From the NCBI RefSeq assembly GCF_000373105.1, contig NZ_KB890419.1:62001-126000 (forward strand): a DNA stretch of 64,000 nucleotides. Reading direction: 5' to 3'. Source of the DNA: Neolewinella persica DSM 23188 (lineage in GTDB: Bacteria > Bacteroidota > Bacteroidia > Chitinophagales > Saprospiraceae). Shown here in pieces: positions 1 to 64,000 of the stretch (its first letter is position 1; each line of letters begins with the position of its first letter). The notes under the pieces are model-generated. The model was not told the origin of the DNA, did no database searches, and saw nothing but the letters and a program-made list of their open reading frames with translations. The position numbers were made by a program, and so were the translations under genes.

Positions 1-107
1 CGAAACCAGAAAAAAGGGGCCTGTGGTGTATTGGTGGTGAGGTGAATTCCTTGGCGATTTCCGGAAAATGGATCAATTTGAGCAAGACACAATTAACTGA
101 TTCGATT

Positions 108-3100
108 ATGCTGAAATTTGATTTCTTCGCCTACCTGTTTTGCTGCGTAGTACTAGGAGTGTTTTCACCGGCGGTTCACGCTCAAACACCGGTAAATGAT
201 ACCTTGCTCATTGACTTCGGAAATCGCCTTTCCCCAGGTCCCTGGAATAATATTCTGGAGCCGGCGGCTCCGGACACTACTACACTGACGAATTCGGCGG
301 GCTTTACTACTACTTACGGTCTATCCGTATTCGACCCTTTTAACAATATTAACACAGGAGGTACGCAGGATCCAGACGCTGCCCTGGGCTTTCCGGCGAC
401 AGCGACGGGAGACAGTTTCTTTGGTAACGTAACAACCTTCGGAGGTCAGATCCAACTGACTGGTGGGGTGGAGCTGGTGAACCTCCTACCGGGGAAAAAT
501 TACTCCCTTACCCTTTTTGCTTCGAGAGATGCAGCGGACAACCGGGAAGCCCAGTACATTATAGAGGGCCTTACTTCGGACACCCTATATCTTGATGCTT
601 CCGACAATGCCTCGATGGTCGTCATGTCCACAGTTCTTCCATCCGTAGATGGCCGTATTCGAATTACGGCCTCTACTGGCCCAGGTAATAATAATGCTGC
701 GGGTTTCTATTATTTCGGTGCCATGAAAGTGGTGTACGCACACGAAGAAGTGGAGCTGCCACAGGATACTATTTTAGTGGACTTTGGCAACGTTATCTCT
801 CCACTTCCCTGGAATAACCTCGCGGATCCCGTTGCCGGAACCATTCAGGATATGTTAAATACGGCCGGGTTCTCCTCTGCCTATGACATCAACGTTTTCG
901 ACGCGTTTAACAACATAAATACTGGCGGGACACAAACCCCTGACGTATCACTAGGGTTTCCGGCTACTGCAACGGGAGATAGTTTCTTCGGTAATGTGAC
1001 GGAATTTGGCGGCCAGGTTCAACCTACGGGAGGGGTCGAGTTGACGGAGCTGCGCCCGGAGAAAACGTACACGCTAAGTCTCTTCGCCTCAAGGGATGCT
1101 ACCGATGTGCGGGAAGCACAGTACATAGTGGAGGGCCTTACCCGCGACACGCTTTACCTTAATGCATCTGATAACACCGGCACTATCGTTACCACAACGT
1201 TGTTCCCTGCGGCAGACAGTACCTTACGGATCACCGCTGCGCCCGGACCGAATAATAACAATGGTGCGGGTTTTTATTACCTCGGTGCCTTGCGCCTGAA
1301 CTACGATATGGAAGTACGGCCACCGATTGTCGACACCGGAGGCGATACCCTTTTGATTGATTTCGGGGACAATCTGTCGCCGATTCCCTGGAACAATGTA
1401 ACCGACCCTGCGGTGGGGATGATTCCGGACTTGCTGACCGCCAACAACGCTTCCAGTGGCATTAGCCTTATCGTTTTGGATTCCTTTAACAATATTAATC
1501 GGAATGGAACACTGAGCCCGAACCCATCTATTGGATTCCCGGGAACGGCAACCGGCGACAGCTTCTTTGGTAACGTTGCCGCCTTCAGCGGCCAAACCCA
1601 ACCAACCGGAGGAATAGAGCTTGGTAATATGGATCCGGATATACCCTATTCCTTTACCATCTTTGCCTCTCGATCAGCTTCGGACAATCGGGAAGCACAA
1701 TACGTTCTGGAAGGTTTGACGCTGGATACGATTTATCTTGATGCTGCGTCGAATGCAGACAGTGTTTCTACGGCAACCTTATATCCCAACGCGGAAGGTG
1801 AAATTCGGATCACGGCCTCTCCTGGTCCAAATAATACGAATAGTTCCGGGTTCTATTACCTTGGAGCCATCAAGGTAGGCTACGAATCCACGCCAATTAT
1901 TCCTCCCTTTGACACAATTTTAGTGGATTTTGGCGGTACAAATACTTCACCGGCACCTTGGAATAACGTGACCGACCCGGTGGCTGGTAGCATAGAGGAC
2001 CTACCTAATTCCAGCGGTTTCTCAACGGGATATGCCCTCACCGTGGTCGATGCTTTCAACAATATTAATACTGCCGGTACCATTAACCCCGCCCCAGCCA
2101 TCGGCTTGCCCGCAACAGCAACGGGTGACAGTTTCTTTGGCAATACACAGACTTTCGGCGGGCAATCCCAACCTACGGGAGGAATAGCACTAGAGAGCTT
2201 AAACCCTGAAAAGTCCTATACGCTTGAAATTTTCGCCTCCCGCACGGCAGCCGACAATCGGGAGACTCAATATGTTATCGAAGGGCTAACCAACGATACG
2301 TTATTCCTTAATGCTTCCTCTAACACGGACAGCGTCGCGACTACCACAATTTTTCCAGCACCCGACGGAAGCATCCTGATTACCGCTTCGGCAGGTCCCA
2401 ATAATAACAACGCCTCCAGCTTTTACTATTTGGGAGCGCTAAAAATCATCTACGAAGATGAAGCTCCGGCCGGCGGCACCACTTTAACCTTACTTGCCCC
2501 GAACGGAGGGGAATTTTTACAGGCTGGAAAAACCACCCCGATCCGTTGGGAGAGCAGAAACCTGGCCAGGGTAATTTTAGATTATTCGATAGACGCCGGA
2601 AATTCCTGGATAGCCATCGATACTGTGGCAGGTTTTGCGCAGGAATATTTATGGACCATTCCGGACAGTCCTACTTTGGAAGGCCTGGTCAGACTTACCG
2701 CTGACACGCTCGTGGAGATTAGCGACGACGTTTTCGAAATTTCCCAAGACGGTACTTCGTGTAACATCGTGGTGCTGGGGTCTTCCACTGCAGAAGGTAC
2801 TGGTGCCTCTTCCCCGGACAGTTCCTGGGTTAATCGTTTCGCTCACCTCCTGGCTGGTGACACACGGTATAAGGTGACCAATCTCGCGCGGGGAGGATTC
2901 ACGTCCTACCATATTTTACCAACGGGTACGCAGATTCCAGCAGGTGTAAACATCAACATCGACCTTGCACGCAACGTCACCCGGGCACTGGAGGAGGATC
3001 CCTTTGCCATCATCGTAAATATGCCTTCAAATGATGCGGCCAACAACTTCCCGGTTGCGGACCAGCTGGCCAACTTCAAAGCAATCGCCGAGGCGGCGAC

Positions 3101-3680
3101 CAGCCAGGGTGTTAGGGTATGGGTGGCAACTACCCAACCTCGCAATTTTACCAATCCGGCTCAGATAGCGATTCAGCGAAATGTCCGGGATTCTATCTTG
3201 TCCATTTATGGTGATTTTGCGATTGATTTTTGGAATGGCCTGGCTGCAGAAAGCGGTTTCATCCTCCCGGAATTCAACTCAGGAGACGGAGTACATCTCA
3301 ATAATGCCGGCCACCGGCTTCTTTTCGAAAGAGTACAAGAGTTGGGGATCGACACTCTAAACTGCTCGTTGACAACGGCAGTAGATGACATACCCGGACG
3401 AACCAACCCCGTAGACGTTCGGGTTTTCCCTAACCCAAACGAAGGGAGATTTCAGGTAGAGGTCACAACTCTAATAAGAGGAGAGATGACGCTAAGCCTG
3501 GTTGATCTTTTGGGTAGGGAACTATACCGGACGAACGAATTTGTTCCGGCAGTAGACAATTACCGGATTTCCGTTAATCCGGGGATAAACGTCTCCAACG
3601 CACAGCAATTATTTTGTGTGATCACCCTCCGCACGGTTAATGGAGTCCAACGCAGCGTGATCCCATTGGTCTTCAACTAA
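108..3680 (+). CDS. Secreted SGNH/GDSL hydrolase with four N-terminal beta-sandwich repeats and T9SS sorting domain
   Basis: Predicted secreted esterase-like protein of 1190 residues. The ATG at 108 is preferred to an upstream in-frame GTG at 42 because it begins a normal signal peptide (MLKFDFFAYLF...VHAQ). Four repeats of about 190 residues start near residues 31, 220, 413 and 602, each with D-T-(L/I)-L-(I/V)-D-F-G, a TGDSFFGN motif and an NREAQY motif. An Ig-like Kre9/KNH-type domain (LLAPNGGEF) begins near 795. The SGNH domain starts near 886 with GSSTAEG (nucleophile Ser block), has an Asn block (NMPSNDA) and a DGVHLNNAGH block (catalytic Asp/His) near 1060. The last ~85 residues, from FPNPNEG near 1107, form a type A T9SS sorting domain. 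Family knowledge: SGNH enzymes deacylate glycans, lipids or peptides. The repeats look like carbohydrate-binding or malectin-like folds, an inference. It lies upstream of the glucan locus on the same strand, but a 497-base gap separates them. Substrate unknown. Confidence 0.8.
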   Translation: MLKFDFFAYLFCCVVLGVFSPAVHAQTPVNDTLLIDFGNRLSPGPWNNILEPAAPDTTTLTNSAGFTTTYGLSVFDPFNNINTGGTQDPDAALGFPATATGDSFFGNVTTFGGQIQLTGGVELVNLLPGKNYSLTLFASRDAADNREAQYIIEGLTSDTLYLDASDNASMVVMSTVLPSVDGRIRITASTGPGNNNAAGFYYFGAMKVVYAHEEVELPQDTILVDFGNVISPLPWNNLADPVAGTIQDMLNTAGFSSAYDINVFDAFNNINTGGTQTPDVSLGFPATATGDSFFGNVTEFGGQVQPTGGVELTELRPEKTYTLSLFASRDATDVREAQYIVEGLTRDTLYLNASDNTGTIVTTTLFPAADSTLRITAAPGPNNNNGAGFYYLGALRLNYDMEVRPPIVDTGGDTLLIDFGDNLSPIPWNNVTDPAVGMIPDLLTANNASSGISLIVLDSFNNINRNGTLSPNPSIGFPGTATGDSFFGNVAAFSGQTQPTGGIELGNMDPDIPYSFTIFASRSASDNREAQYVLEGLTLDTIYLDAASNADSVSTATLYPNAEGEIRITASPGPNNTNSSGFYYLGAIKVGYESTPIIPPFDTILVDFGGTNTSPAPWNNVTDPVAGSIEDLPNSSGFSTGYALTVVDAFNNINTAGTINPAPAIGLPATATGDSFFGNTQTFGGQSQPTGGIALESLNPEKSYTLEIFASRTAADNRETQYVIEGLTNDTLFLNASSNTDSVATTTIFPAPDGSILITASAGPNNNNASSFYYLGALKIIYEDEAPAGGTTLTLLAPNGGEFLQAGKTTPIRWESRNLARVILDYSIDAGNSWIAIDTVAGFAQEYLWTIPDSPTLEGLVRLTADTLVEISDDVFEISQDGTSCNIVVLGSSTAEGTGASSPDSSWVNRFAHLLAGDTRYKVTNLARGGFTSYHILPTGTQIPAGVNINIDLARNVTRALEEDPFAIIVNMPSNDAANNFPVADQLANFKAIAEAATSQGVRVWVATTQPRNFTNPAQIAIQRNVRDSILSIYGDFAIDFWNGLAAESGFILPEFNSGDGVHLNNAGHRLLFERVQELGIDTLNCSLTTAVDDIPGRTNPVDVRVFPNPNEGRFQVEVTTLIRGEMTLSLVDLLGRELYRTNEFVPAVDNYRISVNPGINVSNAQQLFCVITLRTVNGVQRSVIPLVFN

Positions 3681-4177
3681 TACTACTATACTCCTCACGA
3701 AGTAGTTTGGGAAATTACGTGGCGCTGAGCGCCAGCAATCGCTATTGACCTCAGGTCAACTGCATCCCAAACCTTCACGGTCACGGTTTGGGTATATAAG
3801 GCAGCTACTAAAATTTCGGGGGGTGTAGGTGTAAAAGCCTGCATCCCCCGTAAGTTTTCAACAACTACAACGGGCTTATGCCGACGTGATACCAGATGGA
3901 TTGTCGTGTTCACTCCCGTAACTCCTGTTGGTGAGGTGATGATCTGATGCCGTTAACAGGCTTTAGGGAGTAATAAGAAGATGTAATTATTTAGTTGTCA
4001 AATAGTTACGGACTATTTTATGGCGATGTCCAAACCTACTACTGTTTAGATAATTTCTATAATGGCGTAGTCGTGGTGAGGTGAATATTTAGGATTAAAG
4101 GATAATTAAGCTGAAATTGTCTTTCGAATTGGAGGAGTCAGCCTCACTCCCTGAAAAAGTTGCCTAGTTTACCTATC
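3681..4177. other. Intergenic gap of 497 bases holding a row of hairpins
   Basis: No convincing gene. Perfect or near-perfect inverted repeats follow one another: TGGCGC/GCGCCA with a 3-base loop (3720-3734), TTGACC/GGTCAA with a 3-base loop (3745-3759), CCCAAACC/GGTTTGGG (3766-3792), CGGGGGGTG/CATCCCCCG with one wobble pair (3817-3850), and a nested CTCCC..CCTGTT/AACAGG..GGGAG (3913-3970). The 14-mer GTGGTGAGGTGAAT occurs at 4073-4086 and also at 33-46 upstream of the previous gene, which may mark a shared leader. A 72-codon open frame on the minus strand across the hairpins is probably chance. Confidence 0.6.
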
Positions 4178-6034
4178 ATGCAGAAAACACTATCATTTAT
4201 CCTTGCTGTTTTTATGTCGGCCACCCTCTCCGCTCAACCCGGCCCGGTAACTGGCGTGGAAATCAAGGCTTACGATCATCACATTGCGTTGCGTTGGGAC
4301 CAACACCCTAACCCTACGGTGACCGATGTGAAGGTGTACGGTAAGACAGAAGACGGAAACTTCACCTTAAGAGGAACGGTAAACAACGTTACGACAGACT
4401 ATGTCGACTTTCTCGGAGATTTTGATGTGACCAGTAGTTACTACCTCCGGGCCGTTGGCATCGGTAGCCAGGAAGGACAACCATCAGACACCGTTACGGC
4501 CACGACTTTCGAGATGAACGACTCCATGCTGCTGGACATGGTGCAGGAATATACTTTTCGCTATTTCTATGACTTCGGGCACCCGACTTCGGGCTTGGCG
4601 CGCGAACGAAATACGACTGCCACCGTTACCTCCGGCGGTAGTGGGTTCGGCATCATGGCCCTGATCGTAGGCGCCGAACGTGGTTTTATTACCTTCGAAC
4701 AAGCGCGCCAGCGAACGACAAAGATCGTAGACTTCCTCCTAACCGTCCCCCGCTTCAGGGGGGCTTTCTCCCATTGGATGAACGGGACCACCGGCAGGGT
4801 GATTCCCTTTAGCGCCCTGGACGATGGCGGGGACCTGGTGGAAACGGCCTTCCTCATTCAGGGGCTACTGACCGCCCGCCAATACTACTCCGGAGACACC
4901 CCGGAGGAGGTTGCCCTGCGGGAGAACATTACCCAAATATGGGAAGAAGTGGAGTGGAGTGGTTATCAGCAGCCAGGAGATAATGTATTGAGCTGGCACT
5001 GGTCGCCCGCTAATCAATTCGCCATCGACCTGCCATTGCGGGGGTTCAACGAAGTTCACATCGCCTACCTCCTGGGTATCGCCTCACCAACGGCGGCCAA
5101 CAAAATTCCGGCATCGCTTTACCACACCGGCTGGGCCGGTGCCAACGACTACGTCAATAACTTCAGCTACTACGGTATTCCCGTCCTGGTGGGCAGGGCA
5201 AAGGGTGGGCCACTGTTCTTCAGCCATTACAGCTACCTGGGTTTCGATCCACGCGGCATTAAGGACCGGTATACCAACTACTTCACCCGGAACACCAACC
5301 AGACCCTGATCAATTACGAGCACTGTCAGGACAATCCTTATAACCGCGTTGGCTACGGCCCTACGGTGTGGGGCCTCACCGCCAGCGACAATCCTGGCGG
5401 CTACCTGGCACACTCGCCCAACAGCTCTGCCGAAGACAACGGTACCATTGCCCCGACCGCTGCCCTCAGTTCGATGCCCTACACACCAGAATTGAGTATG
5501 GCCGCCCTGAAGCATTTCTACCGCGAACTCGGCGATAAAATATGGGGGCGATATGGCTTTTTCGACGCCTTTAATCAGGGCGCTAACTGGTATGCCGACA
5601 GCTACCTGGCGATTGATCAGGGACCCATCATCTGTATGATTGAAAACCATCGGAGTGGTTTGCTCTGGGACTTATTCATGCAGAACCCGGAAATCGGTCC
5701 CGCACTGCAGGAAATCGGCTTTACCACCGATTCTACTACTACAAGCATTAACCAGGTTCCTCAGTTCCTAACCTCCAAACCAAGTGTTTTTCCCAACCCA
5801 GCCAGGGGCTTCACCAACCTGACCCTTGAATTGGAGCGGGGAGGAAATATCTCCGTAGACCTGTTCACCCAGGATGGACGGAGCCTCGGCCAGGTGCTGC
5901 CTCCAACCCGCTTGCAGGCCGGCGCCCATCAACTTCCCCTGCACCTGCGGCCGCGCCTAAAAAGCGGCTACTACCTGCTAAAAATTAATGGTCCCGGCGG
6001 ATCGGCCACCGTGCCACTGCTGCTTACGGACTAG
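4178..6034 (+). CDS. Secreted GH144-family (glycoamylase/COG5368-type) glucanase with FnIII domain and T9SS sorting domain
   Basis: Probable endo-beta-1,2-glucanase of 619 residues acting at the cell surface. ATG at 4178 gives a clear signal peptide (MQKTLSFILAVFMSATLSAQ); the in-frame TTG at 4160 lies ahead of it. A fibronectin-III-like module covers about 21-105. The catalytic alpha/alpha-barrel covers about 115-515, with the family motifs YFYDFGHPTSGL, SGGSGFGIMALIVGAERGF, DGGDLVETAFLIQGLL and DQGPIICMIENHRSGLLWDL. A T9SS sorting domain follows (VFPNPARG). PF10091 proteins were long called glucoamylases; characterised GH144 members cleave beta-1,2-glucan, so the substrate here is inferred from family and the neighbouring GH3 and SusCD genes. 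An exact 18-bp interspersed repeat (5940-5957) codes for HLRPR inside the sorting domain. The next gene begins 36 bases downstream. Confidence 0.85.
   Translation: MQKTLSFILAVFMSATLSAQPGPVTGVEIKAYDHHIALRWDQHPNPTVTDVKVYGKTEDGNFTLRGTVNNVTTDYVDFLGDFDVTSSYYLRAVGIGSQEGQPSDTVTATTFEMNDSMLLDMVQEYTFRYFYDFGHPTSGLARERNTTATVTSGGSGFGIMALIVGAERGFITFEQARQRTTKIVDFLLTVPRFRGAFSHWMNGTTGRVIPFSALDDGGDLVETAFLIQGLLTARQYYSGDTPEEVALRENITQIWEEVEWSGYQQPGDNVLSWHWSPANQFAIDLPLRGFNEVHIAYLLGIASPTAANKIPASLYHTGWAGANDYVNNFSYYGIPVLVGRAKGGPLFFSHYSYLGFDPRGIKDRYTNYFTRNTNQTLINYEHCQDNPYNRVGYGPTVWGLTASDNPGGYLAHSPNSSAEDNGTIAPTAALSSMPYTPELSMAALKHFYRELGDKIWGRYGFFDAFNQGANWYADSYLAIDQGPIICMIENHRSGLLWDLFMQNPEIGPALQEIGFTTDSTTTSINQVPQFLTSKPSVFPNPARGFTNLTLELERGGNISVDLFTQDGRSLGQVLPPTRLQAGAHQLPLHLRPRLKSGYYLLKINGPGGSATVPLLLTD
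5940..5957 (+). repeat. 18-bp interspersed repeat, copy 1 (TGCACCTGCGGCCGCGCC)
   Basis: Exact copy of the 18-mer that recurs across the window. It lies inside the sorting domain of the GH144 gene and is read as L-H-L-R-P-R, unlike the peptides produced by other copies, so conservation is at DNA level. Confidence 0.8.
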
Positions 6035-6070
6035 CCTTTTATTTATTCGCTTAACTCAAATCAACCGATC

Positions 6071-8773
6071 ATGCAAAGAGTATTACTTTTCCTTTTTATC
6101 GCCCTGTTCTGCGGCGGACTCAGTGCCCAGGTGGTACTGGAAGACTTCGAAGGCGGCGTAGCCGACCTAACCTGGGAAGCTTTCGAAGGTGTTTACGACG
6201 GGCCCGTCATGAACACTGCCGACACCCTGCTCAACACCAGCGAATGGTGCGGGCAATACACGAAAGCCGGCGACCGCGCCTTCAGCTTTTTTCGTGCCCA
6301 GGTCGCTACTCCACTCGACCTGAGTGTCAACAACCAATTCTCCATCCAGATCAATGCCGGAGCGGCTACCCAATTGCTGCTTAAGCTGGAAGGCGGTGGC
6401 AATAACATCGAAAAAACGGTCAACATTGCTACGGCTAACGTCTGGCGGACCTACACCTTCGACTTTAGCGCCGCAGCCGGCTTTACCGGCCTGACCGACA
6501 TCATCCTCTTCTTCGATCCAGGCGTCGAGACAAGCACGGATACTTACCTGTTCGATAACATCATCGCTTCTCCTGCCGGGATCTGCGCAGGTACGGTTCC
6601 AGATCCGACGATTCTTGATGATTTTGAATGCCAGCGCAACGCCACCTACGGCGTTCCCGGTTTCGATGACATCTCTGTCGTTGCCAACCCCGCCCCCGGA
6701 GGCATTAACACCAGCGACGGCGTCGGCCGCTATACCGACCAGGAAGGCGGTTTCCACGCCCTGGTCATTAGCTATAACTCAGCCATTGACCTCTCCACCA
6801 ACAACCAACTTTGCCTCAAAGTGTGGGCCCCGGTAACCGGTAACCTGCTCTTTAAGTTGGAAGGAGGCGTCTCCCCTGCCTTTGAAACCGGCGTGCCCGT
6901 GGAAGAAACGGAAACATGGGTAGAAATCTGTGCCGACTTCAGCAGTCAAAGCAATGCCAACCATACCCGTTTGGTCTTCTTCCTTAATGCCGGACAAGAT
7001 GGCACTGGAGATATTTATTTCCTCGATGACATCACGATAACCCCACCGCCACCGGCTGAAGCGCTGGAAGATTTCGAAGACGGTGCTAACCTCGCCTGGA
7101 TGCCATTGAATGGCGACAATGCCCTGCACGGTACCTTCACCGGGCCAATTGCCAACCCCGATGCTACCGGAGATAACACCAGCGACAATGTTGGTCAGTA
7201 CGTCCGCGGAACTTCTATGTTCTCCACCCTGACGAGCGTACTGCCCGACGGAATCGACCTGAGCACCAGTCCGCAACTTAATCTCGACGTGTGGGCACCT
7301 GCCGGTGCCACTAAGGTGACGCTCCAACTGCGCAGCGCCATTGAAGGCGCTAAAAGTGCCGAGGCCAACATCACCGCCACGGAAACCTGGCAAACCCTCA
7401 GCTTCAATTTCGAAGCTTTTGCCGACGTGACGGACTTCAGCGACGTAAACATCCTTTTCGATTCTGAAACGGCGGGTACGGGCACTTACTACTTCGACAA
7501 CCTGATCCAGGGAGAAAGCACGGTGGATGCCTGTGCAGGCGTAGCACCTGATCCGAGTATTGTTGACGACTTCGAATGCCAGCGTAACGCCAACTACACT
7601 TGCTGTAGTGCTGTTCCGGTGCCGGTAAATAACCCCGACGTATCGATGGGTAACCCCAGCGACAAAGTGGGCGAATTTATCGATCCTCCCGGTGCCTTCG
7701 ATGCCTTGGTCATTGAGTACCCCCAGCCCATTGACCTGAGCCTGAGGAACATCTTCTCGATGAAAACCTGGGCACCGGTCGCCGGACAGATCCTCTTCAA
7801 GTTGGAAGGCGGCACCGCAGCTAATGTGGAAGTTTTTGTTGATATCCCTTCGACCGAGGAATGGGTAGACTATAGCGTAGACTTAAGCGCTCATGCCGAT
7901 GGTGGCTACACCAAGCTGGTCCTCTTCTTTGGTGCGGGTACCGACAACGCCGAGCCAAATACTTACTACATAGACGATCTCCGCTGGAACCGGGCACCTT
8001 TCGTCAGCTCTTGTGTGTCTTCCTTTGACGATGATGATTTTACCCTCCTGGGCTGGAGCTACTTTGCCAACGGAGCATTGGAAGGGAATGAATTCATGGT
8101 GGTGGATAACCCGCTAATGGATGACGTGAACAGCAGTGCCACGGTTGGCGTCTTCGAAGAAGCCAGTGATGGAGAACCATTCGCTGGTTCGTTTGCGGAC
8201 CCTGATGCCCCGATCGCCTTGCCCAACGACAATAAGGTTGTGACCATGAAGGTACTGATGGACGTAGCCGGGCAAGTCGTACTCAAACTGGAAGGTGGCC
8301 TGGACGGCGCACCGGCCTCTGGTGATGTTACTGCTGAATATACGACCGCAGGAGCGTGGCAGGAACTGACCTTCAATATGAGCGTACTCCCGGATGATGC
8401 CAGGTACAGCCGCATCACGATCATCCCTAATTTCGGGGTTGTACCAACGGAGAACCTGACCCATTACTTTGACGACATCAGCGTAGGTGGCGGAAGTTGT
8501 ATGACGACCAGCATCTTCAATCCCGTGGTCATAAAAGACCTGCGGGCTTATCCGAACCCCGTCGGTGAACAACTGACGATTGAGAACGCAGAAGGTGCCC
8601 GTACTTTCCAATTAACGGATATGCTGGGCCGGCGGGTTCGTCAGCTGACGGTTTCAGGGGCGCGTACGCAGGTGCAATGGGAGGTTAATGGCCTGCCCGT
8701 TGGTACCTACGTACTGACGGCCAGAGGCGAAAATGGCAGCCTCGTTGCCCGGACCATGATCATCAAGGAGTAA
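6071..8773 (+). CDS. Secreted five-module beta-sandwich protein with T9SS sorting domain, candidate glucan-binding protein
   Basis: A 900-residue exported protein with no recognisable catalytic domain. After the signal peptide (MQRVLLFLFIALFCGGLSAQ) there are five related modules of about 150 residues, starting near residues 22, 180, 330, 497 and 648. Each shows an opening (D)DFE, a V-G-x-(Y/F) strand, a K-x-W-A-P...L-(F/L)-K-L-E-G-G block, a T-W-x-x..DFS segment and a closing Y-x-x-D-(D/N)-I. This is the pattern of galactose-binding-like or CBM-type jelly rolls. A type A T9SS sorting domain starts near 819 (AYPNPVGEQ). It sits between two GH144 genes and is probably cotranscribed, so a role in binding the glucan at the cell surface is the best inference. 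A two-mismatch copy of the 18-bp repeat (8659-8676) lies in the sorting domain. Binding is not shown by sequence alone. Confidence 0.75.
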   Translation: MQRVLLFLFIALFCGGLSAQVVLEDFEGGVADLTWEAFEGVYDGPVMNTADTLLNTSEWCGQYTKAGDRAFSFFRAQVATPLDLSVNNQFSIQINAGAATQLLLKLEGGGNNIEKTVNIATANVWRTYTFDFSAAAGFTGLTDIILFFDPGVETSTDTYLFDNIIASPAGICAGTVPDPTILDDFECQRNATYGVPGFDDISVVANPAPGGINTSDGVGRYTDQEGGFHALVISYNSAIDLSTNNQLCLKVWAPVTGNLLFKLEGGVSPAFETGVPVEETETWVEICADFSSQSNANHTRLVFFLNAGQDGTGDIYFLDDITITPPPPAEALEDFEDGANLAWMPLNGDNALHGTFTGPIANPDATGDNTSDNVGQYVRGTSMFSTLTSVLPDGIDLSTSPQLNLDVWAPAGATKVTLQLRSAIEGAKSAEANITATETWQTLSFNFEAFADVTDFSDVNILFDSETAGTGTYYFDNLIQGESTVDACAGVAPDPSIVDDFECQRNANYTCCSAVPVPVNNPDVSMGNPSDKVGEFIDPPGAFDALVIEYPQPIDLSLRNIFSMKTWAPVAGQILFKLEGGTAANVEVFVDIPSTEEWVDYSVDLSAHADGGYTKLVLFFGAGTDNAEPNTYYIDDLRWNRAPFVSSCVSSFDDDDFTLLGWSYFANGALEGNEFMVVDNPLMDDVNSSATVGVFEEASDGEPFAGSFADPDAPIALPNDNKVVTMKVLMDVAGQVVLKLEGGLDGAPASGDVTAEYTTAGAWQELTFNMSVLPDDARYSRITIIPNFGVVPTENLTHYFDDISVGGGSCMTTSIFNPVVIKDLRAYPNPVGEQLTIENAEGARTFQLTDMLGRRVRQLTVSGARTQVQWEVNGLPVGTYVLTARGENGSLVARTMIIKE

Positions 8774-8784
8774 AACACCGCTTG

Positions 8785-10197
8785 ATGAAATACTTACCGC
8801 TATTACTGCTTTGGGCAGTAATGACGGCCTGTCAGTCATCAGTTGCTGATGTGGATGAAATATCCACATCAGCAGCCGGTGGCCCTGGCACCGCCGTCCC
8901 TCTTAATACTGAATTCAGCATCGATGAACTCCAGCGAAGGACCTTCAACTACTTCTGGGAAACCGCCCTGCCGGGCAACTACCAAATCCCGGATCGCTGG
9001 CCAACCAAACGCTTCAGCAGCATTGCCGCTACTGGTTTTGGCCTCACTGCTTATCTGGTAGGCGTAGAGCGTGGCTACGTTAGCCGCGCCGCTGCCGCTG
9101 AACGAACCATGCTGACGCTGGAAAAACTATGGTCCCTGCCCCAGGGGGCAGAAGAGTCCGGGATTGCAGGGTACAAAGGACTTTTTTACCACTTCCTTAC
9201 TAATGATGAAGCACTACGCTACAAAAACGTAGAGCTTTCCACCATCGACAGCGGGCTGCTCATGGCCGGAGTACTCTCCAGCCAGGTCTATTTCGACGGT
9301 AATACTGACCATGAAAAACGTATCCGGGAACTAGCAGATCAACTCTACCGGCGGGTGGAATGGGACTGGGCACTGAACGACGCCGGTCGCATCAGCATGG
9401 GCTGGCACCCGGAGAAAGGGTTCATAAAAGCAGACTGGAACGGATACAATGAAGCGATGGTCCTCCTGGTGTTGGCCATGGGATCTCCTACCCATCCGGT
9501 ACCCGATAATGCCTGGGAGAAGTGGTCTGAGAACTACCAATGGGGAGAATACCAAGGTTATGACCACCTCAACTTTAGTCCACTGTTCGGCCATCAGTAC
9601 AGCCAGATGTACATTGATTTCCGGGGAATTCGTGACGACTACATGCGGAAGCAAGACAGCGATTACTTTGAAAACAGCCGTAAAGCAACCCTGGCTAACC
9701 GTGCCTACTGTATGGAAAACCCCACCGGTTTTGTTGGTTACGGCCCCAATCAGTGGGGACTTACGGCCTGCGACGGCCCCGGAGGACTGGACACCCTTTA
9801 TAATGGTAACCCCGTTAAATTCCGGGCCTACTGGGCACGTGGTGCCTCCGGTCGTGATGTCCGGGATGATGGCACGATTGCCCCTACGGCGGTTGGCGGC
9901 TCAGTCCCCTTTGCACCCGAGGAAACCCTTGCTGCGCTCGACCAAATGTGGACGACCCACTACGACAGCCTGATCGGCCCCTACGGTTTTAAAGATGCCT
10001 TCAACTTGTCTTTCCCCGACCAGGAACGGCCTGACGGCTGGTTTGACGTCGACTATCTGGGCATCGACCAGGGACCGATCGTGATCCAGTTGGAAAATCA
10101 TCGCTCCGGCCTGGTGTGGGAGCTGATGAAGAAAAGCCCGTACATCCGTAAAGGGCTAGAACGCGCCGGCTTCACCGGCGGCTGGTTGGAAAACTAA
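8785..10197 (+). CDS. GH144-family glucanase, lipoprotein form
   Basis: Second member of the glycoamylase/GH144 family, 470 residues. The ATG at 8785 is chosen over a TTG three bases earlier. The N-terminus is a lipoprotein signal (MKYLPLLLLWAVMTAC, Cys16), so it is probably anchored in the outer membrane. Unlike the first copy it has no FnIII module and no sorting domain. Shared motifs are FNYFWETALPGN, GFGLTAYLVGVERGY, GFKDAFNLS and DQGPIVIQLENHRSGLVWEL. It starts 11 bases after the preceding gene and ends about 48 bases before the GH3 start, so it is part of the same operon. One secreted and one lipid-anchored enzyme fits a surface depolymerase plus an oligosaccharide-trimming partner; the division of labour is inferred. 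Confidence 0.85.
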   Translation: MKYLPLLLLWAVMTACQSSVADVDEISTSAAGGPGTAVPLNTEFSIDELQRRTFNYFWETALPGNYQIPDRWPTKRFSSIAATGFGLTAYLVGVERGYVSRAAAAERTMLTLEKLWSLPQGAEESGIAGYKGLFYHFLTNDEALRYKNVELSTIDSGLLMAGVLSSQVYFDGNTDHEKRIRELADQLYRRVEWDWALNDAGRISMGWHPEKGFIKADWNGYNEAMVLLVLAMGSPTHPVPDNAWEKWSENYQWGEYQGYDHLNFSPLFGHQYSQMYIDFRGIRDDYMRKQDSDYFENSRKATLANRAYCMENPTGFVGYGPNQWGLTACDGPGGLDTLYNGNPVKFRAYWARGASGRDVRDDGTIAPTAVGGSVPFAPEETLAALDQMWTTHYDSLIGPYGFKDAFNLSFPDQERPDGWFDVDYLGIDQGPIVIQLENHRSGLVWELMKKSPYIRKGLERAGFTGGWLEN

Positions 10198-10245
10198 TTG
10201 CCGCCCTTCCTGCGATATAACCTGAAGGGCTATAAAAATTATCAC

Positions 10246-12471
10246 ATGCGTATTTGTTACCTCTTTATTTTATTTCTCCTGGTTAGCCCACTTGCTGCCC
10301 AAGTGTCTGTTCCCGACTGGTATAACGCCGGGCATGAGGCCCATATCGACAGCCTGCTCAGCATCATGACGCTGGAGGAAAAGGTGGGGCAAATGACGTT
10401 GTTCACCAGTGATTGGGACGTAACCGGACCCACCATCCGGAAAGGTTACGAAGCCGACATCAAAAGCGCTCGCCTTGGAGCAATTTTCAACGCTCACACT
10501 GCCGACTACACGCGTAAACTGCAGAAAATCGCCGTAGAGGAGACCCGTTTGAAAATACCGCTGCTATTCGGTTACGACGTTGTCCACGGCCACCGGACGA
10601 TCTTTCCAATCCCCCTGGCGGAAGCCGGGAGTTTTAATCCGGATGCCGCCGAAGAATCGGCCCGCATTGCCGCCAGAGAAGCAGCCGCCGCAGGGCTGCA
10701 CTGGACCTTTGCACCAATGGTCGACCTTGTCCGCGATCCAAGATGGGGACGCGTGATGGAAGGTGCCGGAGAGGATGTCTATCTGGGTGAGGTCATGGCT
10801 GCCGCGCGCGTGCGCGGCTTCCAGGGCAAGGACCTGAACGATCCGTTCACGGTGTTGGCCTGTGTCAAACATTTTGCCGCCTATGGTGCTGCTCAGGCCG
10901 GTCGGGATTACCATACCGTCGACATCTCTGAACGTGTTCTTCACGACATTTACCTGCCACCTTTCAAGGCGGCACTGGACGCTGGCGCAGCCACCTTCAT
11001 GACCAGTTTTAACGAGGTCGACGGTGTCCCCGCTACCGCTAATAAGCACCTGCTAACCAAAATCCTCCGCGAAGCCTGGGGGTTTATGGGATTCGTCGTA
11101 ACGGACTACACCAGCATCAACGAACTGGTCCCTCATGGCGTAGCGGAAGACGAAGCTGCCGCCGGCCAGCTCTCGGTCAAGGCCGGCGTAGACATGGATA
11201 TGCAGGGAGCTGTCTATTATAACCACCTGCGTAAACAGGTAGAAGATGGAGCAGTAGCGATGCGCCAGGTAGACGAGGCTGTTCGCCGTATCCTCCGCAT
11301 GAAGTATGCCCTTGGCTTATTCGATGACCCTTACCGCTACAATGACGCAGCGCGCGAACGGGAAAACATCCTCACTGCTGAACACCGGGAAGCCGCGAGG
11401 CGGATTGGGCGGGAAAGTATCATCCTGCTGAAAAACGAAATGCAAACCCTGCCGTTGCGCAAAGACCTGAAGCGAATTGCCGTCATCGGTCAGCTGGCCG
11501 ATAGCCAGGTTGACATGATGGGAGCATGGAAGGCCGACGGGCAGGCTAAAGACGTCATTACTTTACTCACCGGTATTCGGGAGGCTGTAGGCAAATCTAC
11601 CAGGATTGACTACGTTAACGTTCCGGCCATCAAGGGAAGTGACCGGACCGGTTTCGACGACGCGCTCAAGGCTGCCAGGGCTGCCGACGCCGTCATCCTG
11701 ACCCTGGGAGAGACCTGGGAGATGAGTGGCGAGGCGGCCAGCAGGACCGATATCGGCCTGCCGGGGGTGCAGGATTTGCTGGTTGCTGAGTTGACCGCTA
11801 CGGGGAAACCAGTGATCGCCGTGCTATTCAATGGCAGGCCACTGGCCATCCCCGAACTTGCGGAAAAAGCTACCGCTATTCTGGAAGCCTGGTATCCGGG
11901 AACTGAAGCCGGCCACGCGGTGGCCGACCTGTTGTTCGGCGACCATGCACCGTCGGCGAGAGTGCCGATGACCTTCCCCCGGTCCGTCGGCCAGGTACCA
12001 CTTTTTTACGCTGCCAAAAACACCGGCCGGCCCCTCAACCCAAACGATAAGTACACCAGTAAATACCTGGACGAAAGCAACGAGGCGCTGTACCCTTTTG
12101 GTTTCGGACTGACTTACACGACCTTTTCTTACGGAAATCCAACGATCGACAAAAAAAGCATTACTGCCAACGATCGTGTCACGATTAGTATTCCCGTCAC
12201 CAACACCGGTCAACGGGCAGGGACAGAGATCGTCCAGCTCTATGTCCAGGATGTTGTGGGCAGCGTGACCCGCCCGCTGCGCGAATTGAAGGCTTTCGAG
12301 CGGGTCCTGATCGACGCTGGACAAACGCAGGTGGTCACCTTTACACTAACTTCCGACGACCTGGCCTTCCACCGCCAGGACATGACCTACGGTACCGAAG
12401 CGGGCACCTACCGGGTATTTGTGGGCGGAAGCTCTCAGGCGGACCGGGTAGTTGAATTCAGTCTGAAGTAA
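10246..12471 (+). CDS. Glycoside hydrolase family 3 beta-glucosidase
   Basis: Periplasmic beta-glucosidase of 741 residues. ATG at 10246 starts a signal peptide (MRICYLFILFLLVSPLAAQ); the in-frame TTG at 10198 gives an implausible 16-residue extension. The N-terminal TIM barrel carries the KHFAAYG motif and the nucleophile in VVTDYTS (Asp287). The second domain carries MSGEAAS, with the probable acid/base Glu496. A C-terminal FnIII-like domain ends the protein, as in BglX-type enzymes. In characterised beta-1,2-glucan loci of Bacteroidota a GH3 enzyme splits sophoro-oligosaccharides released by GH144, and the same pairing here supports that role. It is followed after 40 bases by susC. Substrate preference is inferred from context; the family is certain. 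Confidence 0.9.
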   Translation: MRICYLFILFLLVSPLAAQVSVPDWYNAGHEAHIDSLLSIMTLEEKVGQMTLFTSDWDVTGPTIRKGYEADIKSARLGAIFNAHTADYTRKLQKIAVEETRLKIPLLFGYDVVHGHRTIFPIPLAEAGSFNPDAAEESARIAAREAAAAGLHWTFAPMVDLVRDPRWGRVMEGAGEDVYLGEVMAAARVRGFQGKDLNDPFTVLACVKHFAAYGAAQAGRDYHTVDISERVLHDIYLPPFKAALDAGAATFMTSFNEVDGVPATANKHLLTKILREAWGFMGFVVTDYTSINELVPHGVAEDEAAAGQLSVKAGVDMDMQGAVYYNHLRKQVEDGAVAMRQVDEAVRRILRMKYALGLFDDPYRYNDAARERENILTAEHREAARRIGRESIILLKNEMQTLPLRKDLKRIAVIGQLADSQVDMMGAWKADGQAKDVITLLTGIREAVGKSTRIDYVNVPAIKGSDRTGFDDALKAARAADAVILTLGETWEMSGEAASRTDIGLPGVQDLLVAELTATGKPVIAVLFNGRPLAIPELAEKATAILEAWYPGTEAGHAVADLLFGDHAPSARVPMTFPRSVGQVPLFYAAKNTGRPLNPNDKYTSKYLDESNEALYPFGFGLTYTTFSYGNPTIDKKSITANDRVTISIPVTNTGQRAGTEIVQLYVQDVVGSVTRPLRELKAFERVLIDAGQTQVVTFTLTSDDLAFHRQDMTYGTEAGTYRVFVGGSSQADRVVEFSLK

Positions 12472-12511
12472 TACTTCCCGCAATCGCCCAATCAAACAAA
12501 ATCAACATATC

Positions 12512-15505
12512 ATGCGACAACGATTTATTACCATCCTTGCTCTTATGCTCCTCCTTTGCACCGGCGTCCGCGCCCAGAAAAGTGTCAGTGGAACGGTGAC
12601 CGCCAACGGGGACCCCCTGATCGGCGTAAGTATCCGGGCGACGGGCACAAGCAGTGGAACGGTGACGGATATTGACGGAAATTATTCCCTCTCCATCCCG
12701 GAAACCACCGACAGTCTTCAATTTTCGTACATCGGATTTAATCCGCAAACCATTGCTATAAACAGCCGGTCCAGGATTGATGTGGAGCTTAGCGAGGCAT
12801 CTGAATTATTGAATGAAGTAGTTGTCATCGGCTACGGTGTTCAAAGAAAAAGCGATCTCACCGGCGCAGTATCGGTGGTGGAAAGCGAGGACCTGGTGGA
12901 TATACCCACCCAGTCGCTGGGGCAGGCCCTGCAGGGCAAAGTTTCCGGCCTGCAGATCATTCCCGGCTCCGGTGCTCCTGGTGCCGATGCCATCTTTCGT
13001 GTCCGTGGTGTAGGGACACTCAATAATGCTGATCCGCTCTTCGTGGTAGACGGTATGATTTTGAACGACATCTCCTTTTTGAACCCACGCGACGTGGCCA
13101 GCGTATCGGTGCTTAAAGACGCATCGGCTACGGCCATCTACGGCGCAAGGGGGGCTAATGGCGTGATTATTGTGACAACTAAGCAGGGCGGGGACGCAGG
13201 TGCAGGCCGCATCACGTTGGGCGCATACACCGGAACGCAGGAGGTGCTTCGCACCATCGATCTGGCCAATGCCACCGAGTATGCTAACCTGATCAACGAA
13301 GCTGATCTGAACGAAGGCCGGGTGCCCCGCTACCCGAATCCGGAGGAATTCGGCGAAGGAACGGACTGGCAAGACGCCATATTCCGCGCGGCGACGATCC
13401 AGAATATTCAGTTGGGTTTCGCTAATGGCAACGAGCAGTCTTCCCTGAATTTGAGTGCCAACTACTTTCGTCAGGAGGGCATTATTTATGGATCGGCATT
13501 TGATCGGTTTACGCTGCGGTTGAATACTTCCCGTAAGGTCAAGGATTGGCTTAAAATCGGTAACAACCTCAGCCTGGTATTGAGCGGTTCAGACAACATA
13601 AACGCAGGAGGGATTCTACTGGATGCTTACCGGACTTCGCCTATTGTCAGCCCACGGGATTCATTGGGGAATTTCAACAATACTTCTGCCGTCAGTAATA
13701 CGGGAAACCCACTTGCTACGATTGAGTTTACGGACAACAAGAGCCAGGAGTACCGCGCCGTAGGTAACCTTTACGCCGAAGCGGGGCTGGGCAAGTTTTT
13801 TACGTTGCGTACCAGTTTCGGCCTCGACTTCAACTATGCCCGTAACCGCAGCTTTACGCCGGTTTTCGAAGTCAGTGCCAACCAACGCAACGAAGAAAGT
13901 ATCCTCAGCGTCTTCAACGGCTACCGCCGTAACTGGCTTTGGGAAAATACCCTTGCCTACAATAATGACTTCGGCAGGCATCACCTCGATGGCGTAGTGG
14001 GGCTTACGTATCAGGATAACTTCGGAGAATTTATAAGTGGAAGCAGGTCGCGCCTGATCGGTGAGGATCCTTCGTTTTTCTACCTGAGTTCGGGAGATAT
14101 TCTGACGGCTACCAACAACAGTGGTGTCAACGGTGGTGACTGGGGATTGGCCTCGTACCTCGGCCGGGTCAACTACGTCTTTGATGATAAATACCTGATT
14201 ACGGTTTCTGGCCGCGTGGATGGTTCCAGCCGCTTTGGTGCGAACAACCGCTATGGATTTTTCCCTTCTGTTGGCCTTGGCTGGAACGTAAGCCAGGAGG
14301 ACTTCTGGAATGCCGACGGTCTCATCAGCCGGCTTAAACTACGGGCCAGTTGGGGACGGACGGGCAATGATCGCATTGGGGATTACAACTACACCGCTCT
14401 GGTGAACAGCGGACTGAACACGGTATTTGGGACGGACGAAATCCTGTTCCCCGGATCAACGCTCACCGCCCTGGCTAACCCGGACTTGCGCTGGGAGGAA
14501 ACGACCCAGTCCGACGTTGGCCTGGAGCTAGGCTTCTTTGCCAATAAGCTGCAACTGGAGGCCGACGTATACCGCAAAGTAACCAGCGGTGTTCTCTTCC
14601 GTGCGCCTATCCCTGATTACCTGGGGGCTGAACCTGCCGTCAGGAACATCGCTGAGGTACTTAACCGGGGAGTTGATCTTCGCCTCACCTGGCGGGAGAC
14701 GCGGGGAAAACTAACTTATTCGCTGGGCGCGAACTTCAGTACGGTTCATAATGAAGTGCTGAAACTGGATGGTGACCGTAATGATTTCTTTGCTGGCGGA
14801 CTTGGTATCGGCGGTCAACTGGGGACGAATTCGCGGGCGGGTAACCCCGCCGGAGCCTTCTTCGGCTATGAGCTGGATGGCGTTTTCCAGACGGAAGAAG
14901 AACTCAATCAGTTTCCAACACTTGGCACCCAGCGGGTGGGCGATCTGCGATTCCGTGACCAAAACGGCGACGGTATGATCACCCCCGACGGAGACCGGGT
15001 GGTGCTCGGTTCGGCTATCCCCGACGCTATTCTGGGGGTCAACGGTAGCGTTGCTTACGCGGGCTTCGACCTGAGTTTTGACCTAACGGGACAATTCGGC
15101 AATGAGGTCATTAATGCCAAAAAAATGTCGCGCTTCGGTGCTTATAACTACGAAACCAGTTTCCTGGACCGCTTCAGCCCCGACAACGCCAGTGACACTG
15201 AACCCCGGGTTACCCTGGCCGGACAGAACATCGAAACCCTCTCCAGCCGTTTTGTAGAAGATGGTTCCTACCTTAGGTTGCGGAACCTAACCTTTGGCTA
15301 TCGATTACCAAATACGTTAACAGATCGACTTAAAATGCAAAATTTCCGGGTCTACGTAAGTGGTACTAACTTATGGACAAACCAGGATTACTCCGGTTAT
15401 AACCCGGAAATTTTCAATGGTTCGGTATTTGATAATGGGATTGACCGGGGGACCATTTACCCCATCTCCAGAACGGTAACCTTTGGCCTGGACGTCACTT
15501 TTTAA
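12512..15505 (+). CDS. SusC/RagA-family TonB-linked outer-membrane transporter
   Basis: A 997-residue TonB-dependent barrel importing glycan oligomers. After the signal peptide (MRQRFITILALML...RAQ) come a carboxypeptidase-regulatory-like beta-sandwich (SVSGTVTANGDPLIGVSI, about 24-105), the plug domain with NEVVVIGYGVQRK and VLKDASATAIYGARGANGVI, and a long barrel ending in a typical aromatic strand (TFGLDVTF). There is no STN domain, so no direct anti-sigma signalling is expected; no ECF sigma or hybrid sensor gene is nearby. SusD follows after about 90 bases. Two relatives of the 18-bp repeat lie in this gene: at the signal-peptide end (12557-12574) and just after the plug (13187-13204), where it codes GGDAGA. 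Sugar specificity is inferred from the neighbouring GH144 and GH3 genes. Confidence 0.93.
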   Translation: MRQRFITILALMLLLCTGVRAQKSVSGTVTANGDPLIGVSIRATGTSSGTVTDIDGNYSLSIPETTDSLQFSYIGFNPQTIAINSRSRIDVELSEASELLNEVVVIGYGVQRKSDLTGAVSVVESEDLVDIPTQSLGQALQGKVSGLQIIPGSGAPGADAIFRVRGVGTLNNADPLFVVDGMILNDISFLNPRDVASVSVLKDASATAIYGARGANGVIIVTTKQGGDAGAGRITLGAYTGTQEVLRTIDLANATEYANLINEADLNEGRVPRYPNPEEFGEGTDWQDAIFRAATIQNIQLGFANGNEQSSLNLSANYFRQEGIIYGSAFDRFTLRLNTSRKVKDWLKIGNNLSLVLSGSDNINAGGILLDAYRTSPIVSPRDSLGNFNNTSAVSNTGNPLATIEFTDNKSQEYRAVGNLYAEAGLGKFFTLRTSFGLDFNYARNRSFTPVFEVSANQRNEESILSVFNGYRRNWLWENTLAYNNDFGRHHLDGVVGLTYQDNFGEFISGSRSRLIGEDPSFFYLSSGDILTATNNSGVNGGDWGLASYLGRVNYVFDDKYLITVSGRVDGSSRFGANNRYGFFPSVGLGWNVSQEDFWNADGLISRLKLRASWGRTGNDRIGDYNYTALVNSGLNTVFGTDEILFPGSTLTALANPDLRWEETTQSDVGLELGFFANKLQLEADVYRKVTSGVLFRAPIPDYLGAEPAVRNIAEVLNRGVDLRLTWRETRGKLTYSLGANFSTVHNEVLKLDGDRNDFFAGGLGIGGQLGTNSRAGNPAGAFFGYELDGVFQTEEELNQFPTLGTQRVGDLRFRDQNGDGMITPDGDRVVLGSAIPDAILGVNGSVAYAGFDLSFDLTGQFGNEVINAKKMSRFGAYNYETSFLDRFSPDNASDTEPRVTLAGQNIETLSSRFVEDGSYLRLRNLTFGYRLPNTLTDRLKMQNFRVYVSGTNLWTNQDYSGYNPEIFNGSVFDNGIDRGTIYPISRTVTFGLDVTF

Positions 15506-15596
15506 ACCCATTTCTACTTAGCGTAAGGTTCCGGAAACACAGCATGTTTCAAAATTAGTGAACCCTGAGATCGGTTTCACCATTAAATTAAGCATC

Positions 15597-17060
15597 ATGA
15601 AATTATCAAAAATAAGCGCCCTTTGCGGGCTACTCTTACTGTCTTTTTCCTGTAATGAAGTACTGGAGCGAACGCCACAAGGTGTTTACACGCTCGACAA
15701 TTTCTTTCAGACGGAGGAACAGGCGGTTCAGTCGGTCAATGCCGTCTATAATCAACTTCGCACGTGGCAAGTCCACGTTTTTAGCTTTATCGGGATGACG
15801 GATATTGTCAGCGATGATTCCGAAAAAGGAAGTTTCCCGTCCGACGGATTTTTTCTTCAGGAGGTAGAAGATTTTGAGCACACGCCTTCTAACGTTGCGC
15901 CAGCCTCGGTTTGGGAAGGCTACTATGTGGGCATTTTCCGGGCTAACCTGGCCATTAACCGTATTCCTGATGTGCCGGAAATGGATGAAGTGCTACGGAC
16001 CCGGTTGATTGCTGAAGCACAGTTTCTGCGCGGCTATTTCTACTTCAATCTTGTGCGTTGGTTTGGCGATGTCCCGTTGATTCTGGAACCATTTCCCGAA
16101 GAGTTTGCCATTCCACGTGCTTCTCAGGAGGATGTTTATGCACAGATTATTGCTGACCTGGAGGCCGCTGCGGCCGTACTTCCGCAAAAGTCGGCCTACG
16201 CCTCCGTTGACCTGGGTCGGGTAACGAAGGGAGCAGCTGAAGGCCTGTTGGCTAAGGTGCATCTAACCCGTGGTGAATACCAGCAAGCTGCTGATTTCGC
16301 ACTTGGCGTTATCAACTCCGGCCAGTATTCCTTAGCCCCCAGTTTTACCTCGATTTTCAGCCGGCCGGGCGAGAACGGGCCCGGCAGCATTTTTGAAGTG
16401 CAGGCCGCTGCATTGGAAACGGGCGGTGGCGGTAGCCAGTATAACGAAGTGCAGGGCGTGCGGGGAACGCCTAACCTCGGCTGGGGTTTTAACCGGCCAA
16501 GTGATGACCTGATTGCCGCTTTCGAGCCGGGAGACCCACGTCGGGAGGCAAGTATCCTTTACGTAGGAGAGGTATTGCCGGACGGCTCCGCTATCGTCCA
16601 GGATAACCCCAACATCGTCGGAGAGCGCTTTAACCAAAAAGCTTTTGTGGTGGATCATCCCGGAGGCAACGGTAACGGACCGGGTAATATTCGGATTTTT
16701 CGTTACGCCGACCTTCTGTTGATTGCTGCGGAGGCGCTTAATGAGTTGGACCGGGCCGGTGAAGCACTACCACTTCTGGAGCGGGTGCGGGCACGGGCTC
16801 GTAGCGGTAACAGCCGTATTCTACCCGTAGTAACAACGACTAACAGGGCCGAGCTGCGTACTGCTATATTACGGGAACGCCGGGTGGAGCTTGCGCTGGA
16901 GCAACACCGCTGGTTTGACTTAGTCCGTACTGGCCGCGCTGCAGCAGCAATGCAGGCACTGGGCAAAGCCTTTGTGGAAGGAAAGCATGAGCTGTTTCCC
17001 GTTCCTCAGGGGGAGATCGATCTTAGTGAAGGTGCTTTGACGCAGAATTCTGGATATTGA
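15597..17060 (+). CDS. SusD/RagB-family glycan-binding lipoprotein
   Basis: Surface lipoprotein partner of the preceding SusC, 487 residues. ATG at 15597 (MKLSKISALCGLLLLSFSC, lipid-modified Cys19) is chosen over an upstream in-frame GTG at 15558. Typical motifs are DNFFQTEEQAVQSVNAVYNQ near the start, AEAQFLRGYFYFNLVRWFGDVPL and the TPR-like core, RYADLLLIAAEALNE, and the C-terminal RERRVELALEQHRWFDLVRTG block. The protein caps the SusC barrel and delivers glycan to it. It is the last gene of the + strand locus; a long hairpin fills the whole gap to sprA, which converges from the other strand. Confidence 0.93.
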   Translation: MKLSKISALCGLLLLSFSCNEVLERTPQGVYTLDNFFQTEEQAVQSVNAVYNQLRTWQVHVFSFIGMTDIVSDDSEKGSFPSDGFFLQEVEDFEHTPSNVAPASVWEGYYVGIFRANLAINRIPDVPEMDEVLRTRLIAEAQFLRGYFYFNLVRWFGDVPLILEPFPEEFAIPRASQEDVYAQIIADLEAAAAVLPQKSAYASVDLGRVTKGAAEGLLAKVHLTRGEYQQAADFALGVINSGQYSLAPSFTSIFSRPGENGPGSIFEVQAAALETGGGGSQYNEVQGVRGTPNLGWGFNRPSDDLIAAFEPGDPRREASILYVGEVLPDGSAIVQDNPNIVGERFNQKAFVVDHPGGNGNGPGNIRIFRYADLLLIAAEALNELDRAGEALPLLERVRARARSGNSRILPVVTTTNRAELRTAILRERRVELALEQHRWFDLVRTGRAAAAMQALGKAFVEGKHELFPVPQGEIDLSEGALTQNSGY

Positions 17061-17062
17061 GT

Positions 17063-17209
17063 GAATGGGAGAATGAGTGAAGGGTAGAATGCGTGAATAG
17101 CTGCCGCAAGTACCGTTCGCAAAGCTTCGCTTGCTCACCCTGGCGAACAAGCGAAGCGACGTGAGTGGTAACAGCGGCAGCTATTCTCCCATTCGTCATT
17201 CTCCCATTC
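17063..17209. repeat. Long palindromic intergenic element, GAATGGGAGAAT family (copy 1)
   Basis: A giant hairpin fills the gap between susD and sprA. There is a perfect 14-bp outer stem (17063-17076 with 17196-17209), a perfect 12-bp stem (17095-17106 with 17175-17186) and a perfect 10-bp inner stem (17124-17133 with 17148-17157). The core is shared, in inverted orientation, with the element at 27606-27757: the 16-mer CGCAAGTACCGTTCGC (17105-17120) recurs there exactly. It may act as a bidirectional terminator, but the shared core suggests a dispersed element. Confidence 0.8.
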
Positions 17210-17210
17210 T

Positions 17211-20200
17211 CTACTGGAGCTGGAAGCGTACCACCATTCCTCCACTTGCCGCTGTCTGCGGGAAACCGAGGGGGTTAAACGGTGTCGTTTTGCGGTAATC
17301 GAAGAACGCCCGCAGACTGAGCAAATCATTGACCTGGTACTCGACGGACGGCGCCAGGGTAAAGACCCGACTACCTTCTACGATCTCGCGGATACGCGGG
17401 TTCAGACGGCTGGCGTAGGTTTTGCCATCCCGGAGGCTGAAGTTGAACTGGATGTCCATGTCACTGATGGACAGCCGGCCACCGGACTGGCTATTGCCAC
17501 GACCTCTTTGAGGGGTGCGCTGGTTCGCTTGTTCTTCCTGCTCCCGACTTGATGAACGCTTCTTTTTCTTGCCCTGCAGGAAACCAATCTGAACGTCTTC
17601 GAGTACAATGCCGAAACCACCAATAATCTCCTTGTTGACCTGCTCACTGAGCAGCTTACTGGTGATGTTGATGCTTTTGTTATCCTGGCTCTGGTAAGCA
17701 AAGTTGAAGGATAGTCCGTTTTGCAGTTCCGCTTCGATGGACAGCAGCGGTGCGAAAGATTTAGACTCCGTAATGTTCGGGATTTCGATGCGGGGGAAGT
17801 AGTTCAGGGTTACCGTATCGAAACCAATCAACGGTGCTGTGGCGTCCTCCAGTGCATCCAGGTAATCCAGGCTGGTGCCATAACTACTGATGGAGAAGGT
17901 AGACTGAAAACCGTGCTGAATGTTAACCCGGCGGAAAATCTCACCGAGGGCGCCGACTTTATCCAGCCCCGTCCAGGTCAATCGCCAGTTCGGACTAGCC
18001 TGCAGGTCGAATGGATTAAGGCTCACGTTGTTCGCGTCTTCTCCACGGTAGGCGGCGAGGAAGGCGGGCAACAGAACGTCTTGTTGGTTTGGTCCGTAGC
18101 CCTGGCTATAACCTTGCTGTGCCAGGTTCGTATCATCATGAAGGCTGGTGCTTCCTCGTTCCCGACCTAAACGCTGACTAACGATGAGTCGGTTGGACTC
18201 GAACGTTTCAAACAGCGTGTTCAAATTCGTTGTGTCCTGGTTGAAAAGAGAGTTGGCTCCGCCGTTGGTGAAGGAGAGGGCACCATCGCGGATCGGCACA
18301 GAATGGAGGAACGGTGCATTCGGAGTTTTCTCCTGGACTTTGAAGGTTTCCGTATAGTTTTCGGTGAAGGAGCGATCCATCGTTAATTCCAGGCGGAAAT
18401 CCTTAAAGGGTTCAATGGTTGCACTACCGTCCCAGGTTTTGGTGTAATTCTGGATCACGTCATTACTCTGGAAGGGGTTGACGGAGAGATAGCCGTTGTC
18501 GGCCAAATCCATCAGGTAATCATCTGGCCCACCTCGTTCTCCTTCAGAGAGTTCGCGGATTTTTGGTTGTATGCCAGCAACGAAGCCCCATCCCGGCGAA
18601 TCGAATCCAGCGGATTGACCAAAGAACTGCGGCTCGGGCAGGAAACCAGGAATAACGGTTTCTAAATCTTCGCTGTAGTTGACACGAACGCTCCGTAAGG
18701 CCAATAGCGGGCGAATGAGTAAGCGGGCAGCATTACTAGGCCCACTGTTCTTCTGCCGTTCCCGGGGTTGGGCTTCTCCTTCTTTATCGTCGGTATTTCG
18801 AGAACGACTGGCGGGTCGTCTACGCTGTGGCCGGTTGATCTGGCGGAGAAAGTCAAACTGGTCGTAGAATTTTTCAAAATTCAGGTTGGCCGTCAGCTGC
18901 CGGCTCTGGCTGTTCTGGATGCTGTTGCCTAAGCTGGATCCACCCGGCGTATTGGGGCCGGTAAGGCTGAGCGGCGAAGCGTTCCAGGTATACCTGGCCA
19001 GGTAGTTGGCGCGGACGTCGACAAAATCGAGGAAAGGCAGGAAGCGAAGTGGTAGCTGGTAGCTGGCGTTCAGGCTGTGGGTGTAAAGCTTGGGTCGACC
19101 ACCATCGGTCAGGTTGCTCCAAATACTGTCCTTACGGATCTGATCCCGTTCGGCTTCGGCAAACCTCAGCAGCTTGTTTTCATCCGGTTCGTCGATCGTG
19201 GCATTCATGTTGGCATTGAAGCCCAGTTTGATGCTTCGGGTGAAGTCCCAGCGAACATCATAGCTACGGTCCCAGGTAAATCGTTTGTTATAGAATGTAT
19301 TGAATTCGGGGTTGACACCGGCAAACCGGTATTGTGTAGTCGCAAAACTCCGGTTGAGGACATTGGCAAAGGTGAAGCTGTTCGGCAACGGGTTAATGTT
19401 GATCTCGCTGATCAACTTCAGGTATTTGCTCTTGATGCCTTTGAACGGCTCAATGGTTCCTCCCCGGCCTCTGCTGAAGGTGTAATCCAGCGCTCCGGTA
19501 TGGTCTTTGACCACCTCGCTTTGGATGAATGGGTCTGATCGTTCGGTCTTTGTAAAACCGTAACTGACACTAAAGTTGGCAGGGTCCAGGGGGCTGGGTT
19601 TTTCCCGGCGGGTAGCAGGGGTAATCCCGACGTTGTTCAGGGCAATAGCGGATATCTTGTTGATTTCCCGCGCTTGTTCCTGGATGGAGTCCCGAATCGC
19701 ATCGTTATCTGCGGAGTCAACTTTGTCCTTCAGCCTAATGTCCAGATCGTACGGGTCGTATTCCGGCGTACTGACGGTTTTACTATGCTGTAAATACAGC
19801 GGCAGGCGCAGTCCGAGCTGCTCGGGGAAGAATTTGTCAAGGGCAATATTACCCGCCAAATCATACCCTGCAGTCGCTTCCCGGGCACGTTCGGTCACGT
19901 TATTGTCCAGCGCCCCGAAACCAATACTACTATAGTTGGCTGCAGCGGTGAAGGTGCCCAGGTCCGCCAGTTGAATATCTGCCCGGGCAAGGCCGGCTAC
20001 ACCGCCCCTTTCGTCGAGCCCTTCGAGCCTGAGTTCGTTCACCCACACCTCTGAACTTATACCGTTGTTGTTCAGGTCGTCTTTTGCTTTTATACCGATC
20101 ATGAAGACTTTAACGAAGCCAAGGTTGGGGTTACCCCTCACCCTAACGGTGTGGCGAACACTACGGTCATAGGCTGTCACTTCACTCCCTTCCCGATCTT

Positions 20201-23200
20201 CGAACGGCAGAAATTCTTCAGAATAGTCCTGGGTCACCGAGGCGTTCTCATTATTTCGTCTCAACTTAAGGTCCCTGAGCAGCGTCAGCGGCAAGTCTAC
20301 CTCGTTAGCAATTGGCCAGACTTCCTGGGCATAGCAACTGGTGTTTTCAAGCCGGCCGTTGCCGGGGGGCAGAGGGCAATCGTTGATTGCCATCGTATCA
20401 GACATGCGCAGCGGCACCTCGTACTCGTAGTAGTTGGACTCGAAGTCGGAACCCATTCGGATAAAGAGACTGAGCTGGCCGGTATCCGGCCGTTCGAAGC
20501 GGCTGTCACCCAGTGGTTCTGCGTGGACGAACATTTTCAGGTCGTCGTACAGGCGAAGGTCCGTATCGGTGTATTTGAAAACTGCCCGGCGCGCGCCCGG
20601 TTGCAGGTTGTTCACTTTGAGCGCCAGCGATTGCTCGTTTTGCAAAGTATTTACTACGCCAAGGCTCTGCTCCCGACGAATGCCATTGGGCAGTACGTAA
20701 TTGAACGGCAGGCGGCTGCTGTTCTCTTCGATATTGACGGCATCGATATTGAATTCAGTATTGTCCTCACCACCGATCGATGGACCAGCCTGGAACTGGC
20801 GGGTATACCGACGCCAGCTGTTGCGGACTAATTCAAACTCCGCAAAGCGGAGAACCACCGGGGCTTCGAAGCCCCGCATGTACATCCGCATGAAGCGAAT
20901 GGAGCGGAAATCCTGGATGCCGCCAACGGCTTTCTTTTGGTCCGAGTTCAATGGTACACGAAAGCGGTACCAGATGCGACCGTTGTCAGCTTCCAGCCGG
21001 TCAGTGATAAAGGGTGTTGCTTCCTGGTCAAATTCCCTGGGATTTGCCCCGCTTCTGACGAAAGGAATTTCGTACTGAAAGTAGCTTTCTGATTCGTTCA
21101 GCGTGTTGTCCTGATTCAAATCCTCCGCATCCGGAAGGTTTGTAGTACTCTCCCTAATATTATTGCTGGTGCTGTTGTTGGCGGCGGAGTTTCCTTCCAT
21201 GCCGTTCCAGCCGCGGTAGCGGGTGAGCAAGTCGGTTCCGTCGGGGTAGCGGTCATTGTTGAAGTAGTAGAAGTTATCGTTGGAGGGGTCTTCAAGCAGG
21301 GCCTGGAAACCGACGCTGTTGCCTCCTCTGTAGGCATCTACGTAGTCGCTGAACTGGGTCGCCTCTATAGAGTCGCTTACACCATCCAGGCCAACGTCCT
21401 GCAGAATACGGGTAGCCGGATCATTGTCAAAGCCACGGGTGATTTGCTGTGCTACGGGGACGCGTGACCACACCGTCTGGTCAACCGGCCGGTTTGGGTT
21501 GGCCGGGCCAGGGAGGCCGTTTTCGAAAAATTTACGACTGTCCTTCAGGATGTCTTCACTTACGTTACCCAAGTTCAGGTAAAGGGTGCCCTGCTTCTGT
21601 GCACCATCCGGAGCGGCTTGCCGGGCATTTGTTGGGTCAAGGAAAGGGGAAAGCATCCAGAATTCAACAAATTCGATGTTGGAGCTTTGAAAATCGGGGG
21701 TCCGCATTTCCCGCATAATACCACCCCAACGGGTTTCCGGCTCCTCTAGCTTAATGGGGCAAAGTGGGTCTCCTTCAAGTACGGCTCCTTCAGTAAAACC
21801 TGGGTAGCCCTCGGGGAGGTCAAAGTTGTAAGGCCCCCGTTTTTCAGGGTAGAAGGCCATGTCAAAGGTGAAGAACGGAAGCCTTTGCCGTTGGCTGATC
21901 GGAATGTCGAGGTTAGGGAAGACTTCCTGTTGCGGTACGGCACTCGTGTAAATATTGTCTCCCGCTCCCGGGACATTGGTCCGGGAGTTTGGTTCCAGTC
22001 GGTACCAATTCAGTAGTGCCCGGTTAGCTCCCGACACCAGGCCCTGTTGCTGAGACTCCGGGAACAACGGGTTGTTGTTGCCGGCGTCATTTTGGGGGAC
22101 CGAAGCCAGGTACCATTGCTGGACCGGCGTCTTCAGGTCAATGGGGCTGGCGGTACCTTCAAAGTCATCGAGGTAAACGATACCGTCTTTGTCGCCCCTA
22201 GCCCGGTTAATGGCTTTACTGTGGCCAGGTTTGAGGAAGGCCGTTTCTGCCGTCAGGCTGATGTTACTGGGCGCGCTTGTGCTGAAAAACGGCAGCTTAT
22301 CCACCATCCGCGTCAGGAACCCGGATTCTTTCTGGAAGGTGGCATCGAAGCCGTAAATTTTATTATTAATCGGATCGTCTCCAAGGTTAACTTTCTGCGT
22401 AAATGGTCTTTCGAACAATTGCATGTAAGTACCGCCAATACTGAGGTTGTCATTGACCTCGTAATCGGCCCGTAAACCGATCATGGTTTTGGTTTGCAAA
22501 CTGAAGACGGTGTTGTCCTCGAAGCTTACATTGATTGGTACGCCAGAACTAAGGATAGCATCGTTCAGAATTCTGACCCGGCCGGTGCCATAGTCGACGG
22601 AATAATCCCGCCCTTCCTCCAACAGCGCACCACCAGCCGTTACCCGAACAGAGCCCGGAGGTAGGTTGTAGGTGCCGAGGCTGATCTCAGACTGCACCGA
22701 GGATTTATAGGAACCACGAATCACGAAGCGGTTTTTCTCTGGGAACTCCTGTGCCTGGAAAATAGTGGAATCGTAAAGCTCCTGATACACGAATCTGGCG
22801 TGGTCTTCCGGCCGCAATAATTCTTTGAGGTCGCTTCCGAAGGGCTCAAGCACCGGGAAGTAAATCCGACCGTTGGTAGGGTTGATGGTAACTCCAGGGA
22901 CAAAATCGAACACACCATCAGGTACCGGGTCATTCTGCACGTTCAACCGATCGAGGTTGAAAGCACGGATCAGGGGCAAGCCAGGGATGTAGTTCGTACC
23001 GTTTGGTTCGTCGGCCACCGGAACCGGAAGGAACCGTTTGAAACCCTCTCCCGGATCTTCGTACTGGATGTCAAGGCGAAAATCTTCCTCGTTTACCTGA
23101 TAGGCACCGAGAGAATAGACGTTTTTCATCATCAAGTCCCAGGTCGGCAGGCCTACCCTTTGGGTGGAAGACTTCAACATCTTAGTGAAAAGCACCTGGT

Positions 23201-24848
23201 TGCTGAAGCTGCTGGTGTCTTGCTGTGTTTGTCCGGGGCGGTTAGGAAGACCGTTGCTGGTGTTGTCGGTATTGACCGACAATTCACCTACTTTATAGAT
23301 GTTGCCATTGTACTTGTAGCGGTAAGAGACGGCGACCACCTGATCGGGTTGGACGTTGATGTTGAGGGAGATAAAACCCAATTCTGCGTTCACGGAGTAT
23401 TCCCGCGAGGTCAGTTTACGTGCGGATACTTTTTCGAAGTCCCGGATGGGTTGCAGGCCGAACTGGGCGGATTGCAGGGTCGAAACGGCCTGGTCGATGT
23501 CGCGAACACGGTCACCCAAACCAACCAGTTTACTGTACAGGTTGTTGGCGCCGTTATCCGGGAGCGGTACGCCGCCACATATTTGCTGATAGGCCGGGTC
23601 TGCACCAAAAGTGTTGACGGCTCCGGGGTTGGTCAGGTTCTCCACCGAAGGTTCGGCCAGGTCGGCCAGCGCTACGATGTCTCGTACTTCCAATACCTCA
23701 TTCCGGTCGTTGGTAATCCAGACTTCAATGTTCTCAGCGTGGAACAAAGAGTTGATCTGCGGGAGGTTTTCGAGGCTTTCCTCGTAGGTGCTGCGGTTGA
23801 AATGGCTGAGGAAAAAGTGACGGTTTTCGTCGTAGCTATCGGCATAGACCTGGAATTCAGACAGTAGGGCACCGCCTTCAATCGTCAGTTTTTCACGTTG
23901 GCTCCGCTGTTGACTGGCGATGGCGGTCAGTTTGAGGTGCCCGAATTGTAACTCGGTCTTGAGGCCGAACAGAGACTGAGCACCTTCGATGAGGGTACCG
24001 CGCAGCGGCAAGCTCACGTCTCCGGCCTCAATCTTGCGCAGGATGTCGTCTTCGCTGAAGGCCTCCGAGTTGTAATCGAGTTTGATTTGGTTGTCGAAGT
24101 TGAAAGTAGCGCCAGTATTGTAGTTCGTATTCAGTTTAAGCTTATCGCCAATTTGCCCGGTTACGTTCATCTGGATGTCCATGTCGAAATCGAAGATCGT
24201 GTTCTTACGGAAGCGTTCAACGATGAAGGGGTTGTCCTGAAACTGGTAGTTGAGACCAAAACTAAGGTCAACACCACCCTGTGGTTGGATGTCAATCTCT
24301 GTACCACCGAAAAGGTTATTGATCAGGTCGGGGTCCAGTTCAATATCGTCCAGCGGATCTCCAATGCTGATGGCATCCTCGGGATTTCCAACGCCACCAA
24401 GCTGCTTGAAGTAGCGGTTCTGGTCCTCTTTTTCACGGTATTTAAAGTACTCCTCGAAGGTTAGGTAAGTCGGTGGGCGAAAATCGATCTCCCCCAACTT
24501 TTCTCTAACGATGTAGGTTCCGGTGGCAGGATCATACTCAACGGTTTTTTGCAGGCTGGCCGGGTCACGCAGGTCAACTGAGTTACGGTTGGGGTCGGTG
24601 ATGAAGTCACGGTTACGGTCCTGGATAGGAGGGATGGTATCCGTTGGGTTCCTATTCACCTCACCAATAAAGCCCGGCAAGTCTTCACTTCTTACCTGAT
24701 TAGGCAGTGGCTGATAGGTGATGTGCCAAAACAGGCGCATCACCGCATCGTTAGCGGAAGCAGTTGATGCGGCCGGTTTAAGTGGGGAATAGGTGAAGTT
24801 AAGCGAGATTAGGGCAAAACCGAGTAGTAAAAGTAGCGTCTTATTCAT
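17211..24848 (-). CDS. sprA: SprA/Sov, type IX secretion outer-membrane translocon
   Basis: Giant barrel of 2545 residues that forms the T9SS export channel in the outer membrane; size and content match the SprA/Sov family (about 2400-2500 residues). A signal-type hydrophobic N-terminus (MNKTLLLLLGFALISL) is followed by a region with YLTFEEYFKYREKEDQNRYF, then the repeated SprA N-terminal-type domains with KLKLNTNYNTGATFNFDNQIKL and GLRADYEVNDNLSIGGTYM, many alternating beta strands, and a C-terminal strand region ending GGMVVRFQLQ. In this window it would export the sorting-domain proteins encoded at 108, 4178, 6071 and 43085. It lies 141 bases downstream of ruvA on the same strand; I recall the same neighbourhood in other Bacteroidota. 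Confidence 0.95.
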   Translation of the reverse strand: MNKTLLLLLGFALISLNFTYSPLKPAASTASANDAVMRLFWHITYQPLPNQVRSEDLPGFIGEVNRNPTDTIPPIQDRNRDFITDPNRNSVDLRDPASLQKTVEYDPATGTYIVREKLGEIDFRPPTYLTFEEYFKYREKEDQNRYFKQLGGVGNPEDAISIGDPLDDIELDPDLINNLFGGTEIDIQPQGGVDLSFGLNYQFQDNPFIVERFRKNTIFDFDMDIQMNVTGQIGDKLKLNTNYNTGATFNFDNQIKLDYNSEAFSEDDILRKIEAGDVSLPLRGTLIEGAQSLFGLKTELQFGHLKLTAIASQQRSQREKLTIEGGALLSEFQVYADSYDENRHFFLSHFNRSTYEESLENLPQINSLFHAENIEVWITNDRNEVLEVRDIVALADLAEPSVENLTNPGAVNTFGADPAYQQICGGVPLPDNGANNLYSKLVGLGDRVRDIDQAVSTLQSAQFGLQPIRDFEKVSARKLTSREYSVNAELGFISLNINVQPDQVVAVSYRYKYNGNIYKVGELSVNTDNTSNGLPNRPGQTQQDTSSFSNQVLFTKMLKSSTQRVGLPTWDLMMKNVYSLGAYQVNEEDFRLDIQYEDPGEGFKRFLPVPVADEPNGTNYIPGLPLIRAFNLDRLNVQNDPVPDGVFDFVPGVTINPTNGRIYFPVLEPFGSDLKELLRPEDHARFVYQELYDSTIFQAQEFPEKNRFVIRGSYKSSVQSEISLGTYNLPPGSVRVTAGGALLEEGRDYSVDYGTGRVRILNDAILSSGVPINVSFEDNTVFSLQTKTMIGLRADYEVNDNLSIGGTYMQLFERPFTQKVNLGDDPINNKIYGFDATFQKESGFLTRMVDKLPFFSTSAPSNISLTAETAFLKPGHSKAINRARGDKDGIVYLDDFEGTASPIDLKTPVQQWYLASVPQNDAGNNNPLFPESQQQGLVSGANRALLNWYRLEPNSRTNVPGAGDNIYTSAVPQQEVFPNLDIPISQRQRLPFFTFDMAFYPEKRGPYNFDLPEGYPGFTEGAVLEGDPLCPIKLEEPETRWGGIMREMRTPDFQSSNIEFVEFWMLSPFLDPTNARQAAPDGAQKQGTLYLNLGNVSEDILKDSRKFFENGLPGPANPNRPVDQTVWSRVPVAQQITRGFDNDPATRILQDVGLDGVSDSIEATQFSDYVDAYRGGNSVGFQALLEDPSNDNFYYFNNDRYPDGTDLLTRYRGWNGMEGNSAANNSTSNNIRESTTNLPDAEDLNQDNTLNESESYFQYEIPFVRSGANPREFDQEATPFITDRLEADNGRIWYRFRVPLNSDQKKAVGGIQDFRSIRFMRMYMRGFEAPVVLRFAEFELVRNSWRRYTRQFQAGPSIGGEDNTEFNIDAVNIEENSSRLPFNYVLPNGIRREQSLGVVNTLQNEQSLALKVNNLQPGARRAVFKYTDTDLRLYDDLKMFVHAEPLGDSRFERPDTGQLSLFIRMGSDFESNYYEYEVPLRMSDTMAINDCPLPPGNGRLENTSCYAQEVWPIANEVDLPLTLLRDLKLRRNNENASVTQDYSEEFLPFEDREGSEVTAYDRSVRHTVRVRGNPNLGFVKVFMIGIKAKDDLNNNGISSEVWVNELRLEGLDERGGVAGLARADIQLADLGTFTAAANYSSIGFGALDNNVTERAREATAGYDLAGNIALDKFFPEQLGLRLPLYLQHSKTVSTPEYDPYDLDIRLKDKVDSADNDAIRDSIQEQAREINKISAIALNNVGITPATRREKPSPLDPANFSVSYGFTKTERSDPFIQSEVVKDHTGALDYTFSRGRGGTIEPFKGIKSKYLKLISEININPLPNSFTFANVLNRSFATTQYRFAGVNPEFNTFYNKRFTWDRSYDVRWDFTRSIKLGFNANMNATIDEPDENKLLRFAEAERDQIRKDSIWSNLTDGGRPKLYTHSLNASYQLPLRFLPFLDFVDVRANYLARYTWNASPLSLTGPNTPGGSSLGNSIQNSQSRQLTANLNFEKFYDQFDFLRQINRPQRRRPASRSRNTDDKEGEAQPRERQKNSGPSNAARLLIRPLLALRSVRVNYSEDLETVIPGFLPEPQFFGQSAGFDSPGWGFVAGIQPKIRELSEGERGGPDDYLMDLADNGYLSVNPFQSNDVIQNYTKTWDGSATIEPFKDFRLELTMDRSFTENYTETFKVQEKTPNAPFLHSVPIRDGALSFTNGGANSLFNQDTTNLNTLFETFESNRLIVSQRLGRERGSTSLHDDTNLAQQGYSQGYGPNQQDVLLPAFLAAYRGEDANNVSLNPFDLQASPNWRLTWTGLDKVGALGEIFRRVNIQHGFQSTFSISSYGTSLDYLDALEDATAPLIGFDTVTLNYFPRIEIPNITESKSFAPLLSIEAELQNGLSFNFAYQSQDNKSINITSKLLSEQVNKEIIGGFGIVLEDVQIGFLQGKKKKRSSSREQEEQANQRTPQRGRGNSQSGGRLSISDMDIQFNFSLRDGKTYASRLNPRIREIVEGSRVFTLAPSVEYQVNDLLSLRAFFDYRKTTPFNPLGFPQTAASGGMVVRFQLQ

Positions 24849-24952
24849 ATGTCAATCCTTACCAAAAGCCCGGGGAAAATTCGGGCGGTCCATCGAAAAC
24901 GAACGCGAAGGGGCGAAAAAGTTTCCAGGGATCAATTTTAAGATTAGAGCGA

Positions 24953-24967
24953 CCGGCGAAAAGCCGG
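24953..24967 (-). terminator. Small hairpin after ruvA
   Basis: CCGGC-GAAAA-GCCGG, a perfect 5-bp stem 23 bases beyond the ruvA stop and ahead of sprA. There is no clear T run, so termination or attenuation between the two genes is only possible. Confidence 0.35.
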
Positions 24968-24989
24968 GTGGGCAGCAAAAAAGGTGAAA

Positions 24990-25583
24990 TCAGGAAGACA
25001 ATTCCCGGAGAGCGAGTTTGATGATCTCCTCCGGGGTACCCAGGTCCGGCTTTGCAGCAAAAACCCGGTTAAGGGCACGCTGCACAGCAGGGCGGGCAAA
25101 ACCTAAATTCACCAAAGCAGATAACGCCTCCGTTCGGTGGGTATTGCTTTGAGAGGACAGCATTGTCGGGGAGGCGAAGCTTTCTTTCATCATCTTGTCC
25201 TTTAGGTCAATAATAATGCGCTGGGCAGTCTTTGGGCCAATACCCTTGACTTTGCGAATGCTGGCCACATCCTCGCCGAGGACGGCCGCTTGAAATTCTT
25301 CCGGATTCATACTGGAAAGCACGACGAGTGCCGTGGCCGGACCAACCCCGTTCACCCCAATAAGGAGCCGGAAAAAACTTCTCTCCGTTTCGTCATGAAA
25401 TCCATACAACGTCTGTTGATCTTCCTTGACGTGGAAGTGTGTCAGCAGTTTTACCTGCTCCGCTTTTTCAATCTTAGTGTAAGTATACAGACTGATGTTG
25501 ACGTGATAACCGAGCCCCCCAGCTTCCACGACGACGAAACTCGGCGTTTTGTGGGCAATCGGGCCTTTTATGTAGGTAATCAT
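24990..25583 (-). CDS. ruvA: Holliday junction branch-migration protein RuvA
   Basis: Holliday-junction-binding subunit of RuvAB, 197 residues, the usual length. The OB-fold N-terminus (MITYIKGPIAHKTPSFVVVEAGGLGYHVNIS) is followed by the helix-hairpin-helix region with LIGVNGVGPATALVVLSSM and IRKVKGIGPKTAQRIIIDLKDK, and a C-terminal domain III (EALSALVNLGFARPAVQRAL) that contacts RuvB. It acts in the cytoplasm in recombination and fork repair. A Bacteroidota-type promoter lies just upstream on the minus strand. sprA follows on the same strand. Confidence 0.97.
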   Translation of the reverse strand: MITYIKGPIAHKTPSFVVVEAGGLGYHVNISLYTYTKIEKAEQVKLLTHFHVKEDQQTLYGFHDETERSFFRLLIGVNGVGPATALVVLSSMNPEEFQAAVLGEDVASIRKVKGIGPKTAQRIIIDLKDKMMKESFASPTMLSSQSNTHRTEALSALVNLGFARPAVQRALNRVFAAKPDLGTPEEIIKLALRELSS

Positions 25584-25610
25584 TTAGAGGGATGATTTTT
25601 TTTGAGGCCG

Positions 25611-25637
25611 CAAAGGTAAGGCTTAATGGATTGACAA
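25611..25637 (-). promoter_or_regulatory. Bacteroidota-type promoter of ruvA
   Basis: Read on the minus strand, TTG (25635-25637) is followed by 16 bases and TACCTTTG (25611-25618), an exact TAnnTTTG box. It lies 28 bases upstream of the ruvA start. The spacing is slightly shorter than the usual 19-20. Confidence 0.65.
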
Positions 25638-25676
25638 TAAGGGGGTTGTTTTTTCTCAATGGGTTATTTGTAGCAG

Positions 25677-25694
25677 GGCGGGGCCGCAGGTGCA
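25677..25694 (-). repeat. 18-bp interspersed repeat, copy 2 (C variant)
   Basis: GGCGGGGCCGCAGGTGCA on the + strand, the reverse complement of TGCACCTGCGGCCCCGCC. Intergenic. Confidence 0.8.
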
Positions 25695-25816
25695 AGGACG
25701 GGTAAAGGGCTGTAAGCCCGGCCTGTTTCCCCTTTTTACCCTTGCTTTCAGAGGTGTCCGGACATTGGGGGCACCCGCCGGGTGCCGGATCAGCCCGCTA
25801 GCCCTCCACCAAATAT

Positions 25817-25834
25817 TGCACCTGCGGCCGCGCC
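25817..25834 (+). repeat. 18-bp interspersed repeat, copy 3
   Basis: Exact TGCACCTGCGGCCGCGCC, in opposite orientation to copy 2 and 122 bases away, so the two could form a stem. Confidence 0.8.
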
Positions 25835-25898
25835 ACCCGCTTCTTTTACGAACATTCCGTGGAAATAAACCTTTTCTTTGCTGCAACAAACATCATTT

Positions 25899-27599
25899 AT
25901 GTCCGTCGACCCTACTGCCTCTTTTCCCGATTTCGCCTATGAACGTCCTGACCTGGAAGCCAATGAAGCAGCCTTTAGGGCCGTTTTAGAAAAACTGGAA
26001 AGTGCCGGCTCCATTAATGAAGCAATTGCTGCGGTGGAACAAATCGACAGCATCAGAGCCGCAGTTGCTACAGCCTACAACATCTGTTATGTACGGTACA
26101 GCATTGATACGCGGGATGAATTCTACAAGGAGGAGAAAGCCTGGTTTGATCAGCACCTGCCAGCCACCGAGGCCTGGCGAATGGATTATTACCGGACCTT
26201 AATCTCGAGCGCTCACCGCGAAGCACTGGAAGCAAAGTTTGGCCGGCAACTCTTTAATACGGCGGAACTGAGTATCAAAACCTTTCAGCCTGAATTGATC
26301 GAGGATCTGCAAGCGGAAAACAAGGGATACAGTGAATACACCGAGCTGAAAGGCGGTGCGCAAATCGAACTGGAGGGAACAACCTATAATCTGAGTAGCA
26401 TTATCCCGCTGGAGCAGGTTGCCGATCGTGCCGCCCGTAAACGGGCCAGTAAAGCGAAGTGGGACTGGATGGGAGAACACCAGGAACGAATGGAGGCCAT
26501 CTATGGAGACCTGGTAAAGCTTCGGCACAGCATGGCCCAGAAACTAGGGTACGAAAATTTCGTTCCCCTTGGTTATGCCCGGATGAACCGCACGGATTAT
26601 GGGCCAGAGCAGGTCGCTAACTTTCGTAAGCAGGTAAAACAGTTTATCGTGCCGATTGCTAAGGACCTGGCCGCCAAACAGGCGGAACGGATAGGTGTGG
26701 ACCGGTTGCGGTACTACGACAATAATTTTCGTTTTCCTGACGGTAATCCAACACCGGTTGGCGAAATGGGCGATACCATTGCCGCAGCACGAAAACTTTA
26801 CGATGGACTAAGCGAAGAAACGGGGTTCTTTTTCCGGATGCTGGAGGATCGTAAGTTGATGGACCTGGAGTCAAAGGACGGAAAGGCCACCGGTGGTTAT
26901 TGTACTTACATCAATGATTACGGAGCCCCCTACATTTTCTCTAACTTTAACCGGACGAGCCACGATGTGGACGTGCTCACCCATGAGTTCGGCCATGCCT
27001 TTCAAGTGTACAGTAGCCGACACCAAAAGCCAATGGAATACAACTGGCCAACTTACGATGCTGCCGAAATCCATAGTATGAGTATGGAATTCTTCGCCTA
27101 CCCGGGCGTCCCCGACTTCTTTGGTGATGACGCGAAAAAGTATCTGTACGGCCACCTGGAAGGAGCGATCCGTTTCTTGCCCTATGGCTGTGCTATTGAT
27201 GAATTCCAGCACCTGGTCTATGAAAACCCGCACTGGACTGCCGCCGACCGCAACGCTGCCTGGAAGCGCCTGGAAGCGGAATACCTGCCACATATCGATT
27301 ATACGGACCATCCTTTCCTGTCACAAGGGACTTACTGGCAAAGCCAGCTCCACCTCTTCGGCATGCCGTTTTACTACATTGATTACTGCCTGGCGCAAAT
27401 TTGTGCCTTCCAGTTCTGGCTAAAAGACGAAGAGAACCACGAAAAAGCCTGGGAAGACTACATCCGCCTCTGTCGCGCCGGAGGCTCAAAAGGCTTCCTG
27501 GAATTGGTCACACTGGCCGGGCTGGAGAATCCCTTCCTCGATGGGGTGATGGAAAAAATTGCGGCTAAGGTGACGGAACGATTAGGGGAGTTGAGTTAG
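25899..27599 (+). CDS. M3-family oligoendopeptidase
   Basis: Zinc metallopeptidase of 566 residues (thimet/oligoendopeptidase F-like) that degrades short peptides in the cytoplasm. ATG at 25899 (MSVDPTASFPDF) is preferred to the upstream TTG at 25878, which overlaps the presumed promoter. The catalytic HEFGH motif is at residues 362-366 within DVLTHEFGHAFQVYSS, with the downstream Glu of EIHSMSMEFFAYP as the likely third zinc ligand. The N-terminal helical region and the ending LVTLAGLENPFLDG fit the oligoendopeptidase subfamily. No signal peptide. It stands alone, divergent from ruvA, and is followed by a large hairpin element. Confidence 0.93.
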   Translation: MSVDPTASFPDFAYERPDLEANEAAFRAVLEKLESAGSINEAIAAVEQIDSIRAAVATAYNICYVRYSIDTRDEFYKEEKAWFDQHLPATEAWRMDYYRTLISSAHREALEAKFGRQLFNTAELSIKTFQPELIEDLQAENKGYSEYTELKGGAQIELEGTTYNLSSIIPLEQVADRAARKRASKAKWDWMGEHQERMEAIYGDLVKLRHSMAQKLGYENFVPLGYARMNRTDYGPEQVANFRKQVKQFIVPIAKDLAAKQAERIGVDRLRYYDNNFRFPDGNPTPVGEMGDTIAAARKLYDGLSEETGFFFRMLEDRKLMDLESKDGKATGGYCTYINDYGAPYIFSNFNRTSHDVDVLTHEFGHAFQVYSSRHQKPMEYNWPTYDAAEIHSMSMEFFAYPGVPDFFGDDAKKYLYGHLEGAIRFLPYGCAIDEFQHLVYENPHWTAADRNAAWKRLEAEYLPHIDYTDHPFLSQGTYWQSQLHLFGMPFYYIDYCLAQICAFQFWLKDEENHEKAWEDYIRLCRAGGSKGFLELVTLAGLENPFLDGVMEKIAAKVTERLGELS

Positions 27600-27605
27600 T
27601 AAATA

Positions 27606-27757
27606 TTGAATGAGAGAATAATTGAATGATAGAATAAGCTGCCGCTGTTTCCACTCACTGCGCTACGCTTGTTAGCTAAGGTGAGCAAGCGTAGCGCAGC
27701 GAACGGTACTTGCGCTAGCTTATTCACTCATTCCCTCATTCAATTATTCTATACCTT
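27606..27757. repeat. Long palindromic intergenic element, GAATGAGAGAAT family (copy 2)
   Basis: A hairpin of about 150 bases: perfect 15-bp outer stem (27615-27629 with 27736-27750), 9-bp stem (27632-27640 with 27717-27725) and perfect 14-bp inner stem CTGCGCTACGCTTG (27658-27671 with 27686-27699). Its core is the inverted counterpart of the element at 17063-17209, with 16 identical bases at 27699-27714. It lies between two genes of the same direction. A TACCTTTA box (27752-27759) at its edge may be the -7 element of the next gene. Confidence 0.8.
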
Positions 27758-27783
27758 TACGAAGTCTTAATCCCAAATAAACC

Positions 27784-28029
27784 ATGCCCTGGACAACCAA
27801 GGATAATGCCCTTAACGGCGAATTTAAATTCGCTGATTTTACCACCGCCTTCGCCTTCATGACGGAGGTGGCCTTTGCCGCTGAATCAGCCGGTCACCAT
27901 CCGGATTGGTCCAACGTTTATAACCGAGTAAACATCCGCCTTACCACGCATGATGCGGGAAACACCATTACGGACAAAGATCATGCACTGGCCGCGGCGA
28001 TAACTAAGATTTACGGGAAGTATGCTTAG
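27784..28029 (+). CDS. 4a-hydroxytetrahydrobiopterin dehydratase (pterin-4a-carbinolamine dehydratase)
   Basis: Small cytoplasmic enzyme of 81 residues that dehydrates 4a-hydroxytetrahydrobiopterin, recycling the pterin used by aromatic amino acid hydroxylases. The family signature is clear: [21 protein letters not shown] followed by the active-site block [15 protein letters not shown] and the C-terminal TDKDHALA. Length is close to that of other bacterial PCD proteins. Its last codons overlap the start of the TPR gene by 8 bases, which suggests coupled translation. No hydroxylase gene is visible in the window. Confidence 0.93.
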
Positions 28030-29575
28030 AGTGCTCTTGCTGACTTTTGTGGTGTTTTCCTTCGGGGGCGTGCGGTCGTTCTTGTCTGCAAACGGGGATG
28101 AGAAAAATTCAATAGCCCTTAACCCGGATCTTGCTGCTTGTGAAGCACGGACCACAGCCGGAAACAACGAGAAGTACTATGCACTCACTACTCCGGCGCT
28201 AGCCATCTACAATCGGGTAATGTCGCTCGACCTGGACGGTGCTCAGGCAGACATTGATGCTTTCCGAAGTAAATACCCCACTAACCTGGCGGCTGAGCAT
28301 CTTGAAAGCTACCTTGATTTCTTCCGTCTGTATCTAAAGGGAGATGAGCGGCTGAACGAGCGGCTCTCCGCCCGCTTTGACCGGCGCATCGATGCCCTGG
28401 ACCAGGGAGACGAGAACTCTCCCTATTACCGATATGCCCTGGCGGAGGCCCGGCTACATCGTAGCCTTATTCATCTCCGTTTTGAGCGCCACCTTTCGGC
28501 TTTCAGAGAGCTCAATAAGGCCAATAAACTTTTGCGTGACAACGCCATTTTGTTCCCTGATTTCCTGCTCACCTACAAAGACCTCGGTCTCTTGCACGCT
28601 GCCGTGGGTAGTATTCCGCCACAATATAAATGGGGCGTTGAACTGTTCAGTTCGCTCAACGGCACCATTCAGGAAGGCCGTGAGGAGATGGAACTTGCCC
28701 TGACCAATAAAGAGAGTCCTTTTTTGCTGGAGACTGAAGTGCTGTATGCCTTCTTGGAGTTACACCTTGCGGGAGAACAAGAGGCTGCATACCGAAAAGT
28801 CAACGCGCTGGGGCTTACGCCGAAGACGAATGCGCTGCACTGCTTTATAATGGCAAACCTGGCCATGCGCAGCGGAAGAAATGAAATTGCACTACGGATA
28901 CTGGAAGGGCAACCCCGTGGGGGCCGCGTGGCAGATTTCCCCTACCTCGACTTCATGCTCGGCCTGGTGAAACTCCGTAACCTTGACCCTACGGCAAGAA
29001 TACATTTCCAGTCCTTTAGCGTCAGGTATCCCGGCCGCCATTTCAAAGAAGAAGCACAGCAAAAAATTGCCTGGTCTTACTGGCTGGAAAAAGATGAAGC
29101 TGGTTACCTACGGGCGATGGAACGGATTGGTGGTGGCAGCCAGGCTGGAGGCGACCAAAATGCAGCCCGGGAGGCCGCCCGGCAACGGGCGCCGCATCCG
29201 GAGTTGCTCCGTGCAAGGCTCCTCTTTGACGGCAATTATTGCACCCGCGCCCGCGCCCAACTGGAAAGTATTGACGTGAAAACGCTGACCGAGCAAGAAC
29301 ACCTGGAATACCTCTACCGTACCGGGCGGGTCCTTGATGGGCTGGCAGATTATGATGGTGCGATCTCCTTCTACCTGAGAACCGTGCAACTGGGCCGGGA
29401 AAACCCCGCCTTCTATGCTTGTAAATCAGCCCTGCAAGCCGGTCTTATCGAAGAGAAACGTGCTAAGAAAGCTCAGGCCAGGGAATATTTCAACAACTGC
29501 CTTAACATTTCTCCCGCCGAGTATAAGACGGGGCTTCACCTGCTGGCCAAAGCAGGGCTGGATCGGGTAAAGTGA
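28022..29575 (+). CDS. Exported TPR-like repeat protein of unknown function
   Basis: A 517-residue protein with a hydrophobic N-terminus ([17 protein letters not shown]), probably a signal peptide without a clear lipobox. The remainder is helical with degenerate TPR-type repeats: [20 protein letters not shown], a run of [14 protein letters not shown] and [20 protein letters not shown] near the C-terminus. Such proteins are scaffolds and no enzymatic domain is visible. The start overlaps the PCD gene by 8 bases. A two-mismatch relative of the 18-bp repeat lies at 29240-29257, read as C-T-R-A-R-A. Function unknown; similar TPR proteins are common in Saprospiria-like genomes, from memory. Confidence 0.75.
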
Positions 29576-29608
29576 CCCGGCTGCCACGTGTTTATTCAGG
29601 TTGATCGG

Positions 29609-29623
29609 GGGAGGAAGCCTCCC
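29609..29623 (+). terminator. Hairpin after the TPR gene
   Basis: GGGAGG-AAG-CCTCCC, a perfect 6-bp GC-rich stem with a 3-base loop, 34 bases after the stop. There is no T run, so it is a possible terminator only. Confidence 0.4.
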
Positions 29624-29711
29624 GTGAACAGTCTTCTCAACTAAGGTAAAGTTTGGCAGATTCACTAATGGCGATTTTCTAACCTACGACCTACTATTTT
29701 AGTACTTAGTT

Positions 29712-29742
29712 TTGTTTTTAAGTTAACTTGCACTTACCTTTG
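29712..29742 (+). promoter_or_regulatory. Bacteroidota-type promoter of the NAD synthase operon
   Basis: TTG at 29712-29714, 20 bases, then TACCTTTG at 29735-29742: an exact -33/-7 pair for the Bacteroidota primary sigma factor. The nadE ATG is 20 bases downstream. The 10-mer TTAGTACTTA at 29699-29708, just upstream, also forms both outer half-sites of the hip operator at 32643-32706. Confidence 0.75.
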
Positions 29743-29762
29743 CCGTCACCAAAAAAGCAACC

Positions 29763-31403
29763 ATGAACATTGCCCTTGCCCAAATCAACGTCCATGTAGG
29801 AAACTTTGCCGCCAACCTTGCTAAGATGTTGGAATATACCGCAAAGGCCAAAGCCCAGGGTGCCGACATTGTGGTGTTCCCGGAGTTGGCCACGGTTGGT
29901 TATCCCCCGCGTGATTTTCTGGAATTCGACGACTTTGTTGACCAGGCAGAAGCCGTGGTCCACCAACTTGCGGAAGCGGCAGAAGGGATTGCCATCGTGG
30001 TAGGTTCCATCAGCCGCAACCCCGTGGTCGAGGGCAAAGACCTGTACAACAGCGTTTACTTCCTTTCCGGAGGCCGTATCCAGAAAGTACAGCACAAGAC
30101 CTTGCTGCCGACCTACGACATTTTTGACGAGTACCGCTATTTTGAACCCGCCCATGAATGGGGTGTGGTGCGCTACCAGAACAAAACCATCGCCATGGTG
30201 GTGTGTGAAGACAGTTGGAACGTTGGAAATGAGAACCCGCTGTATAAGATCAATCCGATGGACCGGATGATGGAACATAATCCGGATCTCATCATCAACG
30301 TTTCCGCTTCTCCTTTTGCTTACGATCACGCTGCCGAGCGCATCGAGGTGCTGAAGGCCAACTGCGAACGCTACAATCTCCCGATGTACTACGTTAACCA
30401 CGTAGGTGCACAGACGGAAGTGCTTTTCGATGGTGCTTCCATCGTACTGCACGCTGACGGCACGGTAATTGACGAGATGCCTTACTTCAAGGAAAGCATG
30501 CGGATCTACAATACCGAGGAAGTTGACAAAAAGGACAATGTCTCTGGCGAAGAGGCAAAGGAGAAAATTCGGCTGATCCATGACGCCATTGTGATGGGGA
30601 TCAAGAATTACTTCGGAAAACTGGGTTTCAAAAAAGCCATCCTCGGCCTGAGTGGCGGCATTGACTCCGCCCTGGTGGCCGTGCTGGCAGCACGGGCACT
30701 TGGTGCCGACAACGTGCGTTGTATCCTGATGCCAAGTCAGCACAGCTCGGACCACAGCGTGAACGACGCCCGGGCCCTGGCGCAGAACCTCGGTTGTCAG
30801 TACGACATCGTCCCGATCGAAAGTATCTATGACGCGTACATGAACGTGCTGAAACCGCATTTCTGGGCCAAAGAAGAAGGCCTGGCGGAAGAAAACCTCC
30901 AGGCCCGTGCCCGTGGGATGCTCCTGATGGCCTTCAGTAATAAGTTTGGCAGCATCCTCCTTAATACCAGCAACAAATCTGAAATGGCCGTTGGCTATGG
31001 CACCCTTTACGGCGACATGTGCGGTGGCCTGAGCGTGATCGGCGATGTCTATAAAACGGAGTGTTTCGAACTCGCGCGCTACATCAATAAAGACGAGGAG
31101 GTCATCCCCGACAACATCATCACCAAGCCCCCGAGTGCGGAACTTAAGCCAGACCAGTTCGACTCCGACAGCCTGCCCCCCTACGACCAGCTCGACGCGG
31201 TCCTCTACCAATACATCGAGATGACCCAAAGCCCGCAGGACATTATTGACATGGGCTTCGATGAGGCCCTTGTGAAACGTACCCTCCGCCTGGTGAACAT
31301 CAACGAGTTTAAACGCTACCAGACGGCACCGGTGCTTCGCGTTAGCCGGAAGAGCTTTGGGATGGGGAGACGGATGCCTATTGTGGCTAAGTATCTTAGT
31401 TAG
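29763..31403 (+). CDS. nadE: Glutamine-dependent NAD+ synthase
   Basis: Makes NAD+ from nicotinic acid adenine dinucleotide with glutamine-derived ammonia, the last step of NAD biosynthesis. 546 residues in two domains. The N-terminal nitrilase-type amidase has the catalytic triad Glu41 (FPELATVGYPPRDF), Lys112 (QHKTLLPTYDIFDEYRYF) and Cys148 (VVCEDSWN). The C-terminal synthetase has the ATP-binding P-loop LSGGIDSALVAV (Ser297-Ser302), NTSNKSEMAVGYGTLYGDM and the KPPSAEL segment. It has its own promoter and is followed after only two bases by an ADP-ribosylglycohydrolase gene, so NAD synthesis and removal of ADP-ribose marks share one transcript. Confidence 0.97.
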   Translation: MNIALAQINVHVGNFAANLAKMLEYTAKAKAQGADIVVFPELATVGYPPRDFLEFDDFVDQAEAVVHQLAEAAEGIAIVVGSISRNPVVEGKDLYNSVYFLSGGRIQKVQHKTLLPTYDIFDEYRYFEPAHEWGVVRYQNKTIAMVVCEDSWNVGNENPLYKINPMDRMMEHNPDLIINVSASPFAYDHAAERIEVLKANCERYNLPMYYVNHVGAQTEVLFDGASIVLHADGTVIDEMPYFKESMRIYNTEEVDKKDNVSGEEAKEKIRLIHDAIVMGIKNYFGKLGFKKAILGLSGGIDSALVAVLAARALGADNVRCILMPSQHSSDHSVNDARALAQNLGCQYDIVPIESIYDAYMNVLKPHFWAKEEGLAEENLQARARGMLLMAFSNKFGSILLNTSNKSEMAVGYGTLYGDMCGGLSVIGDVYKTECFELARYINKDEEVIPDNIITKPPSAELKPDQFDSDSLPPYDQLDAVLYQYIEMTQSPQDIIDMGFDEALVKRTLRLVNINEFKRYQTAPVLRVSRKSFGMGRRMPIVAKYLS

Positions 31404-31405
31404 GA

Positions 31406-32410
31406 ATGATCACCTCCGGGCAATTTCACGATCTTTTGGCAGGGTTTTCCGTAGGAGATGCTTTCGGAGCCGGTGTGGAGTTCCAAGACCGTGACTGGAT
31501 TAGGCAAAACGTGGACTTTACGCAGTTTGTTAATGCTCGGAACCAGATTCAAATCGAAGACAAACGTAAAGCACTCTTTACCGACAACTACCGTGCCTGG
31601 GACTACACCGATGATACAGAAATGACCGTCGGCCTGGTCAAGGCACTGATGGAAACGTCCCCCTTTACCGAGGAGTTATTGGTAAGAAAATGGAAAGAAG
31701 AGTATGCCGCAGGAATTCGTGCCAAAGGCTACGGCCGGAACGGACATGGCTCAATGGGGTGGTATTATCGTGGCGAAAAATCCATCGAAGATATCCGAAA
31801 TTTTCAGCGCGATCGCCCGAACCCGGGCAACGCTCCTGCCATGCGAGCGGTTCCGCTTGGCCTGCTGCCTGACGAGTTGATTAACGAATATGCAGCCACC
31901 AATGCCCGGGCTACCCACCCGAATGAAATGGCTATTATTGCTAGTCAACTTGTGGCTCGTGCGGCAACTTACTTGCTGATCCTGCAGGGAGACCCCGCAA
32001 AGTTGATTGCCTACTGTCGAAAAGTAGTTCCATTGAACGAGGCGTATGAAAATTACCTGTCGACAATTGATCGTCTATCGGCATATGAAAATTTGACAGA
32101 TTCGGATTTCATTACCCTGTGTGGGCCGCAACCAATTGTTCCTCCTTACTTTTTGCCCGGCATAAATGGGGTACCCTCTGACGCAAAATTTACGGCAGGT
32201 TGTGTGCTTTACGTACTCAAGTACAGCCAAGATGCTATGGATGCCCTTCGTAAATCCATTAATTTGGGAGGGGATGTGGATTCCGTTGCATCTATCACCA
32301 CGGGTATTTTGGCGGGCAGCAAAGGCTTGGAGAGTATTCCTGATTTTATGCTTGAAGCAACGGAAAAAATCCCCGGCCTGCAGGCGTTGTCTCTCCCTAC
32401 AAACAAATAG
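31406..32410 (+). CDS. ADP-ribosylglycohydrolase (DraG/ARH-like), first copy
   Basis: Hydrolase of 334 residues in the family that removes ADP-ribose from proteins or small molecules. Visible motifs are GFSVGDAFGAGVEFQ, the metal-binding YTDDTEMTVGLVKAL, GNAPAMRAVPLGLL, the ATHPNEMAIIAS block, and the C-terminal GGDVDSVASITTGILAG that supplies further metal-binding Asp residues. It starts two bases after the nadE stop. Sequence is clearly different from the second intact copy at 34220, so this is an older paralogue. The target of de-ADP-ribosylation is unknown; no ADP-ribosyltransferase gene is seen in the window. Confidence 0.9.
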   Translation: MITSGQFHDLLAGFSVGDAFGAGVEFQDRDWIRQNVDFTQFVNARNQIQIEDKRKALFTDNYRAWDYTDDTEMTVGLVKALMETSPFTEELLVRKWKEEYAAGIRAKGYGRNGHGSMGWYYRGEKSIEDIRNFQRDRPNPGNAPAMRAVPLGLLPDELINEYAATNARATHPNEMAIIASQLVARAATYLLILQGDPAKLIAYCRKVVPLNEAYENYLSTIDRLSAYENLTDSDFITLCGPQPIVPPYFLPGINGVPSDAKFTAGCVLYVLKYSQDAMDALRKSINLGGDVDSVASITTGILAGSKGLESIPDFMLEATEKIPGLQALSLPTNK

Positions 32411-32433
32411 CCCAATAATACTAAATTTTCAAC

Positions 32434-32645
32434 ATGACCAACCCCATAACCACCGCCCTGCTAGGCCTCTCCGTAGCCGACGCCATCGGCGTCCCCGTAG
32501 AATTTCAGTCCCGGCTGGAATTGAACAAGAACCCGGTTACCGACATCCGGGGGCTACGGATACCACTGCCTGCGTTGTAGGGGCTCCGGCAGCACTACGC
32601 TACGGCGTGGAGGCTATCCCCTCAATTGGCTCGCAGGATAAATAA
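32434..32645 (+). pseudogene. Decayed ADP-ribosylglycohydrolase copy, internally deleted
   Basis: The first ~120 bases closely match the 5' end of the intact gene at 34220 (MTNPITTALLGLSVADAIGV versus MNPITTALLGLSVADAIGV), up to the TDIRG codons. The sequence then jumps straight to the 3' part (DTTACVVGAPAALRYGVEAIP), in a different frame, and leaves the homology after TGGCTCGC. About 700 bases are missing. The intact gene carries GGATACGG both where the 5' block ends and where the 3' block resumes, and the junction here reads CTACGGATACC, so deletion between short direct repeats is likely. Only a 48-codon frame remains. It lies directly before the hip operator. Confidence 0.9.
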
Positions 32646-32706
32646 GTACTAATATTTTAGTAAATAATGCATTAAATGCGTATTTTTACTAAAATGTTAG
32701 TACTTA
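32643..32706. promoter_or_regulatory. Large palindromic operator/promoter of the hipBA operon
   Basis: Two arms, 32643-32666 and 32681-32706, are almost perfect reverse complements: TAAGTACTAA-T-ATTTTAGTAAA against TTTACTAAAAT-G-TTAGTACTTA, with one central mismatch and a 14-base spacer containing ATGCAT. The second arm ends at the base before the hipB ATG. The region is very AT-rich compared with its neighbours. By analogy with known hipBA operons, dimers of the HipB protein encoded downstream should bind here and repress the operon. Confidence 0.8.
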
Positions 32707-32997
32707 ATGAATCGATACAGTGTAGAGAAATTCCCCGCTGATGTTATGCGTGAAATGGCAGATAAGCATACTGTGCTGAGGAAGCAACAAGGGTATTCAC
32801 AGGCAGATTTGGCCAAACGTTCGGGAGTGTCTTTGGGCAGCCTGAGACGATTTGAACAAACTGGGAAAATTTCTCTGGAACACCTTTTATTACTTACTCA
32901 TGTACTGCAACGTTTACGGGACTTTGATCTTGTTCTGGAGGCCGGAGAAGACCTGAAAGAGGTGGGAAAACTGTTTACAAACAAATCGAAAAAGTGA
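32707..32997 (+). CDS. hipB: HipB-like antitoxin, XRE-family HTH
   Basis: Antitoxin and autorepressor of 96 residues. An XRE helix-turn-helix spans about 24-60 (LRKQQGYSQADLAKRSGVS, LGSLRRFEQTGKISLEHLL). The basic C-terminal tail (KEVGKLFTNKSKK) is short. It starts at the edge of the palindromic operator and its stop overlaps the GTG start of hipA (GTGA, 4 bases), which ties antitoxin and toxin translation. Known HipB proteins bind the operator as dimers and neutralise HipA. No other HTH gene lies between 29.7 and 35.2 kb. Confidence 0.9.
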   Translation: MNRYSVEKFPADVMREMADKHTVLRKQQGYSQADLAKRSGVSLGSLRRFEQTGKISLEHLLLLTHVLQRLRDFDLVLEAGEDLKEVGKLFTNKSKK

Positions 32998-34208
32998 GGA
33001 ACCGGCTGGCAGTGAAGGTTGATTTTTCAGGGACTGCCATTGATGTTGGGGAGCTTGTGCGCAATGAAAGGAACGTCTACTTCAGGTACGATGAAGATTT
33101 TCTGCAAGGCAATCTGAATTTGTCTCCGTTTTACTTAAAACGAACTACCGAAATTCAGCGACCTAATACCCCAGTATTCGATGGCTTGTTCGGTGTTTTT
33201 GCAGATTCTCTACCGGATGGCTGGGGGCGTTTATTACTTGATCGTGCATTAACTGCAAAGGGAGTAAATTTAGGGGAAATCTCTCCGTTGGATCGCCTCG
33301 CAATGGTAGGGACAGCAGGGATGGGCGCGCTCACGTTTCATCCCGTCAAAACGATGGAGGAAGCCATTGATTCTTCTATCGACTTAGATGTGGTAGCTAG
33401 AGAGTCGCGAAGTGTTCTTGCCGGAGGTGCTTCGGATTTACTTGACGAACTTGTTCAACTAGGAGGCTCTTCTGGTGGCGCGCGTCCAAAAATTGTTGTC
33501 GGCTATGATCCAGCAACCGACCGGATGATAAAAAGCATGGAAACACTGCCGTCAGGTTTTGAACACTGGCTCATTAAATTTCCTGCGGGTATTGATCCTA
33601 AAGATGTGGCCAAGACCGAAATGGCCTATTATAAAATGGCGTTGGCTGCGGGTCTTAAAATGACTACGTGCCGGCTTTTTAAGGGCAAGTCAGGCCAAGC
33701 CTTCTTTGGGACAAAACGATTTGACCGGAATGGAGACGACCGCCTGCATTTACATTCTGCCGCCGGACTGCTTCACTATAACTTTCGCCTGACCAATATC
33801 GATTACGGCCACGTTATGGACGCGGCCTTCCGCTTAGAGAAGGATGTACGCGCTTACGAAAAAGTCTTGCGACTTGCTGCCTTCAACGTCTTCGCACACA
33901 ACCGGGATGACCACAGCAAGAACATATCTTTTCTGATGGACGAAACAGGTAATTGGCAATTGGCTCCAGCCTACGACCTCACGTTTTCCCAGTCTTCACA
34001 TGGTTACCACAGCATGACGGTAGCGGGGGGGAGTAAGCGTCCCGGTCGGGAGCAATTGTTGAACCTTGCTAAAAATTTCTCCATTAAAAAACCGGAGAAA
34101 ATCATCGATGAAGTTCGAGAGGCGGTTGGCAATTGGTCTGAATTTGCAAAAGCTGCAGCTGTTCCTCCAGGCTCCCTTAAGAGCATCAATAGCATTCTCA
34201 ACCCTTAA
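32994..34208 (+). CDS. hipA: HipA-family serine/threonine kinase toxin
   Basis: Full-length HipA, 404 residues, starting at a GTG that overlaps the hipB stop. An N-terminal HipA_N1-type domain (about 5-105, with PVFDGLFGVFADSLPDGWGR) precedes the kinase fold. Visible elements are the Gly-rich loop GGSSGGARPK (about 157-166), HWLIKFPAG with the ATP-contacting Lys, the catalytic loop HNRDDHSKN (Asp305) and the metal-binding Asp of LAPAYDLTFS. All key residues appear intact, so the toxin should be active. Characterised HipA toxins phosphorylate aminoacyl-tRNA synthetases (GltX in E. coli) and cause growth arrest; the target here is unknown. Flanked on both sides by ADP-ribosylglycohydrolase sequences. 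Confidence 0.93.
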   Translation: MRNRLAVKVDFSGTAIDVGELVRNERNVYFRYDEDFLQGNLNLSPFYLKRTTEIQRPNTPVFDGLFGVFADSLPDGWGRLLLDRALTAKGVNLGEISPLDRLAMVGTAGMGALTFHPVKTMEEAIDSSIDLDVVARESRSVLAGGASDLLDELVQLGGSSGGARPKIVVGYDPATDRMIKSMETLPSGFEHWLIKFPAGIDPKDVAKTEMAYYKMALAAGLKMTTCRLFKGKSGQAFFGTKRFDRNGDDRLHLHSAAGLLHYNFRLTNIDYGHVMDAAFRLEKDVRAYEKVLRLAAFNVFAHNRDDHSKNISFLMDETGNWQLAPAYDLTFSQSSHGYHSMTVAGGSKRPGREQLLNLAKNFSIKKPEKIIDEVREAVGNWSEFAKAAAVPPGSLKSINSILNP

Positions 34209-34219
34209 CGATTCACCTG

Positions 34220-35179
34220 ATGAACCCAATAACCACCGCCCTGCTAGGCCTTTCCGTAGCCGACGCCATCGGCGTTCCCGTAGAATTTCAAACAAGGGGA
34301 GAACTTGACAAGAACCCTGTCACTGACATCCGGGGATACGGGACCTACAACCAGCCGCCGGGGTATTTTTCGGACGACAGCAGCCTGGCGTTTGGTTTGG
34401 CGGAGAGTTTGGGGGTGGGAGTGTTTGATCTGACCAACCAGGCGAAGCGCCTAATTAATTATAAACTTCATGGCTACTGGACGCCTGAAAATCAAATCTT
34501 TGATATTGGGCGAACGACTAGTCTGTCGATTGATCGGTTGGAAATACTATTACGTGAAGGGAAAGAGAAAGAATTAGTTAGTCTCAGGCACGGGGCAACT
34601 GAGCAGGACAACGGCAATGGCGCGCTGATGCGCATTTTTCCCTTGTACGCCTATCTGCGTGACAAGCCGGTGGAAGACTGGTTCGAGTACATCTGGCAAC
34701 ATTCGGCGCTCACACATGGCCACATTCGTTCAGCGTTTTGCTGCTTTTTGTACCTCCGGTTTTGCGCGCACCTGGATGGCAAAGTCGAGAAGACCGAAGC
34801 ATTGAAGGTGGCCCGGCGCGAGTTGCTTTCTGTAATGGGCGAAAAAAAGCCTTCGCTTGCAGAGTACGATGCGCTGGAAAAATTATTCAAGGCAGATTTC
34901 GCCAATCTGGCGCGGACGCAGGTGCAAGGAAGCGGATATGTGGTGCATTGCCTGGAAGCTGCCCTCTGGTGCCTGTTCAACGCCGACAGTTACCGGGAGG
35001 CCGTGCTAAAAGCAGTGAATTTGGGCCAGGATACGGACACCACAGCCTGCGTTGTCGGTGCACCGGCAGCCCTGCGCTACGGAGTAGAAGCCATCCCCGC
35101 CAACTGGCTCGCTGCGCTCGCCCGCCGTGAGGAAATTATTGACCTGGGGGATCGGTTGGATGCGGCGTACCCTCAGTAA
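34220..35179 (+). CDS. ADP-ribosylglycohydrolase (DraG/ARH-like), second copy
   Basis: A 319-residue ARH-fold hydrolase, 11 bases downstream of hipA and so probably in the hip transcript. Motifs: LLGLSVADAIGVPVEFQ, the metal-binding YFSDDSSLAFGLAESL, DNGNGALMRIFPLYAYL, SALTHGHIRSAFCC and NLGQDTDTTACVVGAPAALR with the C-terminal Asp pair. Its 5' and 3' ends are duplicated in the decayed copy before hipB. A one-mismatch copy of the 18-bp repeat (34909-34926) lies within the gene, read as A-R-T-Q-V-Q. Role unknown: reversal of ADP-ribosylation, perhaps linked to the toxin operon, is inference. Confidence 0.9.
   Translation: MNPITTALLGLSVADAIGVPVEFQTRGELDKNPVTDIRGYGTYNQPPGYFSDDSSLAFGLAESLGVGVFDLTNQAKRLINYKLHGYWTPENQIFDIGRTTSLSIDRLEILLREGKEKELVSLRHGATEQDNGNGALMRIFPLYAYLRDKPVEDWFEYIWQHSALTHGHIRSAFCCFLYLRFCAHLDGKVEKTEALKVARRELLSVMGEKKPSLAEYDALEKLFKADFANLARTQVQGSGYVVHCLEAALWCLFNADSYREAVLKAVNLGQDTDTTACVVGAPAALRYGVEAIPANWLAALARREEIIDLGDRLDAAYPQ
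34909..34926 (-). repeat. 18-bp interspersed repeat, one-mismatch copy inside ARH gene
   Basis: GGCGCGGACGCAGGTGCA, one base from the reverse complement of the consensus. It is read in a third frame compared with copies at 41461 and 58557. Confidence 0.65.
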
Positions 35180-35260
35180 TCAGTATTGGTGTCTTAGCTG
35201 TCAGACAAACTTTTGTCGGATAGCCGGAGCGCCCGTTTGACTATTGTTCCGCATTTCCAA

Positions 35261-35317
35261 ATAGCACCAATAGACCAATAGACCAATAGCACCAATAGAC
35301 CAATAGCACCAATAGTA
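35261..35317. repeat. ACCAATAG tandem word repeat (copy 1)
   Basis: Six exact ACCAATAG units start at 35266, 35274, 35282, 35291, 35299 and 35308, giving an 8- or 9-base period. Related arrays lie at 40396-40493 and 55448-55500. Located in the 237-base gap after the ARH gene and before marR. Confidence 0.8.
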
Positions 35318-35416
35318 CTAACATACCCCCATAATCCCGAACCGTAGACTCTTATTACCGGATGGTCGATCAATTAGGCCAGACCTGAACACTTTGCTTT
35401 TCTATTCGTTAACTCG

Positions 35417-35905
35417 TTGCAAACGCAACAAGTTTCCCCTTTGAAGGACCCCCAGCAAAATCTGATTTTCCTGACCAACCGTGTTGGTCGCCAGCTTTCC
35501 CGCCTGCTATTGGAGCGGATGGAATTCGAAGAATTCCTACCGCAAAGCACGCATATGGGCCTGCTGGCGGACCTGATGAACAACGATGGCCTGCGCCAGC
35601 AGGACCTGGCCATCTCCACCATTAAAGACAAGGGAACCGTGGCGCGCGCGCTCAAGCAATTGGAGACCGCAGGCCTCATCAATCGGGAAGTAGACCCGGA
35701 AGATCGGCGACAGAAACGCATCAAATTGACGGAAAAAGCCCACCGGATGTGGACTTACGTTCATGACCATGCGGACTACGCCATCTGTTGCGCCAAAAAA
35801 GACATTCCCCCGGAAGAGCTGGCAGTTTGCACCAGCGTTCTGAATAAGATATACCACAACCTCCACCAGCAACTGAGTTCCCCCCAAAGTATTGACCATG
35901 AGTAA
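35417..35905 (+). CDS. MarR-family transcriptional regulator
   Basis: Winged-helix regulator of up to 162 residues. No ATG is available: TTG at 35417 is the first start, and TTG at 35441 would give MKDPQQNLIFLTNRVGRQLS, close to the usual N-terminus of Bacteroidota MarR proteins, so the start is uncertain. The DNA-binding region is LRQQDLAISTIKDKGTVARALKQLETAGLINREVD, followed by the wing DPEDRRQKRIKLTEKAHRMW. It overlaps the adaptor gene by 8 bases and is the first gene of an RND efflux operon, so it most likely represses that operon until a drug-like ligand binds; the ligand is unknown. Confidence 0.9.
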   Translation: MQTQQVSPLKDPQQNLIFLTNRVGRQLSRLLLERMEFEEFLPQSTHMGLLADLMNNDGLRQQDLAISTIKDKGTVARALKQLETAGLINREVDPEDRRQKRIKLTEKAHRMWTYVHDHADYAICCAKKDIPPEELAVCTSVLNKIYHNLHQQLSSPQSIDHE

Positions 35906-37094
35906 TCGTAATATTCCACGTACCATCTTTTCTATTATTCTAGGTGCACTGATTTTGGCTGCTGGATGGTTCGGTTGGGGCTACCTGGCGAGCCAGAAAG
36001 CCGCACCAGTGAAGAAGGAGATTCCCAAGCGGATCAAAACGGTGGATGTGGAAACAATCGCCAACGGGAAAATTGCCTCCAAGCTCGATGTACAGGGCCG
36101 GTTGGAGGCATACAATAAGATCGCCCTGTTCACCGAAGTAGGCGGTGCCGTAAAAACGTCCAAACCCTTTAAAAAAGGAACTTACTTCAATAAAGGAGAA
36201 GTTATGATGCGGGTGGACGATGCTGAGGCCCGCCTCAACCTGCAGGCACAAAAAGCCACGCTGATGAACGCCGTGGCAATGATGATGCCTGATCTGAAAA
36301 TCGACTACGCTGAAAGCTTCCCCGCCTGGGAAAACTACCTTAGTAGCTTTGACATTGATGCGCCCATCAAGGCGATGCCAGAGGCAAAGAACCAACGCGA
36401 AAAGCTCTTCGTTGCCGGCCGCAATCTCTACACCCAGTACTACTCGATCAAAGGCGTGGAAGAGCGACTAAGTAAATACGTGCTTTACGCTCCGTTTAGC
36501 GGAGTGCTCACTACTGCGGATATCAACGAGGGAGCCGTCATCCGCCCCGGGCAACAACTTGGTGAACTTATGGCAACGGGCTACTACGAAATGGTGGCTA
36601 CTGTACCCCTGAGTCAGCTGGATTTTCTCCAGCCAGGAGGCGAAGTAAAACTGTACAGCGAAGACATTAAAGGCTCCTGGACCGGAAAAATCCGCCGGAT
36701 CAGCGATCAGATTGATGCCGGAACGCAAACAGTCAACGTCTTTGTAGGTGTTTCCGGCAAGAACCTCCGGGAAGGGATGTACCTGCGTGGAGAGGCCGAT
36801 GCGCGTGTACTCGACGATGTGGTGGAAATTGACCGTAACCTGTTGATCGATGAAGGTGAAGTCTACGTGGTGAAGAACGACACCTTGCTGGCCCTTGTAC
36901 CCGTGAACGTCCGGAAGTTCGACCGCAACACCGTCATCATAAGCGGACTGCCAACCGGGAGTAAATTACTGACCAGCGACGTAGCCGGGGCCTATGACGG
37001 TATGCGCGTGAAACTGAATGATACGGAAACTTCCAGTAAGAAAACGGCCAATGAAAAGGCTGCTTCAATGACGGATAAACCGGTTTCAAAATAA
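35898..37094 (+). CDS. RND efflux periplasmic adaptor (membrane fusion protein)
   Basis: Periplasmic adaptor of 398 residues joining the RND pump to a TolC channel. ATG at 35898 overlaps marR by 8 bases; the TTG six bases earlier is less likely. One N-terminal membrane anchor (IFSIILGALILAAGWFGWGYL) precedes the lipoyl/barrel-sandwich halves (ALFTEVGGAVKTSKPFKKGTYFNKGE and YVLYAPFSGVLTTADINEGAVIRPGQQL), with a short helical segment between them, then the beta-barrel and membrane-proximal domains (GTQTVNVFVGVSGKNLREGMYL). The C-terminus is a low-complexity Lys/Ser/Thr tail. A hairpin repeat lies between it and the pump gene. Confidence 0.93.
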   Translation: MSNRNIPRTIFSIILGALILAAGWFGWGYLASQKAAPVKKEIPKRIKTVDVETIANGKIASKLDVQGRLEAYNKIALFTEVGGAVKTSKPFKKGTYFNKGEVMMRVDDAEARLNLQAQKATLMNAVAMMMPDLKIDYAESFPAWENYLSSFDIDAPIKAMPEAKNQREKLFVAGRNLYTQYYSIKGVEERLSKYVLYAPFSGVLTTADINEGAVIRPGQQLGELMATGYYEMVATVPLSQLDFLQPGGEVKLYSEDIKGSWTGKIRRISDQIDAGTQTVNVFVGVSGKNLREGMYLRGEADARVLDDVVEIDRNLLIDEGEVYVVKNDTLLALVPVNVRKFDRNTVIISGLPTGSKLLTSDVAGAYDGMRVKLNDTETSSKKTANEKAASMTDKPVSK

Positions 37095-37100
37095 TATCAA

Positions 37101-37166
37101 GTTGTCGGGTTATCAGGTTATTAATCGCTCAGAAGCGATAACCGGGTGACCCGATAATTCGACAAC
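37101..37166. repeat. GTTGTCG/GACAAC hairpin repeat inside the efflux operon (copy 1)
   Basis: Outer stem GTTGTCG (37101-37107) with CGACAAC (37160-37166) and inner stem ATCGCT (37124-37129) with AGCGAT (37134-37139). It fills most of the 86-base gap between adaptor and pump genes. Members of the same word family lie at 59434-59560 and 62497-62576. Confidence 0.75.
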
Positions 37167-37180
37167 TCGAAAAACAAGCG

Positions 37181-40100
37181 ATGAAAAATTTCATAGCCTA
37201 CTTCATAAAGTACCCCGTTGCGGCAAACCTGATCATGTTCGGGATCCTGTTGATGGGGGTCGTGAGCCTGTCGCAGATGAAGGCCACTTTTTTTCCGGAA
37301 TTCAAGAGCCGGACCATCAACATCCAGTTGATCTACCCTGGTGCCAGCCCGGAAGAAGTAGAAGAAGGCATCATCAATAAAATCGAAGAAAACCTTAAAG
37401 GACTGACCGGTGTGGAACGGTACACCAGTATTAGTTCGGAGAACAGCGGCAGCGTTATCGTGGAAGTGCTGAAAGGTTACGATACGGAACTCATCCTGCA
37501 GGATGTGAAGAATGAGGTAGATCGTATCAACTCCTTTCCGGTGGGTATGGAACCACCAGTGATCTATAAGCAAGAATCGCTTGGGCGAGCTATCTCATTT
37601 GCACTGACTGGCGACGGCGTCAGCCTCGCCGCACTGAAGCGCGCCGCCCGTCAGGTGGAAGACGACCTGCTGGCCATCGACGGTCTTTCCAAAGTAGAAC
37701 TTTCGGGCTTCCCCGACGAGGAGATCGAAATCGCTTTTCGGGAATCCGACCTGCAACGCTTCGGCATGACCTTTCAAGACGCTTCGGAGGCGGTACGCCG
37801 CACCAACGTCGACATTACGGGAGGTACGGTAAAGGGAGAACAGGAGGAATTGCTCCTCCGGGCCCGTAACAAAGAATACTACGCCGATGGCCTCCGGGAC
37901 ATCATCGTAAAGACAACGCCCGACGGCGGAACGGTACGCCTCAACCAGGTAGCAACCGTCCGTGACCGCTGGGCTGATAAGCCCAACCGGACTTACCTGG
38001 ACGGTTCTCCTTCCGTCAACGTCAACGTTCAGAATACGCTGGAGGAGGACATGCTCGCCATTACCGATAACGTTAAAGAGTACCTTGAAGAATTCAACGC
38101 GAAGAACATCGACATCCGTGCTGAGATCGTTAGCGACGCCAGTATCACCCTGCGCCAACGGATCAATACCCTGATCCAAAACGGTTGGCAGGGTTTCCTC
38201 ATCGTTTGTCTTTTGTTGGCTGTCTTCCTGCACTGGCGACTCGCCTTCTGGGTGGCCCTGTCGATTCCGATCAGTTTCGCCGGTATGTTCATCATCGCCA
38301 ACGCACTGGACATTACACTCAACGTCATAAGCCTCTTCGGCATGATCCTGGTGATCGGTATCCTGGTCGACGATGGTATCGTGATCGGTGAGAACATCTA
38401 CAGTTATCATGAGAAGGGGATGCCGCGCATCCGCGCGGCCATCGACGGGACAAATAACGTGCTCGGTGCCGTTTTCGCGGCCATCATCACTACGGTCATC
38501 GCTTTCAGTAGCTTCTTTTTTCTCGACGGCTCTTTGGGTGATTTCTTCCCGGAAATGGCAACGGTGGTGATCTTCTCGCTGGTCTTCTCCCTCATTGAGG
38601 GGGCCATTATCCTGCCAACCCACGTAGCCCACAGTAAAGCCCTGGCTAAAGGAGCCAAGCCTAATGCGGTGCAACGGACTTTCGACAAGTTGATGGACTT
38701 TATGCGCGACCGGATGTACGGTCCCGTACTAGCCTGGACCATGCGAAATAAATTTATTTCCCTTTCCTTGTGTATTGCGATCCTGTTCTTCAGCTTTGGC
38801 GTTGTTCAGGCCGGGTGGGTGAAAACGACTTTCTTTCCCATTATCCCGGGAGATGAAGTCAGCATCACCTTACAGCTGCCGGCCGGTACGCCGGAAAGCC
38901 AGACAAAGTTCCTGCTCGACCAAATCGCGAATACGGCCGACCGCGTCGGCAAAGAGATCAGTACCGAAGCCTTTGGCGACGGCGGCAAACAGGCAATAGA
39001 ACGGATTGAGGTGAAGGTTGGCCCTACCACTTACCAGGGCAGCATTACCGTAGCGATGATCCCCGGCGAGGACCTTGAGCCGGTCACCCAGGAGCAAATG
39101 ACCCGGGCTATTCGCCAGGCCGTAGGCCCGATCGATCAGGCGGAGGTGCTTTCCTTTGGTGGCCGCTCCTTCTTTGGTAAGCCAGTAAGTGTAAGTTTGG
39201 TGGGTAGCGATATCAAAGAACTTGCCAAGGCCACTGCCGACATTAAAGCTGAACTAGCCCTGATGCCGGAGCTGGCAGACGTTGTGGATAATAACCAGGA
39301 AGGCCTGCGGGAAATGAACATTACCCTGAAGGAAAAAGCCCGCTACCTTGGAGTCGACCTGCAGGACATCGTTGGGCAGGTCCGTTCGGCCTTCTTCGGT
39401 ACCGAAGCACAGCGATTGCAGCGGGGAGAAGATGAGGTGCGCGTTTGGCTCCGTTACGGTGAAAACGAGCGCCGGAGCCTTGCTGATTTGAATAATATGC
39501 GCATCCGGTTACCGGGTGGGGTAGAGTACCCGCTTTCGGAAATCGCTGAGTTTACGCCGCAGCGCGGCGTGATCGGCATCAACCACGTTGACGGTAAGCG
39601 GGAGGTGAAGGTGGAAGCTGACATCAGCAATAACTCCGTTTCCGTTACCGACATCAACGCTCAGGTGCAGGATGAGATTCTGCCCGTTGTTCTTGACCGG
39701 TACCCCAGTGTCAGTACGGTTGATGGGGGGCAGGTGCGGAACCAGAAGAAAACCGGCGCCTCGCTTGGCCTGGTCATGCCGATAGTTTTCGGCCTGATGT
39801 TCTTCGTCATTGCACTTACCTTCCGGTCCGTCCTTCAGGCACTGATGCTATTCCTGCTCATTCCGTTCGGATTCATCGGTGTTATTGGCGGGCACTGGCT
39901 GATGGATAAGCCGATGTCTCTGTTCTCTGGCCTGGGCATCATCGCATTGATCGGTATCATCGTGAATGATGGTCTCGTTTTCATTGCCACCTACAACGAT
40001 AACCTCCGGGCAGGGATGCCAATGATGGAAGCCCTGGCCGAAGCTGGCCGCAGCCGCTTCCGACCCATCCTGCTTACTTCGGTGACGACCTTCGCTGGCC

Positions 40101-40387
40101 TAGCGCCGCTGCTGCTGAACAAGAGCCGGCAAGCGCAGTTCCTCATTCCGATGGCCATTTCGGTAGCCTTCGGCCTGCTGGCCATCACTTTCATCCTTCT
40201 CATTCTGTTGCCTGCCTTGCTGGTATTGCTGAATCGTTTTAGGTTTAACCTGGCCAGAGCGCTCGACCCGGATGCCGATCTTAACTACAATATGGTTGAA
40301 CCTGCCTATAAACAGATGCAGTTCGACATCAACGAGGGGCTGGAACCGGAACCAGAGCCTGAACGAGAATTTGAGCCTGGAGAATAG
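37181..40387 (+). CDS. RND-family multidrug efflux pump (AcrB/HAE1 type)
   Basis: Inner-membrane proton-driven exporter of 1068 residues, the normal length. TM1 follows the start (NFIAYFIKYPVAANLIMFGILLMGVVSL), then the first periplasmic loop with FPEFKSRTINIQLIYPGASPEEVEE. The TM4 proton-relay Asp pair is present in GILVDDGIVIGENIY, and the second half repeats the topology with TM10-12 (GIIALIGIIVNDGLVFIATYND). The C-terminus is an acidic Glu/Pro tail. With the MarR protein and adaptor upstream, and a TolC gene 1.2 kb downstream, it forms a complete tripartite system. Substrates are unknown. Confidence 0.95.
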   Translation: MKNFIAYFIKYPVAANLIMFGILLMGVVSLSQMKATFFPEFKSRTINIQLIYPGASPEEVEEGIINKIEENLKGLTGVERYTSISSENSGSVIVEVLKGYDTELILQDVKNEVDRINSFPVGMEPPVIYKQESLGRAISFALTGDGVSLAALKRAARQVEDDLLAIDGLSKVELSGFPDEEIEIAFRESDLQRFGMTFQDASEAVRRTNVDITGGTVKGEQEELLLRARNKEYYADGLRDIIVKTTPDGGTVRLNQVATVRDRWADKPNRTYLDGSPSVNVNVQNTLEEDMLAITDNVKEYLEEFNAKNIDIRAEIVSDASITLRQRINTLIQNGWQGFLIVCLLLAVFLHWRLAFWVALSIPISFAGMFIIANALDITLNVISLFGMILVIGILVDDGIVIGENIYSYHEKGMPRIRAAIDGTNNVLGAVFAAIITTVIAFSSFFFLDGSLGDFFPEMATVVIFSLVFSLIEGAIILPTHVAHSKALAKGAKPNAVQRTFDKLMDFMRDRMYGPVLAWTMRNKFISLSLCIAILFFSFGVVQAGWVKTTFFPIIPGDEVSITLQLPAGTPESQTKFLLDQIANTADRVGKEISTEAFGDGGKQAIERIEVKVGPTTYQGSITVAMIPGEDLEPVTQEQMTRAIRQAVGPIDQAEVLSFGGRSFFGKPVSVSLVGSDIKELAKATADIKAELALMPELADVVDNNQEGLREMNITLKEKARYLGVDLQDIVGQVRSAFFGTEAQRLQRGEDEVRVWLRYGENERRSLADLNNMRIRLPGGVEYPLSEIAEFTPQRGVIGINHVDGKREVKVEADISNNSVSVTDINAQVQDEILPVVLDRYPSVSTVDGGQVRNQKKTGASLGLVMPIVFGLMFFVIALTFRSVLQALMLFLLIPFGFIGVIGGHWLMDKPMSLFSGLGIIALIGIIVNDGLVFIATYNDNLRAGMPMMEALAEAGRSRFRPILLTSVTTFAGLAPLLLNKSRQAQFLIPMAISVAFGLLAITFILLILLPALLVLLNRFRFNLARALDPDADLNYNMVEPAYKQMQFDINEGLEPEPEPEREFEPGE

Positions 40388-40395
40388 GTTCGTCT

Positions 40396-40493
40396 TATTG
40401 GTCTGTTGGTGCTATTGGTCTGTTAGGCCGCACCAATAGTCCAATAGTATAATAGACCAATAAGACCAACAGACCAATAGTACCAAAAGACCA
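40396..40493. repeat. ACCAATAG-word hairpin (copy 2)
   Basis: The gap between pump and nucleotidase genes contains TTATTGGT and CTATTGGT words on the left (40396-40419) and ACCAATAG-type words on the right (40432-40439, 40473-40480), so the + strand can fold into a long imperfect hairpin. It occupies almost the whole 108-base gap. Confidence 0.75.
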
Positions 40494-40495
40494 AC

Positions 40496-41041
40496 ATGCG
40501 CATCATCATCGACATGGACGAAGTAATGGCCGATAATTTCCCCTCCTTTCACCGGGCGGCCGAGGAGCGCTTTGGCCGTGTCGTCCGCCCGGAAGAGTAC
40601 CGGGGAAAGAAGTTGTACGACTTGCCGGGCCTTGCTGAAGTTCGAAATGTTCTGTACGAGAAAGGGCATTTCCGACACTTGCCCGTTATCGAAAACGCGG
40701 TAGAGGTTGTTCGGGAATTATATGAGCACTACGAAGTGTATATCGTGACTACGGCAACGGAATTCCGGTACAGCTTCCTGGACAAATACGAATGGCTGGA
40801 GGAGCACTTTCCGTTTATCCACCACAGCCGGATCGTATTCTGCGGCGACAAAAGCATTGTACACGGGGATTTCATGATCGACGACAAGGCTAAGAACCTC
40901 GACTCATTTGAGGGGGTAGGCCTACTCTTTACTTCCAGCCCTAACCTAAACGAGCGGCGGTACCACCGGGTGAATAACTGGCTGGAAGTCCGGGATTACT
41001 TCAGGCAGGAACGGAAGGGCCGCATAGCACAAGAAGGATGA
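40496..41041 (+). CDS. 5'(3')-deoxyribonucleotidase-like HAD phosphatase (NT5C family)
   Basis: Small HAD-superfamily phosphatase of 181 residues. Motif I is DMDEVMADN, where the first Asp is the nucleophile and the second the acid/base; the substrate region PGLAEVRNVLYEKGHFRHLPVI follows, then motif II (VYIVTTATEF) and motif III/IV (DKSIVHGDFMIDDKAKNL). This matches the 5' nucleotidase, deoxy (Pyrimidine), type C family, which dephosphorylates deoxynucleoside monophosphates in the cytoplasm. Its stop overlaps the start of the GtrA-like gene by four bases. No functional link with the efflux genes is evident. Confidence 0.88.
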   Translation: MRIIIDMDEVMADNFPSFHRAAEERFGRVVRPEEYRGKKLYDLPGLAEVRNVLYEKGHFRHLPVIENAVEVVRELYEHYEVYIVTTATEFRYSFLDKYEWLEEHFPFIHHSRIVFCGDKSIVHGDFMIDDKAKNLDSFEGVGLLFTSSPNLNERRYHRVNNWLEVRDYFRQERKGRIAQEG

Positions 41042-41514
41042 TGGAACGACTCTTTCATTTCGTGAAGGAAAAGATTCCGTTTGCGCTGACCGGGCTGGTG
41101 GCTACGGGCATCAACTTTGGAGTGTACCTACTCTTGGTTGACCGATACTTACCACCGGGGCCAGCTACTGTAATTGCTTACTCTAGCAGCGTCATTCTTA
41201 ATTTTTTCCTGCAACGCTACTTTGTTTTTAAGCTCAATCGCTCCGTACAGAGTGCCTTCGCACTAAGTATGCTGGTGAGTGTGGGCGGGTTGATGCTCGA
41301 CTGGCTAATCGTGACCGGGTTGCACAGTTTCCCTTATCTGGGCGACCAGGAATGGGTGATCAAACTGGCGGCAACGGGGATCGTTTTCTTCTATAATTTT
41401 TACGCCAAGCGGCGAGTGTTTGAAGGTAAGAAAGGGGAAAAGGATCAAGGGGGAAAGGGGGGCGGGGCCGCAGGTGCAGAAACATTTTTTGAAGAGCTAA
41501 GACCACCTACGTAG
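41038..41514 (+). CDS. GtrA-like membrane protein
   Basis: A 158-residue protein with four hydrophobic segments (ALTGLVATGINFGVYLLL; AYSSSVILNFFLQRYFVF; FALSMLVSVGGLMLDWLIV; KLAATGIVFFYNFYAKRRVF), the GtrA/DPMS3 arrangement. Such proteins help move lipid-linked sugars across the membrane. The ATGA overlap with the nucleotidase gene fixes the start at 41038. The conserved domain ends near residue 130. The remaining Lys/Gly-rich tail is produced by a low-complexity stretch, an exact 18-bp interspersed repeat (read G-G-A-A-G-A) and the terminator hairpin that contains the stop codon. Confidence 0.85.
   Translation: MMERLFHFVKEKIPFALTGLVATGINFGVYLLLVDRYLPPGPATVIAYSSSVILNFFLQRYFVFKLNRSVQSAFALSMLVSVGGLMLDWLIVTGLHSFPYLGDQEWVIKLAATGIVFFYNFYAKRRVFEGKKGEKDQGGKGGGAAGAETFFEELRPPT
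41461..41478 (-). repeat. 18-bp interspersed repeat, copy 4 (C variant)
   Basis: GGCGGGGCCGCAGGTGCA, identical to copy 2, within the 3' end of the GtrA-like gene. Confidence 0.8.
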
Positions 41515-41525
41515 GGTGGTTTTCT
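41502..41525 (+). terminator. Rho-independent-type terminator overlapping the GtrA stop codon
   Basis: ACCACC (41502-41507) pairs with GGTGGT (41515-41520), a perfect 6-bp stem, followed by TTTTCT. The TAG stop lies in the loop. Confidence 0.7.
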
Positions 41526-41576
41526 CATCGGATGCATCTTCCCCACTGGCGAAGCTGTGGGGGCGTTCATCCGATG
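41526..41576 (+). promoter_or_regulatory. Nested hairpin in the leader of the TolC gene
   Basis: CATCGGATG (41526-41534) pairs perfectly with CATCCGATG (41568-41576). Inside, CCCCAC pairs with GTGGGG around a 10-base loop. It starts right after the terminator and ends 43 bases before the TolC ATG. It may be a cis-acting RNA element or a second terminator. Confidence 0.55.
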
Positions 41577-41619
41577 TGTAAAACTACTTATAGAGTTTAA
41601 CCAAGAATCAAAAGAACAA

Positions 41620-42963
41620 ATGCGAATATTCTATCTCTGCCTTTTAACCTGCTTTGTCTACACCAGCGGCCGCGCCCAAAAAGAGATGAGCCTGAGTGAT
41701 GCCCTGCAGCTAGCTCTTGAAAACAACTATCAGATTCGTCTGTCTCAAGCAGACCTGGCGGTGGCGCAAAACAATAATAGTGATGCGCTGACTGGCAAAT
41801 TACCGACCATCTCTCTGGGCCTCAGCCCCGGAATTGGTTACCGGAATAATAACAACCCGGCGAGCATCGTCGCTATGTCTTCGACTTTCTCCTACAACAT
41901 CGCTCCTTCCGCTACGCTGAACTGGACCCTCTTTAATGGTGGTCGGATCGAGATGAACAAGGAACGCCTGGCTACCCTGGCCGACCTGAGTGCCGGCCAA
42001 CTGCAAACCCAGGTAGAAAATACGCTTGCTGACGTAATTGACGCTTACTACAACGCCGTAGTCCAGCAAGAGCAAATCGATGTACGCCAGCGTGTTCTTA
42101 ACCTGAGTCGCGACCGAATCAAATACCAACAGGTTCGTGCTGAATTCGGCCAGGGAGGCACCTTCGATGAACTCCAGGCCCAAGATGCTTACCTCTCGGA
42201 TTCTACCAACCTGGTCGTACAACAACTCAACTATAAGCTGGCCATACGAAACCTCTTGCAGGTAATGGGAGCTGATGAGTTGAACCAGGAAATTTCCCTG
42301 CTTACTGAGCTGGATGAGGTAACTGGGGAATACGACCGTATGGCGCTGGAAAGCCGTTTGCTGGAAACCAACAGCCAGTTACGCACCCTGCGGGTCAACC
42401 AAACCCTTGCCGACATCAATACCCGCCTCATCGAAGCTGAAAACAAACCCACCGTTAGCTTCAGCGCGGGCGTCAGCTACGACTATAGCCTCGCCACCGG
42501 TACCCAGACCTTCGTTTTCGGTGATGCCCCGCCGGATCCCCGTGACCTGCCAGGCATTGGTGCTACTACCCTCAACGGACAGCTCGGCTTGTCCGTCAAC
42601 TACCTGCTCTTCGACGGTGGCGCGCGCGACGTCCGCGCTCAAACATCGAGGCTACAGGAAATCACTTCCCGGCTGAATGCGGAGGCCGTCAGTCAACAGC
42701 TACGTGCTACCTTACTTAATACCCTCGATCGGTACGAAAACCAGCGGGAAATTGCGAACCTGACTCGTCGGCTAATCGCCAACGCCGAACAGAATCTTGG
42801 TATCGCTGAGGAGCGCTTTAAGGGCGGTACGATCAACAGTTTTGATTACCGGGCCATCCAGGTCAGCTACATTAATGCCGAATTTCAACTACTGAATGCG
42901 CTGCTGAATCTGAAGAATACGGAGACAGAAATTCTTCGGCTTACCGGGCAGATAGTGGATTAA
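41620..42963 (+). CDS. TolC-family outer-membrane efflux channel
   Basis: Outer-membrane factor of 447 residues. ATG at 41620 begins the signal peptide MRIFYLCLLTCFVYTSGRAQ; the in-frame GTG at 41557 would place the leader hairpin in the coding region. Two OEP repeats are visible, each with long coiled helices: MSLSDALQLALENNYQIRLSQADLAVAQNN and, in the second half, RLLETNSQLRTLRVNQTLADIN, and PTISLGLSPGIGY/PTVSFSAGVSYDYS strands. With the RND pump and adaptor upstream it completes a tripartite efflux system, though separated by two unrelated genes. The end of the signal peptide carries a two-mismatch relative of the 18-bp repeat (41659-41676). Confidence 0.93.
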   Translation: MRIFYLCLLTCFVYTSGRAQKEMSLSDALQLALENNYQIRLSQADLAVAQNNNSDALTGKLPTISLGLSPGIGYRNNNNPASIVAMSSTFSYNIAPSATLNWTLFNGGRIEMNKERLATLADLSAGQLQTQVENTLADVIDAYYNAVVQQEQIDVRQRVLNLSRDRIKYQQVRAEFGQGGTFDELQAQDAYLSDSTNLVVQQLNYKLAIRNLLQVMGADELNQEISLLTELDEVTGEYDRMALESRLLETNSQLRTLRVNQTLADINTRLIEAENKPTVSFSAGVSYDYSLATGTQTFVFGDAPPDPRDLPGIGATTLNGQLGLSVNYLLFDGGARDVRAQTSRLQEITSRLNAEAVSQQLRATLLNTLDRYENQREIANLTRRLIANAEQNLGIAEERFKGGTINSFDYRAIQVSYINAEFQLLNALLNLKNTETEILRLTGQIVD

Positions 42964-42989
42964 AAAGGTAAGCTTTGCCGCCATTTACT

Positions 42990-43063
42990 GGCAGGGCTTC
43001 GGGTGAACTCAGCGTTTTCATATCGTTCCACTACCGGGAACGTGCTGAGTTCCGGTACCTGCC
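42990..43063. terminator. Nested hairpin between convergent genes, probable bidirectional terminator
   Basis: Three nested perfect stems: GGCAGG/CCTGCC (42990-42995, 43058-43063), AACTCAGC/GCTGAGTT (43006-43013, 43044-43051) and CGTTCC/GGAACG (43024-43029, 43037-43042). It lies between the tolC and T9SS-cargo genes, which converge. Confidence 0.7.
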
Positions 43064-43084
43064 TAAATTAAGAGCGAAGGTGAT

Positions 43085-44080
43085 TTACCGTTTTAAAATG
43101 ACCCGTTCCAGCCGGTCTCCCAGGCGGAGAAAGTAGGTGCCCGCCGCCAGGTTGGCCGGAAAGACGAAGCGCTGGTTCGGAACTGAGGGGTTTACCTGCT
43201 GCCGCAGGATAACGCGGCCGTCACTGTCGTAGAGCTCCAGACTGGATGTCATGGCGGCGTCCACGGTAAAAAATATTTCTCCGGAGCTGGGGTTGGGGTA
43301 CACTCCGGTAGCATAATCTCCAATATTGAACCGGACCACCCGAATGGGAGAAAAAGAGAAGGTCCCATCGGTATCCACCTGCCGTAGACGGTACGGAAGT
43401 TGCTGTACACGTGGAGGTGATGCGTCGATAAAGGAATATTCTGTGACAGATTCGCCGCTGCGTCGGGCCGCAACACGGCCGATGGCGGACCAGGTTCCGG
43501 AGGCAGTTTCCTGGCGTTCTACCTGGAAGTAGTCGTTACTTTCTTCAGCTGTCGTAGCCCAATTGAGCAGCACTGATTTTTCCCGGACCTCTGCGGAAAA
43601 GGTGAGCCAGGAGACGGGCAGGCTAACGTCAAACACAACGTTTGCAGCGGTAGGAGTATACTCCATCCGCCAGTCGGTATCCGGAAGGTTTTCGGGGGAG
43701 AAGGTTCCGGCAAGGCTTCCGGACAGCACGACCGTATGAATTACTATACCGGCCGGGGAGTAGGCAGCTGTTTTAGTTGCATCGATGGGCCCACCCAGGG
43801 TAGCCCCGCCGTCAGCCGTTACCCGGCCGTAATCGCTGCCTGCGGTGGTACCGCTGATTTCGGTGGCCAGGGTACCGTCGGCAGTAAATGTTTTGTTGGT
43901 GTAAACGATCCCCTGATTTGTCAGGGTGCCGCCGGCCTGCAGGTCAACATCCAGGCCAACTGCGGTAATTATGCTGTTGGAGGCAATGGTGATCTGGCTG
44001 CCGTTGGTGATGGTGAGTTGAGCCTGCACGGAAGTAACCAGTCCCAACCCCACGAGTAATGGAAAAATTAAGTTTTTCAT
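43085..44080 (-). CDS. Secreted protein with T9SS sorting domain
   Basis: A 331-residue exported protein. The signal peptide (MKNLIFPLLVGLGLVTSVQAQ) is followed by a beta-rich region resembling a short autotransporter-like or adhesin-like helix (NGSQITIASNSIITAVGLDV, GTLTNQGIVYTNKTF), then a module with SWLTFSAEVREKSVLLNWATTAEESNDYF, a sequence common in Bacteroidota surface proteins just ahead of the sorting domain, and the type A T9SS domain (VYPNPSSGEIFF...AAGTYFLRLGDR). It begins nine bases after the upstream exported-protein gene on the same strand, so the two are probably one transcript. Function is unknown; a surface or adhesive role is inferred. Confidence 0.8.
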   Translation of the reverse strand: MKNLIFPLLVGLGLVTSVQAQLTITNGSQITIASNSIITAVGLDVDLQAGGTLTNQGIVYTNKTFTADGTLATEISGTTAGSDYGRVTADGGATLGGPIDATKTAAYSPAGIVIHTVVLSGSLAGTFSPENLPDTDWRMEYTPTAANVVFDVSLPVSWLTFSAEVREKSVLLNWATTAEESNDYFQVERQETASGTWSAIGRVAARRSGESVTEYSFIDASPPRVQQLPYRLRQVDTDGTFSFSPIRVVRFNIGDYATGVYPNPSSGEIFFTVDAAMTSSLELYDSDGRVILRQQVNPSVPNQRFVFPANLAAGTYFLRLGDRLERVILKR

Positions 44081-44089
44081 GGTCTGGTT

Positions 44090-44821
44090 TTAGTTAGTGG
44101 GTAGGGTGTAGGAAATGACGGCTCCCTTGATGTGGAGGTCACCACTCCAGCTGGTGGAGTAAGCAACCAGGGTGTAGCCGGCGGAGCCTGAGACGACGTG
44201 GTCGACGTTAACCGGGCCACTGTTCGTCCAGTCCGGACTGGCATTGACCACTCCCGTGGTAAAGTTGGCAACAGTGTTGAAAAAACCGGAACCAAGGAAT
44301 TCCTGCGTCAGAGATAGGCTCATTTCTGCTGCACTGGTTCGGTCCCGGTAGTAAAAAGTGATGCCGGTTATCCGGCTGCCGACGGGCAGATGGAAGGGAG
44401 CCACCAGGCCACCCACACCAGTGGTGATATTGGCACCACCCTGGCCGACAGCGGAGATGTATACATCGTTAGATTCACGTGCATGAAAATGGCCACTGGA
44501 AAGCGTGATGGATTGGGTAGGGGTAACTGCCGGATCAGCTTCAGGTGCCGGCCCCAGTTCCACCCATTCGTTGGCTACTGTATCAAAAACATTGAGCCGG
44601 CTTGTGCTGGTGTTGTAAATCACGAGGCCATTGGGAGGATTAAGAATGATGTCGCGTTGGGCACGGTCCAGTCGGGGAGGTAGAAAGCCCTGGGAAGTGC
44701 TGCGTAATTCCAGGAGGGCATCTTCGTCGGGGTTGCCGTTGTCGGGGCTGATGAGCACACCCTGTCCGGAGAGCTGGCCAAAGCAAACGTAAGCCAAAAG
44801 AATAAGGAAGAAGTACTTCAT
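44090..44821 (-). CDS. Exported surface-type protein of unknown function
   Basis: A 243-residue protein with signal peptide (MKYFFLILLAYVCFGQLSGQ). The start at 44821 is chosen over a longer frame from 44866 that lacks a signal. The segment ALLELRSTSQGFLPPRLDRA followed by GLVIYNTSTSRLNVFD is a widespread Bacteroidota motif found at the head of surface and tail-fibre-like proteins. The C-terminal half is beta-rich without a known domain, and there is no T9SS sorting domain. The cargo gene follows after nine bases. Partner or substrate unknown. Confidence 0.7.
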   Translation of the reverse strand: MKYFFLILLAYVCFGQLSGQGVLISPDNGNPDEDALLELRSTSQGFLPPRLDRAQRDIILNPPNGLVIYNTSTSRLNVFDTVANEWVELGPAPEADPAVTPTQSITLSSGHFHARESNDVYISAVGQGGANITTGVGGLVAPFHLPVGSRITGITFYYRDRTSAAEMSLSLTQEFLGSGFFNTVANFTTGVVNASPDWTNSGPVNVDHVVSGSAGYTLVAYSTSWSGDLHIKGAVISYTLPTN

Positions 44822-44940
44822 GGGTAAGGGGATTTGGAACACCCTTTTATTACCGATGACCAGCATTTGTTACACCTTTACGCGTAAATTTGAACAAAGA
44901 CGTTCCTCCTTGTTCTGGGCATATCATGGTTCGTCGCTAC

Positions 44941-45040
44941 GCAGCGAGCCGAGCTGCATGTTAGCAGTACCCACTAGTGAGCAGAGAAGGGTAGCGAGCC
45001 GAGCTGTGCGGAGTACTACCCACTACCAGGCGCGAAGCGC
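44941..45040. repeat. Tandem repeat of a ~50-bp unit
   Basis: AGCGAGCCGAGCTG occurs exactly at 44943-44956 and 44993-45006, and TACCCACTA at 44968-44976 and 45017-45025, giving two imperfect units about 50 bases long. They fill part of the gap between the YagU-like gene and the exported-protein gene. No gene is seen in this gap. Confidence 0.7.
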
Positions 45041-45074
45041 GTCTACTGAGCAAGGGAGCGCAGCAACTTTGCGC

Positions 45075-45674
45075 CTACCGTTGTTCCATGTAATACCGGG
45101 TAGCCCGGCGTACCACTTCTACCGTAGTGCCGAAGGCAACGTGACCTGCGAGGTTTTCGATTTTATCCGCGGCAACATCTTTTACGGCGGTTGGGGCGAA
45201 GCCAAGGGCCGGGACGGCGAATTGCTGAGCGGCGGTCCATAGTGGCGCGCCTTTATCCGTATTTGCCTCGGGCATTGCTTCGACGATCAGGCCGTAAACA
45301 CCACCGATCAGGGCACCGATACCTACCTCGATGATGGCCGCCGCTGCTGCTTCGTCTTCAGCATCGAGGTTAATGCCGGTCATTTCTTCGGCAGAGTCAA
45401 CGATGTCGTCGGCCAATTTGTCCTCAAACTGAACGGTGTCTGGCGCCATGGCGCGGTCCACCAGCATTTTGACGCCGACGCCGACTAGCCCACCCAGTAC
45501 ACCGGCAAGGAATCCTCGCCCGTAGTTTTTAGGTCCGGTGTGCTCAGTTTTACGCATGAACTCATCGACCGTATCAATACGATGCCCGGTAAATTGCTCG
45601 ATTTGACTGGGGTTAACGTTGGCCGCCGCATCTTTAACGGTGTCCATAATCATCTGGAAGGTGGAAGAAGCCAT
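45075..45674 (-). CDS. YagU/DUF1440-like membrane protein
   Basis: A 199-residue protein with glycine-rich membrane segments (GRGFLAGVLGGLVGVGVKMLV; AAIIEVGIGALIGGVYGLIVE; FAVPALGFAPTAV). The pattern of a first Gly-rich helix, a middle helix pair and a C-terminal E-x-x-G-H-x-x-(F/W)-x-x-x-x-E-(V/I)-(V/I)-R-R block matches my recollection of E. coli YagU, an inner-membrane protein of the DUF1440 family reported in acid resistance. The N-terminal ~50 residues are polar and possibly helical. It is divergent from the GH3-type gene. Assignment rests on memory of the family pattern, not on a search. Confidence 0.55.
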   Translation of the reverse strand: MASSTFQMIMDTVKDAAANVNPSQIEQFTGHRIDTVDEFMRKTEHTGPKNYGRGFLAGVLGGLVGVGVKMLVDRAMAPDTVQFEDKLADDIVDSAEEMTGINLDAEDEAAAAAIIEVGIGALIGGVYGLIVEAMPEANTDKGAPLWTAAQQFAVPALGFAPTAVKDVAADKIENLAGHVAFGTTVEVVRRATRYYMEQR

Positions 45675-45776
45675 AAGTTATATTAATCTTGTGTATGAAA
45701 AGTAACGATGCGGATGGTCTGAGGTTCGCCGGGAAGAGAATTAGCTTGGTGTATCATTCTTTTTAAACGTAAAAAC

Positions 45777-47288
45777 ATGTTGCTTGATCGCGTTATTGAA
45801 CTTGGGCTGGAAGCCGCTGACAAATTCCCTCGCCGCCGCCGGGCACCGTGGGCCGCTCAGCAGCGGACCCTGAAGAAACTGCTGAAGAAGGCTCGAAAAA
45901 CCGTTTTTGGGCGGGCCTACGATTTTGCCGGAATACTGAAGTCTGAGGAGCCCATCCTTGCATTTCAGCAAAAGGTGCCTGCGGTGGACTATAACGGCAT
46001 GTTTACTCCCTGGTGGGAACGGGTGTACGAAGGAAAGGAAGACATTACCTGGCCCGGAGGTACCGAATATTATGCCCTGAGCAGCGGTACCAGCGAGGCA
46101 AATACAAAGTACATACCCGTAACGGAAGCGATGCTGAAATCACTCAGCCGGGGGGCGTTCAGGATGTTTTCCTGTTTTCCTGATTATGGGCTTTCGGCGG
46201 ATGTGTACACCGCTTCCTGGCTGGCCATTGGCGGCACTACCCAGCTGACTAAGCAGGGCGGCCGACGCTTCGGTTACCTCAGTGGCATCAACGCGCGGGA
46301 ACAACCGCTGTGGGCCCGGGGCTTTTACAAGCCTGGCCAACGGATTGCCCGGATCGAAAATTTTGATGACCGGGTGGAGGAAATAGCCCGCAACGCCCCG
46401 AACTGGAATATCGGGGTCATTGTGGGGATTCCGCACTGGGTACAGCTTACGTTGGAGCGGATACTGGAAATCCATCAGCTGGAGACTATTTCCGAGATAT
46501 GGCCAGACCTGGAGTTGTTCGTCAGCGGCGGTGTCGACTACCGCCCATACGTGAAAAGCTTTGAGCGGCTGATCGGTCACCCCATAAAGTACATGAATAC
46601 CTACCTGGCCAGTGAAGGAATGTTTGCTTTCCAACGCAACGCGACGGCCGAGGGGATGCAGCTGTTGCTTGATAACGGTATATTTTATGAATTTCTCCCG
46701 TTCAACGAAGAAAACTTTGATGACGAAGGTAACATTCGCCCCAATGCCAGGGCCCTGACGTTGAACCAGGTGGAGGAAGGACGTGAATACGCTTTGCTGA
46801 CAACCTCCTGCAATGGAGCCTGGCGATATCTCGTGGGAGATACCGTCCGTTTCCTCGACGCCAAAGAAGCGGTGATTCAGATCAGCGGGCGGACCAAACA
46901 TTACATCAACCTGGCGACCGAGCACCTCACAGTCGATAACATGAACGCCGGCGTACTGGCGGTAGAACAAGCCTTCAACGTTCGGATTCCGGAATTCACC
47001 ATCGTACCGGTGAAAGACGACCAGTACATTGCGCACGAATGGTACCTGGGGAGTAAGGACGTACTTGATGCAGCAGCTATTCTGCCCGTACTCGACGCTG
47101 CGCTTGGGGAGGTCAACGATGACTATAAGTCTGAAAGAAAGACCGCCCTGCAAATAAAGGTCAATACGGTGCCCCTCCAACGCTTCTATGACTGGCAACG
47201 GCAGAGCGGGCAAGTGAACGGGCAGAGTAAAATACCCCGGGTGCTCAAAGGTGCGGCTAAGGATCGTTGGCTTGGGATGCAGGCGTAA
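45777..47288 (+). CDS. GH3 auxin-responsive-promoter family acyl-adenylating protein
   Basis: A 503-residue member of the GH3/JAR1-like branch of the ANL adenylating superfamily (not glycoside hydrolase family 3). The ATP-binding P-loop motif is YYALSSGTSEANTKYIPVT, followed by YMNTYLASEGMFAFQ (A5-type motif) and YLVGDTVRFLD and ISGRTKHYINLATEH (A7/A8-type motifs). Plant members conjugate acyl acids such as indole acetate and jasmonate to amino acids; the bacterial substrates are largely unknown. Cytoplasmic, no signal peptide. Divergent from the YagU-like gene. A copy of the 18-bp repeat lies 54 bases beyond its stop. Confidence 0.9.
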   Translation: MLLDRVIELGLEAADKFPRRRRAPWAAQQRTLKKLLKKARKTVFGRAYDFAGILKSEEPILAFQQKVPAVDYNGMFTPWWERVYEGKEDITWPGGTEYYALSSGTSEANTKYIPVTEAMLKSLSRGAFRMFSCFPDYGLSADVYTASWLAIGGTTQLTKQGGRRFGYLSGINAREQPLWARGFYKPGQRIARIENFDDRVEEIARNAPNWNIGVIVGIPHWVQLTLERILEIHQLETISEIWPDLELFVSGGVDYRPYVKSFERLIGHPIKYMNTYLASEGMFAFQRNATAEGMQLLLDNGIFYEFLPFNEENFDDEGNIRPNARALTLNQVEEGREYALLTTSCNGAWRYLVGDTVRFLDAKEAVIQISGRTKHYINLATEHLTVDNMNAGVLAVEQAFNVRIPEFTIVPVKDDQYIAHEWYLGSKDVLDAAAILPVLDAALGEVNDDYKSERKTALQIKVNTVPLQRFYDWQRQSGQVNGQSKIPRVLKGAAKDRWLGMQA

Positions 47289-47341
47289 AGGGTATAAAGG
47301 AGGCCGAAGGAATACACTGCTTGCTAATTCAAACCCATAAT

Positions 47342-47359
47342 TGCACCTGCGGCCCCGCC
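47342..47359 (+). repeat. 18-bp interspersed repeat, copy 5 (C variant)
   Basis: TGCACCTGCGGCCCCGCC in the gap after the GH3-type gene. Confidence 0.8.
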
Positions 47360-47406
47360 CCTTTAAAGTACTTAGGGGAAAGTATTTAAGATGCAGCATT
47401 AGTGCT

Positions 47407-47448
47407 CAGTATTCAGGGCAGCGCAAAAACAACCTGCCCTGAATACTG
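47407..47448. repeat. Perfect 15-bp inverted repeat, CTGAATACTG family
   Basis: CAGTATTCAGGGCAG (47407-47421) and CTGCCCTGAATACTG (47434-47448) are exact reverse complements with a 12-base loop. The words recur in the gap at 49811-49970. It may terminate transcription of the GH3-type gene. Confidence 0.75.
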
Positions 47449-47502
47449 AAACCTGATTACGGAGTTCTGACGCCTTAAAACTGAACCTTGAAAACTGTAC
47501 TC

Positions 47503-47510
47503 TATCTTTG
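47503..47510 (+). promoter_or_regulatory. -7 promoter box of the SH3-protein gene
   Basis: TATCTTTG, an exact TAnnTTTG element, 27 bases ahead of the ATG at 47538. A TTG at standard spacing is not evident. Confidence 0.5.
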
Positions 47511-47537
47511 TCGTTCCAACAAACGCCCCATCCCTGT

Positions 47538-48116
47538 ATGGCCACAAAGAAAACAAACAACGCCCGCCTGGTTCCTTTCATCATCATGTCATTGCTTACC
47601 CTGATCTTTTTGATTTGGGCGATGCAACAATGTGGTACCCGCGACGGCGATTATGCCATGATCGCTGAAGGAAAAGCCCGGGAAACTTATCTGGACAGTA
47701 TCCGGCAAGTAGAACAAAATGACCGCATTGAGGCAGAAATCAACGCCGAAGCAGAGGCCCGGGCCGAAGCGCTGCTGCGGGCGCGTACCCAACCAATGCC
47801 GGGAGATAGTGTCGTCCGCCCGCCCGCGTCAGAGGTGGTCATTCAGAAAGTAACACCGCTATATTCAACAATCAACGGTCTCAACGTACGCAGTGGCCCC
47901 AGTATGAAAAGAGGAGTTATCACCCGCCTCAAGCTCTATGAAGAAGTCATCTTTACTGGCGAAGTGACGGATTCGCTGTACAGCATTGATCTGGGGGAGA
48001 TAACCCCGACTGCTCCCTGGGTCAAAATCCGCGTAGCAGACGGCAAGGAAGGTTGGGTTTACGGTGCCGGTGTATCCTACTATAAATATCAGTTGAAGGG
48101 GGTGATCACGGATTAG
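47538..48116 (+). CDS. Membrane-anchored protein with bacterial SH3 domain
   Basis: A 192-residue protein. ATG at 47538 (MATKKTNNARLVPF) is chosen over TTG at 47508, which lies in the promoter. One membrane helix (LVPFIIMSLLTLIFLIWAM) is followed by a charged, probably coiled segment rich in Glu and Ala (NDRIEAEINAEAEARAEALL) and a C-terminal SH3b domain (YSTINGLNVRSGPSMKRGVITRLKLYEEV...APWVKIRVADGKEGWVYG). Such domains commonly bind cell-wall peptides, and the topology places it in the periplasm. A partner is not evident from the neighbours. Confidence 0.8.
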   Translation: MATKKTNNARLVPFIIMSLLTLIFLIWAMQQCGTRDGDYAMIAEGKARETYLDSIRQVEQNDRIEAEINAEAEARAEALLRARTQPMPGDSVVRPPASEVVIQKVTPLYSTINGLNVRSGPSMKRGVITRLKLYEEVIFTGEVTDSLYSIDLGEITPTAPWVKIRVADGKEGWVYGAGVSYYKYQLKGVITD

Positions 48117-48187
48117 AATAAGGTATACCTCCTTAATTTAGTCCAACGCGCTGATTTGACGCAAACAAGAAAAAGTAATCTCCATCC

Positions 48188-49102
48188 ATGAAACTAGCCC
48201 AACCCATTACCGCCGCAGCACTGGCCGCTCAGCTCTCTGCTGAACTGATTGGTGACGGCAGTATTCTGATCACCGGGATCAACGAAATTCACCACGTTGA
48301 GACTGGTGACCTCAGTTTTGTCGACCACCCCAAATATTACGGTCCGGCACTGGCTTCTGCGGCGTCGGTCCTCCTGATCGATCAACGTATGGAATGCCCG
48401 CAGGGCAAAGCCCTGCTGGTCATCGATCAACCGTTTGCCGCATATAACGGTCTAGTGCTGAGCGAACGCCCGGTACGCCAATGGACGCATACCATCGATC
48501 CAACGGCCCGGATCGGGGCTAACACAAGCATCGCGCCGGGGGCAGTGGTGGGAGCATATGCCATGATTGGCCGCGATTGTATAATCGGCCCCAACGCTAT
48601 GATTGGCGATTGGGTGGTGCTCGAGGATCGCGTGACTGTAGGCTCTGGCGCCGTCATCGGCAGCGAAGCTTTTTATTTCAAAGGGGGCAAGGACGGACTT
48701 ACTCCCTGGCGCAGCGGCGGGTCAGTATTGCTGGAAGCGGATGTGGCCATCGGCCCGAACTGTAATATCGCCCGGGGGGTCTCTTCCACTACGACGATTG
48801 GCCGGGGAACGAAGCTCGACGCTCTGGTTCAGATCGGTCACGATTGCAAGATCGGCCGGCACTGCCTGATGGCCGCTCAGGTCGGTGTTGCGGGCAACAC
48901 TACGGTGGGTGATTGGTGCGTATTTCAGGGCCAGGCGGGCATTGCGCAAAACATTGTGTTGGGCGACCGGACGGTTATTTTAGCCCAGAGCGGTGTCGGT
49001 AAAGACCTGGAGGGAGGAAAATCCTACTTTGGTAGCCCGGTGCAGGAGGCGCGTAAGGCGTTTAAGGACATCGCGGTGTTACGGAAATTGGGGGAAAAAT
49101 AG
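48188..49102 (+). CDS. LpxD-like UDP-3-O-acylglucosamine N-acyltransferase
   Basis: A 304-residue left-handed beta-helix acyltransferase. The N-terminal uridine-binding domain (about 1-100, TGINEIHHVETGDLSFVDHPKYY) is followed by hexapeptide repeats (IDPTARIGANTSIAPGAVVG onwards). His218 in VQIGHDCKIG corresponds to the catalytic His of LpxD. LpxD adds the second acyl chain in lipid A biosynthesis. Bacteroidota often carry a true lpxD and a shorter paralogue; the short N-terminal domain and isolated position (no lpxC, fabZ or lpxA alongside) suggest this may be the paralogue, so no symbol is given. It precedes rnhB on the same strand. Confidence 0.85.
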   Translation: MKLAQPITAAALAAQLSAELIGDGSILITGINEIHHVETGDLSFVDHPKYYGPALASAASVLLIDQRMECPQGKALLVIDQPFAAYNGLVLSERPVRQWTHTIDPTARIGANTSIAPGAVVGAYAMIGRDCIIGPNAMIGDWVVLEDRVTVGSGAVIGSEAFYFKGGKDGLTPWRSGGSVLLEADVAIGPNCNIARGVSSTTTIGRGTKLDALVQIGHDCKIGRHCLMAAQVGVAGNTTVGDWCVFQGQAGIAQNIVLGDRTVILAQSGVGKDLEGGKSYFGSPVQEARKAFKDIAVLRKLGEK

Positions 49103-49200
49103 ATTGGAGGAAGTACTGCATACAAGTATGTTTATATGTACCGAATGCCATGAACTAATCCCTCTTTAAAGATAGTTAACTCTCTCCTTACTTTTATCCC

Positions 49201-49812
49201 ATGTTATTACCCCACCTCGAACCCAACCGCCTGGAAGCCGGCTGCGACGAAGCCGGTCGTGGCTGCCTCGCTGGTCCCGTTTTTGCCGCGGCGGTCATCT
49301 TTCCGCCTGGATACTCCGACCCGGAGTTAAACGATAGCAAAAAATTGAAGGAAGCGGACCGGGATAAGCTCAGAAAACGCATCGAAGAAAACGCACTGAC
49401 CTGGCGGGTGGCCAGCTACAGTGTGGAGGAGGTCGATAAGTACAACATTTTTCAGAGCAGCTACCGGGCCATGCACCGGGCACTGGACGGACTGCACACG
49501 CCGCCGGAGTTCCTGCTGGTCGACGGTAAGTTCTTCATCCCTTACGGTGAAATGCCCTACGAATGTGTCATCAAAGGAGACGGCAAGTACCAGAGTATCG
49601 CCGCCGCCGGCATCCTGGCAAAAACCCACCGGGATGAGCACATGCGGAAACTGCATGTGCAATATCCGCAGTACAGCTGGAATACGAATGCGGGTTATCC
49701 GACCATTGCACACCGCAGGGCTATTGAGGAATTTGGTGCCACGGAGCACCACCGGAAAAGCTTTCGGTTGCTGAAGGAGGGGAAGCAGTATAGCTTGTTT
49801 GAGAATAAGTAG
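49201..49812 (+). CDS. rnhB: Ribonuclease HII
   Basis: Removes RNA from RNA-DNA hybrids and single ribonucleotides in DNA. 203 residues, the usual size. Catalytic residues are the Asp-Glu of AGCDEAGRGCLAGPVFAAAV (residues about 15-16), the Asp in EFLLVDGKFFIPYG and the later Asp of KTHRDEHM. The substrate-sensing GRG motif is present. ATG at 49201 is the only good start. It stands alone after the LpxD-like gene with a 98-base gap. Confidence 0.97.
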   Translation: MLLPHLEPNRLEAGCDEAGRGCLAGPVFAAAVIFPPGYSDPELNDSKKLKEADRDKLRKRIEENALTWRVASYSVEEVDKYNIFQSSYRAMHRALDGLHTPPEFLLVDGKFFIPYGEMPYECVIKGDGKYQSIAAAGILAKTHRDEHMRKLHVQYPQYSWNTNAGYPTIAHRRAIEEFGATEHHRKSFRLLKEGKQYSLFENK

Positions 49813-49970
49813 TATTCAGTATCCAGGATTTATTAGTCAGGTTTCAGGATGAAGGATACAGGGATCGGCAATTAGGTTTTAGTAGTCAATACCTTGCATC
49901 AATGATCCTCGATATGAACCCTGAATACTATGCACTGATCCCTGAGTACTGATCCCTGCCCCCTGAACAC
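49811..49970. repeat. CTGAATACT/TGATCCCTG word repeat gap
   Basis: AGTATTCAG (49811-49819, overlapping the rnhB stop) pairs with CTGAATACT (49921-49929), and CTGATCCCTG- and GATCCCTG-type words repeat toward the end. It shares words with the inverted repeat at 47407-47448. No gene. Confidence 0.65.
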
Positions 49971-49978
49971 TACCTTTG
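49971..49978 (+). promoter_or_regulatory. -7 promoter box of the AraC-type gene
   Basis: TACCTTTG, an exact TAnnTTTG element, seven bases before the ATG at 49986, so the leader would be almost absent. Confidence 0.5.
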
Positions 49979-49985
49979 TTGGCCG

Positions 49986-51179
49986 ATGGAATTCAACGTC
50001 AGCTTCCAGACCGCCTGTCTCTTTTTCTTCTTCGTCCAGGGCTTGCTTTTTGCGGGTTTACTTGTCGTGCGTGGTCGGGAATATGGCCATCGGCCGAGTT
50101 ACTGGCTTAGCCTGTTCATTTTCTTGTGCTCCTGTTATATCGTACCGTTTATGATGGGTTACAGTGGCTGGTACGGCAAGGATGGCTATCGGGAATTTCT
50201 CTTTTTTGTCCCTTTTCAGCAGTTCTTTCTGATCGGACCAGTGATTTACTGTTACACGAAGAGCTTGCTTGATGCTGATTATCGGCTACAAGGGAGGGAC
50301 TGGCTGCATTTTCTTCCCGGTGGTATATACCTGCTGTATAGCCTGCTCGTATTTGTAACGGACGTTTGGGTCCTGAGTGGAGATTACTACTTCTACGCTG
50401 ATGGTCGGGATAAGGACCTGGCCCCTTGGTATCAAATTACCGGATTACTGGCGATGATGGTTTATTCGGGTCTTAGCCTCGGTGAGTACAACCGTTACCG
50501 CAAACGAATTTTTGAAGAGCTGAGTTATGCTGATACCGTGGTGTTCTCCTGGGTGAAACAGTACCTCGTCGCGCTGTTGATCATCATGACTTTGCGGATC
50601 GTGTTTCTGATCTTACTCCCGAATTTCGGGAGCTTTGGCAAATGGTTCTGGTACTACATTGGCTTTGCCGCACTGTATTATTTTATCGCTTTGGCTGGCT
50701 ATACCAATGTTGTTAAATCACTGGCTCCGCTACACTGGCGACGGCAGCAATCACCGGTTTTGGAGGCCCAAATAATCCATGAATCTGAAGTAAAAGAAAT
50801 TGACGATGATCCGGCAGAGCTGGACAGTTGGAAACCAAAAATACTAGATTTGATGGAGGTTGATCGGCTATACGAAAACCCGACCCTGACCTTGAATGAC
50901 GTGGCTGACCGACTGGAAATAACGAGCAAACAGGTGTCCGGACTCATTAACCGCGGCTTTGAGCAGAATTTTAATGACTTCGTGAACACCTACCGGGTGG
51001 AGGCGGTAAAAGCACGGTTTGAGCAGGGGGATCAACATCAGTTCACCATCCTAAGCATCGCTTTGGCGTGTGGGTTCAACTCTAAAACAACGTTCAATCG
51101 GGTGTTTAAGCGGGTGACGGCGCGGACGCCGGTGCAATATTTAGCAGAAAGGAGCAAGGGAAGTAGTACCACATCGTGA
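49986..51179 (+). CDS. Membrane-anchored AraC-family transcriptional regulator
   Basis: A 397-residue regulator with about seven N-terminal membrane helices (residues 5-235, for example CLFFFFVQGLLFAGLLVV and YLVALLIIMTLRIVFLILL) and a C-terminal AraC HTH domain (about 280-390, NPTLTLNDVADRLEITSKQVSGLINR and FTILSIALACGFNSKTTFNRVFKRVT). The layout is common in Bacteroidota and suggests sensing of a membrane or extracytoplasmic signal. The serine hydrolase gene downstream on the same strand is a possible target. A two-mismatch relative of the 18-bp repeat (51119-51136) encodes the conserved ARTPVQY end of the HTH domain, where similarity may be chance. Confidence 0.9.
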   Translation: MEFNVSFQTACLFFFFVQGLLFAGLLVVRGREYGHRPSYWLSLFIFLCSCYIVPFMMGYSGWYGKDGYREFLFFVPFQQFFLIGPVIYCYTKSLLDADYRLQGRDWLHFLPGGIYLLYSLLVFVTDVWVLSGDYYFYADGRDKDLAPWYQITGLLAMMVYSGLSLGEYNRYRKRIFEELSYADTVVFSWVKQYLVALLIIMTLRIVFLILLPNFGSFGKWFWYYIGFAALYYFIALAGYTNVVKSLAPLHWRRQQSPVLEAQIIHESEVKEIDDDPAELDSWKPKILDLMEVDRLYENPTLTLNDVADRLEITSKQVSGLINRGFEQNFNDFVNTYRVEAVKARFEQGDQHQFTILSIALACGFNSKTTFNRVFKRVTARTPVQYLAERSKGSSTTS

Positions 51180-51191
51180 TTTGGCGCGCCG

Positions 51192-51220
51192 GGGGCAAGG
51201 AAATCGGGCATTTTTGCCCC
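51192..51220 (+). terminator. Hairpin between AraC and serine-hydrolase genes
   Basis: GGGGCAA (51192-51198) pairs with TTGCCCC (51214-51220) around a 15-base loop. The run TTTTT is on the loop side rather than after the stem, so terminator function is uncertain. Confidence 0.4.
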
Positions 51221-51248
51221 GAACCAATTATAAAACTCCTTTTTGCGG

Positions 51249-52889
51249 ATGAAAACCTTACTTCTCCTTATTCTCCTTTCTTTCGGTTGCGGTTACCTCC
51301 TTTCCCAGTCCCTTACTCCCGAACAAACGAAGGCCATCAATAAGGCCTTCATGGCCGATATCCCCGACGGTGGCCCCGGCGGGGCCATTGGTATCATCCG
51401 AAACGGTAACGTTGTCTACACCCAATACGCTGGCCTGGCGGACCTGGATACTAAGCGCGCCATCGATGGACAAACCCGCTTCAACATTGCTTCTAACGCA
51501 AAACAGTTTACGGCCATCGCCACCCTTAAACTGGCACGGGAAGGAAAATTAAACCTGAAAGACGATATCCGTGAGTATTTCCCTGAACTCTATCCGGACA
51601 TCAAGGAAGCCATCACGGTCGCTAACCTCCTAAATCATACCAGCGGTATTCGGGACGTCTATAATCTGTGGAGCTTTCAGGGCATCACCTGGTGGAAAAA
51701 GACACTGACGAATGATGATGCACTCGAACTGATCAGGAATCAACGTGAACTCAATTTTACGCCGGGCACCCAGCACCTCTACAGCAATACCAATTACATC
51801 TTGCTGACTTACCTTGTTGCTAAGGTTTCGGGTAAATCCTTTCGGGAGTATACCGACGGCTTATTTAAAAGCCTTGGCATGACCAATACCAATTTCGTTA
51901 GCGACCACAATGATATGGGGCCCAACGTTGGCCGGCCCTACTTCAACTTTGACACCTGGAGTACCTACAAATGGCGAACGGACCTGCACGGAGACGGCTC
52001 CCTTTTCTCAACACTTGAGGATCAATTAGCCTGGGAAGTAGTCGTCCAAAAGGGTGAAACCGCCTGCCTGGAGGCACCACTGTTGTCCCAAAGTCAATTA
52101 CCGGTTAATACTGATGCTGATTACGGATTTGGCTTGGAGCGCGGAGCATACCGAGGCGTACCCGTTCGCTGGCACGATGGCAGCACCGGTGCCTGGGATG
52201 CCTCCTTCATCCGCTTCCCGGAGCAGCACCTGACCGTAGTCGCTTCGGACAACAGTGGTAAGTTTGGCACCTCCATGCTGGTCCGTACCATAGCAGACAT
52301 TGTCCTGAAGGACGTATTTACCGAAGATGCTTTCCTGACAGAACCGAAGACCGTCAGAGCAGAGATCCCCGTCGAAAAACTCTTAGGTACCTACCTGGCG
52401 GACAATGGCTACGCCTTTATCTTTAAACTGGTGGATGGTAAGCTAATGCTGGAGCGGGATGGCCGGAGCGACAACGAATTAGAACTTGAAGAAGGAAACA
52501 TTTACCGCCAGAAGTTTGACCCCGCCTTTAAGCAGGAATTTACCTGGGACGAAGAAAAGGGGATGCAGGTAACGGCCTATTACTGGGCCCATGCCCCGTA
52601 CTCACTTACCCGCTCAAACGTAGACTGGAAGGGCTACGACTTCGCTGGCCTGAAAGGTGAGTTCTATAACGATGAGCTTGATGTAAGCTTTGATGTCTCC
52701 TACGCTGAAGGCCAGCAATACCAGATCAAATCCGGTAAGGAAAACATAAAAGGAGAGATGTATAAGCGGGACCAAATACTGGCCGGCGGCGGGAATAATA
52801 TCAAAGTTGTTCGGGACGCTTCGGGTCAGGTAACCACCCTACTGGTCAGTGATGAACGGACGAAGAATCTGCGCTTTGTTCGGAAGTAA
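51249..52889 (+). CDS. Serine beta-lactamase-like hydrolase (class C/DD-peptidase family)
   Basis: A 546-residue exported serine hydrolase. ATG at 51249 (MKTLLLLILLSFGCGYLLSQ, signal peptide) is used instead of TTG at 51243. The SxxK nucleophile motif is Ser82-Asn-Ala-Lys85 in NIASNAKQFTA, the Y-x-N motif is in HLYSNTNYILLTYL, and HDGSTGAWDASF carries the third motif. A C-terminal lipocalin-like beta domain (from about residue 375) ends with TKNLRFVRK. Such proteins act in the periplasm as peptidases or esterases as often as true beta-lactamases. Its last 44 bases overlap the convergent membrane-protein gene. Confidence 0.9.
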   Translation: MKTLLLLILLSFGCGYLLSQSLTPEQTKAINKAFMADIPDGGPGGAIGIIRNGNVVYTQYAGLADLDTKRAIDGQTRFNIASNAKQFTAIATLKLAREGKLNLKDDIREYFPELYPDIKEAITVANLLNHTSGIRDVYNLWSFQGITWWKKTLTNDDALELIRNQRELNFTPGTQHLYSNTNYILLTYLVAKVSGKSFREYTDGLFKSLGMTNTNFVSDHNDMGPNVGRPYFNFDTWSTYKWRTDLHGDGSLFSTLEDQLAWEVVVQKGETACLEAPLLSQSQLPVNTDADYGFGLERGAYRGVPVRWHDGSTGAWDASFIRFPEQHLTVVASDNSGKFGTSMLVRTIADIVLKDVFTEDAFLTEPKTVRAEIPVEKLLGTYLADNGYAFIFKLVDGKLMLERDGRSDNELELEEGNIYRQKFDPAFKQEFTWDEEKGMQVTAYYWAHAPYSLTRSNVDWKGYDFAGLKGEFYNDELDVSFDVSYAEGQQYQIKSGKENIKGEMYKRDQILAGGGNNIKVVRDASGQVTTLLVSDERTKNLRFVRK

Positions 52890-53568
52890 CCTTGTGTCGA
52901 CGGGGAAACCAAATTAAGCAAAACACCAACCACCAGGTAGCCAAAAAGGCGGGCACGATCTGGCTCCATGGCTCCCAGCCACTCATGACGGTGCCGATAC
53001 CTGCGGAAACCAATGCCGTAAAGGCACCAGTCATCCGGAAAATATGGTCATATAACCAGAACTTAGGCTGTTTGATCAGGCCCGGCCAAAATACCCTAAG
53101 GAGGTCAAAGGCCAGAATCAGACAGAGGTAAAGGAGAATGTACCAGACTACCCGTTGGTTCCAAACGATATTGGCACTTTGCAGCTTTAAGAAGAAGTTG
53201 CCGACCAATAAGATGGCACCTGCCAGTACCAGCACATCTACTAATTGAAAGGGACGGCTCTTCAGCTTGAGGACCCGGAAACCGGTATAGGCCATATAGG
53301 CAGCCTGTAGCGTGACCACCGTCAGGAAAGGCCGGTCTCTGAAAACCAGTACACCCAAAGCCGCTGTAGCAATGGTCAGCGTAATAAAGGCGAGGAACCA
53401 CCGACCATATTTACGGTGCGTGGTTCCTCCTTTCACGGAAGCGTAAGCGACGATGGCCATGATAATGGCGATTAAGCCAGACAATACATGTATGGAAATA
53501 TTGATTTGGTGCAACACGGAGAACTGTTTTGGTTGGAACCAAAGGACCGGCTTACTCCAGGTTCTCAC
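52846..53568 (-). CDS. DUF2306-like integral membrane protein
   Basis: Up to 240 residues with seven or so membrane helices (IHVLSGLIAIIMAIVAYASV, FLAFITLTIATAALGVLVF, VVWYILLYLCLILAFDLL, IVPAFLATWWLVFCLIWF). The pattern HQINISIHVLSGLIAII followed by THRKYGRWF resembles the DUF2306 family, whose function is not established. No ATG is available; the GTG at 53568 is the first start, but a GTG-TTG pair near 53514-53519, right before LHQINISIHVL, is more plausible. The C-terminal 15 codons overlap the serine hydrolase gene tail to tail. Confidence 0.7.
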   Translation of the reverse strand: MRTWSKPVLWFQPKQFSVLHQINISIHVLSGLIAIIMAIVAYASVKGGTTHRKYGRWFLAFITLTIATAALGVLVFRDRPFLTVVTLQAAYMAYTGFRVLKLKSRPFQLVDVLVLAGAILLVGNFFLKLQSANIVWNQRVVWYILLYLCLILAFDLLRVFWPGLIKQPKFWLYDHIFRMTGAFTALVSAGIGTVMSGWEPWSQIVPAFLATWWLVFCLIWFPRRHKVTSEQSADSSSVHH

Positions 53569-53647
53569 CAGGCGTTTCGGGTAAGTTGGGCAGTTGTATC
53601 CGTGAAACGGGTCTCCCGGATGGTGAAACCAACTTCTCCGACGGCTT

Positions 53648-54409
53648 CTACAGCTGCAGGAGGGCCTTGACCCGATCGGTATAGCCCGCGCTGCTGCGAA
53701 TACTGCTGCTTTTTGTGTCCGTAAACGTGATTACGTAGCGGCCTTTCAAGTGTGGGGTGATCCCGGCGATCTGGCCCGTATTGATCAGGTACTTGCGGTG
53801 TACGCGCAAGAAGCGATCGTCTAGCCTGCTTTCAAGATAAACCAGGGAGTAGTTGCAAAGGCTGCGCTGACCATCAGAATCGTGAAGGAAGGAGTAGTTG
53901 TCGTAGGCCTCAAAATAAATGATGTCTTCCAAGGCCATGAAGGCAGTTGTCTCTCCCTTGCGCAGGGGGATTTTAGTGAGGGGTTCTTGTCGCGGAATTC
54001 CCGGGGCTTCAACTGAGGTTTTGGCTGCTGGTGGCAGTGCCTCCGGACGCCAACTTTTAAGCATCATACCCAGAATGCCGGAGAGGATGCCGTTGAAAAG
54101 GTAGACGCCACCGGCTTGGAAAGGACGGTAGTTTTGTACGTTGAACAGTAAGTAGTCAGCCAATAATTGCCCTTCTGTAGCCAGTAGGCCAAGGAGAAAA
54201 AAAGCGGGTAGTAACCACAGCTGCTGGCGGTAAGATGGTGTGCTTTCCGGCCACCATTGGCGGGCATTATGCCCAATGACCAATGACGGATAGCCGATCA
54301 AAAGACTAATGATGACCTGGAGGACCATACTGCGGCCAAGGCTTTCGTAAACCCCCAGGGAATAATTCGCCAGGCCTAGTGCAAGCCCAACTAAAATAAT
54401 CATCCACAA
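53648..54409 (-). CDS. Membrane-anchored LytTR-type DNA-binding regulator
   Basis: At least 251 residues: four N-terminal membrane helices (MIILVGLALGLANYSLGV, MVLQVIISLLIGYPSLVIG, LWLLPAFFLLGLLATEGQLL, VYLFNGILSGILGMML), a linker, and a LytTR domain (about 150-250) with IIYFEAYDNYSFLHDSDG, RLDDRFLRVHRKYLIN and HLKGRYVITFTDTKSS. LytTR proteins bind direct repeats upstream of target promoters. The first possible start is TTG at 54409 and the first ATG is 54403, but coding-like sequence in the same frame (DGPTIYAIASFHRPDFTTAN) continues upstream to the stop codon of the mevalonate kinase gene without any ATG, GTG or TTG, so the true start is unclear. Confidence 0.85.
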   Translation of the reverse strand: MWMIILVGLALGLANYSLGVYESLGRSMVLQVIISLLIGYPSLVIGHNARQWWPESTPSYRQQLWLLPAFFLLGLLATEGQLLADYLLFNVQNYRPFQAGGVYLFNGILSGILGMMLKSWRPEALPPAAKTSVEAPGIPRQEPLTKIPLRKGETTAFMALEDIIYFEAYDNYSFLHDSDGQRSLCNYSLVYLESRLDDRFLRVHRKYLINTGQIAGITPHLKGRYVITFTDTKSSSIRSSAGYTDRVKALLQL

Positions 54410-54499
54410 ATGTCGATTGGCAGTAGTGAAGTCCGGTCGGTGGAAGGAGGCGATGGCGTAGATGGTTGGTCCGTCGACAAGATCGCTAAGAAATTCCGG

Positions 54500-55348
54500 T
54501 TAAAGCCACCAAACCTTACCTAAAGTACCTTCCACCAGCCTTTTGTCGGAACCAAGCCCCAGCATCATGCCACCACCGCCGGCACCGCATAGTTTAAGTT
54601 TGTAACCGTTGTTGGTCCATTTAGGCCTAAGACCGGCGGGGATGAAATCGGAGAATTCCCGGAGCTGGAACTCGCTGAGTTCGGTGGTGTGGTGCCACAA
54701 AGCTTGGCGGTCTTCGGCTAGAAGGGCGTCTATAGCGGCATTGGCACTGGTGGTCCATCCAGTGTCGATGGCCCGGGCGAAGCCCGGGTCGCTATCGTAA
54801 CGAGAGGTGAACCGTTGGATGTAATCGGCCGCATTTCGTTCCTGGCCGGTGTCGACCAGGAAAAAGCCTTCGTTCCAGCCAGAAGGTAATCGGGTAGTTT
54901 GTGGTGGCACGCCACCTCCCAGCAATATCGGAGTGTTGAGGTAGCAGATCAAAGGGTCAGTACCCGAGCTGGCACCGTGAAAATGCTGCTCCATCCGGGC
55001 AAGATTCTTTCGCAGCGCTTCGCCGCTGAGGGATTTGCCAGAGAGTGTGGAGAAATTGTCCCAGATAGCGGCACAGACGGCCCCGCTACTGCCCAGCCCG
55101 TAGCCCGGCGGGATGTCCCCGGCCAGTCGCCAATCATCGAGCAGATGGTCCTCAAGGGCATCTGCGTCGAAAAGATCAGCGGACATGACTACTCGCAGGT
55201 AATCACCAAATTTGAGGAGGCGTTCGTCTGGCCGATCCTTGATCCAACGTAAAGATTTCGCGGTATAGGGTACGGCCAATCCACGACCGCCGCGTAAAAC
55301 GGTGTGCTCGCCGTACAACAGAACTTTGGCGGGGTATTCGCGGTGCAT
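54500..55348 (-). CDS. GHMP-family kinase, probable mevalonate kinase
   Basis: A 282-residue small-molecule kinase. The three GHMP motifs are present: AKVLLYGEHTVL at the start, the phosphate-binding PPGYGLGSSGAVCAA near residue 80-94, and KLCGAGGGGMMLGL near the C-terminus. HGASSGTDPLICYLN contains the catalytic-region Asp. The pattern fits mevalonate kinase, the second ATP-using entry into isoprenoid synthesis by the mevalonate pathway, which occurs in part of the Bacteroidota; no other pathway gene is in this window, so specificity is inferred. The LytTR gene follows on the same strand. Confidence 0.82.
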   Translation of the reverse strand: MHREYPAKVLLYGEHTVLRGGRGLAVPYTAKSLRWIKDRPDERLLKFGDYLRVVMSADLFDADALEDHLLDDWRLAGDIPPGYGLGSSGAVCAAIWDNFSTLSGKSLSGEALRKNLARMEQHFHGASSGTDPLICYLNTPILLGGGVPPQTTRLPSGWNEGFFLVDTGQERNAADYIQRFTSRYDSDPGFARAIDTGWTTSANAAIDALLAEDRQALWHHTTELSEFQLREFSDFIPAGLRPKWTNNGYKLKLCGAGGGGMMLGLGSDKRLVEGTLGKVWWL

Positions 55349-55447
55349 TACTTGTAAACTCGCTGCACGATGAAGTAGTTCATAGTAGGCAGTGGATAGT
55401 TTATGGTGGGTAGTCAGTAGTAGGTAGTTCCTTCCGTAGGGGCTTTG

Positions 55448-55500
55448 GGTCTATTGCTCTGTTGAGAATAGTACCAACAGACCAATAGCACCAATAGACC
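55448..55500. repeat. ACCAATAG-word hairpin (copy 3)
   Basis: GGTCTATTG (55448-55456) pairs with CAATAGACC (55492-55500) and CTGTT with AACAG inside. It shares words with arrays at 35261 and 40396. It lies between the mevalonate kinase start and the tRNA gene. Confidence 0.75.
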
Positions 55501-55523
55501 ATTATGGTAAGGGAAAACTTTGA

Positions 55524-55594
55524 CGCGGGAGTGGGGATCGAACCCACGACCACTGGCTTATGAGACCGGTATGCTACCGCTGCACCATCCCGCA
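55524..55594 (-). tRNA. tRNA-Met (CAT anticodon)
   Basis: The minus strand folds as a cloverleaf. Acceptor TGCGGGA pairs with TCCCGCG (first pair U-G), the D arm is GTGC/GCAT, the anticodon loop is CTCATAA, and the T arm is GTGGG-TTCGATC-CCCAC. The anticodon stem CCGGT/GCCAG has one C-A mismatch and lacks the three G-C pairs of initiator tRNA, so an elongator Met tRNA is most likely. A lysidine-modified Ile tRNA with the same anticodon cannot be fully excluded. CCA is not encoded. Confidence 0.88.
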
Positions 55595-55787
55595 CCAGCA
55601 TCATGTCATACGGAGCAGGGGAAGTTGCGGGACTAGCCTCTTTTTTGGCGGGAACGCAGGTGCTGGGTAGGTTGAAAGAAGCAAAGCGAGTCATAGGTCG
55701 TCGCTAGGCGGTAGCCGCCACGAGCGGAGAGAGCATCCCTTCGCGGGAGCCATACCAGACTACTGAATTACCAGGCTACCAGACTAA

Positions 55788-58700
55788 TCACTCCGCATCC
55801 ACGTCAATCAAGTTGTCATCCGAAACCCGGTCAATCAGCTTATTGTACGGGTCAATGCCAGCTTTGACCGGGGCTTCGTCGACGTAGATTTCGATGACGT
55901 GCTCACCGGGGGTGAGCCAACGCTTCTCCAGGAAAAGCGGCTTCTTTTCTGCCATGCCTTGCTTATTGGTGCCGTCTGCGGCAAAGACACCGATCTCGAT
56001 CAGACTGCGCTCCGTTGGCCGGGATTTCTCCTCCCCGGAGCCTTCGTAGATGATCTTGCGGGTGTCTACCTTCAGGGTGACTTTGTATTGGCCGTTAGCG
56101 TCGGGCGTAGTGTTGTATTTCGCTTCCAGCGCCCGGTTTTCGTAGAGGGTGATCTCTTCGAAACTCTCCCGGAGAAAATACTTCAGGGAGTCCGGGGTTA
56201 CGCTGTTGATGTAGTAGTACCAGTCGTCCGTAGTGGCAAAGGGAGCTGTTTCCTTCAGGGCGAAGGAGTCGACCATGGCCGCAAGGCCCGCGTTGAGCTT
56301 TTCTTCTCCGATATAATCAGAGAGTGCATACATGATCAGGCCGCCCTTTCGGTACCAGACGTAGGCCTGGGTGTCGTTATCGAGCAGGGTTTTCTCGAAC
56401 TTGCTTTCGCCGGCGCGGGAGCGCAGGTAATTGTCGAGTTCATACTTCAGGAATTTACCCATTGAGGCTTCACCGTATTGCTCTTTGGTAACCATCAGAG
56501 AAGCATACTCAGCCATCGTTTCGGATATCTGGTTGGCGCCACGGGTAGCGCTTGGCGCTACCTGATGACCCCACCATTGATGGGCTACTTCGTGTGCCGT
56601 AACGGTGAAGGCATAGTCATTGTCGGTCGGGTCGCTGAAGTTAGCCGTCCAGCCAAAGTCTTCTGCGTAAGGCACCGTATTGGGGAACGACTGAGCGAAA
56701 CTGGCATAACGCGGGAACTCGAGGATACGTAACTGATCGAACTGGTAGGGACTGAAATTCTTGGAATAATACTCCAGACTGACCTTGGCTGATTGCATGA
56801 TTCGATCAATGTTCCAGGCGTGATCCTTGTGGTGGAAAATTTGAATTTTCACGTCCTGTCCATTCGAGTTACGGTAGCTGTCTTCGGCTACTTCGTAGCG
56901 GGCAGAGGAGATGTTGAAGAAGTTCTGAATCTTTCCCTCGTTGGCGTATTCGAAGTACCGTCGACCGTCTTTCTCATATTCCTTGATGAGCTTTCCGGGG
57001 GCGATGGCGATCTGATCCGGAGCCGTGGAAACGGTTGCCTTAAAGGTGACAAAATCAGCATCGTCATCAAAAAGCAGGGTGCTCCGCCCCAGGGAATCGT
57101 CTTGCGGTGGCAAGCTGTAATCTTTAATTTCCAGTCCCCGTTTCTTCCGTTCCAGATCAGAGCTGATACCACCGCCTGGATAGCCAAAAGTTGGAAAGAT
57201 GGAATTGTTTAAGAAGGTGCCGTTGTAGACAATATCGCGCTGGTAGCCTTCATTGGGGAAAGCACCAAAACCACCCTCGATGAGCATTTCCATGGTGGTA
57301 GTCTCACCGGGTGCCAGTGGATCGGCCAAGTGGTAGATCTCGAAATTGGCGTCTTCGACCCGCTTAACCAGTTCAGGGCTCTCACCGCCGATGGTGAAGG
57401 TGCTCATCTTCGCCGTTTTCGGACCGTAGGCGTGGTTGATCAGCAAAGTGTCGATTGGCGCGTTACCCTTGTTCTTGATTTGGTAAACCGCCCGGGCCTT
57501 CACGTCACGTTGTTCCGGAATCAGGTCAATAAAGACCTCCGTATCGGTGATCTTCGGCTGCGGGAACTTCTCGTACTTGCTGTAAGTCTTCTCGAAGGCC
57601 TCCTGTTGGTCCAGCCCTTTTTCGTTGGTAGTATAGGTGTTTTTGACGCTTACATTCTGGTAGATCGTAAAGCCGGAGAGCGCAAAAAGGACCAGTGCAC
57701 CAAGAATACCCAGTGCCGGTTTCATGCCCCAATCCTGCCCGAAGCGCTGGAAGCGGCTTTTCATGGCATTGTCGGTGCCGCGGGCCCAGAACAAGCCACC
57801 CACAATCAGCAGAATGGCACCGAAAGCCAGCCAGTAGACATTGAACCAACTGACGGATTTGACGAAGTGGCCGAAACCATTCATGTCTGAAACAATGTAA
57901 CTCGGCCGGCTGGCAAACAGAAACATATTGTAGTCAATCTCCAGGATGGAAGGGACGAAGAAAACCGCCGCGTAGGTGCCGATGGCGATGACGTGGCCCA
58001 GGAATTTCTTATTCACCAGTACGTGGACAAAGAAGGCCAGGGACATCAATACAATATACTGTGGCCAAGTCAGCAAGTACAGGTCCGTAAAGTATTGACC
58101 GAATTCGTAATTAGTATAGCCCTGAATCGTTTGGCTGAAGATGCCGATGACCCATACCATAGTAACCAATAGAAAGGTGACGAGGAACATGGTCAGTAAT
58201 TTACCGCCATAGGTGGCCCAGTTGGGGACCGGCAGCGCATCGCTGATCTGGTCAAACTTTACGGTACGGTCCCGGTGTACCACTTCGCCGGTGTAGAAAA
58301 CGAGGATGATCATGACGAAGAAAATGTAAGTCGCGTTCTTCATCTCCAGCATCGTGTAGGTGGTCGGTAAGCTGGGCGTACCGTAAACCGTGTTGCCAAA
58401 CCATCCGTCCAGGAAGAGGAACAACAGTGCTCCGGAAATAATCCCTGCGAAATAGGGGTCACGGAGAATGGACTTGAACTCGATCCAGGCCTGAGCAAAC
58501 ATGTGGCGAACGTAGTTTCCACTGCGAAAAGTTTGCTGCACCACAGGAATGGACACTGCACCTGCGGCCGCGCCCTGATAGCCTTCCGATGCCAAAGCCT
58601 TCTTCACTTTCTGCTTCCCTCCGCCCAGGAAGCGGGCAAAGTCGAAACGGAATAGCGTAAAAACCAGTAAAGCCAAAGCTCCCCCCATCCATATCAGGCG

Positions 58701-59429
58701 GTTGAGGAGCAAATTCCCGGTAATCGGTGCATGAAAGGTATTCTGCTCCGGAGGGGTGAGGTATTTGGTCGTTTCCTGTAATGCAGAGCCGCCGAAGGGG
58801 TCAAGAACAGACACCAGGTTCTGGTTTTCAATGTCCTGCGTAAGTGTGAGTGCAACGAGGTAGAAAATGAAGAACAGGATGCTGCCGACGTAGGAGATGA
58901 AAATCTTGCGCGTCAGGGCCACCAGGCAGAAAAAAATGGTACCGGTCAGGATTAAATTCGGCCATAGGAAGGTGGTGGTGCCGTAGATGTAGTCCCCGAT
59001 GCGCAGCGGACCGAAACGTTCCGGCTCTTCCCACCCAAGAGCTGGTCCTAAGCCATAACCCAGCATCAACCCCAGTACCAGCCCGAGGCTGATGAACAGT
59101 AAGGTGATCAACGAGCCGGTATAACGCCCAAGCAAATAGCCTTTTTCGGAAACCGGATAGGTGAAATAGTAGTCCTTCACGCTGTGTTCAATGTCTCTAT
59201 ACACCGGAACTCCCATAACTGCGGAGGCAATCAGGGTGCCGAAAATACTGACCGTCATCAGCAGGTTAGTAACCGTGATAGCAGAGTTTGCAAAAGCTTT
59301 TTCGGAACCTGCGTTCGAGGCGTTTGCCGCAAGAAGAAAGCCGAAGAGCAATAGAATGCCGAAGTAAGCCCAGGTGGCGGGGCGCTTGAGGCGGTATTTG
59401 AGCTCGAATTTGAGGATGTTGAAGAACAT
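55788..59429 (-). CDS. ABC transporter permease fused to M1-family peptidase domain
   Basis: A 1213-residue fusion. The N-terminal half (about 1-580) is an ABC-2-type permease with some 12 membrane helices, including PATWAYFGILLLFGFLLAANA and a DIEHSVKDYYFTYP loop. The C-terminal part (about 640-1213) is an M1-like metallopeptidase with zinc motif HEVAHQWWGH (His946, Glu947, His950) and the ligand Glu in QISETMAEYASLM, spaced one residue longer than usual. The GxMEN motif that defines aminopeptidase activity is replaced by ASFAQSFPNTVPYAEDFG. This fusion family is common in Bacteroidota, from memory. The matching ATPase is encoded upstream on the same strand. An exact 18-bp repeat (58557-58574) encodes GAAAGA in a cytoplasmic loop (286-291). 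Substrate unknown. Confidence 0.9.
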   Translation of the reverse strand: MFFNILKFELKYRLKRPATWAYFGILLLFGFLLAANASNAGSEKAFANSAITVTNLLMTVSIFGTLIASAVMGVPVYRDIEHSVKDYYFTYPVSEKGYLLGRYTGSLITLLFISLGLVLGLMLGYGLGPALGWEEPERFGPLRIGDYIYGTTTFLWPNLILTGTIFFCLVALTRKIFISYVGSILFFIFYLVALTLTQDIENQNLVSVLDPFGGSALQETTKYLTPPEQNTFHAPITGNLLLNRLIWMGGALALLVFTLFRFDFARFLGGGKQKVKKALASEGYQGAAAGAVSIPVVQQTFRSGNYVRHMFAQAWIEFKSILRDPYFAGIISGALLFLFLDGWFGNTVYGTPSLPTTYTMLEMKNATYIFFVMIILVFYTGEVVHRDRTVKFDQISDALPVPNWATYGGKLLTMFLVTFLLVTMVWVIGIFSQTIQGYTNYEFGQYFTDLYLLTWPQYIVLMSLAFFVHVLVNKKFLGHVIAIGTYAAVFFVPSILEIDYNMFLFASRPSYIVSDMNGFGHFVKSVSWFNVYWLAFGAILLIVGGLFWARGTDNAMKSRFQRFGQDWGMKPALGILGALVLFALSGFTIYQNVSVKNTYTTNEKGLDQQEAFEKTYSKYEKFPQPKITDTEVFIDLIPEQRDVKARAVYQIKNKGNAPIDTLLINHAYGPKTAKMSTFTIGGESPELVKRVEDANFEIYHLADPLAPGETTTMEMLIEGGFGAFPNEGYQRDIVYNGTFLNNSIFPTFGYPGGGISSDLERKKRGLEIKDYSLPPQDDSLGRSTLLFDDDADFVTFKATVSTAPDQIAIAPGKLIKEYEKDGRRYFEYANEGKIQNFFNISSARYEVAEDSYRNSNGQDVKIQIFHHKDHAWNIDRIMQSAKVSLEYYSKNFSPYQFDQLRILEFPRYASFAQSFPNTVPYAEDFGWTANFSDPTDNDYAFTVTAHEVAHQWWGHQVAPSATRGANQISETMAEYASLMVTKEQYGEASMGKFLKYELDNYLRSRAGESKFEKTLLDNDTQAYVWYRKGGLIMYALSDYIGEEKLNAGLAAMVDSFALKETAPFATTDDWYYYINSVTPDSLKYFLRESFEEITLYENRALEAKYNTTPDANGQYKVTLKVDTRKIIYEGSGEEKSRPTERSLIEIGVFAADGTNKQGMAEKKPLFLEKRWLTPGEHVIEIYVDEAPVKAGIDPYNKLIDRVSDDNLIDVDAE
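58557..58574 (+). repeat. 18-bp interspersed repeat, copy 6
   Basis: Exact TGCACCTGCGGCCGCGCC within the permease-peptidase gene, read on the coding strand as G-A-A-A-G-A between transmembrane segments. Confidence 0.8.
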
Positions 59430-59433
59430 GGCG

Positions 59434-59560
59434 GGTTGTCTAGTTGTCGGGGTGTCGAAGATATCGGGTTGTCAGGGTGTCGGGGTGTCGAGTTATCAGG
59501 TTTTCGGGGTGTCTGGCTGTACTTGACACCCCGGAAACCTGACAACTTGACAACTTGACA
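59434..59560. repeat. GTTGTC/GACAAC hairpin repeat between ABC genes (copy 2)
   Basis: The whole 133-base gap between the ATPase and permease genes is made of GTTGTCGGG- and GGGTGTCG-type words on the left and GACAACTT words on the right. The central stem AGGTTTTCGGGGTGTC (59498-59513) pairs with GACACCCCGGAAACCT (59525-59540), 16 bases with one wobble. It lies inside a probable operon. Confidence 0.8.
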
Positions 59561-59562
59561 AA

Positions 59563-60450
59563 TCAGACCAATTCCAGTTCCATTCGTTCCCCGATCCGGG
59601 TAAAGTACACGTCTTCCAGGTCGGCGTTGACGGCGGCGAAGGAACTGTCTGGCTGGTTTTCGCTGAAGACGTGAATTTCCGTTTTACCGGCTTTGAGGCG
59701 GGTAGAGATGACGCGGAAGGCTTCCATATGAGCCTGCAGGTCTGCCTTGTTGATGGACTTGCTCCAGACACTTCCCTGGACTTCCTTGACCAGCTCCGCT
59801 GGGTGCCCGGTGGTAATCACCTGCCCGAGGCAGATGATGGCCATGTCGTTGCAGAGGTTGGTGACGTCTTCCACAATGTGGGTGGAAAGGATGACGATGG
59901 TATTCTCTCCGATTTCGCTGAGCAGGTTGTGAAACCGGTTGCGTTCGGTGGGGTCGAGGCCGGCCGTGGGCTCGTCGACGATGATCAACTTGGGGTTGCC
60001 AAGCAGGGCCTGGGCGATGCCGAAGCGTTGCTTCATGCCGCCGGAAAAGGTGCCGAGGTTGCTTTTTCGCTTGTCGTATAGGTTGACGCGGTTGAGCAGC
60101 GCACCGACGAGTTCCTTGCGCTCCTTGCGGTTGTTGATTCCCTTGAGGCCGGCCACGTGGTCGAGCATATTCTCGGCCGACACTTTGGGGTAGACGCCGA
60201 ATTCCTGGGGCAGGTAGCCAAGGATGCGGCGAACGGCATCTTTGTCGTTGAGCACATCAATATCCCCCAGGGTAATACTGCCGGAATCGGCTTCCTGCAG
60301 GGTGGCAATAGTACGCATCAGGCTGGATTTGCCGGCACCGTTGGGGCCGAGCAGGCCGTACATCCCCTGATCGATGGTCAGGTTACAATTATTGATGGCG
60401 TGGACGCCGTTGCCGTACGTTTTGTTGAGGTTCTCAATTCTTAGCTCCAT
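59563..60450 (-). CDS. ABC transporter ATP-binding protein
   Basis: A 295-residue ATPase. Walker A is GLLGPNGAGKSSLMRT (about 32-47), the Q-loop is in GYLPQEFGVYPKVSAENML, the signature is GTFSGGMKQRFGIAQALL, Walker B is KLIIVDEPTAGLDP, and the switch His is in VILSTHIVEDV. A C-terminal domain of about 75 residues follows. It drives the permease-peptidase fusion encoded downstream on the same strand; together they form an ABC-2-type exporter or remodelling complex. Only a repeat hairpin separates the two genes. Confidence 0.95.
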   Translation of the reverse strand: MELRIENLNKTYGNGVHAINNCNLTIDQGMYGLLGPNGAGKSSLMRTIATLQEADSGSITLGDIDVLNDKDAVRRILGYLPQEFGVYPKVSAENMLDHVAGLKGINNRKERKELVGALLNRVNLYDKRKSNLGTFSGGMKQRFGIAQALLGNPKLIIVDEPTAGLDPTERNRFHNLLSEIGENTIVILSTHIVEDVTNLCNDMAIICLGQVITTGHPAELVKEVQGSVWSKSINKADLQAHMEAFRVISTRLKAGKTEIHVFSENQPDSSFAAVNADLEDVYFTRIGERMELELV

Positions 60451-60908
60451 AGTGGGTGATTTGGACTTGTGTTGCCTTTAAGGTCTGAAAAAATCTTTTT
60501 ATGCCACGACAAATATGACAAAACACGTAATTATACCTGTACATAACTGGTTTTTAGCGACAAAAGCGCAGTCGGAAACCCGTAGTAAACAGTCTTTAGT
60601 ACGGGCTTATGTGTCCTGACTTCAGACCATTCCCCTTCAATCTGCCTGACCATTATGGCGCGGCCGCAGGTGCAGGGTGCTATTCTGATCGGCAACGGAG
60701 GCCGTTAGGTAACATGTAAAGTGGCATCACCCAAGGTGAATGAGGATTGTAATCCCTTGAGAAATTGTAACTCACTCCGTGCCTTTTCCTCTCTTACTTG
60801 GTTGCCTCCCGTTAAAATCCTCTTATTATTTGCCCCTAAGCAAGTAAAGGTGTGAACCCCGTAGCGTTGGAAATCCTTATTATTGACGAATAACTCCCCG
60901 TTCCAGCT
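60451..60908. other. Intergenic gap of 458 bases
   Basis: The gap between divergent genes contains one exact 18-bp repeat (60657-60674). The stretch 60705-60908 is richer in A+T than its surroundings and is open on the minus strand; that frame (97 codons, 60705-60998) runs into the 5' end of the next gene and resembles no family I know. I could not support a gene. A weak promoter-like CAACTTTG occurs near 60943-60950, inside the annotated start of the next gene. Confidence 0.5.
60657..60674 (-). repeat. 18-bp interspersed repeat, copy 7
   Basis: GGCGCGGCCGCAGGTGCA, exact reverse complement of copy 1, intergenic. Confidence 0.8.
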
Positions 60909-62492
60909 ATGACCAGACTCCGCCAATCCCCACTTGTTTTTCCAACTTTGCCCAACATACTTCGACGGGCTCAGTACACCGCCCGCGTTCGCGCCCAAAG
61001 AAGCTGGCTGCTGCTACCCTTACTCCTTTTTACCCTCACCCCTTTACTCCAGGCCCAAATCACGCCCCGGACCCTCCCCGTCCGAGTTGAAGATGCCCTC
61101 CGCTTCAGCCTGATCGAACCAATGGGCAACGCCCGCTTCGCGGGCACCGGCGGCAGTATGACCTCCATCGGGGTTGTCGGTACCACCCTGCATACCAACC
61201 CGGCCGGCATCGGCTGGAACCGGTACAGCTCTGTCGAGATAACCCCCGGCTTTACTTTCAATAATCTGGATGCCCGCCTGGTCAATGGTACGGGGAACGA
61301 AGGTATCCAAGAGAATAAATCGGCCTTCGTTGTCCCTAGCCTCAGCCTCGTCTGGGCTGGTGATACCCGCTCGATCAACTGGTCGACGTTCAACTTTGGC
61401 TTCAGTTACACCCGCATGGCGGACTTTAATGAAACGATCCTTTATGAAGGCCGCAGCGAAGGCGGCATCATCGATGCGGTGGTGGAAGACCTGAATGACG
61501 GCGTCTTCGACCCTTTCCGTACCGACCTTGCCCAGAACATTCCAAACGTTATCCAGCAGGACGAGCTTGGCTTCTTTTCAGACTTCGACCTCGACAGCAG
61601 TCTTGGCGGGCAGATTAACCGAAGCGGACGCGTGGAGCGCACCGGTGGCATCAATGAATTTGCCCTCGGTTTTGGCGGTAACTACAAAGAAAAAGTGCTT
61701 TGGGGGCTTACCCTCGGAATTCCGACGATAAACTTCAACGAGACAAAGACTTACGACGAGGTCGACAACCAGGACGAGATCACTTTTTTTGACAACGCCG
61801 GCTTCGACGAACTGCTGGAGTTGTCGGGCTCTGGGATCAACTTCAAGTTCGGTCTCATCGGCCGACTGACGGAGCAGCTGCGCCTGAGCGCTGCCGTACA
61901 CAGCCCGACCTTCTGGACGGTAGACGAAGTGTACGAAACAACCTTTGAGTATAACTTTACCGACAACGGCCAGGCGCAGGGCGGTACGGAACTCAGTCCG
62001 CGCAGCGAGGCTGCCTTTAACCTGCAAACGCCCTGGCGATTCTACGTTGGCGGCGGTTACCTAATCGGACGTAACGGATTTGTCTCCATTGACGTCGATT
62101 ACCTCAACTTCGCGGGCACTTCCTTCAGCTCTGACGATTTTACTGAAGTCGATGTTGCCGCAAACGAGGACGTTGATGCCAGCCTGAAGGGGAGCCTGGG
62201 CCTCCGTATCGGCGGAGAGCTCAACCTCAAGCCGTTTCAGGTACGCGCCGGCATTGGCTATCGCCAAAATCCGGTTATTGATCTGCGCAACGACGAAGAT
62301 GGCCAATTCCTCAACCTCTCGGGTGGGGTCGGCTACGCTAAGGATAAATTCTTCGTTGACCTTGCCGTGCGTGTCGAAAGCGCGGCTTCCTACTATGCTC
62401 CCTACCGCACTTTTGCCTTCGACGGGCAAGTGGTGGAAACGGATCGAACGCGGCTGACGGGGCTGATAACGGTGGGTTACCGGGGGTTTTAG
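60909..62492 (+). CDS. OmpP1/FadL/TodX-like outer-membrane barrel protein
   Basis: A 527-residue outer-membrane protein. The N-terminal region ALRFSLIEPMGNARFAGTGGSMTSIG, with TLHTNPAGIGWNRYSSVEITPGF, is the mark of the Bacteroidota OMPP1/FadL-like family, which moves hydrophobic compounds across the outer membrane. The following sequence alternates beta strands and ends TGLITVGYRGF, a barrel terminus. The start is uncertain: ATG 60909 gives a leader of about 50 residues with the hydrophobic core late (SWLLLPLLLFTLTPLLQAQ), while TTG 60948 gives a shorter one; a promoter-like box overlaps the first. The gene converges with the PorT-like gene; a GACAAC hairpin separates them. Confidence 0.85.
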   Translation: MTRLRQSPLVFPTLPNILRRAQYTARVRAQRSWLLLPLLLFTLTPLLQAQITPRTLPVRVEDALRFSLIEPMGNARFAGTGGSMTSIGVVGTTLHTNPAGIGWNRYSSVEITPGFTFNNLDARLVNGTGNEGIQENKSAFVVPSLSLVWAGDTRSINWSTFNFGFSYTRMADFNETILYEGRSEGGIIDAVVEDLNDGVFDPFRTDLAQNIPNVIQQDELGFFSDFDLDSSLGGQINRSGRVERTGGINEFALGFGGNYKEKVLWGLTLGIPTINFNETKTYDEVDNQDEITFFDNAGFDELLELSGSGINFKFGLIGRLTEQLRLSAAVHSPTFWTVDEVYETTFEYNFTDNGQAQGGTELSPRSEAAFNLQTPWRFYVGGGYLIGRNGFVSIDVDYLNFAGTSFSSDDFTEVDVAANEDVDASLKGSLGLRIGGELNLKPFQVRAGIGYRQNPVIDLRNDEDGQFLNLSGGVGYAKDKFFVDLAVRVESAASYYAPYRTFAFDGQVVETDRTRLTGLITVGYRGF

Positions 62493-62496
62493 TCTT

Positions 62497-62576
62497 GAGT
62501 TGTCGGGTTTTCGAGTTGTCGGGCTATCCAATAGTTAGCAACGGCTAATTTCGACAACCCGACAACTTGACAACTC
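62497..62576. repeat. GTTGTC/GACAAC hairpin repeat between convergent genes (copy 3)
   Basis: GAGTTGTC (62497-62504) pairs with GACAACTC (62569-62576), and a second GAGTTGTCGGG pairs with CCCGACAACTT. It fills the 87-base gap and is likely a terminator for both genes. The words are those of copies at 37101 and 59434. Confidence 0.8.
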
Positions 62577-62579
62577 GCC

Positions 62580-63356
62580 TTAAAACATAATCCCCAGCAT
62601 CAGAACAATCGAGCTGACTTTTCCTTTGCTATCATCTTCGCGTGGGTTGCGGCCTTCCCGCAGGAGGCTGGTTCCCTTATCGGTGGTCAGGTCGGCAAAG
62701 CCAGACTGGTAGCCAATGCCTGCGATGATGGCCGTACCCGTGGATATACTGTATTCGATGCCACCACCCAGGCCCCAGCCCAGGTTGATGCCGTTGACGT
62801 CTTTATTGATGTCAAAATCCTCCTCATCTTCCACGAAGCCGGCATTTTTCAGGCTGCCGCGTGATTTGGTAACGATGCCGAGGTGAAAAGTCGGGCGGAC
62901 AAAGTATCGAATGTAGCCGAACTCCCGGGTCCGTAGCGTTAGGCCGAGGGGGATTTCGAGGAACTGGAGGTCGTATTTGTAAGACAGGCCGCCGCTGATG
63001 GAATCAGGCAGGGCACTGGCGGGCAATGCACTGTCGAGTGATTCGCGCCAGATGTCGACCTTGGTGTACTGATCTTCATAAAAGAGTGTACCACCAGCAT
63101 TGAAATGGAAGTTCAGACCGGTATGGAAGCTGTAGTTTTCGCGAAAGTAGTACTCTCCCACCAAGCCCAGTTTCATGCCCAGATTGGACCCGTCACTGTT
63201 GATCAGGTTGTCGTTGGTGCTCATGCTGCTAAAGGTGGGGCTGGCCTGGATGCCGAACTGCAGATCACCCGGTAATTGAGCGGCAACAAAGGCCGGTAGC
63301 AAAAAGAGTGCTATAGCAATTACTGGTAGGCGGAGGAGGTTGAAATTTTTAAACAT
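62580..63356 (-). CDS. PorT-like outer-membrane beta-barrel protein
   Basis: A 258-residue small barrel with signal peptide (MFKNFNLLRLPVIAIALFLLPAFVAAQ). Strands typical of the outer-membrane beta-barrel family (PF13568) are DLQFGIQASPTFSSM, LGMKLGLVGEYYFRENYSFHTGLNF, LQFLEIPLGLTLRT and NLGWGLGGGIEYS, ending with the terminal strand SSIVLMLGIMF. PorT itself is a T9SS component, but this fold is used by many unrelated outer-membrane proteins, so a secretion role is not established. It is divergent from gldB. Confidence 0.8.
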   Translation of the reverse strand: MFKNFNLLRLPVIAIALFLLPAFVAAQLPGDLQFGIQASPTFSSMSTNDNLINSDGSNLGMKLGLVGEYYFRENYSFHTGLNFHFNAGGTLFYEDQYTKVDIWRESLDSALPASALPDSISGGLSYKYDLQFLEIPLGLTLRTREFGYIRYFVRPTFHLGIVTKSRGSLKNAGFVEDEEDFDINKDVNGINLGWGLGGGIEYSISTGTAIIAGIGYQSGFADLTTDKGTSLLREGRNPREDDSKGKVSSIVLMLGIMF

Positions 63357-63429
63357 GTAGGTCCGTTGGTTTAGTGGTCTTTTAATCTATATCTAAAACG
63401 AGCCGGCTTAGCTGGTGTTTAGCCCGACT

Positions 63430-64000
63430 ATGAAAGTAAACGTAAAATTAATCCCCCTTAGCCTATTTCTCTTATTATTCTGGACATGTACAGAGGATAC
63501 AGCTTTGCCTCCGCCCGATATTTCCGGCATCACCGCTTCGGTCAAACTAGTCCGCTTCGACCGGGCATTGATGGCCCTGGACACCGCTGACCTCGCTACC
63601 GGCATCAGTCAAATGGAAGCGCAATTTCCGGACTTTACCGACAATTACCTGCGGCACATCATCCCCTTACGGCGAGGTGATTTCAGCCCGGAAGAGCAGC
63701 TGTTGATGATGAAGGCTTTTCTAACCTTTTTTTTAATCAAGGAGGTCGATTCCACCATTCTTGAAAATTTTCCCGAAGCCGTACTCGAAAGGCAACGGGA
63801 AGATTTCGAGCGGGCCCTGCGCTACTACAAGTATTACCTGCCGGACGCTCCACGCCCCGATACCCTGCTTACCTTTTTTTCCCAGTTTGAACTTGCCGCC
63901 GCGCTCTACGGCGACGGCGACATGGCCGTCGGGCTGGAGTTTTTCCTGGGGCCGGATTACAACTACCACCGCATAGATCCCCGGGAGACGATCTTCTCCG
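63430..64000 (+). CDS. gldB: Gliding motility lipoprotein GldB-like, partial
   Basis: The open frame from ATG 63430 continues to the window edge (190 codons seen, so it is truncated by the window, not broken). A lipoprotein signal (LIPLSLFLLLFWTC, then TEDT) is followed by VKLVRFDRALMALDTADLA, MEAQFPDFTDNYLRHII and FFSQFELAAALYGDGDMAVGLEFFLGPDYNYH, which match the GldB family from memory. In Flavobacterium GldB is needed for gliding. It is in keeping with SprA in the same window. No ATG-proximal promoter box was found. Confidence 0.8.
   Translation, partial: MKVNVKLIPLSLFLLLFWTCTEDTALPPPDISGITASVKLVRFDRALMALDTADLATGISQMEAQFPDFTDNYLRHIIPLRRGDFSPEEQLLMMKAFLTFFLIKEVDSTILENFPEAVLERQREDFERALRYYKYYLPDAPRPDTLLTFFSQFELAAALYGDGDMAVGLEFFLGPDYNYHRIDPRETIFS

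Follow-up and report, generated by a model that had tools for sequence, protein, structure and literature searches.

Dispersed intergenic palindromes with short-repeat arms in Neolewinella persica DSM 23188

Two palindromic elements and their neighbouring genes

The window, a stretch of 64,000 nucleotides from one contig of N. persica DSM 23188, contains two large intergenic palindromes, at 17063-17209 and 27606-27757, where the original prediction had located them from the sequence. The first, element A, lies between a SusD-family gene on the + strand (15558-17060) and sprA on the - strand (17211-24848; TIGR04189 SprA). Its left arm is an array of GAAT-type octamers (17061-17098, + strand, 38 nt from the stop to the core) that starts right after the TGA (17058-17060) of the SusD-family gene, and its right arm (17183-17210, + strand, 28 nt from the stop to the core) is an inverted octamer array that touches the stop codon of sprA. 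The core between these arms is an imperfect palindrome of 84 nt in the consensus orientation (17099-17182, + strand), which scored 106.6 bits with R1, a covariance model made from 29 cores. The left arm of element B, again of GAAT-type octamers (27606-27636, + strand, 37 nt from the stop to the core), begins a few bases past the TAG of an M3 oligoendopeptidase gene (25878-27599; TIGR02289). Its core (27637-27720) has the orientation opposite to that of A (98.9 bits on the - strand, 55.9 on the + strand), and its right arm, an inverted octamer array (27721-27757, + strand), lies upstream of a 4a-hydroxytetrahydrobiopterin dehydratase (PCD) gene that starts at 27784 (Pterin_4a, PF01329). Both elements had been thought to fill their gaps almost entirely. 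Element A spans its whole gap, from the + strand TGA to the stop of the - strand gene at 17211, and B takes up most, not all, of its 184-nt gap (27600-27783); as contact with stops was seen in only part of the copies described below, gap filling is a habit of part of the family.

An inverted-repeat search joined 17099-17182 and 27637-27720 as inverted arms of 84 nt that are 85% complementary, which confirms the predicted inverted core of ~80 bases, and the exact 16-mer CGCAAGTACCGTTCGC was found in A and its reverse complement in B. With element A as the blastn query, B was retrieved from the genome with E = 2e-28, and the likeness of the two elements is therefore not due to chance. The GAAT-rich outer stems of 14-15 bp were also recovered (GAATGGGAGAATGA/TCATTCTCCCATTC in A and AGAATAATTGAATGA/TCATTCAATTATTCT in B), but they are more than stems, namely degenerate octamer arrays that vary between copies and species. 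As DNA, both elements fold more stably than their dinucleotide shuffles (z = -8.6 for A and -7.2 for B), with none of 200 shuffles of each reaching the same stability. No terminator-like site (GC-rich stem-loop followed by a T-run) was found within A or B by a scan that allowed loops of 3-8 only, and the single match near B falls outside the element. A tRNA was the only match in the Rfam scan of the window, which gave no Rfam family for the elements.

Size, core and arms of the family

Element A had at least 56 blastn matches with E <= 1 in the genome (40 of the 156 first-look candidates were scored). The R1 search of the same genome (7.08 Mb) gave at least 140 strand hits with E <= 1, which correspond to at least 122 distinct places, and at least 104 places with E < 1e-4, a lower bound since 150 of 3369 candidates were scored. 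Other copies are thus present in the genome, and the proposal of a dispersed palindromic element of ~150 bases was borne out. Core matches were found in five of 40 genomes (own genome included), all of them within the genus Neolewinella, from which 21 genomes were searched, and in none of the 19 genomes of other genera. Four Neolewinella genomes contain many core copies (G000, which is the own genome, G003, G007 and G014), and G006 has a single weak core fragment of 31 nt (E = 7e-4). An exact-pattern scan of named genome contigs, which possibly did not include the own genome, returned eight stretches, from Neolewinella aurantiaca SSH13 and the MAG Lewinella sp. ANT-68. Element A had no blastn match in phage and plasmid collections, and an exact-pattern scan of viral contigs, sensitive to close copies only, gave no match either. 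In G014 and G003, half cores with spacers also form tandem arrays with a unit of ~70-112 nt (L059 240-870, L060 1000-1480 and L061 85-370).

About 800 kb of the own DNA was sampled, partly chosen for containing hits, and densities are not to be extrapolated from it. Among 60 places, 54 were used for arm classes (six with scores <53 or too long were left out), of which 42 were scorable on both sides and 12 were not. Base pairing was analysed in 45 copies, the genomic context in 43 copies flanked by called genes on either side and scoring at least 45, and target duplications at 55 of the 60 places.

The core is an imperfect palindrome with the order A-B-C-D-loop-B'-C'-D'-A'. Its signature blocks are conserved (92% for B, 93% for D and 91% for both B' and D') and are asymmetric rather than simple complements. 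In the outer block pair, CCGTTCGC opposite GTGAGTGG, 34% of the cells are G-T wobbles when read on one strand and A-C when read on the opposite strand, and the inner pair, GCTCACC opposite GGCGAAC, has the reverse strand pattern of wobbles and mismatches in 33% of the cells. Each strand therefore pairs well at just one of the two places. Double changes keep the pair in 11 of 13 cases in stem A and 15 of 18 in stem C, whereas one-sided changes outnumber the double ones (48 versus 13 in stem A, 104 versus 18 in stem C). RNAalifold, applied to 29 copies, found double changes in two of 14 pairs and a covariation term of +0.37, i.e. weak covariation. A pseudoknot reading, in which B pairs with B' and D with D', was Watson-Crick in 83% and 76% of the cells, respectively; it was dropped because double changes were too few (three for B/B', two of them paired, and one for D/D', not paired).

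The arms are degenerate arrays of the octamers GAATnnnn or GAGTnnnn, rarely TAGTnnnn, inverted across the core. Left and right arms were alike in 40 of the 42 scorable copies and mixed in the other two. On a poorly resolved core tree (two of 51 inner branches starred), GAGT arms cluster (10 changes versus a shuffled mean of 16.3; 1 of 500 shuffles as low) and GAAT arms show no clustering (14 changes versus 15.8; 107 of 500 as low). In the displayed copies from other species, the same core is enclosed by GAGTCGG-like heptamers (G014), AACATTT-like heptamers (G003) or GAGTnnnn octamers (G007). The arms close all three reading frames in 52 of 110 cases, compared to 36 of 588 intergenic controls.

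Inverted arrays of 7-9-nt units are a frequent feature of the own genome, with 35 in 864 kb versus 3, 3 and 0 after alphabet maps that break complementarity and none in a control of shuffled 12-mer blocks. The core lies inside 13 of the 15 palindromic arrays of GAAT or GAGT type and inside none of the 20 arrays of other words, and 22 of the 35 are core-free, two of these being of GAAT type. Beyond this 864-kb sample, two TAGT-armed copies contain the core (L027), and the arms are mixed at L136:9439. Judged by eye, several TAGT-armed arrays show a second, related centre (GCTnCCGCA...TGCTCACTnCGTTCG), and L124:12429 resembles a hybrid of the main core and this TAGT-array centre.

Further arrays were observed in the window. 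Core-free palindromic octamer arrays with the word TTGTCGGG/GACAACCC fill intergenic gaps at 37094-37181, 59424-59564 and 62492-62580, and octamer arrays of ACCAATAG type lie at 35250-35332, 40389-40497 and 55449-55514, the second of which (40389-40494) extends from just past a stop codon to just ahead of an ATG. Inverted intergenic arrays of CAGTATTC-type short units are found at 47400-47490 and 49812-49986.

Placement, orthologous loci and mobility

Among the 43 copies with neighbouring genes, which were called with a simple purpose-built codon model, 42 are intergenic and the remaining one overlaps a doubtful ORF. Tandem, convergent and divergent gaps hold 21, 12 and 10 copies, respectively, near their shares of spacer length (49, 26 and 25%). 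In the 21 tandem gaps the orientation is even (10 same, 11 opposite), which makes a function of one particular RNA strand less likely. The core edge is within 45 nt of the stop in 22 of 45 stop-facing cases and within 45 nt of the start in none of 41 start-facing ones (21 of 43 and 0 of 39 without two copies in gaps >1500), compared to 10.4 (sd 2.0) and 4.8 when copies with an assumed arm length of 26 nt were placed at random in these gaps. In the 22 close cases the arm therefore begins at or just past the stop. The idea that the element supplies the stop codon was dropped for the checked cases (sprA, fabI, the M3 peptidase and the SusD gene). The stops of sprA, fabI and the M3 peptidase are native, since the corresponding genes of relatives terminate at the same residue or very close to it; the SusD_RagB profile was matched to its own last position and up to residue 500 of 500 in the product of the SusD-family gene. 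The copies behind stop codons may have been retained because they are harmless there or because they act at mRNA 3' ends.

The orthologous sites were represented by 61 congener loci (205 kb) at four sites: the PCD gene beside B, sprA beside A, the gene behind fabI and a NAAT transporter gene. R1 detected no core in these 61 loci, its single match having an E of 0.84, at chance level. At site B both neighbours are kept without the element in G018, G007 and G014, and at the NAAT site two-sided synteny was found in one relative, G018. At the fabI site the upstream gene is kept in five relatives and the downstream gene in none, and in G002 fabI is followed by an octamer palindrome without the core. 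The SusD neighbour of site A is kept in no relative. As far as the sequences indicate, the absence of the core from orthologous loci, taken alone, would fit gain and loss equally.

A very abundant motif, GGCGnGGnCGCnGGTGC, was also observed in the window and the genome. It occurs in the window (TGCACCTGCGGCCGCGCC) at 5939, 12556, 25816, 29239, 41658, 47341 and 58556, and inverted at 13182, 25672, 34904, 41456 and 60652. It has 173 copies in 862 kb of the own genome, where its reversed form has none; 17 of 20 pairs within 400 nt face each other, and it is present in 23 of the 61 congener loci. It is reminiscent of uptake-sequence or terminator-linked repeats.

The original prediction placed the elements with MITE- or REP-type units, for which target duplications and a matching transposase were sought. 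No duplication signal was obtained at 55 free copies, the longest word shared by the flanks averaging 5.55 versus 5.65 for mismatched pairs, although the ill-defined ends of the arms could hide a duplication that is short or of variable length, and A and B have no recognisable terminal inverted repeat. The free copies terminate in variable octamer arms, and other copies lie nested within a MITE with 19-bp ends. As for a REP-type tag, GTAG or CGTC occurs within the first six bases, on either strand, in none of 54 cores, and the GGTAGC found at the 3' end of 22 of the 54 has the wrong polarity. The genome has seven Y1 transposase genes, none with a core within 1.5 kb, and a RAYT link was rejected since all alignments of their flanks to the core scored below the maximum of 40 shuffles. 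Within the genus, Y1 genes are present in 20 of the 21 genomes, and yet the core-rich G007 has one match barely above the cut-off. The family is therefore probably not of REP/RAYT type, nor, given the missing duplication signal, are the free copies likely to be MITEs.

Some Y1 genes have palindromes of their own. At L032 and L035, around position 1500, these lie on one or both sides of the gene (GTAGCGAGGGG..., GGCCGGAGGTCCGTCTC...) and look RAYT-REP-like by eye, and at L031 (1130-1430) a 25-nt unit (GGACTACGCTTGTTGCTGTACCCCA) is repeated in tandem about twelve times immediately upstream of the transposase gene.

The MITE was recognised from four core copies that are alike over up to 318 nt (78-95% identity), past the usual length of the element, and whose outer ends are the 19-bp inverted repeat ACGCGAATCAAGCGCTAAA. 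With up to three mismatches, this repeat occurs 29 times forward and 29 times reverse in the genome, compared to 0 and 1 for the reversed pattern. From these 58 end matches, 30 were fetched as loci and 16 pairs of terminal repeats were read; after leaving out three with unrelated interiors (L205, L210 and L212), 13 copies were aligned (L192 1501-1637 and 12 relatives). In five of them (263-279 bp) the core is complete and identically placed and oriented, two of these having an extra 24 nt inside it; two contain a partial core (163 and 202 bp) and six no core (137-149 bp). A 5-bp target duplication is perfect in seven of the 13 and has four matching bases in three more. The whole-core copies with 19-bp ends and 5-bp duplications indicate that a genuine MITE holds the element and moved with it, so that the MITE class applies to a minority of copies. 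Among the loci fetched, none contained a transposase gene with ACGCGAATCAAGCGCTAAA ends. The alignment suggests that the partial-core copies arose by later loss of the core. Paralogues with a whole, partial or no core provide concrete pairs for studying gain and loss of long bacterial palindromes.

Origin of the elements and comparison with known repeats

Elements A and B are probably copies of a non-autonomous hairpin element that spreads by copy and paste. The mobile unit would consist of the 84-nt core with its inverted arms of 7- or 8-nt repeats, ~130-160 nt in total, and the whole of it, arms included, would have multiplied independently in each lineage. A trans-acting enzyme probably handles the element as folded single-stranded DNA, a suggestion drawn only from the palindrome and the strand asymmetry. 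The arms would be the fast-changing part of the unit, and those of each species may reflect its founder copies. The element would persist at sites where the damage is small, frequently immediately after a native stop codon; there it may double as an mRNA 3'-end hairpin. The MITE with 19-bp ends and 5-bp target duplications, which carries the whole core in five copies, is a side route. This reading is supported by the dispersed and intergenic places in both orientations, the contact with stops, the absence from orthologous loci, the agreement of left and right arms, the clustering of GAGT arms and the 13 of 15 GAAT/GAGT arrays that hold the core. The lack of target duplications, of an identified transposase and of linkage to Y1 genes counts against it, as do the GAAT arms, unclustered on the poorly resolved core tree.

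The totally different arms around one core in some species also fit a core that inserts into foreign arms. According to this explanation, which we regard as unlikely, the 84-nt core alone would be mobile and would insert into the hairpin tips of pre-existing inverted 7- or 8-mer arrays, the arms being its target. Arms that differ around one core between species, and sometimes within the genome (TAGT at L027, mixed at L136_9439), would agree with this, as would the core-free arrays of the 864-kb sample and the one behind fabI in G002. However, the distribution of the core over the arrays would mean that nearly every supposed target with one of two words is occupied and none with any other word, and GAGT arms are partly inherited together with the core.

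A further and likewise unlikely scheme is a modular hairpin system, in which the core would target the tips of species-specific 7/8-mer array hairpins and cores and arms of different families would recombine, as the hybrid at L124:12429 and the mixed arms at L136:9439 might indicate. The transition-type asymmetry of the core, in which G-T wobbles on one strand correspond to A-C mismatches on the opposite one, would then tell a single-strand enzyme which strand to take.

It is very unlikely that the elements are functional RNAs or mRNA 3'-end elements (terminators or stabilisers) selected at their sites. Copies flush with stop codons, strong hairpins and the pair-keeping double changes in stems A and C would suit such a role, but the orientation is even in spite of the different pairing of the two strands, and divergent gaps contain 10 of 43 copies. 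The missing terminator-like site at A and B, the weak covariation, the large excess of one-sided changes, the lack of an Rfam family and the orthologous loci without a core also argue against it. Mobilisation as a REP/REPIN family by a Y1 (RAYT) transposase of the own genome, which ~100 copies of a dispersed intergenic hairpin and seven Y1 genes would fit, is very unlikely in view of the missing 5' tag, the distance of the core from these genes and the near absence of Y1 matches from core-rich G007.

The elements belong to an orphan palindrome family, and any mechanism has to explain species-variable tandem-repeat arms around one core together with the contact with native stop codons. The family resembles known bacterial palindromic repeats and fits none of those tested. 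Among the open-access titles listed on palindromic or octamer repeats of Lewinella, Neolewinella, Saprospira-type bacteria and Bacteroidetes, none described it. The following comparisons refer to excerpts of the cited papers.

Like REP/REPIN sequences and their RAYTs (PMC3116915, PMC2817692, PMC3733652), the family consists of high-copy extragenic hairpins (at least 104 places, 42 of 43 sampled copies intergenic) with inverted halves that fold on single strands, but its core has 84 nt instead of 20-40, has no 5' GTAG or CGTC and was not found adjacent to Y1 genes. The CGTC-tagged REPs are likewise a palindrome family without a dedicated transposase (PMC3733652), whereas the present family lacks the CGTC tag, is larger and has repeat arms. 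REPs of E. coli also occur near stop codons, 446 of 4,072 predicted REPs lying within 15 nt (PMC12306157), and an invasion of hairpin elements has been described in sponge mitochondria (PMC2800124). The TAACTGA heptamer repeats, present in some Bacteroidetes too, similarly form short-unit arrays in spacers, and their forward repeats place stops in every frame and may overlap stop codons (PMC4679880). They differ in being direct repeats that mostly point at start codons in the genome described, and the excerpt of PMC4679880 mentions no core or palindrome. Correia/NEMIS and RUP MITEs are also small, non-autonomous and dispersed (PMC2229807), and a local MITE carries some of our copies; unlike them, the free copies show no duplication or fixed terminal repeat beyond the variable arms.

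The nearest known element in size and habit, compared by description only, is YPAL/RU-2 of Yersinia, which is ~168 bp long, mostly palindromic and intergenic, has no terminal TA, is found at filled and empty sites in relatives and is co-transcribed with upstream genes (PMC2229807). YPAL duplicates its target (3-26 bp), whereas no duplication was detected at the free copies here, and the octamer arms of the present family have no mention for YPAL in the excerpt of that paper.
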